Below, piece by piece: positions 1 to 64,000 of a stretch of DNA of 64,000 nucleotides. The translations under genes and the position numbers were made by a program. Every line of letters begins with the position of its first letter. Within the stretch, counting starts at the first letter, position 1. The DNA comes from Muricea muricata (taxonomy: Eukaryota > Cnidaria > Anthozoa > Malacalcyonacea > Plexauridae): positions 43,839,544-43,903,543 of the forward strand of contig OY979717.1 in assembly GCA_963855995.1 (NCBI GenBank), written 5' to 3'. The notes under the pieces are model-generated. The model searched no databases. It was not told the DNA's origin and saw only the letters and a program-made list of their open reading frames with translations.

Positions 1-53
1 TCACATACCTGCGATACGATTGTCGTCGAGCGTATTTCTCGAACGTCAGCGTA
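1..53 (+). other. ITS1, 3' end only
   Basis: This is the last part of internal transcribed spacer 1, cut by the window start. It matches the 3' end of the complete ITS1 copies ending near 14160 and 28257. The boundary with 5.8S is set by similarity to conserved 5.8S ends and may be off by a few bases. Confidence 0.85.
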
Positions 54-211
54 CACATCTTTCAACGGCGGATCTCTTGGTTCGTGCATCGATGAAGAAC
101 GCAGCAAACTGCGATACGTAGTGTGAATTGCAGAAGTACGCGAGTCATCGAGTCTTTGAACGCAAATTGCGTTCTCGGTTATGCCGAGAGCATGTCTGTC
201 TGAGTGCGTGT
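54..211 (+). rRNA. 5.8S rRNA, unit A
   Basis: The conserved eukaryotic 5.8S core is present, including the GATGAAGAACGCAGC block and GAATTGCAGAA. Length (about 158 nt) is normal. It is part of the pol I transcript between ITS1 and ITS2 and pairs with the 5' end of 28S in the large subunit. Base 85 is T (TTCGTGCATCG) where the two other copies in the window have C. Ends are approximate. Confidence 0.95.
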
Positions 212-366
212 TTAAAAATAGGCATCACAACGTTTGAGGCGTTGCACCGCACGGTATCGTTCGTTCATCCCTCCAAATTGTTATAAATGTTACGGATGCA
301 GGCACGGCCAAAAGTATCCTTTGACCTTGCACATGCATCCTCTAACACAACATCAACAACATGTTC
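212..366 (+). other. ITS2, unit A
   Basis: Spacer between 5.8S and 28S, only about 155 bp and short for an animal. Small differences from the other two ITS2 copies (for example in the CAACA-rich stretch before 28S) show that the units are not fully homogenised here. Confidence 0.9.
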
Positions 367-389
367 TTAACCTCAGGTCAGGCAAGATT

Positions 390-420
<31 letters not shown>

Positions 421-421
421 G

Positions 422-459
<38 letters not shown>

Positions 460-703
460 ATGAAGTGGGATCAGCTCAACTTGCAAATCTCCGTTGCGTT
501 GCAGCGGCGAATTGTAGTCTCGAGAAGTATTGTCCAGGCGCGATCGACCATGCCCAAGTTGCTTGGAACAGCACGTCGTAGAGGGTGACAACCCCGTGCG
601 TGGCCGTGGCCGAGCGCCCGCGAACTACTTTCGAAGAGTCGGGTTGTTTGGGAATGCAGCCCAAAACGGGTGGTAAACTCCATCTAAAGCTAAATACGCG
701 CAC

Positions 704-737
<34 letters not shown>

Positions 738-1472
738 GTGAAAAGGACTTTGAAAAGAGAGTTAAAAAGTACGTGAAACCGTTGAAAGGGAAGCGAATGG
801 ATTTAGCAATTTGCCCTGTCGGACTCAGCCGTTCGTTTGCCGCGACGGTCGTGTTCTCGATCCGAGCGGACGGGACGTGAACGGATACGGCGTGCGATCG
901 GCGCACTTTCGGCGGACAAGCGTCAGCATCGATCGGTCGTGGGCGAAAAGCACTCGAGGAAGGTGAACCGCATCTGGTTGTTAAGCCTCGTGATCGCCTG
1001 GCCCATTGCCGACCGTTTCCTCTGCGACGTGTGCATCGATGCCTGGCAGCTCGAACTGTCGGCTCGGCGTGTCGACTGTGGCGGACGGCACGCCTGTGCG
1101 CACGAACAGCCGCCGATCGGCAGTTCGATGCTCGCACATGACGCGTCTAAAATGCCGACGATCATACGGCCTCATTCGACCCGTCTTGAAACACGGACCA
1201 AGGAGTCTAACATGTGTGCAAGTCGCCGGGTGATCGAAACCCGTGGGCGCAATGAAAGTGAACGTGCGCCGAGGTGAGAAGCAACCATGTGCAGCATCAT
1301 CGACCGACCTATTCTGCTCACAGAAAGGTTCGAGTAAGAGCATACATGTTGGGACTCGAAAGATGGTGAACTATGCCTGAATAGGGCGAAGCCAGCGGAA
1401 ACACTGGTGGAAGCCCGTAGCGATTCTGACGTGCAAATCGATCGTCAAATTTGGGTATAGCGGCGAAAGACT

Positions 1473-1513
<41 letters not shown>

Positions 1514-1807
1514 TAGGATAGCTGGAGTTCACCATGCAGTTTTATCAGGTAAAGCGAATGATTAGAGGTCTTAGGGTCGAAATGACCTTAACCTATTCTC
1601 AAACTTTAAATTGGTAAGAAGTCTGACTTGCTTGATTGAAGCCAGACACTCGAATGCGAGGTGTTAGTGGGCCATTTTTGGTAAGCAGAACTGGCGATGC
1701 GGGATGAACCAAACGCCGTGTTAAGGTGCCAAAGTCGACGCTCATAAGATCCCAAAAAAGGTGTTGGTCGATATTGACAGCAGGACCGTGGCCATGGAAG
1801 TCGGAAT

Positions 1808-1841
<34 letters not shown>

Positions 1842-2756
1842 TCGACTAGTCCTGAAAATGAATGGCACTCAAGCGTCGCACCTATACTCGGCCGTCGGTG
1901 CAAGTGCAAGGTGCCGACGAGTAGGAGGGCGCGGCGGTCGTGATGCAGCCTTTGGCGTGAGTCAGGGTGAAACGGCCGCTGGTTCAGATCTTGGTGGTAG
2001 TAGCAAATATTCAAATGAGAACTTTGAAGACCGAAGTTGAGAAAGGTTCCATGTGAACAGCAGTTGGACATGGGTTAGTCGATCCTAAGAGATAGGGAAA
2101 TTCTGTGACAAAGCGTCACATTCGTGGACCGCCCTTCGAAAGGGAATCGGGTTAATATTCCCGAACCGGAACGAGGATACTGTCACGCAGTGACACCGGC
2201 GGCAACGTAACCGAACTCGGAGACGTTGGCGAGAGCCTTGGAAAGAGTTCTCTTTTCTTTTTAACGGTCAACGCTACCCTGAAATCGGTTCAGCCGGCGA
2301 TAGGGTTTCACGGCCGGTAAAGCTGCACACTTCTTGTGCGGTCTGATGCGCCCTCGACGGCCCTTGAAAATCCGAGCGAGCTGTTTACTTTCTTGTCCGG
2401 TCGTACTCATAACCGCAGCAGGTCTCCAAGGTGAGCAGCCTCTGGTCCATAGAACAATGTAGGTAAGGGAAGTCGGCAAAATGGATCCGTAACTTCGGGA
2501 AAAGGATTGGCTCTAAGGGTTGGGCCTTTCGGGCTGGGTTGCGAAGTGCGTAGACCCGTCGTGGGCTGACGGAGATGTACGGTTCGCCGTGTGTCGACGT
2601 CGGATTTCGAGGGGACCTCGCGTGGACTGGCTCAGCTGTGACCACCAGGTCGAATCGGCAGGCAATTAACAACCGACTTAGAACTGGAACGGACAAGGGG
2701 AATCCGACTGTTTAATCAAAACAAAGCATTGCGATGGCTGGTGACCGGTGCTGACG

Positions 2757-2790
<34 letters not shown>

Positions 2791-2805
2791 AGTGAAGTAG
2801 TTCGC

Positions 2806-2897
<92 letters not shown>

Positions 2898-2968
2898 TAA
2901 CGAGATTCTCACTGTCTCTATCTACTATCTAGCGAAACCACAGCTAAGTGAACGGGCTTGGCAGCAAC

Positions 2969-3006
<38 letters not shown>

Positions 3007-3403
3007 TGACTCTGTAAAGGAACACCAGAGGTGTAGAATAGGTGGGAGGAGCAATCCGGCGGTGAAATACCACTACTCTTGTCGTTCTTTTACTTATTCG
3101 GTAATGCGGAGCTGGATGCAAACGTCCAAGTTTTAGCGTTAAGATCGCTCTTCTGCCGGTCGGTCCGAGCCGAAGACACCGTCAGGTCGGGAGTTTGGCT
3201 GGGGCGGCACGACTGTCAAATGATAACGCAGGTGTCGTAAGGTGATCTCGATGAGAACGGAAATCTCATGTTGAACAAAAGGGTAAATGCTCGCTTGATT
3301 TTGATTTTCAGTATGAATACAAACTGTGAAAGCATGGCCTATCGATCCCTTCGTTTTACGAGTTTTAAGCAAGGGGTGTCAGAAAAGTTTCCACAGGGAT
3401 AAC
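367..3403 (+). rRNA. 28S rRNA, unit A, 5' part up to the insertion
   Basis: Large-subunit rRNA, starting at the conserved CCTCAGGTCAGGCAAGATTA block and running without interruption through the known R2 retroelement site (CTCTTAAGGTAGC at 2841-2853) and the R1 region (about 2905-2940), both empty. It ends at ACAGGGATAAC, in the peptidyl-transferase region, where a 7.37-kb insertion begins. The remainder of the gene resumes at 10776. Unless the insertion is removed from the transcript this gene cannot give a functional rRNA. Between about 420 and 950 unit A differs at a number of positions from units B and C (for example G at 421 where B and C have the usual A), but from about 1080 on it is nearly identical to B. 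Confidence 0.95.
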
Positions 3404-3559
3404 CCACGACTTTAATGCCAGTATTACCCACCGTCTTACCTTCCCTGCCGAATGATCACTTGAGATATCGATTATGAGTTTGGGGCACAATTTAGTAAAC
3501 CAAATTTAGTTGTGAGCGCATTTCCGTTATGTTTCATAATGGGCACTCTCCGCTGCTTT

Positions 3560-5700
3560 TTATGTTATATTCCTTGTCAACCAGTCACAGCACTCCAGTG
3601 TGAGCTTGTCTCAGAAATCTTGTTAGCTACTGTGAAGCCTTACCATCATACATATCGTTCAAAGATACTCCACAAGAAATAACAAAGTTTCCTTTTTTAA
3701 GATATCTGAACAAAACAGCCCAATTTGCACTTTTTTCAAGTTTTTGACAAACTATATATGTACTATAATAGTGTTAACAATAGGATTAATAAAAATGCTA
3801 TCTTCTATATGTTAAGAAAGACGCCGATTGAAAAATCAGACATTTGTAGAAGAGTTAGAAACTTAACACTTTGCAGAGACTGTACGCAAGCAAGACAAGA
3901 CAACTTAAGCCACCGCTTGACTAAGTTCATCTTTGTCCAGCAACACAACAACATTTTCAAGTGTCTATCCCTGGAAGTCGCGAATTCACTAGGCTTCTTC
4001 ACTCATGGCTGTGTATTGTTGTGTTTTGTCAAGCATTCGCAGTTCTCAGTGTAAAGCTTTTCTCAAGAATGTTATTGGTGAACTTGAAACCTAACCATCA
4101 TAGATGTCGTTCAAAGAAATTCGACAACAATTGATAAATTGTTCAGTTCAAAATATCTAAAAACAAAACAGCAAATTTGTACATTTCTTAGGTTTTTGAC
4201 AAATTATGTGCTATCGTTTTAGCCATACGAGTAATATCAATGTACTGGACTATGTTAAGAAAGTCACCAAATGAAAAATCAGTTATCTGCACAGGAGACA
4301 GAAACTTGACACTTTGCAGAGACTTCACGCAAGACAGGGCAACAATAAACCGCCCCTTTACTAAGTTCACCTATTATATCCAACAACGTTCTCAAATGTC
4401 AGTTCCTGGGATTCACGAATTCACTGGGGCTCTTTCACTCATGGCTATGCTGTGTGACGCCTTGTGAAGCATTCGCAGTTCTCAGTGTGAGCTTTCTCAA
4501 GTATCTTGTTGGGCTATGATGAAGCTTGACCATCATAGACGTCCTTCAAAGAAACTCCACAACAAAAAGTAAAAGTGTTCTTTTTTAAGATACCTGAACA
4601 AAACAGCCCAATTTGCACTTTTTTTCAAGTTCTTCACAAACTATGTGCTATAGTTTTGCCATACGATTAAGATAAATGTTCCCTTCTATATTAAGAAAGA
4701 CGCCGGATGAAAAATTCTGCAGACATTTCCAGAGGAGTCAGAAATTGGGCACTTTGCAGAGACTTTACGCAAGGCATTGCAACTTAAGCCGCCGCTTGAC
4801 TAATTTCACCTATGTCCAACATTACAACAACATTCTCAGATGGCTGTCCCTGGAATTCGGGAATTCACTGGGCTCCTTCACTGATGGCTATATTGTGTTT
4901 TGTCAAGCATTCGCAGTTTTCAGTGTGAGCTTTTCTCAAGAATCTTGTTGGCTATCTTGAAACCTGACCATCATAGATGTCGTTCAAAGAAACTCGACAA
5001 CAACGGATAAAGTATTCTGTTCAATATATCTTAACAAAAGAGTCAATTTGATCCTTTTTTCACGTTTTTGACATATATTTTTTTCTACACATTTATTTAA
5101 TGCTGCTGAGAACTATTACTATGTGCTTTCGTTTTAGTCATAGGATTAATATCAGTGTTCTCTTCTAGTTGAGAAAGTCACCAGATGAAAATTCAGACAG
5201 CGGCGGAGGAGAGAGAAACTTGACACTATGCAGAGATTTTTCGCACGACAGGGCAACATAAGCCGCCCTTTGACTAAGTTCACCTGTGTCCAATATCATT
5301 CTCAAATGTTTGTCCATTGGACTCGCGGATTCACTGGGTTCCTTCCTTCATGGCTATGTTATGCCTTGTCTAGCATTCGCAGTTATTAAGTCTGAGCTTT
5401 TCCAAAACATCTTGTTGGTTACGTTGGACCCTGACCATCATAGATGTCGTCCAAAGAAACTCCAGAACCGAATAAAGAGTCTTTTTAAGACATCTAAACA
5501 AAAGAGCAATTTACACTTTTTTTCAAGTTTTTTGACAGATATTTTTTTTTACTCAAGTATTTAATGATGTTTAGAACTGAAGAAGGACTGTTACTATTAT
5601 GAGCTATCGTTTTCGTCATATGATTAATACCAATATTTTTCTCGCTCTGTGTTCAGAAAGTCACCGGCTGAAAATGAGACATCTGCAACATCTGAGACAC
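3560..5700. repeat. Left tandem array of the rDNA element, copy A (about 440-bp units)
   Basis: About five diverged units. The block resembling TTCGCAGTTCTCAGTGTGAG starts near 3590, 4035, 4473, 4915 and 5375, followed each time by an ACCATCATAGATGTCG-like block, a T-rich CACTTTTTTCAAG block and a block resembling GAAAGTCACC. On the minus strand the units near 3805-4002 and 4188-4370 read as helicase-tail-like peptide (CVKSLQSVKFLSPVQ), matching RVKTLNSIKFLTPLQ of the helicase at 50088-50297. The array therefore seems to have grown by repeating a fragment of the element's own helicase gene end. Open frames inside it are not taken as genes. Confidence 0.8.
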
Positions 5701-5705
5701 TCTTG

Positions 5706-6659
5706 TCATCTGGTTTCGAATGTTATTGCTAGATGCCTGGTCTGATTCGCTGACGAAAATGACTCGCTCGCGGTGCGTGTCTTTACATTCTCCTTCCTGT
5801 TGTTTATCTCTACAGCATCCCCTGCTGCTCTCTGCGCTAGTGGCTCTTGCATTTGCCCATTCATTTGTAATATGATGTCCATCAACTTATTTGTCATCGG
5901 GAAGGCCTCACTCTCCCGTCATGGCGGTGCAGCAGCTTGTGCAGTTGGTAGGATCAGTTGTTGTTGTTGTGGTACTGCTTGTAGGCGACCAGTGTTCCAC
6001 CAGTCGAAGAAGTTCCAGATGTTGCCGACGCCAGGGTTCATCAACTGTTTGGACAACTGCAGGCTGCACTGTGCCGTATGTAAATTGTGGTACACATACT
6101 GTTCACCATCTGTTGTGGTGCTCGGTAAAGTTTCCATATTCTTGAACTGGATCGCCTTTGGGTTGTCGTTCCGCAGCTTCGCCATCTACTGTTCAAGATT
6201 CTGTTTTAAAGCTCGTATCGTTAGGTCAGTTAAACGTGCAGGGCGGCAGATTCTTGCGCTAAAATTCTAATAGATGCTTCTATTTCGGTCTCTTGGAAGG
6301 ATCAGGTCATAATAATATATACTTCAGTTTGTGTTGCCTGTCGTTGTTTTTTCCTTGTTGTCAACATTCACGAGGCTTTGCTCTGGATTGGCGTTATCAT
6401 ATTCTTTATATTTTAGAGGGTACCGGAATCGATCCATTCCGAGTTTTTCAAAAGCTCCCAATTTTGCTACACCAACTGCACCGATTTGCTAAGAGCAAAC
6501 TTTTAGGCACATTAGCCACTCACATTTTCTGGGCGTTAATTTCTGTAGGGACTCGTTGTTGTATTCCACTTAGGCAACGTACGGCCGAAGGAAGTGATCA
6601 GGATAATGTCTAAAAACTATCTCTTTGGAAGGCGACGTATAGGGTAGTTTCGATGCCAT
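5706..6659 (-). pseudogene. Relic of Helitron accessory protein gene, copy A
   Basis: The reading starts at the ATG whose complement is at 6657-6659 and gives MASKLPYTSPSKEIVF, then FLRPY, a TAA stop, and later KLTPRKCEWLM. These line up with MTSKQAFSTPSK, HFLRPY and KLTSRNCQWLM of the accessory protein at 41554-42696. Further on, NPKAIQFKNMETL matches SPEAIQFKNAKK, and near the C-terminus LMDIILQMNGQMQ matches MVDIILQLQNQMQ. Several stops and frame changes break it. The product has no family I recognise: an N-terminal region with conserved aromatic residues followed by a low-complexity, Gln/Ser/Thr-rich part. It lies on the same strand as the helicase relic and just downstream of it. Confidence 0.7.
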
Positions 6660-6809
6660 CTGAAAGAAACACACAATTTTCACAACCATCAGTTTCTAAA
6701 TTAGTAAAGACATATTGTTACGTTTTTCTGAAAGTCAGTGTAATATAAAGTGCAGGATTTTTATAGCATGCAGTCATTACGAAGTGCATCTGTTTGCCCT
6801 AGGACGAAA

Positions 6810-7560
6810 ATGTAACTGCTTTGAAATGAGACGATTTAAAAAATTTAATGCAATAATTAATTCAAGTTTTTTAAGGTTAGTTTAATTCAAGTTTTAACAC
6901 GAGATAGAACTACATGTGTGCCACCAGGGCCAAGACTAACTGTTTCTAACCACACAATGATGTTACTCAGTTCTTGGCTTTGGCTTTTACAAATGGTCAT
7001 TGCATATCTAGGTACAAACGTATTACATTTTCAACCTTCGGTGAATTTAGCATTGTCACATTCTGACAGATTTCTTATTGTCGAGACATGATAGACAGAG
7101 ATTTTTTTCAATTAGGTAGGTGTAATATAACTGTCAAGCGTCATTAAGACTATGGCAGGTTGTGCATTCACTACACCATCCTTTTTTCTGTGTTTTGCTT
7201 AATGACAACGTCCACTCCCCCCGTAAATATTTACAGGAGGATCATCGTTGTTCAATTGGATATTTCCGACACACGTGTTCGGAGGGAACAAGTATTGCAA
7301 AACAAGGGTATTGATTCGTGAGGCTACATTCCGACTGACTGGTAAGAATGTACTATCTGCATCATTACATATTATGTACAAGAGATCTGCCTCATTAATC
7401 GATGCTTTATTGTGTAGCAGTCGGTCATGTTGAAGTTTACAAAGAATTTCCCGTCTTGGTTTCCAATGACATTAATGGTTGAACCATCTAAGTTAAATGA
7501 CGCCGGCATGTCTACACATAGCCGGTGAAAGAACGAACTTATTCCTGGTAGAATCATATA
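6810..7560 (-). pseudogene. PIF1-type helicase, C-terminal relic, copy A
   Basis: Minus-strand translation around 6900-7010 gives TICKSQSQ and a VSLGPGG...LSRVKT stretch, matching TICKSQGQTLDNVIVW and ASLGPGAAYVALSRVKT of the helicase at 50088-50297; this is the last conserved helicase motif of the PIF1/RecD-like group. Upstream, 7199-7381 gives STFLPVSRNVASRINTLVLQ and NDDPPVNIY, matching STFITVSRNAVLQINRLVLE and NDEPPANIY at 50349-50717. Similarity ends near 7560, so the ATPase core and the Rep domain are missing. It has several frame breaks and is certainly not functional. Confidence 0.75.
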
Positions 7561-7799
7561 GTTTCAGCAAAGGGTTCCAAATGCCTTGGAAATTTCTTTC
7601 TAAAATTTTGATATTCAGTTAGACAAAACTATGCAACAATCAGGTCCATGTCTAATGTCTAACTAAAGGATTTAACTGTTTGGAAACATATCGTTACAAA
7701 TCCGATTAAAATGGGAACTCGTTCCGGCTACAATAAGCAGTACAACAGTTTCAGCAACGGGTTAAAGACCTATTGCCAAATCGGTTCCAAAATTTATAT
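7561..7799. other. Unassigned stretch between helicase relic and right array, copy A
   Basis: AT-rich sequence with no gene, RNA or repeat that I can name. It joins the truncated helicase relic to the right repeat array and may mark the internal deletion that removed the Rep part of the element. Confidence 0.5.
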
Positions 7800-10650
7800 A
7801 ACAAAGTTATAACCCATGAAGCATCAAGGAAAAGTTCAAAAACTGGTTACTTCATTGTCGAAAGAGAAATATAAGAGAAAGAAGTTTTTCAAAAATACTT
7901 CGAAAAAACGTTTTACAGCTTCACTGATTCCCCGCCTTCTTTGGCCTAAACAAACTTTGGAGACCGAATCAAAATTTGTTGCTGGATTCTCCGGCGACGG
8001 GAAGGGAAATCGAAGCAAAAAATAACCTGAGAAAAGGATACGTCAATTACGTTACCTCTCCTTATCTGCCCTTCATAAAACTTTAACAATTTGTAACATT
8101 TAAAAGTATAATTCAGTCGTAAAATTTCAAGTTAATAAACCAAAAGACAAAGAAGTTATAAGCCAGGAAATATCGAGGAAAAAATTCAAAAACAAGTTAC
8201 CTAATTGTGGAAACAGAAAAAAACAAAGGAGAGTCAAGAGCAGTTTTTGGAAAATATCTCCCCAAAGAGCAAGTTTCCGGGCATTGCAATTGCTAATCTC
8301 CCTTGGGCCCCAACAAAATTTGGACGTTGATTCCAAATCTGTTGTCGGATTTTCTATACGGCTTTTCTGGGGAGAGATACGATCGAAAAACACTGAAAGA
8401 CAAAGAAATGCCCGTTATGTCACTTTCGGTAATCTTCAATCATAAAACTCTCAAAGCTAATTCAACCTAAAAGTCCCCATCAATGGTCTAAGTTACAAGA
8501 AAATCGATTGAAAGGCAAAAAAGTTATTAAACTTTGCTTTGTAAATTTTACACTTAAATAACCCTGGAAAAACTGATCCCTATTAGGAAAACAATCAAAT
8601 TCCGAGCTTAATTGCGCGGAAAAAATTCATCGTGGCACATAAACGTCAATGTATCAAGTTATTCGTATAAAAATGTCACCTTTAGCTAAGTTTCATGTAA
8701 AACTGTCTATTTATAACAAAGCTAGAAGACATCACAAGGCGGTAAAAATTCGGCTCAGGATAAAATTGACAAAAACACACCGGTGTGCATCGTTTTTCTT
8801 TTCGCTAAAAAAACGGAGAACAAACCTGTTTTAGACTTCGCCACCGCATTACCCCCGTTTCCCCCAAACAACTTTCGATGGTGATTCCAAATCTGTTGTC
8901 GGATTTACCGTACGACTTTTCCGGGGGGAGATACGATTAAAAATCTCTAAAAAAAGAAGAAACGTCAAATACGTAACTTCCGGCCACCTGTCAATCATGA
9001 AACTGTAACAGTTAACTCCTCTTGCCAGTCCCCCTAAACGTTGAAAGTTACAAAGAAATTGGTTGAAAGACAAAAAAGTTATAAGCGTTTAAAGATCATG
9101 TTTTAGAAATCATCACATGTTGGTAAAATTTCAGCTCAGGACAAAATTCAGAAACCCATACTGGTGTGCATCATTTTCGTTTTCCTTAAAAAACGGAGAA
9201 AAAACCTGTTTTAGACTTCGCCACTGCATTAAACCCCGCTTACCCCCAAACAACTTTTGACGGTGATTCCAAATCTGTTGTCGGATTTACCGTACAACTT
9301 TTCCGGGGGGAGATACGATTGAAAATCACTAAAAAAAAGAAGAAACGTCTAATACGTCACTTCCGGTCACCTGTCAATCATGAAACTATAACAGTTAACT
9401 CCTCTTGCCAGTCCCCTTAAACGTTGAAAGTTACAAAGAAATTGGTTGAAAGACAAAAAAGTTATAAGCGTTTAAAGATCATGTTTTAGAAATCATCACA
9501 TGTTGGTAAAATTTCGGCTGAGGACAAAATTCAGAAACCGACACTGGTGTGCATCATTTTCGTTTTCGTTAAAAAAACAGAGAAAAAACCTGTTTTAGGC
9601 TTCGCCACTGCAGGAGCCCCCGCTTGCCCCCAAACAACTTTTGACGGTGATCCCAAATCTGTTGTCGGATTTACCGTACAACTTTTCCGGGGGGAGATAC
9701 GATTGAAAATCACTAAATAAAAAGAAACGTCTAATACGTCACTTATGGTCACCTGTCAATCATGAAACTATAACAGTTAACTCCTCTTGCCAGTCCCTCT
9801 AAACGTTGAAAGTTACAAAGAAATTGGTTGAAAGACAAAAAAGTTATAAGCGTTTAAAGATCATGTTTTAGAAATCATCACATGTTGGTAAAATTTCGGC
9901 TCAGGACAAAATTCAGAAACCGACACTGGTGTGCATCATTTTCCTTTTTCGTTAAAAAAACAAAGAAAAAACCTATTTTAGGCTTCGCCACTGCACTAAC
10001 ACGCGCTTGCCCCCAAAAAACTTTTGACGGTGATTCCAAATCTGTTGTCGGATTTACCGTACAACTTTTCCGGGGGGGAGATACGATTGAAAATCACTAA
10101 AAAAAAAGAAACGTCTAATACGTCACTTATGGTCACCTGTCAATCATGAAACTATAACAGTTAACTCCTCTTGCCAGTCCCTCTAAACGTTGAAAGTTAC
10201 AAAGAAATTAGTTGAAAGACAAAAAAGTTATAAGCGTTTAAAGATCATGTTTTAGAAATCATCATATGTTGGTAAAATTTCGGCTCAGGACAAAATTCAG
10301 AAACCGACACTGGTGTGCATCATTTTCGCTTTCGTTAAAAAAACAGAGAAAAAACCTGTTTTAGGCTTCGCCACTGCACTAGCCCCCGCTTGCTCCCGAA
10401 CAACTTTTGACGGTGATTCCAAATCTGTTGTCAGATTTTTCGTACCACTTTTCCGGGGGGAGATAAGGTAAAAAAACTCGTCAAAATGAACAAACGCCCA
10501 TTACGTCATTTCCGGTAATCTGTCAATCACGAAACTTTTACAGCTCACTCATCCTGTCAGTCTCCCTCAACGGTCAAAGTTACAAAGAAATCGAATGAAA
10601 GACAAAAAAGTTATACGAGTTTAAAAATCATGTTTCAGAAAAGTTATAAT
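7800..10650. repeat. Right tandem array of the rDNA element, copy A (about 380-bp units)
   Basis: A block resembling GACAAAAAAGTTATAAGCG recurs near 8137, 8515, 9070, 9450, 9833, 10217 and 10590. The central units are spaced about 380-385 bp and are very similar; the outer ones are diverged. Each full unit also carries CAAATCTGTTGTCGGATTTACCG and a GGGGGGAGATACGA block. A single diverged unit of the same kind lies at about 55240-55863 in the non-rDNA element. Short open frames within it look repeat-derived and are left out. Confidence 0.85.
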
Positions 10651-10723
10651 AATATATCTAAGTATACTAATGTAAGATGGAAAATTCATTAAGCTCTATA
10701 TAAGTAAACCTGGACTGCCTTTC

Positions 10724-10739
10724 AGGGCAAGTGTGCCCT
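10724..10739 (+). other. Subterminal hairpin near right end of element, copy A
   Basis: AGGGCA, a 4-nt loop, then TGCCCT. It lies 36 bp before the 28S junction. A short hairpin close to the 3' end is a known feature of Helitron-type elements, though here it is further from the end than in classical Helitrons. Confidence 0.45.
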
Positions 10740-10775
10740 TTGCAAGATGTAATCGAAGAGTCTTTTTTTAATAAC

Positions 10776-10808
10776 TGGCTTGTGGCGCCAAGCGTTCATA
10801 GCGACGTT

Positions 10809-10846
<38 letters not shown>

Positions 10847-10888
10847 CGAAGCAGAATTCGCCAAGCGTCGGATTGTTCACCCGCCAAT

Positions 10889-10943
<55 letters not shown>

Positions 10944-11352
10944 TTGAACGGTTGTTGCAACAGTAATTCTGCTCAGTACGAGAGGAACCGCAGATTCAGA
11001 CAACTGGCTCATGCACTTGCCTGAAAAGGCAATGGTGCGAAGCTACCATCTGTTGGATTATGATTGAACGCCTCTAAATCAGAATCCGTGCTAGAACGCA
11101 ACAATTTTCTAACTCTGGGAAACTTAAGCGAACCAAAATAGAGAGGCGGCGGCCTCCTAGCTAGTCCCGTTTCTCCTGTGTCACAACGTGCCCGTGCTGC
11201 ATACAATGCGGCCATGCACTAAAGCGATCCAAATCTAATTTGCCCAGAGCTAAATCCTTTGCAGACGACTTAAATAAAAACTGGGTATTGTGCGCAGTAG
11301 AGTAGCCGTGTTGCTACGATCTGCTAAGATTAAGCCCTTGTTCGACGATTTG
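10776..11352 (+). rRNA. 28S rRNA, unit A, 3' part after the insertion
   Basis: 28S resumes at TGGCTTGTGGCGCCAAGC and continues through the sarcin-ricin loop region (CAGTACGAGAGGAACCG near 10975) to the conserved 3' end around TTGTTCGACGATTTGC. The exact 3' end is not marked in the sequence and is set by family similarity. Confidence 0.93.
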
Positions 11353-11475
11353 CTTCCTCTAATCTTTTCTATTTTCTGTTTGTTTTTTCGTCTCCATTGT
11401 AACATACTCCTTGGAAACCACCCGAGGCGCGCCTGCCTGCCTGCCTGCCTGCCTGCCTGGCTGCCTGGCTGCCCG

Positions 11476-11531
<56 letters not shown>

Positions 11532-12146
11532 CTTGCTTCCTTGCTCGCTTGCTCGCTTGCTCGCTCGCTTGCTTGCTCTCTCGCTCGCTCGCTCGCTTGC
11601 TTGCTTGCTTACTTGGGTGAGGAGGAGCGGAGAGGATGAGAAAACCCCATACATTTCGGTTATAATACTCCGCGTAGCGACGCACCCTAACGGTGCGTGC
11701 CGTCGTCCAGGTGGTCCTTCTCTGGCCACGCCGAACGTGAAGCGTCTGCTTTACGGTTGTGTACGAAATAGTGACGCTTTTCGCTTCTCGTGCTGACGTT
11801 GAAGGGGGTTTGCTTCTGCTCTTTCAGTACTTTAAGGGGAAGAGTATGTGAAAGAAAAATTACGCATGACTTTGTGCGATTGTTGTTTCCCGTATCCGTT
11901 GGCGAATCTCTGCTCTTCAGCTAAGAGCGTTTCTGTAGGTGCGTTGCACTTTTGTTGTGCTCCTCTCTACCGTCGCGGTGTGCTTGCAACTTGCCAGTTT
12001 GCAATTTGAAAGGATTTGCAAAACTTGCAACGTTTGTCGGCACAACGATTACCCTGTAAGACGTGGCAATTGATCGTTCCGACCGTTTCAGTAGCTCTGT
12101 TGCTCACCAGCATGCGCAGCTGCGTGCGCGTTTGTGGTAGAATAGT
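11353..12146 (+). other. rDNA intergenic spacer, including 5' ETS
   Basis: About 794 bp between the 28S end and the next 18S start, very short for an animal. It must hold the pol I terminator, promoter and 5' external transcribed spacer, but I can identify none of these by motif. There is no 5S gene and there are no long subrepeats. The only repeat is the tetranucleotide tract at 11431-11610. Confidence 0.85.
11431..11610. repeat. CCTG/CTTG/CTCG tetranucleotide tract in the spacer
   Basis: About 100 bp of CCTG repeats with a few CCTGG interruptions is followed by about 80 bp of CTTG/CTCG variants. Reading frames across it give artificial proteins rich in CLPA or KQAS and are not genes. The copy in the next spacer has three more CCTG units. 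Confidence 0.95.
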
Positions 12147-13736
12147 TAACTGGTTGATCCTGCCAGTATCATATGCTTGTCTCAAAGATTAAGCCATGCA
12201 TGTCTAAGTATAAGCACTTGTACTGTGAAACTGCGAATGGCTCATTAAATCAGTTATCGTTTATTTGTTTGTACGCTCTCTTGCTACATGGATAACCGTA
12301 GTAATTCAAGAGCTAATACATGCGAAAAGTCCCGACTTTCGTGGAAGGGATGTATTTATTAGATTAAAAACCAATGCGGCTTCGCGGCCGCTTCCCGCTT
12401 GGTGATTCATAGTAACTGTTCGAATCGCACGGCCTTCTCTGTTCGTGCCGGCGATGTTTCATTCAAATTTCTGCCCTATCAACTGTCGATGGTAAGGTAA
12501 TGGCTTACCATGGTTGCAACGGGTGACGGAGAATTAGGGTTCGATTCCGGAGAGGGAGCCTGAGAAACGGCTACCACATCCAAGGAAGTCAGCAGGCGCG
12601 CAAATTACCCAATCCTGACGTGGGGAGGTAGTGACAAAAAATAACAATGCAGGGCTTTTTTGTAGTCTTGTAATTGGAATCAGTACAATTTAAATCTCTT
12701 AACGAGGACCAATTGGAGGGCAAGTCTGGTGCCAGCAGCCGCGGTAATTTCAGCTCCAATAGCGTATTGTAAAGTTGTTGCAGTTAAAAAGCTCGTAGTT
12801 GGATTTCGGGCTCGACGCCGACGGTCAGCCGTAAGGTATGTCACTGTCGGCGTTGGCCTTCTTCGCGCAGACTTCGCGTGCTCTTAACTGAGTGTGCGTT
12901 GGATACGCGGCATTTACTTTGAAAAAATTAGAGTGCTCAAAGCAGGCTCTCGCTTGGATACATAAGCATGGAATAATGGAATACGACTTTGGTTCTATTT
13001 TCCGTTGGTTTCTCGAACCGAAGTAATGATTAATAGGGATAGTTGGGGGCATTCGTATTTCGTTGTCAGAGGTGAAATTCTTGGCTTTACGAAAGACGAA
13101 CTAATGCGAAAGCATTTGCCAAGAATGTTTTCATTAATCAAGAACGAAAGTTAGAGGATCGAAGACGATCAGATACCGTCCTAGTTCTAACCATAAACGA
13201 TGCCGACTAGGGATCCGCGAGTGTTATTTGATGACCTCGTTGGCACCTTATGGGAAACCAAAGTCTTTGGGATCCGGGAGAAGTATGGTTGCAAAGCTGA
13301 AACTTAAAGGAATTGACGGAAGTGCACCACCAGGAGTGGAGCCTGCGGCTTAATTTGACTCAACACGGGAAAACTCACCAGGTTCAGACATAGTAAGGAT
13401 TGACAGATTGAGAGCTCTTTCTTGATTCTATTGGTGGTGGTGCATGGCCGTTCTTAGTTGGTGGAGTGATTTGTCTGGTTAATTCCGTTAACGAACAAGA
13501 CCTTGACCTGCTAAATAGTCAGACGATTCTCGAATCGCTCTCGGCTTCTTAGAGGGACTGTTGCGTGTTTAACCAAAGTCAGGAAGGCAATAACAGGTCT
13601 GTGATGCCCTTAGATGTCCTGGGCCGCACGCGCGCTACACTGACGATGGCAACGAGTTGCTCCTTCGCCGAAAGGTGTGGGTAATCTTTTGAAACATCGT
13701 CGTGCTGGGGATAGATCGTTGTAATTCTCGATCTTG

Positions 13737-13779
<43 letters not shown>

Positions 13780-13780
13780 T

Positions 13781-13826
<46 letters not shown>

Positions 13827-13924
13827 AATGGTTTAGTGAGGTCTCTGGATTGGTACCGTCAGATGAGTTTCGGCCCATTCGACGGACGTCAAAAAGTTGG
13901 TCAAACTTGATCATTTAGAGGAAA

Positions 13925-13971
<47 letters not shown>
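12147..13971 (+). rRNA. 18S rRNA, first copy
   Basis: A full-length small-subunit rRNA of about 1825 nt, from TGGTTGATCCTGCCAG to GTGAACCTGCGGAAGGATCAT. All core landmarks are present (CAGCAGCCGCGGTAA, GTACACACCGCCCGTCGC). Two bases differ from the second copy and from the usual eukaryotic sequence: A at 12308 in AATTCAAGAGC (usually AATTCTAGAGC) and C at 13085 in TTGGCTTTACG (usually TTGGATTTA). Confidence 0.97.
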
Positions 13972-14160
13972 CAACGCTGTTGCTGAATATCATCACGTTG
14001 CTACGCTGTGAACATATAACTGTACAAACCTACAGGGAGGTGATACGTTCTTCGTTCTTAAATGGGTGGATAGCAATATTGATTTTGCCTATTGCCTGGC
14101 CCCTCTCTCACATACCTGCGATACGATTGTCGTCGAGCGTATTTCTCGAACGTCAGCGTA
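13972..14160 (+). other. ITS1, complete
   Basis: Spacer of about 190 bp between 18S and 5.8S, near-identical to the copy at 28069-28257. Confidence 0.92.
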
Positions 14161-14318
14161 CACATCTTTCAACGGCGGATCTCTTGGTTCGCGCATCGAT
14201 GAAGAACGCAGCAAACTGCGATACGTAGTGTGAAATGCAGAAGTACGCGAGTCATCGAGTCTTTGAACGCAAATTGCGTTCTCGATTATGCCGAGAGCAT
14301 GTGTGTCTGAGTGCGTGT
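14161..14318 (+). rRNA. 5.8S rRNA, unit B
   Basis: As in unit A. Base 14235 is A (GTGTGAAATGCAG), whereas the other copies have the usual GTGTGAATTGCAG. Confidence 0.95.
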
Positions 14319-14476
14319 TTAAAAATAGGCAACACAATGTTTGAGGCGTTGCACCGCACGGTATCGTTCGTTCATCCCTCCAAATTGATATAAATGTTAC
14401 GGATGCAGGCACGGCCAAAAGTATCCTTTGACCTTGCACATGCATCCTTTAACACAACAGCAACAACAACATGTTC
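14319..14476 (+). other. ITS2, unit B
   Basis: Spacer of about 158 bp, slightly different from units A and C in the CAACAACA-rich end. Confidence 0.9.
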
Positions 14477-14499
14477 TTAACCTCAGGTCAGGCAAGATT

Positions 14500-14555
<56 letters not shown>

Positions 14556-14813
14556 TTCTGTAATGGCGAATGAAGTGGGATCAGCTCAACTTGCAAATCT
14601 CCGTTGCATTGCAGCGGCGAATTGTAGTCTCGAGAAGTATTGTCCAGGCGCGATCGACCATGCTCAAGTTGCTTGGAACAGCACGTCGTAGAGAGTGACA
14701 ACCCCGTGCGTGGCCGTGGCCGAGCGCCCGCGAACTACTTTCGAAGAGTCGGGTTGTTTGGGAATGCAGCCAAAAACGGGTGGTAAACTCCATCTAAAGC
14801 TAAATACGAGCAC

Positions 14814-14858
<45 letters not shown>

Positions 14859-15582
14859 TTTGAAAAGAGAGTTAAAAAGTACGCGAAACCGTTGAAAGGG
14901 AAGCGAATGGAGTTAGCAATTTGCTCTGTCGGATTGAGTCGTTCGTTCGCCGCGACGGTCGTGTTCTCGATCCGAGCGGACGGGACGTGAACGGATACGG
15001 CGTGCGATCGGCGCACTTTCGGCGGACAAGCGTCAGCATCGATCGGTCGTCGGTGAAAAGCACTCGAGGAAGGTGAACCGCATCTGGTTGTTAAGCCTCG
15101 TAATCGCCTGGCCCATTGCCGACCGTTCCCTCTGCGACGTGTGCATCGATGCCTGGCAGCTCGAACTGTCGGCTCGGCGTGTCGACTGTGGCGGACGGCA
15201 CGCCTGTGCGCACGAACAGCCGCCGATCGACAGTTCGATGCTCGCACATGACGCGTCTAAAATGCCGACGATCATACGGCCTCATTCGACCCGTCTTGAA
15301 ACACGGACCAAGGAGTCTAACATGTGTGCAAGTCGCCGGGTGATCGAAACCCGTGGGCGCAATGAAAGTGAACGTGCGCCGAGGTGAGAAGCAACCATGT
15401 GCAGCATCATCGACCGACCTATTCTGCTCACAGAAAGGTTCGAGTAAGAGCATACATGTTGGGACCCGAAAGATGGTGAACTATGCCTGAATAGGGCGAA
15501 GCCAGCGGAAACACTGGTGGAAGCCCGTAGCGATTCTGACGTGCAAATCGATCGTCAAATTTGGGTATAGCGGCGAAAGACT

Positions 15583-15637
<55 letters not shown>

Positions 15638-15917
15638 TTCACCATGCAGTTTTATCAGGTAAAGCGAATGATTAGAGGTCTTAGGGTCGAAATGACCTTA
15701 ACCTATTCTCAAACTTTAAATTGGTAAGAAGTCTGACTTGCTTGATTGAAGCCAGACACTCGAATGCGAGGTGTTAGTGGGCCATTTTTGGTAAGCAGAA
15801 CTGGCGATGCGGGATGAACCAAACGCCGTGTTAAGGTGCCAAAGTCGACGCTCATAAGATCCCAAAAAAGGTGTTGGTCGATATTGACAGCAGGACCGTG
15901 GCCATGGAAGTCGGAAT

Positions 15918-15951
<34 letters not shown>

Positions 15952-16866
15952 TCGACTAGTCCTGAAAATGAATGGCACTCAAGCGTCGCACCTATACTCG
16001 GCCGTCGGTGCAAGTGCAAGGTGCCGACGAGTAGGAGGGCGCGGCGGTCGTGATGCAGCCTTTGGCGTGAGTCAGGGTGAAACGGCCGCTGGTTCAGATC
16101 TTGGTGGTAGTAGCAAATATTCAAATGAGAACTTTGAAGACCGAAGTTGAGAAAGGTTCCATGTGAACAGCAGTTGGACATGGGTTAGTCGATCCTAAGA
16201 GATAGGGAAATTCTGTGACAAAGCGTCACATTCGTGGACCGCCCGTCGAAAGGGAATCGGGTTAATATTCCCGAACCGGAACGAGGATACTGTCACGCAG
16301 TGACACCGGCGGCAACGTAACCGAACTCGGAGACGTTGGCGAGAGCCTTGGAAAGAGTTCTCTTTTCTTTTTAACGGTCAACGCTACCCTGAAATCGGTT
16401 CAGCCGGCGATAGGGTTTCACGGCCGGTAAAGCTGCACACTTCTTGTGCGGTCTGATGCGCCCTCGACGGCCCTTGAAAATCCGAGCGAGCTGTTTACTT
16501 TCTTGTCCGGTCGTACTCATAACCGCAGCAGGTCTCCAAGGTGAGCAGCCTCTGGTCCATAGAACAATGTAGGTAAGGGAAGTCGGCAAAATGGATCCGT
16601 AACTTCGGGAAAAGGATTGGCTCTAAGGGTTGGGCCTTTCGGGCTGGGTTGCGAAGTGCGTAGACCCGTCGTGGGCTGACGGAGATGTACGGTTCGCCGT
16701 GTGTCGACGTCGGATTTCGAGGGGACCTCGCGTGGACTGGCTCAGCTGTGACCACCAGGTCGAATCGGCAGGCAATTAACAACCGACTTAGAACTGGAAC
16801 GGACAAGGGGAATCCGACTGTTTAATCAAAACAAAGCATTGCGATGGCTGGTGACCGGTGCTGACG

Positions 16867-16900
<34 letters not shown>

Positions 16901-16915
16901 AGTGAAGTAGTTCGC

Positions 16916-17007
<92 letters not shown>

Positions 17008-17078
17008 TAACGAGATTCTCACTGTCTCTATCTACTATCTAGCGAAACCACAGCTAAGTGAACGGGCTTGGCAGCAAC

Positions 17079-17116
<38 letters not shown>

Positions 17117-17513
17117 TGACTCTGTAAAGGAACACCAGAGGTGTAGAATAGGTGGGAGGAGCAATCCGGCGGTGAAATACCACTACTCTTGTCGTTCTTT
17201 TACTTATTCGGTAATGCGGAGCTGGATGCAAACGTCCAAGTTTTAGCGTTAAGATCGCTCTTCTGCCGGTCGGTCCGAGCCGAAGACACCGTCAGGTCGG
17301 GAGTTTGGCTGGGGCGGCACGACTGTCAAATGATAACGCAGGTGTCGTAAGGTGATCTCGATGAGAACGGAAATCTCATGTTGAACAAAAGGGTAAATGC
17401 TCGCTTGATTTTGATTTTCAGTATGAATACAAACTGTGAAAGCATGGCCTATCGATCCCTTCGTTTTACGAGTTTTAAGCAAGGGGTGTCAGAAAAGTTT
17501 CCACAGGGATAAC
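14477..17513 (+). rRNA. 28S rRNA, unit B, 5' part up to the insertion
   Basis: Homologous to 367-3403 with an offset of 14110 and no indels. The first ~600 bp resemble unit C more than unit A (for example TTCTGTAATGGCG near 14566, where A has the more usual CTCAGTAACGGCG). From about 15190 on it is almost identical to unit A. R1 and R2 sites are again empty. The gene breaks at the same base as unit A, after ACAGGGATAAC. Confidence 0.95.
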
Positions 17514-17669
17514 CCACGACTTTAATGCCAGTATTACCCACCGTCTTACCTTCCCTGCCGAATGATCACTTGAGATATCGATTATGAGTTTGGGGCACAA
17601 TTTAGTAAACCAAATTTAGTTGTGAGCGCATTTCCGTTATGTTTCATAATGGGCACTCTCCGCTGCTTT

Positions 17670-19785
17670 TTATGTTATATTCCTTGTCAACCAGTCACAG
17701 CACTCCAGTGTGAGCTTGTCTCAGAAATCTTGTTAGCTACTGTGAAGCCTTACCATCATACATATCGTTCAAAGATACTCCACAAGAAATAACAAAGTTT
17801 CCTTTTTTAAGATATCTGAACAAAACAGCCCAATTTGCACTTTTTTCAAGTTTTTGACAAACTATATATGTACTATAGTGTTAACAATAGGATTAATAAA
17901 AATGCTATCTTCTATATGTTAAGAAAGACGCCGATTGAAAAATCAGACATTTGTAGAAGAGTTAGAAACTTAACACTTTGCAGAGACTGTACGCAAGCAA
18001 GACAAGACAACTTAAGCCACCGCTTGACTAAGTTCATCTTTGTCCAGCAACACAACAACATTTTCAAGTGTCTATCCCTGGAAGTCGCGAATTCACTAGG
18101 CTTCTTCACTCATGGCTGTGTATTGTTGTGTTTTGTCAAGCATTCGCAGTTCTCAGTGTAAAGCTTTTCTCAAGAATGTTATTGGTGAACTTGAAACCTA
18201 ACCATCATAGATGTCGTTCAAAGAAATTCGACAACAATTGATAAATTGTTCAGTTCAAAATATCTAAAACAAAACAGCAAATTTGTACATTTCTTAGGTT
18301 TTTGACAAATTATGTGCTATCGTTTTAGCCATACGAGTAATATCAATGTACTGGACTATGTTAAGAAAGTCACCAAATGAAAAATCAGTTATCTGCACAG
18401 GAGACAGAAACTTGACACTTTGCAGAGACTTCACGCAAGACAGGGCAACAATAAACCGCCCCTTTACTAAGTTCACCTATTATATCCAACAACGTTCTCA
18501 AATGTCAGTTCCTGGGATTTCACTCATGGCTATGCTGTGTGACGCCTTGTGAAGCATTCGCAGTTCTCAGTGTGAGCTTTCTCAAGTATCTTGTTGGGCT
18601 ATGATGAAGCTTGACCATCATAGACGTCCTTCAAAGAAACTCCACAACAAAAAGTAAAAGTGTTCTTTTTTAAGATACCTGAACAAAACAGCCCAATTTG
18701 CACTTTTTTTCAAGTTCTTCACAAACTATGTGCTATAGTTTTGCCATACGATTAAGATAAATGTTCCCTTCTATATTAAGAAAGACGCCGGATGAAAAAT
18801 TCTGCAGACATTTGCAGAGGAGTCAGAAATTGGGCACTTTGCAGAGACTTTACGCAAGGCATTGCAACTTAAGCCGCCGCTTGACTAATTTCACCTATGT
18901 CCAACATTACAACAACATTCTCAGATGGCTGTCCCTGGAATTCGGGAATTCACTGGGCTCCTTCACTGATGGCTATATTGTGTTTTGTCAAGCATTCGCA
19001 GTTTTCAGTGTGAGCTTTTCTCAAGAATCTTGTTGGCTATCTTGAAACCTGACCATCACAGATGTCGTTCAAAGAAACTCGACAACAACGGATAAAGTAT
19101 TCTGTTCAATATATCTTAACAAAAGAGTCAATTTGATCCTTTTTTCACGTTTTTGACATATATTTTTTTCTACACATTTATTTAATGCTGCTGAGAACTA
19201 TTACTATGTGCTTTCGTTTTAGTCATAGGATTAATATCAGTGTTCTCTTCTAGTTGAGAAAGTCACCAGATGAAAATTCAGACAGCGGCGGAGGAGAGAG
19301 AAACTTGACACTATGCAGAGATTTTTCGCACGACAGGGCAACATAAGCCGCCCTTTGACTAAGTTCACCTGTGTCCAATATCATTCTCAAATGTTTGTCC
19401 ATTGGACTCGCGGATTCACTGGGTTCCTTCCTTCATGGCTATGTTATGCCTTGTCTAGCATTCGCAGTTATTAAGTCTGAGCTTTTCCAAAACATCTTGT
19501 TGGTTACGTTGGACCCTGACCATCATAGATGTCGTCCAAAGAAACTCCAGAACCGAATAAAGAGTCTTTTTAAGACATCTAAACAAAAGAGCAATTTACA
19601 CTTTTTTTCAAGTTTTTTGACAGATATTTTTTTTTACTCAAGTATTTAATGATGTTTAGAACTGAAGAAGGACTGTTACTATTATGAGCTATCGTTTTCG
19701 TCATATGATTAATACCAATATTTTTCTCGCTCTGTGTTCAGAAAGTCACCGGCTGAAAATGAGACATCTGCAACATCTGAGACAC
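17670..19785. repeat. Left tandem array, copy B
   Basis: Same five-unit array as at 3560-5700, including helicase-tail-like segments on the minus strand (17912-18109, 18294-18476). One unit is shortened by a 21-bp deletion at about 18518 which removes the GAATTC-containing block. Confidence 0.8.
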
Positions 19786-19790
19786 TCTTG

Positions 19791-20744
19791 TCATCTGGTT
19801 TCGAATGTTATTGCTAGATGTCTGGTCTGATTCGCTGACGAAAATGACTCGCTCGCGGTGCGTGTCTTTACATTCTCCTTCCTGTTGTTTATCTCTACAG
19901 CATCCCCTGCTGCTCTCTGCGCTAGTGGCTCTTGCATTTGCCCATTCATTTGTAATATGATGTCCATCAACTTATTTGTCATCGGGAAGGCCTCACTCTC
20001 CCGTCATGGCGGTGCAGCAGCTTGTGCAGTTGGTAGGATCAGTTGTTGTTGTTGTGGTACTGCTTGTAGGCGACCAGTGTTCCACCAGTCGAAGAAGTTC
20101 CAGATGTTGCCGACGCCAGGGTTCATCAACTGTTTGGACAACTGCAGGCTGCACTGTGCCGTATGTAAATTGTGGTACACATACTGTTCACCATCTGTTG
20201 TGGTGCTCGGTAAAGTTTCCATATTCTTGAACTGGATCGCCTTTGGGTTGTCGTTCCGCAGCTTCGCCATCTACTGTTCAAGATTCTGTTTTAAAGCTCG
20301 TATCGTTAGGTCAGTTAAACGTGCAGGGCGGCAGATTCTTGCGCTAAAATTCTAATAGATGCTTCTATTTCGGTCTCTTGGAAGGATCAGGTCATAATAA
20401 TATATACTTCAGTTTGTGTTGCCTGTCGTTGTTTTTTCCTTGTTGTCAACATTCACGAGGCTTTGCTCTGGATTGGCGTTATCATATTCTTTATATTTTA
20501 GAGGGTACCGGAATCGATCCATTCCGAGTTTTTCAAAAGCTCCCAATTTTGCTACACCAACTGCACCGATTTGCTAAGAGCAAACTTTTAGGCACATTAG
20601 CCACTCACATTTTCTGGGCGTTAATTTCTGTAGGGACTCGTTGTTGTATTCCACTTAGGCAACGTACGGCCGAAGGAAGTGATCAGGATAATGTCTAAAA
20701 ACTATCTCTTTGGAAGGCGACGTATAGGGTAGTTTCGATGCCAT
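19791..20744 (-). pseudogene. Relic of Helitron accessory protein gene, copy B
   Basis: Near-identical to 5706-6659, with the same stop codons and frame changes, so the gene was already broken before the insertion spread to the second unit. The only change noted is T for C near 19820. Confidence 0.7.
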
Positions 20745-20894
20745 CTGAAAGAAACACACAATTTTCACAACCATCAGTTTCTAAATTAGTAAAGACATAT
20801 TGTTACGTTTTTCTGAAAGTCAGTGTAATATAAAGTGCAGGATTTTTATAGCATGCAGTCATTACGAAGTGCATCTGTTTGCCCTAGGACGAAA

Positions 20895-21645
20895 ATGTAA
20901 CTGCTTTGAAATGAGACGATTTAAAAAATTTAATGCAATAATTAATTCAAGTTTTTTAAGGTTAGTTTAATTCAAGTTTTAACACGAGATAGAACTACAT
21001 GTGTGCCACCAGGGCCAAGACTAACTGTTTCTAACCACACAATGATGTTACTCAGTTCTTGGCTTTGGCTTTTACAAATGGTCATTGCATATCTAGGTAC
21101 AAACGTATTACATTTTCAACCTTCGGTGAATTTAGCATTGTCACATTCTGACAGATTTCTTATTGTCGAGACATGATAGACAGAGATTTTTTTCAATTAG
21201 GTAGGTGTAATATAACTGTCAAGCGTCATTAAGACTATGGCAGGTTGTGCATTCACTACACCATCCTTTTTTCTGTGTTTTGCTTAATGACAACGTCCAC
21301 TCCCCCCGTAAATATTTACAGGAGGATCATCGTTGTTCAATTGGATATTTCCGACACACGTGTTCGGAGGGAACAAGTATTGCAAAACAAGGGTATTGAT
21401 TCGTGAGGCTACATTCCGACTGACTGGTAAGAATGTACTATCTGCATCATTACATATTATGTACAAGAGATCTGCCTCATTAATCGATGCTTTATTGTGT
21501 AGCAGTCGGTCATGTTGAAGTTTACAAAGAATTTCCCGTCTTGGTTTCCAATGACATTAATGGTTGAACCATCTAAGTTAAATGACGCCGGCATGTCTAC
21601 ACATAGCCGGTGAAAGAACGAACTTATTCCTGGTAGAATCATATA
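20895..21645 (-). pseudogene. PIF1-type helicase, C-terminal relic, copy B
   Basis: Same relic as at 6810-7560 (SRNVASRINTLVLQ and TICKSQSQ stretches on the minus strand). No sign of repair or further decay compared with copy A. Confidence 0.75.
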
Positions 21646-21884
21646 GTTTCAGCAAAGGGTTCCAAATGCCTTGGAAATTTCTTTCTAAAATTTTGATATT
21701 CAGTTAGACAAAACTATGCAACAATCAGGTCCATGTCTAATGTCTAACTAAAGGATTTAACTGTTTGGAAACATATCGTTACAAATCCGATTAAAATGGG
21801 AACTCGTTCCGGCTACAATAAGCAGTACAACAGTTTCAGCAACGGGTTAAAGACCTATTGCCAAATCGGTTCCAAAATTTATAT

Positions 21885-24735
21885 AACAAAGTTATAACCC
21901 ATGAAGCATCAAGGAAAAGTTCAAAAACTGGTTACTTCATTGTCGAAAGAGAAATATAAGAGAAAGAAGTTTTTCAAAAATACTTCGAAAAAACGTTTTA
22001 CAGCTTCACTGATTCCCCGCCTTCTTTGGCCTAAACAAACTTTGGAGACCGAATCAAAATTTGTTGCTGGATTCTCCGGCGACGGGAAGGGAAATCGAAG
22101 CAAAAAATAACCTGAGAAAAGGATACGTCAATTACGTTACCTCTCCTTATCTGCCCTTCATAAAACTTTAACAATTTGTAACATTTAAAAGTATAATTCA
22201 GTCGTAAAATTTCAAGTTAATAAACCAAAAGACAAAGAAGTTATAAGCCAGGAAATATCGAGGAAAAAATTCAAAAACAAGTTACCTAATTGTGGAAACA
22301 GAAAAAAACAAAGGAGAGTCAAGAGCAGTTTTTGGAAAATATCTCCCCAAAGAGCAAGTTTCCGGGCATTGCAATTGCTAATCTCCCTTGGGCCCCAACA
22401 AAATTTGGACGTTGATTCCAAATCTGTTGTCGGATTTTCTATACGGCTTTTCTGGGGAGAGATACGATCGAAAAACACTGAAAGACAAAGAAATGCCCGT
22501 TATGTCACTTTCGGTAATCTTCAATCATAAAACTCTCAAAGCTAATTCAACCTAAAAGTCCCCATCAATGGTCTAAGTTACAAGAAAATCGATTGAAAGG
22601 CAAAAAAGTTATTAAACTTTGCTTTGTAAATTTTACACTTAAATAACCCTGGAAAAACTGATCCCTATTAGGAAAACAATCAAATTCCGAGCTTAATTGC
22701 GCGGAAAAAATTCATCGTGGCACATAAACGTCAATGTATCAAGTTATTCGTATAAAAATGTCACCTTTAGCTAAGTTTCATGTAAAACTGTCTATTTGTA
22801 ACAAAGCTAGAAGACATCACAAGGCGGTAAAAATTCGGCTCAGGATAAAATTGACAAAAACACACCGGTGTGCATCGTTTTTCTTTTCGCTAAAAAAACG
22901 GAGAACAAACCTGTTTTAGACTTCGCCACCGCATTACCCCCGTTTCCCCCAAACAACTTTCGATGGTGATTCCAAATCTGTTGTCGGATTTACCGTACGA
23001 CTTTTCCGGGGGGAGATACGATTAAAAATCTCTAAAAAAAGAAGAAACGTCAAATACGTAACTTCCGGCCACCTGTCAATCATGAAACTGTAACAGTTAA
23101 CTCCTCTTGCCAGTCCCCCTAAACGTTGAAAGTTACAAAGAAATTGGTTGAAAGACAAAAAAGTTATAAGCGTTTAAAGATCATGTTTTAGAAATCATCA
23201 CATGTTGGTAAAATTTCAGCTCAGGACAAAATTCAGAAACCCATACTGGTGTGCATCATTTTCGTTTTCCTTAAAAAACGGAGAAAAAACCTGTTTTAGA
23301 CTTCGCCACTGCATTAAACCCCGCTTACCCCCAAACAACTTTTGACGGTGATTCCAAATCTGTTGTCGGATTTACCGTACAACTTTTCCGGGGGGAGATA
23401 CGATTGAAAATCACTAAAAAAAAGAAGAAACGTCTAATACGTCACTTCCGGTCACCTGTCAATCATGAAACTATAACAGTTAACTCCTCTTGCCAGTCCC
23501 CTTAAACGTTGAAAGTTACAAAGAAATTGGTTGAAAGACAAAAAAGTTATAAGCGTTTAAAGATCATGTTTTAGAAATCATCACATGTTGGTAAAATTTC
23601 GGCTGAGGACAAAATTCAGAAACCGACACTGGTGTGCATCATTTTCGTTTTCGTTAAAAAAACAGAGAAAAAACCTGTTTTAGGCTTCGCCACTGCAGGA
23701 GCCCCCGCTTGCCCCCAAACAACTTTTGACGGTGATCCCAAATCTGTTGTCGGATTTACCGTACAACTTTTCCGGGGGGAGATACGATTGAAAATCACTA
23801 AATAAAAAGAAACGTCTAATACGTCACTTATGGTCACCTGTCAATCATGAAACTATAACAGTTAACTCCTCTTGCCAGTCCCTCTAAACGTTGAAAGTTA
23901 CAAAGAAATTGGTTGAAAGACAAAAAAGTTATAAGCGTTTAAAGATCATGTTTTAGAAATCATCACATGTTGGTAAAATTTCGGCTCAGGACAAAATTCA
24001 GAAACCGACACTGGTGTGCATCATTTTCCTTTTTCGTTAAAAAAACAAAGAAAAAACCTATTTTAGGCTTCGCCACTGCACTAACACGCGCTTGCCCCCA
24101 AAAAACTTTTGACGGTGATTCCAAATCTGTTGTCGGATTTACCGTACAACTTTTCCGGGGGGGAGATACGATTGAAAATCACTAAAAAAAAAGAAACGTC
24201 TAATACGTCACTTATGGTCACCTGTCAATCATGAAACTATAACAGTTAACTCCTCTTGCCAGTCCCTCTAAACGTTGAAAGTTACAAAGAAATTAGTTGA
24301 AAGACAAAAAAGTTATAAGCGTTTAAAGATCATGTTTTAGAAATCATCACATGTTGGTAAAATTTCGGCTCAGGACAAAATTCAGAAACCGACACTGGTG
24401 TGCATCATTTTCGCTTTCGTTAAAAAAACAGAGAAAAAACCTGTTTTAGGCTTCGCCACTGCACTAGCCCCCGCTTGCTCCCGAACAACTTTTGACGGTG
24501 ATTCCAAATCTGTTGTCAGATTTTTCGTACCACTTTTCCGGGGGGAGATAAGGTAAAAAAACTCGTCAAAATGAACAAACGCCCATTACGTCATTTCCGG
24601 TAATCTGTCAATCACGAAACTTTTACAGCTCACTCATCCTGTCAGTCTCCCTCAACGGTCAAAGTTACAAAGAAATCGAATGAAAGACAAAAAAGTTATA
24701 CGAGTTTAAAAATCATGTTTCAGAAAAGTTATAAT
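21885..24735. repeat. Right tandem array, copy B
   Basis: Same array as at 7800-10650 with the same unit number; only scattered substitutions (for example G for A near 22798, C for T near 24350). Confidence 0.85.
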
Positions 24736-24808
24736 AATATATCTAAGTATACTAATGTAAGATGGAAAATTCATTAAGCTCTATATAAGTAAACCTGGAC
24801 TGCCTTTC

Positions 24809-24824
24809 AGGGCAAGTGTGCCCT
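24809..24824 (+). other. Subterminal hairpin near right end of element, copy B
   Basis: Same AGGGCA/TGCCCT stem with 4-nt loop as at 10724-10739, again 36 bp before the 28S junction. Confidence 0.45.
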
Positions 24825-24860
24825 TTGCAAGATGTAATCGAAGAGTCTTTTTTTAATAAC

Positions 24861-24893
24861 TGGCTTGTGGCGCCAAGCGTTCATAGCGACGTT

Positions 24894-24931
<38 letters not shown>

Positions 24932-24973
24932 CGAAGCAGAATTCGCCAAGCGTCGGATTGTTCACCCGCCAAT

Positions 24974-25028
<55 letters not shown>

Positions 25029-25437
25029 TTGAACGGTTGTTGCAACAGTAATTCTGCTCAGTACGAGAGGAACCGCAGATTCAGACAACTGGCTCATGCA
25101 CTTGCCTGAAAAGGCAATGGTGCGAAGCTACCATCTGTTGGATTATGATTGAACGCCTCTAAATCAGAATCCGTGCTAGAACGCAACAATTTTCTAACTC
25201 TGGGAAACTTAAGCGAACCAAAATAGAGAGGCGGCGGCCTCCTAGCTAGTCCCGTTTCTCCTGTGTCACAACGTGCCCGTGCTGCATACAATGCGGCCAT
25301 GCACTAAAGCGATCCAAATCTAATTTGCCCAGAGCTAAATCCTTTGCAGACGACTTAAATAAAAACTGGGTATTGTGCGCAGTAGAGTAGCCGTGTTGCT
25401 ACGATCTGCTAAGATTAAGCCCTTGTTCGACGATTTG
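24861..25437 (+). rRNA. 28S rRNA, unit B, 3' part after the insertion
   Basis: Continuation of the gene begun at 14477; sequence identical in appearance to 10776-11352. Confidence 0.93.
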
Positions 25438-25560
25438 CTTCCTCTAATCTTTTCTATTTTCTGTTTGTTTTTTCGTCTCCATTGTAACATACTCCTTGGA
25501 AACCACCCGAGGCGCGCCTGCCTGCCTGCCTGCCTGCCTGCCTGGCTGCCTGGCTGCCCG

Positions 25561-25628
<68 letters not shown>

Positions 25629-26243
25629 CTTGCTTCCTTGCTCGCTTGCTCGCTTGCTCGCTCGCTTGCTTGCTCTCTCGCTCGCTCGCTCGCTTGCTTG
25701 CTTGCTTACTTGGGTGAGGAGGAGCGGAGAGGATGAGAAAACCCCATACATTTCGGTTATAATACTCCGCGTAGCGACGCACCCTAACGGTGCGTGCCGT
25801 CGTCCAGGTGGTCCTTCTCTGGCCACGCCGAACGTGAAGCGTCTGCTTTACGGTTGTGTACGAAATAGTGACGCTTTTCGCTTCTCGTGCTGACGTTGAA
25901 GGGGGTTTGCTTCTGCTCTTTCAGTACTTTAAGGGGAAGAGTATGTGAAAGAAAAATTACGCATGACTATGTGCGATTGTTGTTTCCCGTATCCGTTGGC
26001 GAATCTCTGCTCTTCAGCTAAGAGCGTTTCTGTAGGTGCGTTGCACTTTTGTTGTGCTCCTCTCTACCGTCGCGGTGTGCTTGCAACTTGCCAGTTTGCA
26101 ATTTGAAAGGATTTGCAAAACTTGCAACGTTTGTCGGCACAACGATTACCCTGTAAGACGTGGCAATTGATCGTTCCGACCGTTTCAGTAGCTCTGTTGC
26201 TCACCAGCATGCGCAGCTGCGTGCGCGTTTGTGGTAGAATAGT
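25438..26243 (+). other. rDNA intergenic spacer, second copy
   Basis: About 806 bp, the same as 11353-12146 except for three additional CCTG repeats and a few substitutions (for example TGACTATGTG near 25966). No promoter or terminator motif can be named. Confidence 0.85.
25516..25707. repeat. CCTG/CTTG/CTCG tetranucleotide tract, second copy
   Basis: Same tract as at 11431-11610, 12 bp longer in the pure CCTG part, as expected for slippage. Confidence 0.95.
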
Positions 26244-27833
26244 TAACTGGTTGATCCTGCCAGTATCATATGCTTGTCTCAAAGATTAAGCCATGCATGT
26301 CTAAGTATAAGCACTTGTACTGTGAAACTGCGAATGGCTCATTAAATCAGTTATCGTTTATTTGTTTGTACGCTCTCTTGCTACATGGATAACCGTAGTA
26401 ATTCTAGAGCTAATACATGCGAAAAGTCCCGACTTTCGTGGAAGGGATGTATTTATTAGATTAAAAACCAATGCGGCTTCGCGGCCGCTTCCCGCTTGGT
26501 GATTCATAGTAACTGTTCGAATCGCACGGCCTTCTCTGTTCGTGCCGGCGATGTTTCATTCAAATTTCTGCCCTATCAACTGTCGATGGTAAGGTAATGG
26601 CTTACCATGGTTGCAACGGGTGACGGAGAATTAGGGTTCGATTCCGGAGAGGGAGCCTGAGAAACGGCTACCACATCCAAGGAAGTCAGCAGGCGCGCAA
26701 ATTACCCAATCCTGACGTGGGGAGGTAGTGACAAAAAATAACAATGCAGGGCTTTTTTGTAGTCTTGTAATTGGAATCAGTACAATTTAAATCTCTTAAC
26801 GAGGACCAATTGGAGGGCAAGTCTGGTACCAGCAGCCGCGGTAATTTCAGCTCCAATAGCGTATTGTAAAGTTGTTGCAGTTAAAAAGCTCGTAGTTGGA
26901 TTTCGGGCTCGACGCCGACGGTCAGCCGTAAGGTATGTCACTGTCGGCGTTGGCCTTCTTCGCGCAGACTTCGCGTGCTCTTAACTGAGTGTGCGTTGGA
27001 TACGCGGCATTTACTTTGAAAAAATTAGAGTGCTCAAAGCAGGCTCTCGCTTGGATACATAAGCATGGAATAATGGAATACGACTTTGGTTCTATTTTCC
27101 GTTGGTTTCTCGAACCGAAGTAATGATTAATAGGGATAGTTGGGGGCATTCGTATTTCGTTGTCAGAGGTGAAATTCTTGGATTTACGAAAGACGAACTA
27201 ATGCGAAAGCATTTGCCAAGAATGTTTTCATTAATCAAGAACGAAAGTTAGAGGATCGAAGACGATCAGATACCGTCCTAGTTCTAACCATAAACGATGC
27301 CGACTAGGGATCCGCGAGTGTTATTTGATGACCTCGTTGGCACCTTATGGGAAACCAAAGTCTTTGGGATCCGGGAGAAGTATGGTTGCAAAGCTGAAAC
27401 TTAAAGGAATTGACGGAAGTGCACCACCAGGAGTGGAGCCTGCGGCTTAATTTGACTCAACACGGGAAAACTCACCAGGTTCAGACATAGTAAGGATTGA
27501 CAGATTGAGAGCTCTTTCTTGATTCTATTGGTGGTGGTGCATGGCCGTTCTTAGTTGGTGGAGTGATTTGTCTGGTTAATTCCGTTAACGAACAAGACCT
27601 TGACCTGCTAAATAGTCAGACGATTCTCGAATCGCTCTCGGCTTCTTAGAGGGACTGTTGCGTGTTTAACCAAAGTCAGGAAGGCAATAACAGGTCTGTG
27701 ATGCCCTTAGATGTCCTGGGCCGCACGCGCGCTACACTGACGATGGCAACGAGTTGCTCCTTCGCCGAAAGGTGTGGGTAATCTTTTGAAACATCGTCGT
27801 GCTGGGGATAGATCGTTGTAATTCTCGATCTTG

Positions 27834-27876
<43 letters not shown>

Positions 27877-27877
27877 T

Positions 27878-27923
<46 letters not shown>

Positions 27924-28021
27924 AATGGTTTAGTGAGGTCTCTGGATTGGTACCGTCAGATGAGTTTCGGCCCATTCGACGGACGTCAAAAAGTTGGTCA
28001 AACTTGATCATTTAGAGGAAA

Positions 28022-28068
<47 letters not shown>
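26244..28068 (+). rRNA. 18S rRNA, second copy
   Basis: Same length as the first copy. It has the usual bases where the first copy deviates (T at 26405, A at 27182). It has its own odd base: A at 26828 in GGTACCAGCAGCCGCGG, the otherwise almost invariant GTGCCAGC of the 530 loop, in the decoding region. Confidence 0.97.
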
Positions 28069-28257
28069 CAACGCTGTTGCTGAATATCATCACGTTGCTA
28101 CGCTGTGAACATATAACTGTACAAACCTACAGGGAGGTGATACGTTCTTCGTTCTTAAATGGGTGGATAGCAATATTGATTTTGCCTATTGCCTGGCCCC
28201 TCTCTCACATACCTGCGATACGATTGTCGTCGAGCGTATTTCTCGAACGTCAGCGTA
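28069..28257 (+). other. ITS1, third unit
   Basis: Complete ITS1, almost identical to 13972-14160. Confidence 0.92.
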
Positions 28258-28415
28258 CACATCTTTCAACGGCGGATCTCTTGGTTCGCGCATCGATGAA
28301 GAACGCAGCAAACTGCGATACGTAGTGTGAATTGCAGAAGTACGCGAGTCATCGAGTCTTTGAACGCAAATTGCGTTCTCGGTTATGCCGAGAGCATGTC
28401 TGCCTGAGTGCGTGT
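28258..28415 (+). rRNA. 5.8S rRNA, unit C
   Basis: Has the usual base at both positions where copies A and B deviate, so it is the most conventional of the three 5.8S genes. Confidence 0.95.
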
Positions 28416-28567
28416 TTAAAAATAGGCAACACAACGTTTGAGGCGTTGCACCGCACGGTATCGTTCGTTCATCCCTCCAAATTGATATAAATGTTACGGA
28501 TGCGGGCACGGCCAAAAGTATCCTTTGACCTTGCACATGCATCCTCTAACACAACAACAACATGTTC
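28416..28567 (+). other. ITS2, unit C
   Basis: About 152 bp, with fewer CAA repeats before 28S than the other two copies. Confidence 0.9.
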
Positions 28568-28590
28568 TTAACCTCAGGTCAGGCAAGATT

Positions 28591-28646
<56 letters not shown>

Positions 28647-28904
28647 TTCTGTAATGGCGAATGAAGTGGGATCAGCTCAACTTGCAAATCTCCGTTGCAT
28701 TGCAGCGGCGAATTGTAGTCTCGAGAAGTATTGTCCAGGCGCGATCGACCATGCTCAAGTTGCTTGGAACAGCACGTCGTAGAGAGTGACAACCCCGTGC
28801 GTGGCCGTGGCCGAGCGCCCGCGAACTACTTTCGAAGAGTCGGGTTGTTTGGGAATGCAGCCCAAAACGGGTGGTAAACTCCATCTAAAGCTAAATACGA
28901 GCAC

Positions 28905-28949
<45 letters not shown>

Positions 28950-29692
28950 TTTGAAAAGAGAGTTAAAAAGTACGCGAAACCGTTGAAAGGGAAGCGAATG
29001 GAGTTAGCAATTTGCTCTGTCGGATTCAGTCGTTCGTTCGCCGCGACGGTCGTGTTCTCGATCCGAGCGGACGGGACGTGAACGGATACGGCGTGCGATC
29101 GGCGCACTTTCGGCGGACAAGCGTCAGCATCGATCGGTCGTCGGTGAAAAGCACTCGAGGAAGGTGAACCGCATCTGGTTGTTAAGCCTCGTAATCGCCT
29201 GGCCCATTGCCGACCGTTCCCTCTGCGACGTGTGCATCGATGCCTGGCAGCTCGAACTGTCGGCTCGGCGTGTCGACTGTGGCGGACGGCACGCCTGTGC
29301 GCACGAACAGCCGCCGATCGACAGTTCGATGCTCGCACATGACGCGTCTAAAATGCCGACGATCATACGGCCTCATTCGACCCGTCTTGAAACACGGACC
29401 AAGGAGTCTAACATGTGTGCAAGTCGCCGGGTGATCGAAACCCGTGGGCGCAATGAAAGTGAACGTGCGCCGAGGTGAGAAGCAACCATGTGCAGCATCA
29501 TCGACCGACCTATTCTGCTCACAGAAAGGTTCGAGTAAGAGCATACATGTTGGGACCCGAAAGATGGTGAACTATGCCTGAATAGGGCGAAGCCAGCGGA
29601 AACATTGGTGGAAGCCCGTAGCGATTCTGACGTGCAAATCGATCGTCAAATTTGGGTATAGCGGCGAAAGACTAATCGAACCATCTAGTAGT

Positions 29693-29728
<36 letters not shown>

Positions 29729-30008
29729 TTCAGCATGCAGTTTTATCAGGTAAAGCGAATGATTAGAGGTCTTAGGGTCGAAATGACCTTAACCTATTCT
29801 CAAATTTTAAATTGGTAAGAAGTCTGACTTGCTTGATTGAAGCCAGACACTCGAATGCGAGCTCTTAGTGGGCCATTTTTGGTAAGTAGAACTGGCGATG
29901 CGGGATTAACCGAACGCCGTGTTAAGGTGCCAAAGTCGACGTTCATAAGATCCCAAAAAAGGTGTTGGTCGATATTGACAGCAGGACGGTGGCCATGGAA
30001 GTCGGAAT

Positions 30009-30042
<34 letters not shown>

Positions 30043-30437
30043 TCGACTAGCCCTGAAAAATAATGGCGCTCAAGCGTCGCACCTATACTCGGCCGTCGGT
30101 GCAAGTGCAAGGTGCCGGCGAGTAGGAGGGCGCGGCGGTCGTGATGCACCCTTTGGCGTGAGCCAGGGTGAAACGGCCGCTGGTGCACATCTTGGTGGTA
30201 GTAGCAAATATTCAAATGAGAACTTTGAAGACCGAAGTTGAGAAAGGTTCCATGTGAACAGCAGTTGGACATGGGTTAGTCGATCCTAAGAGATAGGGAA
30301 ATTCTGTGACAAAGCGTCCCATTCGTGGACCGCCCGTCGAAAGGGAATCGGGTTAATATTCCCGAACCGGAACGAGGATACTGTCACGCAGTGACACCGG
30401 CGGCAACGCAACCGAACTCGGAGACGTCGGGAGAGCC
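28568..30437 (+). pseudogene. 28S rRNA, unit C, truncated at the array edge
   Basis: This 28S runs from its normal 5' end and stops after about 1.87 kb at GAGAGCC, matching unit A up to about 2235; beyond 30437 there is no rDNA. The first ~1 kb closely matches unit B. From about 29600 to 30437 it accumulates roughly 25 differences from A and B, some at conserved places (GTAGTTGGTTCCC near 29690, where A and B have the usual TAGCTGG). It lacks the insertion site and the peptidyl-transferase region, so it is a pseudogene. It marks the right border of the array, or of this rDNA block. Confidence 0.9.
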
Positions 30438-31620
30438 AGCATGCCTACGAAACGCAAATCAATGCGATGGCATTGAGCTCTACTAGCAGAGAGCTATCTG
30501 GTTTTAAGGCGCCAGAAACCTGCCTTTCACACCTCCTAGTAAAGAAGGAGTTTGATGGAGCAAGGGGACCATGTTGGACTTTTTATAGAAAAAGAGCTGC
30601 TCAGTTTCTGTTTTTTATCCCAATCATTCTAAACCTTCCCACCCCAATTAAGATATACCATAACTTATCTAAACCTAGCCTAACCCCAACCTAATGTAAT
30701 CTAATATAATGTAATCTAAGACCACCAAATGAAAGCAAAAGAAACTGAAGAATTCAATTGCATTATGTTTATATTATTGAAAGTGTGTAGATCATGTAAG
30801 AAAAAGCAAGTGCTACTTTTTAATTAGATACATTCCTTAAATTACATTCCATTTGTAATGTAAGCAAAATTAGCACCAGTAACATTGGTATTATTTTCAG
30901 CACCATGATTAAAATAGTTCATTTGTTGTGGAGCACAGAAAAATTTCAGTGAAAATATTGAGGCGTCTTTCAACGCTACATAGTTGTCATTATAATATTT
31001 CTTATCAAATATTACAATATATTGTACAGTATAGGTTAGAACAAGCAAAAGTTAAAAAACTGATAAACTGCCAAAGTTTTAGGAGCAACAAGTCGTTTAT
31101 TTTAGTTAGATATATAATAAAGTATACTTATTTATCTAGTTTAAGCAAACAATTACATACAAGGTAATATACATACACTGATATACATTACTCACATTTA
31201 CTCGTATTTCAAATCTTATTTAACAAATGAATCAAAACCGGAAAGAATAACCTGAAATTCACAAGATGGCTTAGATGTGAAGTAATAGAAAATACAAAAA
31301 GAGAGGAACAAGAAAAATTCTCAAAACATCATGTTATAGTATGTACCATATGCACATCCTTTGTCAGTAGATGAAATTGGCCTGACTGTGGGGACTTTAT
31401 AACTTTATTTTATATATAAACCAGTAAATACATATATGCAGTGTTTCCTTGCTCACTTCATCTGCAACATATTGCAATACTATTTGAATTACCAGCTGTG
31501 AATCTACCAACTTGTGTCATTTGCATTCCTTTTGGTGAAAGATTTGCATAATTACTGGGTAGATCATTAATCTAAGGTAAGAACAAGGGTTATGTTGCTC
31601 TATAAAATTTATGTGAGGTT
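30438..31620. other. AT-rich DNA next to the rDNA border
   Basis: No gene recognised. There is a stretch of CCTAACC/TAATGTAATCTAATATAATG near 30640-30720, and otherwise plain AT-rich sequence. No element end or target duplication is visible at the border itself. Confidence 0.6.
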
Positions 31621-31624
31621 ATTA

Positions 31625-32930
31625 CTATTTGAAACAGTACCCACATCTGTATGATACCTGGGCCTCTCGCATGAAAAAAATGTAATACGAAGGAGATGCT
31701 TTTACAACTTTAGTTCCAACTTGCGATTTCCTAAGGAACTTATTGATCACTTCATCAACACTAGGTTCAATTTCCTGGTGAATATGCATTAGAGCCAAAC
31801 CAACCAAGCAGTCCTCTACCAAGGTGCTCCAGCTATATGTCTTCAGCCTTTTCAATGCTGAGAATGAGCGCTCGCATTCACATGATGTAACTGGTAGAGT
31901 TGCTAAGATGCGAAGGGAAATTTTAATATTATCAAACCCATGATCATGAAAATTTACATGTTTTAAGTGTGGCAGTAATACTATCAGGCCTTGAACCTTG
32001 ATATGTTTCCCAATAAAACTTCCAAAGATCTGACTCACCATCAAGAGCTAATGAATTAGGAAGATCATCTTCATAGAAATTAATAAAAATTTTACACTTC
32101 TCTTTCCAATCTTGGGAATCAGAAGCAGTTAACACTGAAATCCTTCACCCGATCCGAACGTTGTATCCCAATAAAATTATTGTCTCCAATAAATTATTGG
32201 GATTGTTACGGTTAGGGTCGGGGTTGGGGTCTGGGTCAGGGTTCATTTTATATGCATGCAATGACAATTCCAGTAACTATTGGAATTATCAAACGTTGTA
32301 AACAGTAATTTTATTGGAATACAACGTTCGGATCGGTTGAATCCTTTTAGAAGGAACAATACTCAAATCATAATAACTGTTAATACTTAATAGTGCTGAA
32401 ATCAAAGCTTGTTTGCAAATCAAGATTTAGGTGGTCAAGATTTAGGAGTAGAAACTAAAGGATTATCCCTATGTTTTTGTTTTGAAGCACACTTTGGCAT
32501 TTTTTCTTCAATTGAAACATTGTCTGCTAGTGCCACAGCTCTAGTATGCCAACGATCATGGTACAAATCAGCCTCATTTCTCATAGTAATGCCCAGGTTC
32601 TTTAATGCATAATTAAATGAATGCCATCCATTATGTCAATGGCTCTAGCTTGCATACATGAATATTTAATAAAACGTTTTAATATGCGCAATATGTAAAG
32701 TAGCATAGTAGTTTAACACGTAATATAACATAATTTTTTGTCGAGGGTATCTACATTGTACTATTTTCAACTGTAAAGTTTTTGTTGTCTTACCTTAAAG
32801 CCACGTGGGCTATCTTTCTCTGTGCTTTGAGGAGCTGTGGCAGATAATCGCTATAGATTTGTCCTAAAACCTCCCTGTTATCGCTAGATAGAGCAGACAA
32901 CACGCGATATAACATGCTTGAAGAACCCAT
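31625..32930 (-). pseudogene. hAT-superfamily transposase relic
   Basis: A probable first exon (32794-32930) begins MGSSSMLYRVLSALSSD and ends at a good splice donor (AAG|GTAAGA). The next segment reads AIDIMDGIHLIM, then after a one-base shift LKNLGITMRNEADLYHDRW, and PKCASKQKHRDN, which resembles the R-Q-HR-N motif of hAT transposases. The C-terminal part (31625-32135) has LPVTSCECERSFSALKRLK and LALMHIHQEI, characteristic of the hAT dimerisation domain. A 194-bp inverted-repeat element (32146-32339) is inserted in the coding region, and several frames are broken. The DNA-binding zinc finger and a clear catalytic core are not visible. It could equally be a domesticated ZMYM-like gene derived from hAT that later decayed. 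Confidence 0.75.
32146..32339. mobile_element. 194-bp inverted-repeat element (MITE) in the hAT relic
   Basis: The ends are inverted repeats of about 35 bp, starting CACCCGATCCGAACGTTGTA on the left and ending TACAACGTTCGGATCGGTTG on the right. AATCCTT flanks it on both sides (32139-32145 and 32340-32346), a likely target-site duplication. The middle holds a G-rich GGTTAGGGTCGGGGTTGGGG stretch. It has no coding capacity. Confidence 0.8.
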
Positions 32931-32960
32931 AATCGATCATAAATGAGCACGCGTTTCAAT

Positions 32961-33130
32961 TCACTGACCGCTGCATTTCGTGCTCAAGTTAGTTGAAAAC
33001 AATAGAACGTTAACATGTAGCATTATGGAGCGCAAGTAAGTCAAGATTTGAGTTGACCAATCACGCAGCACGGTTTTGACTAACTTGACTAACTTTGACT
33101 GATTTGAGCACGAAAGCATCTGTCAGTGGT
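32961..33130. repeat. Short inverted-repeat element
   Basis: CACTGAC...TTCGTGCTCAA at the left is the imperfect complement of TTGAGCACGAAAGCATCTGTCAGTG at the right. It is a probable small MITE just upstream of the hAT relic; no clean target duplication was found. Confidence 0.5.
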
Positions 33131-34691
33131 TTCCTCTGAAGTTAGAAAAGTAAGTCGGAAGAAAATCAGCCTCCTAAGTCAATCAAGGGGTAATCAACTA
33201 AGCGATTGACGGTTTTTATGGGGGAGGGTGAACATGATATTAAATGGCGACCTAGGCTCTCATAATTCAATAAATCAATTGCGCATAATACTGTACGCGA
33301 AGAATTCGAGCAACAAAAGTTTAAACCGCGTTCTTGCTCGGATTTTGACGAAAAATCTGACTTCAATTTATGCTAAATATAAAATTTAAGTAGGTGAATC
33401 TTCAATGGTTTTGTAAGTTAGAATAAATTGATATTGAATGTAATTCGTGACTTTGTTACGTTAGTCGCTTGACTAACTTGACTACTGCTAGATGCGCCAC
33501 CGCCGCGTTCGAAAATTATAAGCTCCATGTTAAAAAATTCTGCTAGGTAACTAAACTACCTGCCTCGTCCCCAGTCGCTTTTTATTTTAGTACTTTTTAA
33601 AGTACTTTTAAGTTTAACACAGTTATGTATATAGCTCAAAGTAGTTGAATACAGTAATGTATATAGCTCAAAGTACTTGGGGGATGATGGGAAGGCGAGA
33701 AGAGAGGAAGCGACTGGCAAATCCTGCATACAAAATGGCGGCGTTTGAGATGACAGATTCGACAGTCGATACAAATATTTTTCCTCGACCCATTCACAGT
33801 GCATTTCAAGCTAAAAATCATTTGTCCTGAAAACAAATGCTCCGAAAAGCAATAAATTATTCTTTGAAGCCCAACATAAACAGTAGGTGCCAAAAGTATG
33901 AGTCCAGTTGATTATAAGGGGGGTCCCCATTATATTATTAGCTAACATTACCGCTCTCACGCTCTGCATCACAACCCAAGTATTTTTGCTAAATCAAGTA
34001 ATTTAAACAAGTAAATACATAATTTTAGTACTTGATGTCTGAAATTTTCCCCTTTGAAATATCTTGTACTATTAATTTCACAATAGATTTAGCATTGTCA
34101 ATGTGAAATATCACTCTAACATGGAGCAATTACATGCTATGGCTTGATGTCTTAGCTCGTAGTTACCCACTTGATTTTTTCTTTAAAATGTTGCTAATAG
34201 TTTGGTATATAATAATATAAACATGGTAAACAATTTAAAGCAAAAATGTTGGAAACAGTCTTAGAGCATAGTGGACATGCTTGAGTCAGTTGAGTGTAAC
34301 TACTGCAAATAGTTTAAGGACGCGAAATAAGCATGTTTATATAGGTACTTAAAAATTCCCGATATAATCTTGTCTCTGTTTCTTCACAAAAATTGGACTG
34401 AACTCATATTTTTGGCACGTACTAGACAGTAAGATTTAAAATAATAAATTTTATTAGTAACGTTTCGTCTTTAACTTAAGACATCTTCAGACTAAATAGT
34501 ATAGAATAATTACATGAGATTTGAATATATATGTGCTATTAAATTATATATTTACAAGGTGTTATGTTACATGGTAGTAAGGAAGGTAAAGGATAGAATG
34601 GTTTGACCCATACCCCCCCCTCAATAAAAGAGGCCTAGTGGCTAGTTCTGACTGTGTAAATTGCACAAAAATTAAATAATCATTTGAGGTC
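33131..34691. other. Intergenic, nothing recognised
   Basis: AT-rich DNA with short direct repeats (ATGTATATAGCTCAAAGTA near 33625 and 33658). Open frames of 60-85 codons at 33556-33893 show no recognisable motif. Confidence 0.5.
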
Positions 34692-35003
34692 TTACATTGT
34701 GTTCCAGCGCAATGAAAGACTGGGCATTGATTGTAACATAACAACAGTTTTTGAGTTCCTAATGTTGCTTATGAGCCCCAGTGTTTGTAAGCCACATAGG
34801 ATCTTGTGAGAATTGGTCTTAAGAATGTTCCAACTTCTTGGATTCGAAATAACTAACGACTCAACTACATCATACACAAGTGGGCACTCTTTTCCAAATG
34901 CTTCTAAAATTTCTTGAAAAAGCATAGGGTTAATGCTGTTAGCATATTCTAAAACTGAAGAACCTCGAATGTTCTTATCACAGATGTCTTCCAAGGTTCT
35001 CAT
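34692..35003 (-). CDS. Unrecognised 103-codon ORF, possible exon or relic
   Basis: The frame begins MRTLEDICDKNIRGSS and continues with evenly mixed hydrophobic and charged residues (LFQEILEAFGKECPLVY), which looks protein-like and not random. Upstream on the same strand, short frames with similar composition appear (KLVESLKTSNGIVDEICN near 35200; EISKMMAIEASSYHLSK near 35060) but are separated by stops. It may be the remains of a multi-exon transposon gene. I recognise no family and propose no function. Confidence 0.3.
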   Translation of the reverse strand: MRTLEDICDKNIRGSSVLEYANSINPMLFQEILEAFGKECPLVYDVVESLVISNPRSWNILKTNSHKILCGLQTLGLISNIRNSKTVVMLQSMPSLSLRWNTM

Positions 35004-35419
35004 TTCATTTTTAATAATGGCTTGCTACACCTTTGATAGATGATATGAACTGGCTTCAATGGCCATCATTTTTGATATCTCAGCTTCATACTGTACATGG
35101 TAACAAGAGCTGTTACATATTCATCACTTTTACACCACCTTCATTGTGTGTTGTTACAAAAGTCTGTTACAAATTTCATCCACAATGCCATTGGATGTTT
35201 TTAAACTTTCAACCAGTTTTGATAAATCATCTTTAAAACAGTAGCAATGACATTAAAATCATTAATTAACATTATGTTATTCATCTTAATGTAAAAACAT
35301 AAAATTTATGGTTTTAATTAATTCTAGAAAATCCTTGTTAATGAAATTTAATAATGTTAGAGAAATTACGGAAGCTTGCTATTTTTGATGAAACTGCTAT
35401 AAGATGAAACACTTATTAA

Positions 35420-35813
35420 GGTGGCTCGATAGTCAGAATTCATTAGAAATTTTATGTCTCTACGATTAAATGTCTTGTCGTGAATGCTTGAGCTTCATTT
35501 TAGTTCATTGCACAGCTCTACAGCACTGTTTGCTGTATTTAAAAAAGAATTTCTTAAAAGTTTGCCTGAACATAGAAATCACGTTTCTTGTTGGAACTCG
35601 TTTCTAATTATAAGTTCATTTGCATAAACTCCACACCTTACCTATGACAACAATGTCTCTGGACATACGAACGGTAGGAATATAAAACTTTTCCAATTAT
35701 GAAGACAACCAGCAGAGCTATGCAATGAACTAAACTAAGCTTTACACGCGCACTGTAAAAGATTCTATGGCGAAAGAAGTATTATGTGCTATGAGTTAGA
35801 CTATCGAGCCACC
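35420..35813. mobile_element. 394-bp MITE with TTAA duplication
   Basis: The termini GGTGGCTCGATAGTC and GACTATCGAGCCACC are perfect inverted complements. TTAA flanks both sides (35416-35419 and 35814-35817). TTAA duplications are made by piggyBac and Kolobok transposases. The ends differ from those of the Kolobok element at 42724, so another transposase would be needed. No coding sequence. Confidence 0.85.
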
Positions 35814-35945
35814 TTAAAGACTCATTCATAAATGGACCAAATGTGCGTCATAAGGCAAATTGCTATTGTGCTGTGTTAAATTGAACATTGAGTTGTGTTA
35901 AACTGAACATTGCAACATACCAGATGGAACTGAGTTATCGTCCTG

Positions 35946-36185
35946 GGGCCGGTTGTATCAAAGGCGTTTAGCTTAAACGGTGGATAAGTCAAAAATATAA
36001 AACAAGTTTGCATGTTGTATAAACAAACCAGCTAAAGTTATTTGACCTGAGAAGAACAATTATATACAAAACTAAATATTTATTCTATTAAATCCATAAT
36101 TTTGGTTGCGTACTAGATGTAAACGTGATTTTTAAATTTCACTTATCCACCGTTTAAGCTAAACGCCTTTGATACAACCGGTCCC
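35946..36185. mobile_element. 240-bp MITE with long inverted repeats
   Basis: The left end GGGCCGGTTGTATCAAAGGC continues into GTTTAGCTTAAACGGTGGATAAGT, and the right end is its near-perfect complement (one difference, GGGACC). Arms are about 45 bp. The target duplication is not clear; at most a 2-bp TG. Confidence 0.8.
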
Positions 36186-37125
36186 TGATCAATTTAATGG
36201 CTTGTTTGACATGTTTTGTACTTCATTGCCAAATTTGCATAATAAGTTATAAATACAGTGAAGGAAAATATATCACAAATTATAATTATCTACTAGTGTA
36301 TTAAGTATTATATATGAGATACATTTTCTAGACATTTTTGTTTGAAGTCTGTACATGTACATGACCTTGTTTCTTTAAATGGGGTGTCATGGAGAAAGTA
36401 TAAATAGAGCTGATCGATCACATTAATTTGAAGTTTTTCAGGTATCAGGTCTCTTTTATGATTCGACAGAATTATTAACATTCATATATAAGTTTTAAAG
36501 ATGCTGTGTTGTAACCTTTAAATACTGCATGTGCAGCATGACACCTCTAGGGGATGAAAAAGACTATAGTGAGTACACACTACTGTTTAACTAACAAAAT
36601 CACATGATGTCACTGCTTTCACTGCTGTATTGAGAATTTTTAACTTGACAGGCTACTGTAACTTGTAAAGCGCTACATGCACTTGTTAATTTTCCTGCAT
36701 ACAGGTCAACAATTAGACTTAATTAGTTGAACATTTTTAACAACAAAAATAAAAAAAGGGATATCAGGAGTTCTTTAATTCTACAAAAGAGCCCCCCCCC
36801 TCTGGACTTTACATGCCTCAAAAAATTTAGTAGCATTAAGTTTACTTTGTTAAATGGCAATGTATAAACTATAAGGTACATTGAAAAGGATACTGTTTAC
36901 AACTGCCCCTTCTTTCACGTCTTGCATAAACGCCAGGGAAATATTCCTTTGCATGGCGTAAAATAAATATTCTTTTATCTGGTCCAAAATTAAGACAAGA
37001 TAAAACAGATTCCACGCTCATTTCACATCCTCCTTGCACTTGAAATGCCTGTTTATCCTGCATTCGAGATCTCTGTTCCGCTCGAAAACTTGGCATCCTC
37101 AAGGTTTGCCACCTATGTATGCGCT
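36186..37125. other. Intergenic, nothing certain
   Basis: AT-rich, with a short poly-C run near 36790. A 92-codon minus-strand frame at 36869-37147 has no recognisable motif. Confidence 0.45.
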
Positions 37126-37290
37126 GATGTACATTTATAATTTGCAACTTATTTTGTTCGCACAGAGTAAACTCGTAAATGAATAAAAAATGCAGTTCCT
37201 GAACGATGCCTCAAGGTCTTCGTCATCGCTATCATGCAGATAATTCTCCAAAATCATAAAATGACCAGTTTCGTCCAACAATTTCGCCAT
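37126..37290 (-). CDS. Short hypothetical ORF, possible first exon
   Basis: The frame reads MAKLLDETGHFMILENYLHD followed by an acidic SDDEDLE stretch and SFRNCIF, 54 codons to the stop. Composition resembles the N-terminus of a real protein, possibly the first exon of a transposase-related gene, but no downstream exon could be fixed and no family is recognised. Confidence 0.3.
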
Positions 37291-39119
37291 TTATAAAACT
37301 TACTAGCCCATTGCCAGAGTTTCGAACAACTTGCCAGAGTTTCGAACCACGATTTGGCAGGCTCTTAATTTTTCATTCTTCGCCTTCCCATCATGCATCT
37401 CAATAGTTTATCTTTGCCAGCGCTGATCTCTATATCTACGGTATGCGCATCAAATAGCATATTGACCTTATTATTAAGAGCCTGCGGAGGAGGCAGACTA
37501 AACTACCATGATGCTTTGCAATTCTGCAATTGGCCCATTCAGTGTGTATACCACTGATGAATACCAGTGTAAGTGTCTGATTAAACAATGTATTGATGAA
37601 GCTAAAATCACGACCAAGAACCTAACAAAGATTCTGCCATGCCCTGTAAAGTACCATCACATAGCATCGGTACGAGTGTTCAACGTAGTCAAAAGTGGCA
37701 TCCAAACTAGTGGAATAGGAAAATTTTTTGCCAGAAATTGAAAGCAAGGAGACTAGTACCAACTTGGTCCTAACAAAATGTCAGTGGCCTAATTCACCAC
37801 AAAGGAGACAAAAAGCTACATATCTCACAATCCCCACATAGTTCCTAGTTAAAGGGAGAAGAGAGTTACATTGACTAGTGCATTATGTAGGATGTATAGA
37901 GTGTATTATGGTCGCGACATTTGTTCAAATTCAATTCAAGATGTCAACCCACAGGCTTTTACATAATTTACAAATTGTAACAAAACTCAACATTGTTATT
38001 CTTTTTTTTTGGTTTTCTGATTTTGTAATATTTTTTTGAATTTTTGGAGGGAAACAATTGACATAATCATCCACCCTTTTGGCAACGCATATGTATAGTG
38101 TAAAACAATATAAATGATAATTTCAATTGGAATAATAAAATGAACAAAATATTTACAATGTTTGTTTGTTAATGTGGGTTAATTCGGTTTCAGCTTACAC
38201 CGTTCTATCTAAATCCAAATTATCTTTTAACACAGAAGAGAGTTTGCGAGATAACCAAAATTGTTCATTTGTGCTAGCTGACGATGTGTGTGACATTTTG
38301 CAAAAATGAAGGTAGACCGATAATTACAATAAAAATATTAGAAAGCTGCTCCAGTTTCACGTAAACACGTCTTTCCCGGTGTTAAAATAACCGCATTGTG
38401 AAAACAATGCAATTAACGTTTTCAAAGATTTTCAATAGATTTTCAAAGCGTCATCCTATTGGCTGAAAACAGAGCAAATTAGCTCTTCCTATTGGTTGAA
38501 AACGCGCGCACACTATTGGTCCATTTTCCGATTATTTCATTGGTCGGAAATTGAAATTTTTTATCCCAAATTAGTTTCAAGCTCAAATTATCCCAAAAAA
38601 CTGTTTAAATAACCCACAAATAGAACATTCTATATGTTAAAGAGAATGCGGCCGGTCCAAAGCGTCACATTTATTCCCTCCAATTTGTTGACAAACATCG
38701 AAATATTTTCAAAATATAAAAATGCTGTAATCTTTGTTTCGCAATATTTTTGAAACATTTTTGGCAATTTCTCAAAGTAATGTCCGTTTCATCGGCCTGA
38801 GATGGCAATTAAAAGCCCCCTTGTGTAATAAGCAATGTAACAATATCCGTTGGTGCCAACAAAATGGGCATTACTCCTGGAAATATGTCAATAGCTGCAA
38901 TAATGCCATCGACTAAAATAGAGTGAATATATTCATACTCACAAATTTGTGGACGATGGAAATGCGGCTTCTACAGACATGTAACGCCAATCAAAACGTT
39001 TCATTTATTAAAAGGAATGTACTGAGACGCATTATTGTTTAATTCAATGAACACACCTCAAAACAATTCGGGAAAAACTCGAAAAAAAGAGCCTATGTGA
39101 CAAGTCACCAAAAAATATT
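37291..39119. other. Intergenic, nothing recognised
   Basis: Contains a 77-codon plus-strand frame (37508-37741) without known motifs. A cluster of ATTGG motifs (inverted CCAAT boxes) lies between 38455 and 38555, which could be promoter-like but has no recognised gene beside it. Confidence 0.45.
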
Positions 39120-39940
39120 TCACTCAAATTTCAAGTTAGAAGGAAACAAATATATATTCTACAGGGATTTAGTGCATGTCAAAAGGTTCCTATCAATGAG
39201 AGGAATCTGATGATATCAATTATTCGGTCAATTAATTCATACATAGTATGGGACTTGCCAAAAACCTTTAATTTTTGTGACAAATTGATTAGGCAAATGT
39301 ACCTCAAGTTAGAAGTTGCAAATATAGAAATACGTATTGTACATCGATGCCATGCATATCATGCAGTGGCTTCCTCTCGCTTAGAGAAATCCAATGGTAT
39401 GCATTGTGTACGAATTAAGTGAATACATGTCACAGTAATTGCAAAAAACTCATTTGTCTTTTTCAGTGATGAACTATAAATTTACCACCCAAATTCAAAT
39501 TTAAACAACAGAAATACACATTGTACAGGGATGTAATGCATACCAAAAACTTTCTCTCAATGAGAGCAATCTGATGATAACAATTACTTGGTCAATTAAT
39601 CAATACATAGTAAGGAATTGCAAAAGAACCTTCAGTTTTGGTGACAAATTAATTAGAGAAATGTACTTCCAAGTTAGAAAGTGCAAATATAGAAAAATGT
39701 ATTGCACATCAATGCAATGCTTATCAGTGACTTCCTCTTGCTGACAGAAATCCAATGGTATTCACTGCGTATGAATTAAGTGAATACACGGCACCATAAT
39801 TACCAAAAAATCATTTGTCTTTTTCAGTAATGAACTATAAATATACCACGTAAATTCGAATTTAAAAAACAGAAATATACACTGTGCAGGGATGCAATGC
39901 ATATCAAAAGCTTTCCCTAAATGAGAGGAATGTAGTGATG
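39120..39940. repeat. Tandem repeat, about 370-bp unit, 2.2 copies
   Basis: The block CAAGTTAGAAG, ACAGGGAT(T/G)TA(G/A)TGCAT and AATGAGAGNAATCTGATGAT recurs about every 370 bp (near 39135, 39500 and 39870). Copies are roughly 80% alike by eye. No coding sequence or element ends recognised. Confidence 0.7.
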
Positions 39941-40246
39941 TGCATTGTTCTTTAATCGAAGGAATTCATGTGAAATGAGGTTGCAGCCACATGCAATTTA
40001 GATGAGTCTTAATTTATTGCCATGTTTAGGGTAGAGTAACTCACCCGCTTTTAAAGTCCATTGACCAACGCCCGAGGATGTTATCGATGGCCGTAATTAT
40101 AATGGTCGTAATTACGATGGCCGCAATTATAAAAATGATTTGGATCATCCGACGAGTAAAAAAACAGGTGGGCAGCGAGTACTCAAATATTAAAAAATCG
40201 CTATTTTCATCGTTTTTGACAGGCTTGTAGTTTCCTAGCTGTTAGG
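39941..40246. other. Intergenic with small AATTATAATGG/CCG repeat
   Basis: Near 40085-40135 a short motif like GATGGCCGTAATTATAATGG is repeated about three times. Nothing else recognised. Confidence 0.5.
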
Positions 40247-40449
40247 CAGTGGCGGATCCAGGGTAAGTCAAAATAAATTATAGCAGCTCAATTTTAAATT
40301 CAAAATAACTTTATAACAATGTCATAGGTTATGAATTTCAAAAGAATAAAATCTAACCAATGAAGTTGCTTTGAAGGTATTTTAAACTGTAAATATATCC
40401 TAGAATGAGCAGCGGTTATCTATTTTGACTAACGCTAGATCCGCCACTG
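40247..40449 (+). mobile_element. 203-bp hAT-type MITE
   Basis: The ends CAGTGGCGGATCCAGGG and CTAGATCCGCCACTG are imperfect inverted complements, typical of hAT termini. An exact 8-bp target duplication CTGTTAGG flanks it (40239-40246, 40450-40457). A second copy of exactly the same length lies inverted at 54998-55200, and a truncated one at 51730-51849. Confidence 0.92.
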
Positions 40450-41023
40450 CTGTTAGGCAATAATGCAATCTAACGCAATTTGTCAGCAAGCAAGTTCCCC
40501 GGCTATCACGCAAAACTGAAATGGTTTGTTTCCTTCGTGACAAAAAAGTGTAGTGAATGTTTGAAATTCGAAAAAAACAATGGACATATAACGCGTCACT
40601 TTTTGAGCAATGTTGATGATCCAATAAAATACGCAATATAATGTGGATTTCCGCTAAACCGCCATATGTTCTGCGTATATAGGAGGACTATCACACGCGA
40701 TAAAAATAAGTTCCAAAAAGAATATGTACGAAGATACATTAGGCACGGAAAATGGCGATTTCGGTCTCTAATAAGCGAAGAATATTCAAACAAGCGTCTC
40801 CCCCCAGTTAATTTTCTATAGCTTAATTTTTCGTCACAATTTATCTCGCATGTAGGCCTTTCTTGACACAAAAAATGGAAGCGACCTGAAAATCTTCAAA
40901 AAAGTTATTATTACTATGATGTTATCGCAATATGAACGTTCATTGTGATTACTGTACTTGTAATCTGTACATACTAGGAGCATGCCAATGCTATAATGAC
41001 ATCTAGTGTACTTCATGGGATGA
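40450..41023. other. Intergenic, nothing recognised
   Basis: Minus-strand frames of 60-91 codons (40400-41016) lack recognisable motifs. This DNA directly precedes the left end of the non-rDNA Helitron. Confidence 0.45.
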
Positions 41024-41553
41024 ATAACCCCGACTTTTAATTGACTGATTTACCTTCCCTGCCGAATGATCACTAGAGGTATCGACCACGATTTTGTTGC
41101 ATGAAGATACTCAGGGTGATACATAATGCACATGCTGGGAAGTCATTACTTACTGCTGCGAGGTTTAATGCAACATCCTCCTCCATTCATTGTTTCATTG
41201 GGACAGTCTTTCACATCGATACTGAAGACGTGAAGAACGGGGCTTTAAAGTCGATCCCTGAATAAACCACTTGCTGAACATTAATCACACCATTTTTTGT
41301 ATTATTTATTACATGTGAATATCGACAAGTCAGTTTAAATATGCAAAATAAATTTAACACAACGTTAATTACTTCTGAATTTAGAGTCGAATTGTGAATT
41401 CAAATAAGGAAAATTGTTCACACATCTCGTACCAATATTAGTTCTTGGCTGGTCATAAGGAGACCTTTGGGTAAACATATTAAATGTTCTGGTTTAACTC
41501 AACGATTGAGGAAGTTGCTTAACACGTATGTATTATGCTCTTTTCTTTTTCAA

Positions 41554-42696
41554 TTATTTGGCTTTTGAAGCTTTTGTACTTGTTTCCGTTGTGGGCAGCA
41601 TGGCAGTGCTTGCACTGGGTTGAGCATCATCTTCGGCATCTTCAAGTATCACCGGTCTGTTCTCGTGCTTTTTCCGCTTTGGCTTCGATGTAGTAGCGTC
41701 CTCTGTAGTGCCATGAATATCAGCTTCAGCATCATAATGAACAGCAGATTCTGTGTTGGTGTTCTCATTGGCTGATGATTCTTTTCTTGTGCAAAGGTTT
41801 CTTTTCTTCTGCTTCGCCGTACTTCTCTCCTCTTCCTCCTGTTCTTCATTAGCTCTTCGTGCAGCTTGGCTCTGCATTTGGTTTTGCAACTGGAGTATTA
41901 TATCCACCATTTGATTTGTTAATGGCGACGGCTGAGTCTGGTCGGAAACAGCTGTTGGTGGGATCAGTGGTGATGGAGGAGCACCTTGTGATACTGTAGT
42001 TTCACAAGTCAGAGATGCTGCAGCAGATGACAGGGTCGGTCTTTGCGGATTCGTAAGTTGTTGGGAAAGCTGCTGCCTATTGTGTGCCGTGTCAGTTGCA
42101 GAGGGTGTAACGGTTGTAACAGTACACATTGTATTAAGCATTTTTCGCAATAATTGAATTTTTTAGCATTTTTAAATTGTATAGCCTCCGGGCTATCACT
42201 CGCTAGTTTCGAGGCATAATGCCCCGGATTTGCGAAAAGCACTCGCATTGCCCTGAGTTGGGTGAAGAACACATAAAGAGCTCCAGACTCCTGCATCCAT
42301 TTGGCCAGAGACGTGTCCAGTTCAGGGTGCTGGTAGCACGAATTCATTATGTTGTAGATATCAAACACCAGTTGGCTGGGTTGTTTTTTCTGTGGTATCG
42401 ACGTTAGACAGGCTTTGAGAAATTGGCGTCATCATATTTTGAATAGTTTCGCGCATGCTGGCATCAATGAGCTCGGAGTTTTGAAAGAGCTCCCAGTTCT
42501 GTCTCAACCCTTGGGCTGCTTCGCTTAGAGCAATCTTCGGCCGCATCAACCATTGACAATTTCTCGATGTTAACTTCTCAAGGAAGTCAGCGTTGTTATA
42601 TTGGATCTGAGCATCATAAGGTCGCAAAAAGTGATGCGGAAACTGTTTGAAAAAAGTGACTTTGGATGGCGTAGAGAATGCTTGCTTCGATGTCAT
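41554..42696 (-). pseudogene. Helitron accessory protein gene, frameshifted
   Basis: About 380 codons in three overlapping frames. It starts MTSKQAFSTPSKVTFF and continues through HHFLRPYDAQIQYNN and KLTSRNCQWLM. It shifts frame near 42365 (reading on as FDIYNIMNSCYQHPELD) and again near 42140, and ends with a long Ser/Thr/Gln-rich region, MVDIILQLQNQMQ, a Glu/Arg/Lys-rich stretch and a KPKRKKHE basic segment that could be a nuclear signal. The same protein is recognisable in both 28S insertions, so it belongs to the Helitron family and not to a chance neighbour. It lies downstream of the helicase on the same strand. No known domain; function unknown. Confidence 0.7.
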
Positions 42697-42723
42697 CTAA
42701 AAAATAATATTTTTAAACATTAA

Positions 42724-42793
42724 AGGGGGGTGACAGTCGAGTACGCATATTTTCTGCGCATAACAATTGGTAGGCCACTCCGGAAGTGAGCTT
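42724..42793 (+). repeat. Kolobok left terminal inverted repeat
   Basis: 70 bp, inverse of 49897-49966 with three mismatches. It directly adjoins the TTAA at 42720-42723 and is the presumed transposase binding site. It probably overlaps the promoter of the transposase gene, whose start codon lies 50 bp further in. Confidence 0.92.
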
Positions 42794-42842
42794 CCCTTTG
42801 CCTCATTAAAATTTGCGACACGCATCTTCTATTTGAGGAGTG

Positions 42843-45800
42843 ATGGCCGATTCAGGTTCGTCAAGTTCTCAAGGGAAACCTTCAAGTCGTTTTGACAAGG
42901 GTTCGCTCAAGAAATTGCAAAAGAAAAGGAATGCGTCTAGAGTATGTTTGTATGAAGCATTCGAAACGTGGAGAGTGTTCAAAGATGAAAACAACTTAAA
43001 ATCAGACAAGGATGTAGCCGAGTTTCTTCTGAACAGCTACAATATAAGAACACTTTGAGGTAAAAGCGTAATCCAACGATTCAAATACACCTCTCAACCT
43101 TTCTGTTTTGTATACCTTTCTTCTATAACGTTTTGCACCTGATTTTTTAGTGACGCGGAAACTCGAACTGAAAGCACAATGGGGTTATTGTCTGAAGAAC
43201 AGAGTCAAATGTCTCCACACTGTACACAGCCATCTTCACCCAGTTCACCAGGTACTAATATTCTTTAGAATATCGGAGCCTTTATTTAATTTCTTTACTT
43301 TCTATTATAAATGTGGTGTATCTGATTTCTAAACTGAACTATTCATGATCTCATGTCAAATTTGCTTGTTATTTTTTAGTACTAGCGACATTACATTCAA
43401 CACCAGTTGATGTGATTCCTAAGACCTGTGGTTTAAGATACGATTTGCCATCGCCAGGTAAGACATAGCCAGGAAAACGTTGACAAATGTCTTATTTTAA
43501 TTTTCTTTCTATTCGTCCGGATGTAGTGATACCCCCAACGCCCACAACAACAATAATAAGTCGAAGAAGGCTGATACCGGACCAATACAGCTCTCCATCG
43601 CCAAAGCGACATAGGTTTGTGTGATTTATCGCAAGCGTATACTAAAATATTGTACTGATGACAAGACTTTATTTGCTAAGGAAAACTGATACTTTAATGG
43701 GTATTATTTTTTGCTTGTATCTAAACACAGACCATATATGTTAGATGAAACCATGTCCGCCATTTTGACCGCCAGCGAAAGTGAATCTGATGATGACGAT
43801 AATACCACTATCTTGCCAGAAACAGCTGTTCCACATCATATTGACGGGAACCAGAAGTATGCTATATTTTATTAATTTTACTGTAAAAGATCATTTGTCT
43901 TTTTAACTCTACAAAGTGTATGAAAAGGTAGACCCTTTGAAGTAACCACAATTCAAATTAGCCGCAACCTGTTGCGTTAATTTCACAACTCTAAATGATT
44001 CCCATATGAATAAGACCTTTTTTGCGCAGCATGCGAAAGAAACAACCACAGCTGTCAAATTGGTAATACCATACAACAGATTGAAATGTGGCTATAGTTC
44101 AAAGGGTCAACCTGTTTTCTACATCCTGTACAATTCATCTTCCATTTTGGGTGAAGAGAAATGAATTTTTATCATTGTGGTTTATCCTCATATGAGCACT
44201 GTGATGTTTGTCGGATTGTATTGTGCGTGCTCACAGAAAATCATATTATTGTGTTATTTAAGTTGTGTTAAGATTAGAGAGGTTCAGATTTGACTTCCAC
44301 TACCGCAACCACTACCTTAATCAATCTTTCAGCCAATCAGATGAGCTTGGTCTGCATAACTGACCAATCAGACTGATTAAAAATCGGGATAAGGCAGCAG
44401 TAGTGGTAGTGGAAGTCAAATCTGAACCTGTCTAATATGTTACACAAATCTGTATATACTTTGTTAATAGTTTATCTGAAGCCTTTGCATCAGTGGAAGA
44501 TGAAGTCTTTGACACTACTATTGAGGGCCATGATGAATCTGAGGATATAGATCAAGATGAATATGGGTCCACATCTCATGGAATCAGCAGTGATCGCTAT
44601 TCAATGGTCCTTGAAGTATCACCAGATGAAGCCGTCAAGAGTGATAAGTGCATTGTCTTTACAGATGCTATCATGTCCCTATTAACCAATCTACATGGTA
44701 GTATTTGTAAAAGGCAAGGGTGTGGTCATGCACTCATGTATACCAAAAGATATGTTGGTACTTGTCTGGTGGTGGTGTGGAAATGTAATTCTGGTCATTT
44801 TGGTGGAAGATGGTCAGCCCAACCAACATGCTGCAATGTCAAGGCAGGCAATCTGGCTTTGGCTTCATCTCTGTTATTATCTGGGAATTCTTTTACAAAA
44901 ATCGGGTTGATGTTCAAATTCTGCAATTTACAATATTTTTCCAAATCACTGTTTTATCAGTACCAGAGTTTGTACATTGCCCCTACAGTGAATGACTTCT
45001 GGGAGCAACAAAAGAAGGAACTTTGGGATGTACGTGCTGGTAAAGATATCATACTGAGTGGTGATGGGAGGAATGACTCACATGGTCATTCAGCTCAGTA
45101 TTCCACATATAGCTTAGCAGATATGGCTGATAATGCCATTCTTCAAATGAACATTGTTGATGTGAGGGAAGCAGCAGGGAAAAGCAACAATATGGAAAGG
45201 ATTGGATTTGAAAGGGGGTTAGACAAGCTACTTACATCAGCAGTGTGCATAAAGAAGGTGGTTACAGATGGTCATCTTGAGATTGGAGCATTGATGAGTA
45301 GGTTTATCTATGCAGAAAGTCTCATTAGAACAGTTTACGGTAATTGAATGTCAATTAAATATCTTATGGCTATAAAATGTATGTGTGATTGAAATAAAAA
45401 TTAATGCAAAAGATTTGGCAAACAATTTTAGTAGAAGTTCCTACCAATCACTCACCTACAAAAATTTTCTGCTCAATTGCACTTGTGTAATTCAAGCCTT
45501 TAGAAAATAAAGACAAGTACAAGGGCATTGTTGACCAGAATGATGTTTGGCATGGTGGAAAATCAATTGCTAAAAAAATTAATGCCGTAAGTTTTTTATA
45601 AGTATACACTATGCAATAGGTGGATATATGTAGCTGACAACTATATTATAGTGACCCTACTTTAAAACATCAGAAAGGTAAAAAAGAGCATTTGTTTTTA
45701 TGAATCCAGGCTGCAAAATCTAAAGGCAATGAAGACCTCCAACTCTGGGCACCTTCAGTCAGGAACCATTTTTGATTCTGTGCAAAGAATTGCAAAAGCA

Positions 45801-47108
45801 GTGTCAAAAACTTTAAAGTAAGATATTGTAGTAAGTTGTGTGCACATGAAAATAATATTAGATTATTCAAATATCAACTATATAATTTTTATTTTAAAGG
45901 ATATGTGGATTGGCATACTACACCATGTTGCCAATGAACATGAGTGGGTATTAGAAGAAGGAGTCAATGGGGGACAATGTGCTCATGCTCCACTGACTGA
46001 AGCAGAAAGAAACAAACCTTGGTTGAAAAAGGATTCAGCAGCTCATAGTGCACTGGCTAAAATTGTGCTTGACAAAAGATTCCAGAACACTATCCCTTAT
46101 TTCATAAACTTCATGTATTCAGCTGCACAACCTTATAAACTATACAATTGCATACAATACATATTGATTGAATGTTTCTTTTTTTCTATTCAGACACACA
46201 GGGTTTTTGGAATCTTTCCACAACCACATTCTTATGTATGCTGCGAAGCGCCAGTCTTACACGTTAGTATTTACAGACATATGCTAAGTTGCTATTAATA
46301 ATCACGGATTGCAGAAGATTGTTGATTGAGGGAGCCCATAATCATATATTTGGGTTTACAAACTGTAAAAGCAAATTTCAATTTCAAATGAAATTAATGA
46401 CAGAGGCAGAATGTGAATATATGAATACGGGCCCCCTCAATTACCAATATTTTTTTCATCTTCTGTGGTCCCAGGTAATACTGGTATTGTACAGACAGCT
46501 TGATGAGATATTAATAGTTGTGTAAATCAATTAAACTGAACAACATGTTGTTAAAAAATTGTTATTTCCCAGTGTTGCGGTCATATGACATCTTTCAACA
46601 TGTTTTTTAATTCTACTACTATAGATTTGTTGCTTATCGAATGCGCAACCAATTAGCTGCAATCAACTTTAACCATCACAGGGGTAGAGATGTTGCTACT
46701 ACAGCTGATGGTCAACCAAGGTATTAATTTCATGATGTACATCTGATACATTTTTCCATTTTAGATCTAATAATTTTCTCACTTTTTAAAATTATGGATT
46801 AACTAGTCTTTGTACGCCAGGAAAACCTTATAATCAATGTAATTCAATGTAACTCTAGATTTGAACGGAAGTTTAGTAAAAGGACACAGCAGTGGCATGC
46901 AGTGAAGGTGCTAAAACCTAAAACATATGATTACATACCAAATCTTATGAAGAGGGTATTTGAGAAGAAGGAAGTCTCACAAGCACATGTCAGTGATAGA
47001 ATTGGTGTTTTGCATGATGACCCACAAAGAATCATGCCTAACATCTCTGCAATTCCACCTCCTCCTGCGCAGTCTCTGGTTGAAGCTCGCCAATCTAGGT
47101 TTGAGTAA
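42843..47108 (+). pseudogene. Kolobok-type DDE transposase gene, 12 exons
   Basis: Exons inferred from splice signals and frame continuity: 42843-43059, 43151-43251, 43380-43457, 43527-43614, 43731-43856, 44471-45339, 45504-45586, 45710-45817, 45900-46114, 46194-46262, 46625-46720, 46859-47108 (TAA). The N-terminus has a helix-rich segment (ETWRVFKDENNLKSDKD) and then Ser/Pro/Thr-rich linkers and acidic stretches. The RNase-H-like core shows the likely catalytic residues: D in SGDGRNDSHGH, D in VTDGH (followed by DVWHGGKSIAKK) and E in HTGFLESFHNH. WIGILHHVANEHEW and YDYIPNLM near the end also fit. Defects: TGA at 45773-45775 in NHF-stop-FCAKNC where relatives have Trp, and TGA at the end of exon 1 with exons 1 and 2 not joining in frame. 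Exon 1 and its donor are the least certain part. Confidence 0.8.
44273..44436. mobile_element. Inverted-repeat element in transposase intron 5
   Basis: AGGTTCAGATTTGACTTCC (from 44280) and GGAAGTCAAATCTGAACCT (to 44429) are complementary, with ATTAGA extending the arms further out. A small MITE of about 160 bp in a large intron, with no clear target duplication. Confidence 0.65.
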
Positions 47109-47661
47109 AGATCTACTGTAAGACAATCTTCTAAATTGGGCAGATGGAACTCATTAGCCATGGTTGGCAATCCATCTAGGAAAAGGAAAACTCTGAATTC
47201 AAACCCCCAGGTCCAGTTTTGGGCCAGGCTGTCCATGTCGGAGTCACTGATATGCATACAATAAGCCATGCTATTTGTTGGTTTTGATACATCATTATAT
47301 CATACAAACATTTTTAGGATAGTAATGTTTTGATTCCTTTCTTTATTTATTTGACAGTAGGATATATGTGAAAAGCTAGTAAAATATTATTCATGCTAAG
47401 GTTCTACTAAGTTGTATATCCAGCGATTCCTAGGCATGCTGATGAGCTCTGATATTGAACGAAACAGTCAAATTGTGGTATAGTGTTGTCTGAAGTAGAA
47501 TTAGCAATCTTTGAAGACATTTATTTCATATCAAAACTAAATGGAAGTAAGTAGTATAGATAGAAAAAACAATGGCTAATATTTATAGTTGTTAAGATTT
47601 AGAATACTAAAATAAATAAATGTGACACAATGAAAATGTGATGTTCAGTTCAATGTGATTT
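47109..47661. other. Spacer between the two convergent Kolobok genes
   Basis: About 550 bp between the TAA stops of the transposase and the ballast-domain gene. AT-rich, and presumably holds both poly(A) sites (AATAAA near 47612). A minus-strand frame at 46931-47269 is mainly the shadow of the last transposase exon. Confidence 0.55.
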
Positions 47662-49604
47662 TTACAGTCTTGCTGGTCTGTACCCAGTGTACACACCATT
47701 TGGTGAAGGATAACGATTGCGGATCGCTACAACACAACAACTGGGTACAACTCTTCTATTTCCGCGTCCTAGACGGCCATGCTGCCACAAAACATACTGT
47801 CTGTAAGCAGCATGCCTAAAGTTTTCATTATTTCTACCATTGCCCAGTACCATCATATCTTCCCTATAACGCATGGCAATATTCAAGACATTTGGATCGA
47901 TAACCAGTTGTTGGAATAGTGGTGTTGTTGATATACATGGCCGTTCTGTTCTTGTGCAACACTTATTTTCTTCTTGTGTTGGCATAGCTACACAGTGTCC
48001 ACACTTACACCAATCTGGAACATTTTGTGGTGGATCTGGATTTGGAGGTGGTTGTTCGGCTCCAACTACAATTTCACCATTGACAATATCAGCAAAGACT
48101 GCAGGCTGTCTCCGGAGAAGCTCCCGAGCAAGTCTTCAGAGTGCCTCAATACCAAGGCCGTCAACTAAATTCTGAAGAATATAAATTATACTTTGATTAG
48201 TTATTCTAGTTGAAAAATGTTGCTTAAAATCACACATTTTATATTAATTTTTTTTATATTTAGTAGCAAAATATAAAAACATCAATATGTATAATCTAAT
48301 CCTATCTAATACACAATTATGTATTTTAAATATCAAAATTTTGAGACATCTTTTAACACAAGTCACAATCTTTCAATTAAAAGACAGCAAAATTTTGAAA
48401 ATAAAGAAGACTAATTTTTGTGGAATGTTTTTCAAAATTTTTTCTTTCAATTTGTCCACACACTTAGGATGATGGCTTCTAAATATGTTGTATGGAATCA
48501 CAGACTATTGCTTTTAGCTCATCAATACCCTTTTAAAAAAACATAGGTCATATTGAGCTGATTAATACTTTATATGACATTGTCTTTACACCAGCATATC
48601 TTACCACAATCTGTTCTTCATGATCTACTTGGTTTTGTGCAGCACCATCTGCTGCCACCAGCTGGTTCCTTCCACGTCCTCTTCCACGTCCCCTTCCACG
48701 ACCCCTGTCCTCAGGTGGAGCTTCATCTCCTCCACTTGCTCCTGCCTGACCACGACCTCTTCTACGTCACCTTCCACGACTTATGTTCTGTGCTTCATCA
48801 TCTCCACCACTTGCTCCTGTCCGACCACAACTTCTTCCACGTCTCCTTCCGCGTTCCCTTCCTTCTTTATCACTATCTTGCACTCCATTTTCACCACTGC
48901 TTTCAACACTCATTTGGAATTCTTCGCTTTCATGTCTATCAGGACTATGCCCACTTTGGCTTTCCATTTCAGACGTTGCATCACCACCAAGCTGCTGTTC
49001 CTCCTCATACTCTCATATTAGCTCATAATTCTACAAGATGTGTATGGATTAGTGCAAAGCACAGAATAGCACAAATTGCACAATTCTTCAGATTAACACA
49101 TGAATTGATAGCACAATTAAATCATACATGTAGCTGTAGCAGATATTGTATTAAATCAGTAAACTGAAAATGACTGATAATTAAGTTACTTTCAGTTTAC
49201 TGTATTAAATTTACATACGAGCAAATATATCTTATAATCCAATTAACTCAATCAATAAAATTATACAATACTTTGAGTATAGTCGAATTAAATCAATTAA
49301 TATCGCGAACATTTTATTTGCAGACCAACAGAAAAATAGCAAAAAAACTCACCGATGAATCATCACTGTTACTCTCCAAAGCTCTTTGGTTATTCAGGCA
49401 TAGCGAATTTCCATCGTGGCAGACACTTGAACAGTATTGGCCTTGACTTCTGCACGGGCAAAAGTTTCTGCCTCTTTCCCGAATGCAATTGCTGCGACAT
49501 GAACAAGTGGTTAAGTTTTCACAATTTGGCACTGACGCGCGTTCTTCTATTTCGTTTATTTCTAATTCTTCCAGAGAAAAACTCCGATCCAAAGCTTCGG
49601 CCAT
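47662..49604 (-). pseudogene. P2X7-like ballast-domain protein gene of the Kolobok element
   Basis: Three exons: 49604-49353, 49030-48605, 48171-47662 (TAA), about 395 codons. Exon 1 starts MAEALDRSFSLEELEINEIE and has a Cys-rich motif (CENLTTCSCRSNC, FCPCRSQGQYCSSVCHDG), probably zinc-binding. Exon 2 is acidic and then Arg/Gly-rich (RGRGRGRGRGRN). Exon 3 has WCKCGHCVAMP, ENKCC and YRQYVLWQHGRLGRG, then PSCCVVAIRNRYP and YTGYRPARL, typical of the C-terminal cytoplasmic ballast domain of P2X7 receptors. There is no channel part. Such domains are found in many stand-alone invertebrate and fish proteins. In-frame TGA codons at 49013-49015, 48767-48769 and 48136-48138. The role in transposition is unknown. 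Confidence 0.8.
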
Positions 49605-49896
49605 GTTCGAATCGTATATACCAAACACATGTTTCAGTTTCACAATTGAAATATGACACCCACTTGAACAGGCTATCCGTTTGATTGCGGTTCCTTTGTT
49701 ATACCATATTGCCGAGTTGAACAAGCAGTACTTACTAATTGCATATTGCTTCAGTACTTTTTTTGTATCTTTCAATACAGAATTTTACGCATTTCAGCTA
49801 CTTTCAATGTATATTTACTTTGAAATACAGTATTTTCACTCCTTGTCTCAAAAACAAAGCAGAATATTAATTACACTGCGTTGATATGGCAACGGC

Positions 49897-49966
49897 AAGC
49901 TTACTTCCGGAGTGGCCCACCAATTGTTATGCGCAGAAAATATGCGTGCTCGACTGTCACCCCCCT
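49897..49966 (-). repeat. Kolobok right terminal inverted repeat
   Basis: Inverse of 42724-42793 with three mismatches. It adjoins TTAA at 49967-49970. Lies about 290 bp upstream of the start codon of the ballast-domain gene and may hold its promoter. Confidence 0.92.
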
Positions 49967-50087
49967 TTAAGCTTTCACACGTAACAAGAAAATACTGGTA
50001 TTGCTGTACAATTAGTGAAATATGGGTGCAGTGATGGTATGATACACAATGGTTACAATATGTTTTATTAATTTCATCTGAATTAGT

Positions 50088-53000
50088 CTACGAGGAAAAT
50101 GTAACTGGGTGGAAATGAGACATTTGAAGTGGTGTCAAAAATTTAATACTGTTCAATGTTTTGACACGAGATAAAGCTACATATGCAGCGCCTGGACCTA
50201 GACTCGCTGTATCAAACCAAACGATGACGTTATCCAGTGTTTGGCCCTGGCTCTTGCAAATAGTCATTGCGTTATGCTGGCAAACATGGTTACACATTGT
50301 GATTCATTGTTCATCGTGGTCACTGGGTACACATAAACCTTTTTTGAATTAGGAAGCTGCAATACAACTGTGAAACCTTTCACCATCACGACCATCGCTG
50401 GTTGTCCATTGACTATACCATTTGTCTCTATTTTGGGTAAAGACAACGCGCATTCCCTGGTAAATATTCGCAGGAGGCTCATCATTGTCCATTTGAACAG
50501 TTCCGACGAGCATGTTGCCACAAAAATTTTCTAAGACGAGCCTGTTAATTTGTAAAACTGCATTGCGACTTACTGTTATGAACGTACTGTATGCGTTATT
50601 TTGTATGATGTCCAGAAGATGAGCATCACTGATCGACGGTTGACGACACAGTAATCGTTCATGTTGTAGTTTATGAAAAATTTGTGACGTTGGTTTCCAA
50701 TAGCGTAAATGGTTCAATATTTAAGAATATTCCTCGTCTTCACAACGATGTTGACGGGTAAGGTTGAAATTTCGTGATATCCTTGCCAAGGAATCAAACT
50801 TACAAGTACATTGGCCGCTGGTGGTTCGATTGTTCGTAGTCGTTTTTGGTGGCAGTTGGAATTTGTCAGTTGGTCTTGATGGAAACTGCTGTATTGTGGT
50901 CATCATATGATTAAATATTGTGTGCGTTATCATAGATACCTCATCAATGAATATGACGTCGTACATGGCAAGTGACCAACTGATTTCAGGCATAGATCCA
51001 TCTAATGCAATGTAAAATGAGAGTGGGTCGTGTTTGAGTCTATGTCAGGAAAAAACAAACCCAATACGACTAAGCAAGGTATCCTGTTGGTGTAGACACA
51101 AGGCATTTTAATTGTTGATCAATACAGTATTGAATACAACAATGAAGACATTTCGGCTTACCAGTGCCTGGTTTTCCAGTTATAGAGATTATCTTTAGCC
51201 AATCATTGCTTCCGTCTGAGGATAGCGATGGTGAGATACCAACACTGGAATTTGACTGTATATCTGCGTGTAAGAGCACTTCATTTTGGTCGCCCCATCG
51301 TAATCTGGATGAACCAAAACATCCAAATCCTGCAGCTGAGGAACAAATAGACACTGACTAACTCGCAAATGTGCACAAGTATATAAGGAACACTGCGTTG
51401 CAATTGATCCTGCAAACTGTGCAATACAAGATTTTTAAAAGAGAACAAGATGTAAAATGTCCAATGTATAACAAAGAACTTGTAGAACGTACCTTCGGGA
51501 CGAAATACAATGTTTGCACACCCAAGAAACAAAAATGCTAACAAGCCTTTTCACAAATTTGTATGTAAAATTTGTTCACTAAAATTAACAAAAAACTGTG
51601 AGAAAAATACTATTTAAAAAAAAACAAAGAAGACAAGGATGATACCTTCTCTGTGCACAAGCTGCAAAAGTATGCTCGAATGTATTAGAAATACATCAAA
51701 GAACTCGAAATTTTAAAGTTGAAAATGGATAAGTCAAAATAAATTACCACAGCTCATTCTAGGATATATTTACATTTTAAAATACCTTCAAAGCAACCTC
51801 ATTGGTTAGATTTTATTCTTTTGAAATTCATAACCTATGATATTGTTATGCATTCATAGTATTGTGCACGTAATTGGAGAAAAGATTTAAACGTATCAAC
51901 AACAGTCTTTTGCATAGGGTCAAGATCGGTTTCTTGTCGTTGCATTGGCAAGGGCAGAAAATCGTCGTTTTGGAGAACTTGTATTTGCCATAGATAGTGC
52001 GCATTACGTATGTTTTCAATATAATTGATCACATTAATAATGAAGTAGGTCTTATGGCCTTCCTTTTGCAACATATCACGAATGTGTCCTTCTGTAAACA
52101 TGGCTGTGATTTTTACAGCACATGAAGCAAAGTACTTTAAGTTATCTGGTAATGTTTTGGTTCATCCAGATTACGATGGGGTAGATTCATTAAGAGATAC
52201 TGGAAAAAGAACTCTGCATTAAAATAGGAAAGGTACTTTTAAGTACCCATTAAAATCCCCACAACGCACTTCTGCCTTCTATACAAAAGAGGATTTGCTT
52301 TCGCAGTGTCATGCGTTCGAAGAAACTCTAAGAAACAAACATTGCACTCATTACTTCTTTGATGGTACTTTCGTAAAATTGTGTTGGAAGCAGCAGAAGA
52401 CGATGTACGTGGTACATAACTTTTGGTACTGTTATTTGACTACGCCATTTTCATAGACGAAACTGTCATTATCATTTCAGGTTCACAAGGCTTCATTTCA
52501 CGTAAGTGACGATGCGCGGCCTGTGCAGGAACTAGATGTGCATTGTAAAGAGATTCAGTTGTTTGCGAATCTTTGAATTTTGACACATAACTAGAGACAT
52601 ATCTCATTAGCATACCACACTAGTCAAAAAACTGCACATCCATGCGGCATTTTAGAAATGGAATGACACTAGAAATATATGCTCTGGGTTTCAAGGCAAA
52701 AGCACTTTGCGGATAATATAACTCAAGTGCTGCTTCCCATTTTGATCTGTACTTGCTTGTGTGGCATGTTCATTGCACGGTAGAACAGTTTTATGTGATT
52801 GTTGCAGATCATAAACGAGAAATGCTAGTTCTTCATCGTCATAAGGTATGTGAGCGTTTATGTCAGTGTAACAACACTTGCCATCTTCAAGCCATACTAC
52901 AAGTAAATGAACGTGAGCCGTCCCGGCCATGGAATTCAATACGATAGAAAAAGTTTGTCACATTCCTTTTGTTCATTTGCTTGTCATAATTGAACAAGTG

Positions 53001-54190
53001 TTGCTTCCAACGTAAACAATTTGTGCCACAAAGATAGCCTCGAGCGGTTTGTTCCAGAACATGCACAATGTTTGATGTTTCCAAAGTTGCAAGCTGTATG
53101 GGCATTTTGCCTGACATTTCGGCAGCATTTTGTAGCCAGACAGGAGTGGGGAATGTCCACTCATATGGGCTTATAGTTATAAACAAATCTGGGTATCCAT
53201 ACTGACGTACCGCATCCATAAGTTATCGATGAGGCCAGCTCCAGTATTCAAGAGAAAAGGTTTTCGAGGAGAGGGAAGTGGCAACAGAAGTTTGAAATTG
53301 TTTGGCAGATGATATGGCGCCAGAGACAGTATTAAATAGTCATCTATCGTAAACAAACTGTAATAAGTCATAGTCCAGGGAATAATCAAGAACCTCACTA
53401 AGTACTTTGAAATTAAAAGAAACTTTGGCACTCTGACGCGATGTGTTACCTGACACGCTAGTCTCGCACCACTCATAAAATGGGTACAAGTGAGGCCAGA
53501 GTGCACATTCAATACCATCGTTTTTTCTATAATCATACAGATTGAGTTGTTTATCTGTCTTAACGTGCTCATCTCGCAATTGAATAAAATGATTATATCG
53601 AAATCTTGGGGAAGTTGTCAGGTATCTGTACGCCAACATGCACTTCACCTTACTTGCAGTCAAGTTTTGAAATTTTTTCAAGCACTGATTCTTCACTCCA
53701 GGAAACTCGAGTAAAATCATCTTCCTGCCTGAACCCATGTTGGTGTAGTTTATAGTTTCTATTATCAAGCTTGAAAGGTCTCAGAGCTAGCATTTCTGAT
53801 TTATTAAGGCCACGTAGACATAATGGAATTTCAAATGCTTGTGGGATGTGGTAACGCTGAGATGTACAAGGGCATGCTTTGATAGTTTTAGTTTTGACGT
53901 GTGAAATGAAGGGAAAAGTTTTTCAGGCTGCAACATTTCAAACAAAAAGACCATGACTTATTAATTGCCCAGTGTAACAAAGCCTCAGCTTCGCTAACAG
54001 GAGGTTGCTCAAGCTCAAGAAAATGTTCAACAATATCACTACTAAAGAACGACTCTCGTGCTTCTTGCACCTTTTCAGCCCGTGCGGTCAGTTCTATGAC
54101 TTTTCTGTCTTTCCATCCATTAATAGGATAAGAACCTACTAGTTGATATTTTCTCCGTGACCAAAAAGAATTGTAATCTTGTTCAGTCAT
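50088..54190 (-). pseudogene. Helitron Rep-PIF1 helicase gene, decayed
   Basis: Reading on the minus strand from 54190 (MTEQDYNSFWSRRKYQLVGS) the order is: N-terminal region with a Cys pair (FCLKCC, ACPCTSQ); conserved Helitron N-terminal segments (ALWPHLYPFYEWCE, YPDLFITISPYEWTFP, LEQTARGYLCGTNC); the HUH motif HVHLL (about 52910, after a one-base shift); the paired-tyrosine motif RYVSSYVSKF (about 52590); then the helicase with Walker A GKPGTGKP (51150; the usual Ser/Thr after GK is Pro), DVIFIDEVSM (50950), SRNAVLQINRLVLE, and the last motif GPGAAYVALSRVKT (50190), ending at 50088. Rep nicks and rejoins DNA strands and PIF1 unwinds them in rolling-circle transposition. Many frameshifts and stops, plus an inserted segment (51318-51849), make it non-functional. 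Confidence 0.8.
51318..51849. repeat. Duplicated segment inserted in the Rep-helicase gene
   Basis: 51318-51729 repeats 54264-54656 almost base for base (starting AATCCTGCAGCTGAGG). 51730-51849 then repeats 55012-55131, the inner part of the hAT MITE. The stretch between the two source blocks (54657-55011) is missing. It interrupts the gene between the DPMQKTVVDTFKSF region and Walker A. Confidence 0.8.
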
Positions 54191-54997
54191 TCCAGTAAAA
54201 ATTACTCAAAGTTACAGAGTGTAAACGAAATGAATATGTAGCGGAAGCGAGTGCTGTGAAATGAATCCTGCAGCTGAGGAACAAATAGACACTAACTCGC
54301 AAATGTGCACAAGTATATAAGGAACACTGCGTTGCAATTGATCCTGCAAACTGTGCAATACAAGATTTTTAAAAGAGAACAAAATGTAAAATGTCCAATG
54401 TATAACAAAGAACTTGTAGAACGTACCTTCGGGACGAAATACAATGTTTGCACACCCAAGAAAAAAAAATGCAAACAAGCCTTTTCACAAATTTGTATGT
54501 AAAATTTGTTCACTAAAATTGACAAAAAACTGTGAGAAAAATACTATTTAAAAAAAAACAAAGACAAGGATGATACCTTCTCTGTGCACAAGCTGCAAAA
54601 GTATGCTCGAATGTATTAGAAATACATCAAAGAACTCGAAATTTTAAAGTTGAAAATGCGTTTCGAAAATAACACTGAAACGAAGCTTCCACACAGTACT
54701 ACCACTTGTAAATTTCAAATTTTCCTTGCTTTGAAAAGCTGATGATTTTTAAGCATAAGGGGGCTGTTTGTAAACGATTTACACATTAATTAGCGCAAGA
54801 AAACAGCGGCCTTTTGGAGAAAACACTCATTAACTGGAAAACAACTAAATCTTAACCGTAAGTTGAAAATATATGCAAAACTTACTTCTAAAGTTTGACT
54901 TAATCGGGGCAAGAGTATGCAGCTGTCGGCCCCATGTCAAAATTTCAACAAAACTGATTAAGGGAAAAAATAGCACATGAACTGAACCAAAAAAGAG
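54191..54997. other. Upstream region of the Rep-helicase gene, with source of the duplicated segment
   Basis: 54264-54656 is the second copy of the segment at 51318-51729. Between 54657 and 54997 I see nothing recognisable. This should include the promoter of the minus-strand Rep gene, but none is marked by a clear motif. Confidence 0.5.
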
Positions 54998-55200
54998 CAG
55001 TGGCGGATCTAGCGTAAGTCAAAATAAATTACCACAGCTCATTCTAGGATATATTTACATTTTAAAATACCTTCAAAGCAACTTCATTGGTTAGATTTTA
55101 TTCTTTTGAAATTCATAACCTATGATATTGTTATAAAGTTAGTTTGAATTTAAAATTGAGCTGCTATAATTTATTTTGACTTACCCTGGATCCGCCACTG
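54998..55200 (-). mobile_element. 203-bp hAT-type MITE, second copy
   Basis: Same element as 40247-40449 in inverse orientation, with CAGTGGCGGATC ends and an exact 8-bp duplication AAAAAGAG at 54990-54997 and 55201-55208. Confidence 0.92.
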
Positions 55201-55208
55201 AAAAAGAG

Positions 55209-55863
55209 ATATAAAGTCAATGGTAATTCAACCATGAAATTTACACAAGGGATTCCCATGTTCTTACGAAATCTTCTCTGTAAATTTCACAGTTGAATAA
55301 CCCTGGAAGAACCAATCTCTATTCAGAAAACAATCAAATTCCGAGCTCAATTGTGCAGAAAAAATTCGTCGTCGCACAAATACGTTAATGTATCATGTTG
55401 ACCGCATGAAAATTTCGCCCTTACGTAAATTTCATGGAAAACGATCTATTCGAAACAAAGTTAGAAGACATCACAAATGGGTAAAATTTCGCCTCAGGTC
55501 AAAATTGAGACAAAACACACTAGTGTCCATCGTGTTCGTTTTCGCTAAAAAATACGAGAAAAAACCTGTTTTAGGCTTCGCCACTGCGCTAACGCCCGAG
55601 TGCATCCGAAAAACTTTTGACGGTGATTCCAAATCTGTTATCGGATTTTCAGCACGACTTTTCCAGGGGGAGATACGACAAAAAAACTCTGAAAAACAAA
55701 GAAACGCCCATTACGTAACTTTCGGTAACCTGTCAATCATTAAACTTTTACAGTTTACTCATCCTGCCAGTCCGCATCAATGGTCCAAGTTACAAACAAA
55801 TCGATTGAAAGGCAAAAAAGTTATGAGAGTTTAAAAATCATGTTTCAGAATAGTTATAATAAT
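55209..55863. repeat. Right part of the non-rDNA Helitron, single array unit
   Basis: Matches 8555-8800 and then 10300-10655 of the rDNA element (ACCCTGGAA, CAAATTCCGAGC, CAAATCTGTTATCGGATTTTC, GGGGGAGATACGA, AAAAAGTTATGAGAG, GTTATAATAATA). Only one repeat unit is present, where the rDNA copies have about seven. The 148-codon plus-strand frame at 55388-55834 seems a chance frame in this non-coding repeat. Confidence 0.7.
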
Positions 55864-57570
55864 ACTTTAATGAGCTTTAATAATGACAACGTTGACGAAA
55901 GCACTTATATAGCTTTATGTTGCTTTAATGTTCAACTATTAGCGAACTAACGGTTATCATTTCCCTTTAATGATTTAATGTGCACTCGAAACACCACTTA
56001 AACCAAGCGAGACATTTAATGTTTGTTTAAGCGCACTCGGAAATTTCATTAAATTAATAAGACAAGCACACACGAATTTTGAATCACTATAATTTTGACG
56101 CACAACAAGCTCTTGCGCATAAGCTTTTACTAAATGTATTTCTGGTTTTGCGATATAATATGAATGCAAATGCTTCGACTGCGCAAATACAATCACGTAG
56201 GCTATCTAGCTATAGCTCACTATGCACGAGCCACAAAATTTAAGCTTTGAAAATGTATACATTACACCAATACACAAAAAGGCAAAGTGAAATTGGAAAC
56301 TAATGTAAAATTAATTTTGTGGTTTTCAACAATATACAAAGAAGCATGAATTAAGTCTTACTGTAGAATAGGGCAGACAATATAAACACTGAGCTGTACA
56401 ATAGTTTAAATTGTTATAGATTAGTAAATACAGTAAATGTAATGGAATACACAGTGCTACATATGTATATTATGCCTTAGAATTTATTATAAAAAATCAA
56501 TTACAAAGAATTACAGAATTTAGAACAAAAATTAGAATCATAAATAATCTATCACCCTAGACTGTATGACATGAGATGACTTTACTAACAAATAAAGCTA
56601 GAGCAGGTAGGAGATTCTCACTGTGCATGCCAATGACTTAACAAAATTAAACTTAATGTACAGTATATGAAAATTTTTCTTAATGAACAATTAATGAAAA
56701 CAGAAACGTATACTATACTATTTTAGCCTTTCGAAACTAGATAATTATTGACTTTACTCACAAAAGGGAGATGCAATTGTCTTTATGGTGTAACAAAACT
56801 ACCCTTATATTTCTTAGTGACTATAACTAATTATAGGAATCAATGCTCTCCAGTGACATTACTTATTTGTTATTTCACACTGCGTAACACTAGATGATAT
56901 TACCTGCAAAAGGAAGGCCTCTGCTATACAGCACTGTATGTCAATTTATTTTGTTTACCTATTGAGCACCAATGCTCCAGGGACCCTACTTTATTAACTT
57001 AACCTGTGCTACAACACCAGGTAATTTTTCTTGTAAAGATGACACTTACATCTTAATGACTAAATGTCACATAACTATATACTCTCAGTGTGCAACATCA
57101 TGTGAATTTACTAGTATGAGGCTGGTTCAGGTGAATATAATGATTGAGTCAGGTTTACTAGCCTTATCGGGAATGGCATGCAGTTGCATGAACACACCTT
57201 GGCACACCTTTAAACTCGGCATAGTGTGCAATAAATCACATGCCTACCCTTAACACATAGTGTAATGTTTGAAGGATATTTTCAACTAACTTTTAGTTTA
57301 CAAACAGCCAGAATTCTTAATGCAGACTGTACATGTTTTAACAGGTACATAATATTGAACATTCCATATTATATCAATATAATTGTGGATTAGCATTGTG
57401 TTGCTGTAATACCAGCAGCAAGTTTCTTCGAAAAATTCTATACTGTTTGCTTTTTTTGTCATGCAGTCACATAATAGCAATAATTTTACTAACAATTCAG
57501 TTTCAGTGTTTGTTGTTAGATAAAGCCTTGCATAATTAAGAATAAGCACCTTATGACATCTATTGAGAAT
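55864..57570. other. Intergenic, nothing recognised
   Basis: AT-rich DNA of ordinary composition. Short frames (55975-56196 minus, 56972-57253 plus, 57298-57549 minus) have no motif that I can name. Confidence 0.5.
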
Positions 57571-57585
57571 GGGGGGGGGGGGGGG
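57571..57585 (+). repeat. Poly-G run of 15
   Basis: Fifteen consecutive G after TTGAGAAT. A mutable homopolymer tract; length may be unreliable in sequencing. Confidence 0.9.
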
Positions 57586-57972
57586 TTATTGCATGCCACT
57601 GCACACCCAGCAATCCCGAGGAGCACAATTCATTGCACCCCTGCAGTTTTGTTCCTGGGAAGGCCTGAATTTACTAACATGAGCTGTACTGAAATGGTTG
57701 GCCTTACAAGCTGAGATCCTACCTGTACATGCTATATGAAATCCAATTATTGTAAAAAAATTTTCAGTCATAAGGAAATATGACTAGCTTGAAGGATTTT
57801 TATTGCACATTCACATGGAAGATCTCTTCATTTATACCTGGAATATTTGATGTGAAAATACACACACAATTTGTAAGACCTGACAAGGAACAGTTGCACA
57901 ATGTAACATGGGGCACTCAGCAGGAATTAAACCTGCAGCTCAACTGCCTATTCATAGTAGCTCAACTGCCTA

Positions 57973-58048
57973 TTCATAGTGGCTCAGTTGGTAGAGTGTT
58001 AGTTTACTAGAGTCAGAGAGTGACAGATTTAATTCCTGCCAGCAGAAG
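57973..58048 (+). other. tRNA-like sequence, possible SINE head or tRNA pseudogene
   Basis: TGGCTCAGTTGG at 57980-57991 fits the A box of tRNA genes, and AGATTTAATTCC at 58025-58036 is close to a B box (GGTTCRANTCC). The 45-bp spacing is right for a tRNA. The acceptor arms do not pair well, so it is not a functional tRNA. Directly upstream, a 22-bp block (AGCTCAACTGCCTATTCATA...) is duplicated in tandem (57938-57980). Confidence 0.55.
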
Positions 58049-59609
58049 ACCTAGTGTTGCATTTTTCTCAACTATTTGTGGTCAAGTCTTAAAAATTGAT
58101 CTATTGGATTATCAAATGTCAATATGTGGTCAGTGTAAGTACATTGCCATATTTGGCCAGTATGAGTACATTGCTACAATTTTGTTGGGGCTGTCAACCA
58201 TCATGATGTAACAATTGCAATCAGGTGTAGCAATGCCGAACAATATTTTTTGACAGCATTGAAGAACAATGTTGCCACAACAATGGCTTCGATACATCAG
58301 AATTCAACATGTGGAGCAAAGACCCTTTGCAGTTCGTTGGAAACGTCAAATTCTGTGGTACATATCGTTTCCTTTCTGTAGTGAATGGAACTTAAAGGTA
58401 GGATACAGTCGCTTCTGCGCATGTGCGATAGGTTTGTTATGAGGAGCCTCCTCATAACAAGTTTCCAGTCCCATGGCGCAAATGAAAACACGCGCGGCCG
58501 TCTGAATCGCTCTCAGTTGTATTGCAAAGAGCGATGGCGCATCAAGTCCTGGCATAAAAATTGACGCTTTGAGAGTTTCAATATCAAACAATTAATATTG
58601 GATTCTGGAAACGCGGCAAATCACGTCGCCTAAAGGTTTAATTATTCGCGTTCGGTAGCTTTTGCTTCAGATGCTGTGGGTTTCGTTCGAGACTTCGAGT
58701 CGCACTACAGAATATTCACAAGTGACGACATGCTCCATAAGTGCTCAATAATGCTCAATAAGTATTTTATTATATACTGAGTGTCAAAAGAGAAGAAAAG
58801 TACCGCAAATCAATCAAACATGTATAAAAAAGATTACCTTTTACCTGACATGGCTCCGTGAGGCTCTGTGGATTTGTTATTTACCGATGTGGCGGTCTGA
58901 GATTGACTTCTGCGCATGCTCCAACTGGAGCCAGCAATCTGAGCACGTTGTAGACGGGGCTTCCACTTGCAAGGAAATTTCCTTGCAAAGGGAAATTTGG
59001 GTGTCTGCAAGGAAATCTGCAGGGAAATAAAATCTACAAGGAATTGGCAAGGAAATTTTACTTCTACTAGGAAATTGAAAGGAAATCAAAAAAGTATTTT
59101 AATTGATAATAAAATGAACATTTACTTATCATTCAAACAGGCTTTTTAGCTATTTAAACTAAGTAAGACGTTGCCCAAGTGCGTTGTCCGGCTTTTCAGC
59201 GCAGAGTATTTTTCCTTGGAAGTGGCGGAAGGAATGATTTATGTTTTGAATTTTGACTTTCCTGAAACTGCAAATTGTTTGATTTTGCAGGGACCACGGG
59301 CGTGTTCAAAAATTGGGGTATGCTTCGAGCTTTGCAGGCGCAAGCCATACAGCTTATAGAGGGGTCTGGGGGTATGTTCCCTCATGCAGAAAATAGCTAG
59401 TTAGGCTGAACAGATTTGGTAGCCTTGCAGTCCTGGAGTGCCATTGCTCGGCAATAAATAAGCAATTTCATCTGCAGCAAAAATTCCTAATCACGTTTTC
59501 AGTTCATAAAATATAATTTTAGCCTTTAAATCAAAGTCAAAATACGAAATTTCGGTATATTCCTTGCCAAAATGGCGAAAATCCCCCGCTCCGCTGTCCC
59601 TGCTTTACT
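58049..59609. other. Intergenic with AAGGAAATT-rich patch
   Basis: No gene recognised. Between 58968 and 59095 the motif CAAGGAAAT and variants occur about eight times on both strands. A 21-bp palindrome around TTATGAGGAGCCTCCTCATAA lies at 58437-58457. Confidence 0.5.
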
Positions 59610-59759
59610 GCAGTAGACCTTTCTGGTAATTACGTTACAACTACATGGACGCGAGGCTGAGGGGCCAGCAATTTAGGATGTGACAGTACGTGCCTTCTTG
59701 CTGGGCCTCAGCCTTGCTTCCATGCGGTTGTGACGTAATTAACGGAAAAGGTCTACTGC
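59610..59759. mobile_element. 150-bp inverted-repeat element
   Basis: GCAGTAGACCTTTCTGG, continuing TAATTACGTTACAAC...GCTGAGG, is the imperfect complement of GCCTCAGCC...GTTGTGACGTAATTAACGGA...GGTCTACTGC. Arms are about 60 bp with a short middle. No clear target duplication. Confidence 0.7.
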
Positions 59760-59921
59760 GAGAATCATTTATTGGCAAAATATTAAAATAGGCACGTTAC
59801 GATTGTTTATTATTATAAAATATTATATTACGAGTTCCTGATCCATTGCATGTTTCGCTTTTATTGCCACAAGTTTTTGCGAACAGCAATGACAGCCATT
59901 TCGATAATTTTAATACGAATA

Positions 59922-60331
59922 GACGATTTGCATGTTAGACTAACTTTCAATCTAGGCAAGACGAACAAAATATTTTATTATAGTTAAAAAGAGCATTCTA
60001 AAATTAGTAGAATTGCCAAGTTTGGTGGCGAAATGTTGTAAAACATGGAAAATATGGCCTCGCAAAGTTTGCAAATTTGTATACATTTGTATTACGCGAG
60101 GAAAAAGTTACCACTTTTGATACAATTTTAGCTGAAAAGTGGTAACTTTTTCCTCGCGTAATACAAATGTTTACAAATTTGCAAACTTTGCGACGCCATA
60201 TTTTCCATATTTTACAACCTTTCGCCACCAAACTTGGCAATTCTACTAATTTTAGGATGCTCTTTTTAACTATAGTAAAAGATTTTGTTTGTCTTGGCTA
60301 GACTGAAAGTTAGTCTAACATGCAAATTGTC
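59922..60331. mobile_element. 410-bp foldback element with about 200-bp arms
   Basis: The sequence from GACGATTTGCATGTTAGAC to the centre near 60125 is repeated in inverse, ending GTCTAACATGCAAATTGTC. The inner arms (GAGGAAAAAGTTACCACTTT and complement) are almost perfect; the outer arms have a few mismatches. The loop is only about 10-15 bp. It has no coding potential and would form a long hairpin if single-stranded or transcribed. Confidence 0.85.
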
Positions 60332-60528
60332 CATTGCAAAGAATTTTTTTGCAAGGAAATTTTATCAAAAAGAAGGAAATTTGATGATCGGAGAAGAAAA
60401 TTTCAGATTTTAAAAGTGGAAGCACTGGTTGTAGAGCGGTCTGAAATTGTATTATATAATAACTACAGTAAAACACGCAATCTGATTGGTCAATACCCGT
60501 GCAGGATGAGACAATCCTGCACGGGAAA
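60332..60528. other. Spacer with CCCGTGCAGGAT palindrome
   Basis: CCCGTGCAGGAT (60496-60507) and ATCCTGCACGGG (60514-60525) are perfect complements with a 6-bp loop. The same CCGTGCAGGAT block forms the ends of the foldback at 62232-62396, and both have TATATAATAACTACA/TGTAGTTATTATATA flanking sequence, so they are probably related. Confidence 0.7.
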
Positions 60529-61150
60529 CAGTGTTGCCAGATCGTGAACAAAGTTCACAGATTTGTGAACTTTTTACCCTCTACATGAACTTTTTTTGAA
60601 CATTGAAAATTTGTGAACTTTTTGTGAACTTTTTAAAATATCATGAATAATTCCATGAACTTTGACATTTTCATTTTTTCAAGATGAAAATGTTCAATGA
60701 TTCAACTAAAAAACCCGTAATATGTTTAGAAATATGTCTCGCAGACTTGCAGTGGCTGTAAGAAACAATAGGTGCAATAATAAAAGTATACAACACAATT
60801 TGTATAATTTATGTTAAATTAAATTTCCCGCCTTTTTTGTGCTGTTCGCTGTGTTTTTAGAAAATCAAAATGTCGGATTGGTCGGAAAGCAATAGTAGCG
60901 ATGATAATGGATTTGCTCGCATAAAAATATAGTCTAATGACACTCCTGTTTTTTAAATACAATTTTAAAAAAGACTTCTTTAAACATAGTCTGTGAAGGA
61001 TTTTCGGACATATTGATAAGTTCCGACATTTTCAGACGATCTCCGATAAATTCCGACGAGTTCCGATCTTAAAATTTAGGGACATGAACTTTTTGTGAAC
61101 TTTTGGCGTAAGCATACATGAATATTTTGAGATTTCATCTGGCAACACTG
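60529..61150. mobile_element. 622-bp element with CAGTGTTGCCAGAT ends
   Basis: CAGTGTTGCCAGAT at the left and ATCTGGCAACACTG at the right are perfect inverted complements of 14 bp, of a hAT-like type. Inside, TGAACTTTTT is repeated several times near both ends, probably as subterminal binding sites. A short frame starting MSDWSESNSSDDNG lies near 60871. No matching 8-bp target duplication was seen. Confidence 0.7.
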
Positions 61151-61506
61151 ACACAGATTACTATTGTACCAGATGTCTATCTTCGTGTTTTTGCAAGGTA
61201 AATTTGTGTTCTCGATTTTCACTCTGATCACGAATTGCACTCGTCATTTTTCGCAATATCACGTATGTTGCGCTTACTAAGAACATGGCGGACACTTGCG
61301 TCAGACTCGCGTCCAGGCCAGGCCTTTGTCAGACATACATAGGTTTTAGACTCGGTTAGACTGTTGCTTACGTTGTATGGCGTAGATTGCGCTTACTAAG
61401 AACATGGCGGAAATTTTCGTCAGCTCGCGTAAGCGTGTCAAAAACTTGTAACAGATATTTGGCGAAGATAGACATCTGGTCACAGACAATAGTAAACTGT
61501 GACACT
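61151..61506. mobile_element. Inverted-repeat segment of about 355 bp
   Basis: The arms CAGATTACTATTGT...CCAGATGTCTATCTTCG (61155-61186) and the complement at 61462-61500 bracket a region with two direct copies of TTGCGCTTACTAAGAACATG (near 61268 and 61388). It may be a MITE with an internal duplication. Confidence 0.55.
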
Positions 61507-62231
61507 GACGGGAAATTTGAAAGTTGACATCGCTTCGCATTTTACGAGTTTGTTACGAGTTTAAAATTGCCGACAAAAAACCATTTCAGCTTCTGAAATT
61601 AGCAGAGAATGAAGATAAAGTCAAATACTAAAGTACAAGGCACAGAAACTATAATCTTTTATGTTTTCAAACTTCTATAATGTCTTGTATACTTGTATTT
61701 TTGTTTTGTTTACGTTATAAATTTAACTGAAATACGATTTTTGGCACTCGCATATTTTTGTTTCAGCTTATGCTGTAGCGATAAAAGTACAACCGTTCGA
61801 ATCAGCATACTATAGTGCCTGTAAAGAACTAAATTTTCTTTGCCCACAATGCTTTCTTACACACGTACTGCACTTCAAATGCCGGTAATTTTTTAGGTTT
61901 CTGTTTACACAAAAATATAAAATTGCAAAATGTAACTAGTATATCCCTCACTTTTGGCCGTTAATAACACCGGTTTTTTACAACATCTACGCTTCCATTT
62001 AGTACTAATCTACGTCCCTGTTAAAATACTATATTTTCACCAAGTTTTAGAGCAAAAGAATACAAAACAAAAAAGTTATGCGAAGAGTTTTAAAATTGTG
62101 TAAATTTTAGCGTACGGTCGAATCCCGACAAAGCTAAAGTTGACGATTCTTGGGAGAATTGCGTACTTCATCAATGGTGTAAAAAGTGTTAACCGTTGTT
62201 TTATTGTAGTTATTATATAAAACAATTACTA
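61507..62231. other. Intergenic, nothing recognised
   Basis: AT-rich sequence without a gene or element that I can support. Confidence 0.5.
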
Positions 62232-62396
62232 AATGGTTTTCCGTGCAGGATAGCGTGATCCATGCACTTGGGATGTTGCTCGATTTTCGGAAAGCGTAAA
62301 AATACACTCGCCTGCGGCTCGTGTTTTTTTACGCTTTCCGAAAATCTCGCAACATCCCGCGTGCATGGATCACGCTATCCTGCACGGAAAACCATT
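62232..62396. mobile_element. 165-bp foldback element
   Basis: AATGGTTTTCCGTGCAGGAT continuing to GGAAAGCGTAAAAA (arm about 70 bp) is followed by a short loop (about 20 bp) and the near-perfect complement ending at AACCATT. It shares the CCGTGCAGGAT block with 60496-60525. Confidence 0.85.
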
Positions 62397-63874
62397 CAGT
62401 CACAGATTAAGTATATACAGATAGGAAACTCGCGCGTGTTTCCTTATTATTTTGTGTCCTCACGTACGCGTCAGCTCGCGTCACCCCACGCGTCACGCAA
62501 AATTGCTCTGGCAAGTGTCATCGTTCGAATTTTCAGGTAAAAGTATAGGGAAAACGGTGTTCGAAAGAGAAAAAATGCATATTTTGCGAGGTTGAAGCAA
62601 GGTTTCACTGTTTTGAGCTCGAAATTTAAAGATAAATGGTAGGTGGTTGTTTTTGGGTGGAAAAGATTTACGAGAGTTTATTCAGAGTTTATTTCAAGGC
62701 AGAAATACAAGCGATGTATTGACCTGACCTGCCGACCTCTACCCTTGATCACTTTGATGGTTCAATTACATGATCGGTTAACTTTGTTTTAAAATTGTTG
62801 AAATCTCAAAGTAGTAAGAAAAGATGAAAGAGCTGATTTCAAAACGACAAGAAGCTAGCTAGCTCTTTGCAAGTTAGACCTTTGATCGAGGCTACAAGCA
62901 TATAGTAGTGTTGTAAACACTATTTATCAACTTTAGCATTTAACATATTAACAATGTTGGTTAAGCATGAGTTTATACTTATATTTTACTTATATACATG
63001 TAAACAGTCCCTAATTATGCTAAAAAGTGGAGCTTTGTTTATATTAACCCCAGTCACTGATTTTCACTGCATGGTTCTCACTATCCTGTTCTGATTATCT
63101 GCCAGGAATTGTGTCTGCTAAAGTACTGCTGAGTCTGCTTTAGAGCATAACAGACTGCCACAAGCTTTCTTAAAAGGATTGGATCATGCTTGTCAATGAA
63201 TGGTCCCAAAGGATTGTTGGCAACTAAAAGAGAAAAAAAGTACTCTTTTTACAAGAACAAACTTAAAAAGAATATTGTAGCTGAAAGTAGCAACTTGCAA
63301 CAAACTTTTTATCCCAGCTGAGACTTTTTACCTAGAGAAACATATTGCACATAATGTGTTCATGTGAACAGGGAAAACTTGAATTGAGGATTTGACAATT
63401 GTATGTGCAACAAGTTTCTTGTAGGTTTATGAGATGAGCAAGTGATGGCTATACCTCATAATGGAATAAATAGAAAATACAGCATGAGTTTCTCAGCTCA
63501 AAGCTTTCATATCTGCATGTACTTGTTTCATTATGTGTAGTGCATTCACAAATACATACAAACTGTTCATGGTGCAATCTGAAGTACCTCAGAAAATAAG
63601 GCATACTTAAAAGTGAACAAAATATGTGTTTTTTAATTACCTTGATGAAGAGTATTTGTCCATGCATGCTCAAGTCACTACAGCTGTGAGACTGGCTTTC
63701 TTTTCACCATCTTGTTTTTCTGGGTATTATGTAAATTCTGAATTAAAGCAAAATAGCTTATTTGGCCCTTTTCAGTATAGTTATCTTTATAATCTGAGTG
63801 TATAGGGAATATGAATTTTGTAAACTTAAATCTCTATAGAATTGTATACTTTAATGTATTAACAAGCATATTTA
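62397..63874. other. Intergenic, nothing recognised
   Basis: AT-rich; frames at 62262-62540 (plus) and 63449-63673 (minus) have no protein-like motifs. Confidence 0.45.
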
Positions 63875-63997
63875 ATAGACACTTCCCGAATTTGCTTGAG
63901 TGCACACGAAACAATTGCTTGAAATCGAGGCGGGGTATGAAGCCTATTGAAAAGAAGTGTTTTTTATGCCCACAGAATAAATTCGGGAAGTGTCTAT
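63875..63997. mobile_element. 123-bp inverted-repeat element at window end
   Basis: ATAGACACTTCCCGAATTT at the left is the exact complement of AAATTCGGGAAGTGTCTAT at the right. It may extend beyond the window. No coding sequence. Confidence 0.75.
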
Positions 63998-64000
63998 AGA

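Follow-up and report, generated by a model that had tools for sequence, protein, structure and literature searches.

Helitrons are commonly held to be near-random in target choice and are not known to make target-site duplications, and the specialists of ribosomal DNA (rDNA) are known among the non-LTR retrotransposons. Of these, R1, R2, R4 and R9 use positions other than the one described here. The omega/L2449 group I introns, which are self-splicing and carry a homing endonuclease, occupy the same peptidyl-transferase position of the LSU rRNA genes, within a few nt. The HUH enzymes of IS200/IS605 and IS91, for which the short target is the sequence flanking the element, are bacterial and have short targets, with no PIF1 helicase fusion and no gene-specific site. 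In our searches of the literature, we found no rolling-circle element whose home site is in ribosomal DNA. In the published accounts, the Helitron targets are minimal, namely A^T (Helitron1), TTTT^T/C (Helitron2) and TT (Helentron) (PMC5148889), and R2 is rDNA-specific with coexisting lineages (PMC5035012). Pokey of Daphnia, described there as a member of the piggyBac superfamily with TTAA targets and with many TTAA sites outside rDNA also, has its 28S site within a few bp of that of R2 and is called the sole DNA transposon for which evolution of specificity to the rDNA unit is known (PMC3849761). The Dada elements are described as DNA transposons specific to multicopy RNA genes, with related lineages for each target, and they differ from the elements reported here in their DDD/E transposase and in having small RNA genes as targets (PMC3706591, PMC8869645).

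The window, that is, the whole 64,000-nt stretch of Muricea muricata DNA that was analysed (contig OY979717.1, positions 43,839,544 to 43,903,543), holds three elements, E1, E2 and E3 (Table 1). Sequence comparison strongly suggests that they represent a rolling-circle clade, with an HUH Rep and a PIF1 helicase, that resides at one 28S peptidyl-transferase site, GGGATAA^CTGGCTTG.

Table 1. Features of the window; positions count from its first nucleotide
Feature	Position	Strand	Remarks
5′ part of 28S rRNA gene unit 1, through ..CCACAGGGATAAC	368..3403	+	Rfam LSU_rRNA_eukarya, sequence
E1, 7.4-kb rolling-circle element in 28S site	3404..10775		gene relics on minus strand
G-rich subterminal motif, E1 left end (the 3′ end in the sense of Rep)	3427..3449	-	
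Tandem repeats in E1, about 436–474 bp	3574..5578		
Accessory-gene relic in E1, several frames	5709..6670	-	about 6333–6665 by DNA similarity to E3 (42371–42702); remainder, with 5709–6185, assigned by eye
PIF1-type helicase relic in E1, C-terminal part	6799..7483	-	DNA similarity to E3 and L084
Tandem repeats in E1, 383 bp x 5	8723..10641		
Short hairpin AGGGCA/TGCCCT near E1 right end	10724..10739	+	centroid fold
28S unit 1, 3′ part from TGGCTTGTGG	10776..11351	+	Rfam
28S unit 2, 5′ part	14478..17513	+	Rfam, unit comparison
E2, a further copy of E1, in 28S unit 2	17514..24860		99.93% identical in compared columns
28S unit 2, 3′ part	24861..25436	+	Rfam, unit comparison
28S unit 3, ends short of insertion site	28569..30437	+	Rfam, unit comparison
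Another 28S element, right end (..GGGATGAATAAC)	40888..41028		79% identical to L053/L039 right end, which adjoins 28S
E3, second E1-family element	41029..55864		directly after the 40888..41028 right end
Accessory gene of E3, broken	41557..42696	-	match row C2:43881934-43882218
DNA transposon nested in E3, with TTAA flanks and terminal inverted repeats	42724..49966		
Rep-helicase gene of E3, broken	50088..54205	-	match row C2:43891905-43893200

The first-pass annotation had claimed a 7.4-kb element that splits the 28S gene, and this was confirmed by Rfam and by reading of the window sequence, which placed the interruption exactly between GGGATAAC (ending at 3403) and TGGCTTGTGG (starting at 10776). 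The insertion base, GGGATAAC^TGGCTTG, is occupied in two tandem rDNA units of the window. It lies 551 nt downstream of an R2-like motif in 28S, and we take it to be the peptidyl-transferase position of the yeast mitochondrial omega intron and its I-SceI site, with which the sequence is compatible; no group I intron matched in the window at the Rfam gathering threshold. Because ATAA(C) is present at both junctions, the end positions of E1 may be off by as much as 5 nt. E1 and E2 showed 5 mismatches in 7347 compared columns and 25 gap columns, and the pair was clearly duplicated along with the rDNA unit. E1 had also been proposed to contain remnants of an accessory gene and of a PIF1-type helicase, and both were recovered, on the minus strand: the helicase through DNA similarity to E3 and to the more complete relative L084, the accessory gene partly through DNA similarity to E3 and partly by eye. 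By protein alone, the sole match of the helicase relic was Helraiser 7lcc (E 0.8). E1 is a dead, non-autonomous deletion derivative.

E3 had been credited with an HUH/two-tyrosine Rep and a PIF1 helicase, and it indeed carries the motifs GTAHVHLL (HUH) and YVSSYVSK (two tyrosines), in different frames, together with a PIF1-like helicase; its frames are broken and the Pfam score of its Rep is below the cut-off. Of the limits given earlier (41024–55863), the element itself stood, but its start was moved to about 41029, its right end, at about 55864, was recognized as truncated when compared with that of E1, and the nested TTAA-flanked transposon, which is a later, separate insertion, was added. 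We considered and rejected E3 as an off-site insertion, since the sequence on its left belongs to the right end of another such element.

An 11.3-kb relative of E1 (L084 and L085), 2.4 Mb away and inserted in the same 28S site, has ends ~92% identical to those of E1 and a nearly intact Rep/PIF1-helicase gene, 89–91% identical to that of E3. Intact Rep-helicase frames were found in two cases, and the 1237- and 1232-aa proteins were scanned; the 1237-aa protein belongs to L054, whose right end adjoins 28S, and passed the Pfam cut-offs for both Helitron_like_N and PIF1. PF14214 was over the cut-off in L051, L054 and L055, and PF05970 in L054 and L055, C-terminal in the same protein; PIF1-type structures were matched in PDB. 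Given that a full-length relative at 28S carries a Rep-helicase as well as the ends of E1 and that related Reps pass the Pfam cut-offs, E1 can be placed in the Helitron family, as had been suggested. The Rep motifs GTxHLHxLxWL (HUH) and RYVTSYVxK (two tyrosines) were also recognized. Codon positions 1, 2 and 3 of L054 and L055 differ by 0.284, 0.185 and 0.578, respectively, a pattern characteristic of purifying selection. L051, a DNA-unrelated 7.9-kb element on another chromosome (C1), is inserted in the same 28S site. Most of the Rep matches (78 of 86) are on C2, and one outside record holds a Rep relative with 40% identity. Among the PF14214 matches, 148 of the 150 scored (from 352 candidates) fall outside C2:32.8–44 Mb; the scored Helitrons of this Pfam family are scattered across the genome, and the Rep clade is distinct from the four dispersed Helitrons of this genome that formed the comparison set.

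Queries containing only the two ends of E1, with 28S excluded, gave 16 matches overall, duplicates included (E1/E2 and probably L005/L007 [L025/L024]); 14 adjoin 28S at the same base, two adjoin another such element and none lies elsewhere. Seven of the eight left-end matches are at 28S and one (E3) is behind the right end of another element, while seven of the eight right-end matches are at 28S and one (L037) is before the left end of another; at the locus L006/L085, just nine bases of 28S are visible. The same 28S base is occupied by DNA-unrelated families, seven by left end and seven by right end, that of E1 included, as defined by the lack of cross-family similarity in blastn (E 1e-5, up to 900 nt beside the junction). 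Because all 16 ends of the E1 family are found at this base or at element ends and seven unrelated families share the base, we consider the elements to be specialized on this site, which the first-pass annotation had suspected. The 28S flanks are 84–100% identical to those of the window on the left (15 loci) and 93–100% on the right (16/18 loci measured). Right ends of the L054 type (n = 7) adjoin 28S in two cases and the left end of another element in four, and one stops short of the end.

Some observations weigh against this reading. Only eight of the 51 Rep clusters on C2 lie, in the right orientation, within 9 kb of the element–28S junctions listed (at least 30), compared with a mean of 1.4 and a maximum of 6 in 2000 random placements; the 43 clusters with no listed 28S junction nearby may be stacked or may belong to junctions outside the matches listed. 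On C3, the sequence ahead of one left end (L066) is neither 28S nor ATAA, and no end motif and no 28S were found at the six accessory copies off C2 (L074–L079). Two stretches of viral contigs matched a pattern, and there was no relative among them.

Right ends usually read (A)ATAAC, although six of the 18 on 28S (L024, L025, L027, L043, L049 and L068) are not exactly ATAAC. Since right ends usually close with ATAAC, ATAAC|TGGCTTG is restored after insertion and half of the target is rebuilt. At nine junctions read, elements are stacked, with different families behind one another. The ATAA at both junctions fits either a duplicated target or an element-encoded sequence, and a TT insertion at CCAGT^TATCCC of the Rep strand would agree with the junctions, which do not single it out. 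Ends of the type 5′-TC/3′-CTRR are absent from E1 and L051 in every phase of the ATAAC ambiguity, and no asymmetric terminal inverted repeat or end hairpins of the Helitron2 type were seen at the ends of E1. Folding of the terminal regions in E1 and E3 did not surpass that of shuffled sequences, and this holds also for the hairpin region at the right end of E1 (z 0.90). The G-rich motif, which was noticed before scoring, exceeded the 95th percentile of the control in 19 of 21 left ends; it scored 1.16 in E1, equal to the control 99th percentile of 1.16, and was weak in E3, L005, L007 and L060.

These elements resemble the Helitron superfamily in their HUH two-tyrosine Rep fused to a PIF1-type helicase and in their non-autonomous derivatives, but they differ from described Helitrons in using one 28S site and carrying an additional accessory gene, and in lacking TC/CTRR ends and an endonuclease domain. 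The 5′-TC and 3′-CTRR ends and the 3′ hairpin of Helitron1 are absent from E1, and the endonuclease domain of Helentron is missing from the 1237- and 1232-aa proteins. Pokey, likewise a DNA transposon, also has a site in 28S and non-autonomous derivatives inserted there; however, instead of the TTAA target and DDE transposase of Pokey/piggyBac, we found ATAAC at the site and, by Pfam, no transposase domain in the scanned Rep-helicase and accessory proteins. R1, R2, R4 and R9 are comparable as rDNA-specific parasites with coexisting lineages but rely on reverse transcription, whereas the proteins scanned here gave no reverse transcriptase match, nor did any of the scanned ORFs, among which the short ORFs of E1 were covered in part.

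It is possible to envisage how insertion would proceed. Rep may nick the bottom strand of 28S at GTTAT, the pentamer that would both start the 5′ end of the element and follow its 3′ end, and, by analogy with IS200/IS605 and IS91, may join the displaced single strand at this nick. A G-rich, G-quadruplex-like block about 25–65 nt from the 3′ end may replace the canonical Helitron hairpin as terminator. In the reading that we propose, targets would never be exhausted, because every insertion rebuilds the half-site ATAAC|TGGCTTG and later elements stack. The clade is likely to be ancient and obligate on the 28S site and is probably not confined to a single organism, with half-site rebuilding leading to stacking and then to satellite-like arrays.

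All five of the copies read that are full-length or nearly so (L051, L054, L055, L084 and L059) contain the accessory gene, which has 33 matches on C2, in arrays with a spacing of mostly about 3.82 kb. One array unit that was read contains an exact right-end|left-end junction. No right|left junction was found in the arrays L057 and L058, which do not support stacking as the source of all accessory arrays, and this idea was dropped. The accessory protein, roughly 270–400 aa in length, gave no family beyond weak matches and is a candidate target-recognition factor.

This picture could also arise from one ancient Helitron insertion that was multiplied as rDNA underwent amplification and unequal exchange, with the families as its diverged descendants: E1/E2 are a clear unit duplication, L005/L007 as well as L024/L025 resemble duplicates within a single lineage, and the Rep proteins are related throughout. 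We regard this history as very unlikely, given that the 28S flanks are 84–100% identical while the inserts sort into families that blastn does not connect, seven by left end and seven by right end, that different families are stacked behind each other and that one copy is on another chromosome, C1. A loose preference for AATAAC at any site, with dead rDNA serving as a refuge for surviving copies, is hardly credible either when all 16 E1-family end matches are at the 28S base or at the end of an element, seven families share a single base position of 28S and the scored Pfam-family Helitrons are dispersed genome-wide, although ATAAC is short, most copies are in the rDNA-bearing, decayed part of C2 and the L066 left end on C3 is outside 28S. 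An assembly artefact or a misjoined contig can practically be dismissed even though rDNA is hard to assemble, for the same junctions occur at many loci with differing divergence, and E1-type ends, 75–98% identical to those of E1, are present at the same 28S base elsewhere in the genome.

A further explanation, compatible with our main reading, accepts the rDNA specificity but assigns target choice to a factor other than Rep, such as the accessory protein or homing-type cutting of this I-SceI-like site. The accessory gene, found in the five copies read and amplified in arrays, and the 4-bp ATAA at both sides, which resembles the staggered cut of I-SceI, would agree with it, but no endonuclease domain was detected by Pfam in the scanned Rep-helicase (1237- and 1232-aa) or accessory proteins, and we hold this explanation as a tentative one, rather unlikely at present.

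If a rolling-circle clade is indeed specialized on this 28S site, HUH/PIF1 transposases would be able to evolve strict, gene-specific targeting, and Helitron target recognition would become testable by means of the intact genes and might serve directed insertion. It would also mean convergence on the ribosomal position of the omega intron and would offer a simple path from stacked insertions to satellite-like arrays.

The 28S rDNA of the window is interrupted at one and the same base, GGGATAAC^TGGCTTGTGG, in two tandem rDNA units, by the near-identical elements E1 and E2, confirming the split gene described in the first-pass annotation; the third 28S is truncated ahead of this base. When E1 is aligned with E2, 5 of the 7347 columns compared are mismatched and another 25 hold gaps; the 28S 3′ parts flanking them show no difference in 576, which indicates that the pair arose by rDNA unit duplication. 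The 28S 5′ parts of the two units carry 25 differences in 3036 positions, and 4 of 153 positions differ between the two 5.8S genes, which suggests an old array in decay.

Positions of elements and accompanying features in the window
Feature	Position	Strand	Remarks
E1	3404-10775		7.4-kb element splitting 28S of unit 1
GCCT/TGCT tetranucleotide repeats	11431-11615		in spacer immediately behind 28S
E2	17514-24860		element splitting 28S of unit 2
hAT dimerisation-domain fragment	31625-32044		PF05699, E=7.2e-07; behind truncated third 28S
E3	41029 to about 55864		second E1-family element
Rep + PIF1 helicase of E3		minus	both broken
TTAA-flanked transposon	42724-49966		terminal inverted repeats; inside E3 between accessory and helicase genes; no Pfam match in the three ORFs scanned
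Interspersed repeat, ~208 bp	40247-40454 and 54993-55200		inverted, 95.7% identical; one copy within E3
Duplication, 0.4 kb	51326-51727 and 54264-54658		within E3, 97% identical

The window lies at C2:43839544-43903543 of a 453-Mb genome, in which a query spanning the left junction of E1 gave 41 rows. Of these, 24 were read at the insertion site; L011 (ending at a contig end) and L062 (its row stopping before the site) lie outside this set. An element begins at this base in 16 of the 24 (L001-L007, L013-L020 and L060; at L006 the visible 28S amounts to just nine bases), six are uninterrupted (L008, L009, L010, L012, L046 and L070) and two are deleted across the site (L061 and L063). On the right side, 37 28S copies were read (29 of the 30 loci of one listing, the thirtieth being L037, and eight loci of another); 18 were preceded by an element right end, and the other 19 were fragments extending leftward for variable lengths or had no recognisable element end. 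Other chromosomes (C1, C3, C4, C6, C10 and C13) carry short pieces of 28S that begin at varying 5′ positions and are uninterrupted at the site (L030, L032-L036, L046, L050, L067, L070, L071 and others). The flanks of the inserts were 84-100% identical to the window's 28S on the left and 93-100% on the right (16 of 18 measured). Compared by blastn over no more than 900 nt adjoining the junction, the inserts at this base fell into seven left-end and seven right-end families, E1's being among each; L016 and L031 are the left and right ends of a single element, L051.

Queries containing element sequence only were chosen to exclude the 28S bias of the junction query. The left end of E1 gave eight matches, seven at 28S and one (E3) behind another element's right end, and its right end likewise gave eight, seven at 28S and one (L037) ahead of another element's left end. 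None of these 16 matches, which are not all independent (E1 and E2 are duplicates, and L005/L007, with right ends L025/L024, probably are too), lay away from the 28S base or element ends. Eight rows, representing seven places, were found with the right end of the L054 family: two at 28S, four ahead of a left end and one short of the end. The further copies sharing the 28S site, the confinement of E1-end matches and the seven families on each side support the site specificity that had been suspected from the window.

E1's left end and right-end repeats recur in E3, as do its accessory gene and helicase. Checked for the proposed Helitron Rep/PIF1 similarity, E3's helicase matched PIF1 helicases in PDB, and its Rep, with HUH and two-tyrosine motifs in separate frames, matched Helitron_like_N in one frame below the cut-off (E=0.0006). 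An 11.3-kb element in the same 28S site (L084+L085, C2:41425050-41436650; left 28S seen over nine bases) has ends 91.6% and 92.6% identical to E1's and a coding part 85-91% identical to E3's, comprising a 402-aa accessory ORF and a Rep-helicase split over two overlapping frames (290 and 1015 aa). This combination indicates that E1 and E3 are one family and E1 a deletion derivative, which upholds the earlier assignment of E1 to a Helitron family. L051 (C1), an element 7.9 kb long and unrelated at the DNA level, is flanked by 28S left and right and has a 615-aa Rep frame. L054, situated some 19 kb upstream of the window, adjoins 28S with its right end; its Rep-helicase (1237 aa) and its accessory ORF (273 aa) are both intact. 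L055 has a 1232-aa Rep-helicase frame and is followed by another element's left end, not 28S. Both long proteins exceed the cut-offs for Helitron_like_N and PIF1, and the domain scan gave no endonuclease or RT match in them. They differ at 28% of first, 19% of second and 58% of third codon positions, a pattern characteristic of prolonged purifying selection. All five of the full-length or nearly full-length copies that were read (L051, L054, L055, L084 and L059) carry the accessory gene; searches of the copies scanned recognised no family for its protein, which is the natural suspect for target choice.

The Reps compared are 37-64% identical to each other and only 21-35% identical, over partial regions, to four Helitrons taken from other places in this genome, two of which are 97% alike; the exceptions are short matches of 22 residues (one, at 45%) and 25 residues (two, at 56%). 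Pairwise identity to these four suggests a separate clade. Matches to the 28S-clade Rep lie mostly on C2 (78 of 86), in contrast to those of PF14214, with 2 of 150 scored matches (352 candidates) in C2:32.8-44 Mb. C2 has 51 Rep clusters, and eight of them are found no more than 9 kb from a listed element-28S junction (30 listed) and in the right orientation; 2000 random placements gave 1.4 on average and 6 at most. The other 43 have no tie to 28S among the junctions listed. The prokaryote collection gave 11 candidate stretches, of which a single one is a relative, in JAAEPJ010000273.1 (L059), about 40% identical over residues 117-1234 of the L054 protein, with an accessory gene and a GGGTGGGCGGGTTGGG block behind it; the record is titled a bacterial MAG, and the transposon is likely eukaryotic contamination. 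Among the features tested, the ends rule out canonical Helitron1 and the missing endonuclease rules out Helentron; by the same features, the clade may be Helitron2.

Left ends in 28S follow GGGATAA in 14 of 16 cases, the exceptions being the diverged L020 (GGGACAA) and L060 (GGGCTAA). Some 25-65 nt inward there is a block rich in C, and hence in G when read on the Rep strand; the G-quadruplex score exceeded the control-window 95th percentile in 19 of 21 left ends (median 1.36 vs control mean 0.32), a set that includes L059 and several related ends and in which the motif had been spotted before the test. Right ends on 28S finish exactly in ATAAC in 12 of 18, the others in AATAAA (L024, L025, L027), AATAAG (L068) or AAAC (L043, L049). 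Right ends joined directly to a left end were read at nine places, seven of them with a right end recognised by its sequence: the flank of E3 is 79% identical to L053, a right end adjoining 28S, and that in L056 is 92% identical to L051, while L037 was identified by the E1 right-end query and L064, L086, L087 and L089 by the L054-family query. At L055 and L065 the right end was judged from form only. L056 spans slightly over one unit of an array on C2 for which 33 accessory-gene matches are listed, mostly about 3.82 kb apart. It is one of three accessory-gene tandem arrays (L056-L058, C2:38.46-38.91 and 39.74-39.81 Mb; spacing about 3.82, 1.41 and 8.25 kb), and L057 and L058 show no such junction.

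What the data show of the mechanism is the target, the ends, the proteins and the stacking. We infer that Rep would nick the complement of the 28S strand at GTTAT, a motif that would also begin the element 5′ end and follow its 3′ end; HUH enzymes showing this kind of target identity occur in bacteria. Because insertion restores ATAAC|TGGCTTG, an occupied unit would stay a target, which would explain the stacks. Alternatively, the ATAA at the two junctions may represent a duplicated 4-bp stretch: in four left ends (L014, L016, L017 and L018) A replaces C after ATAA, so the shared part is ATAA.

By title and start of abstract, the open-licence PMC literature yielded no rDNA-specific Helitron among the papers listed; PMC11136912 names both Helitrons and 28S rDNA. 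The first-pass observation of a rolling-circle element on 28S is confirmed, and its interpretation is supported and extended: the sequences support a 28S-specialised clade of rolling-circle transposons that belongs to the Helitron superfamily, broadly defined, and whose novelty would lie in its target behaviour.
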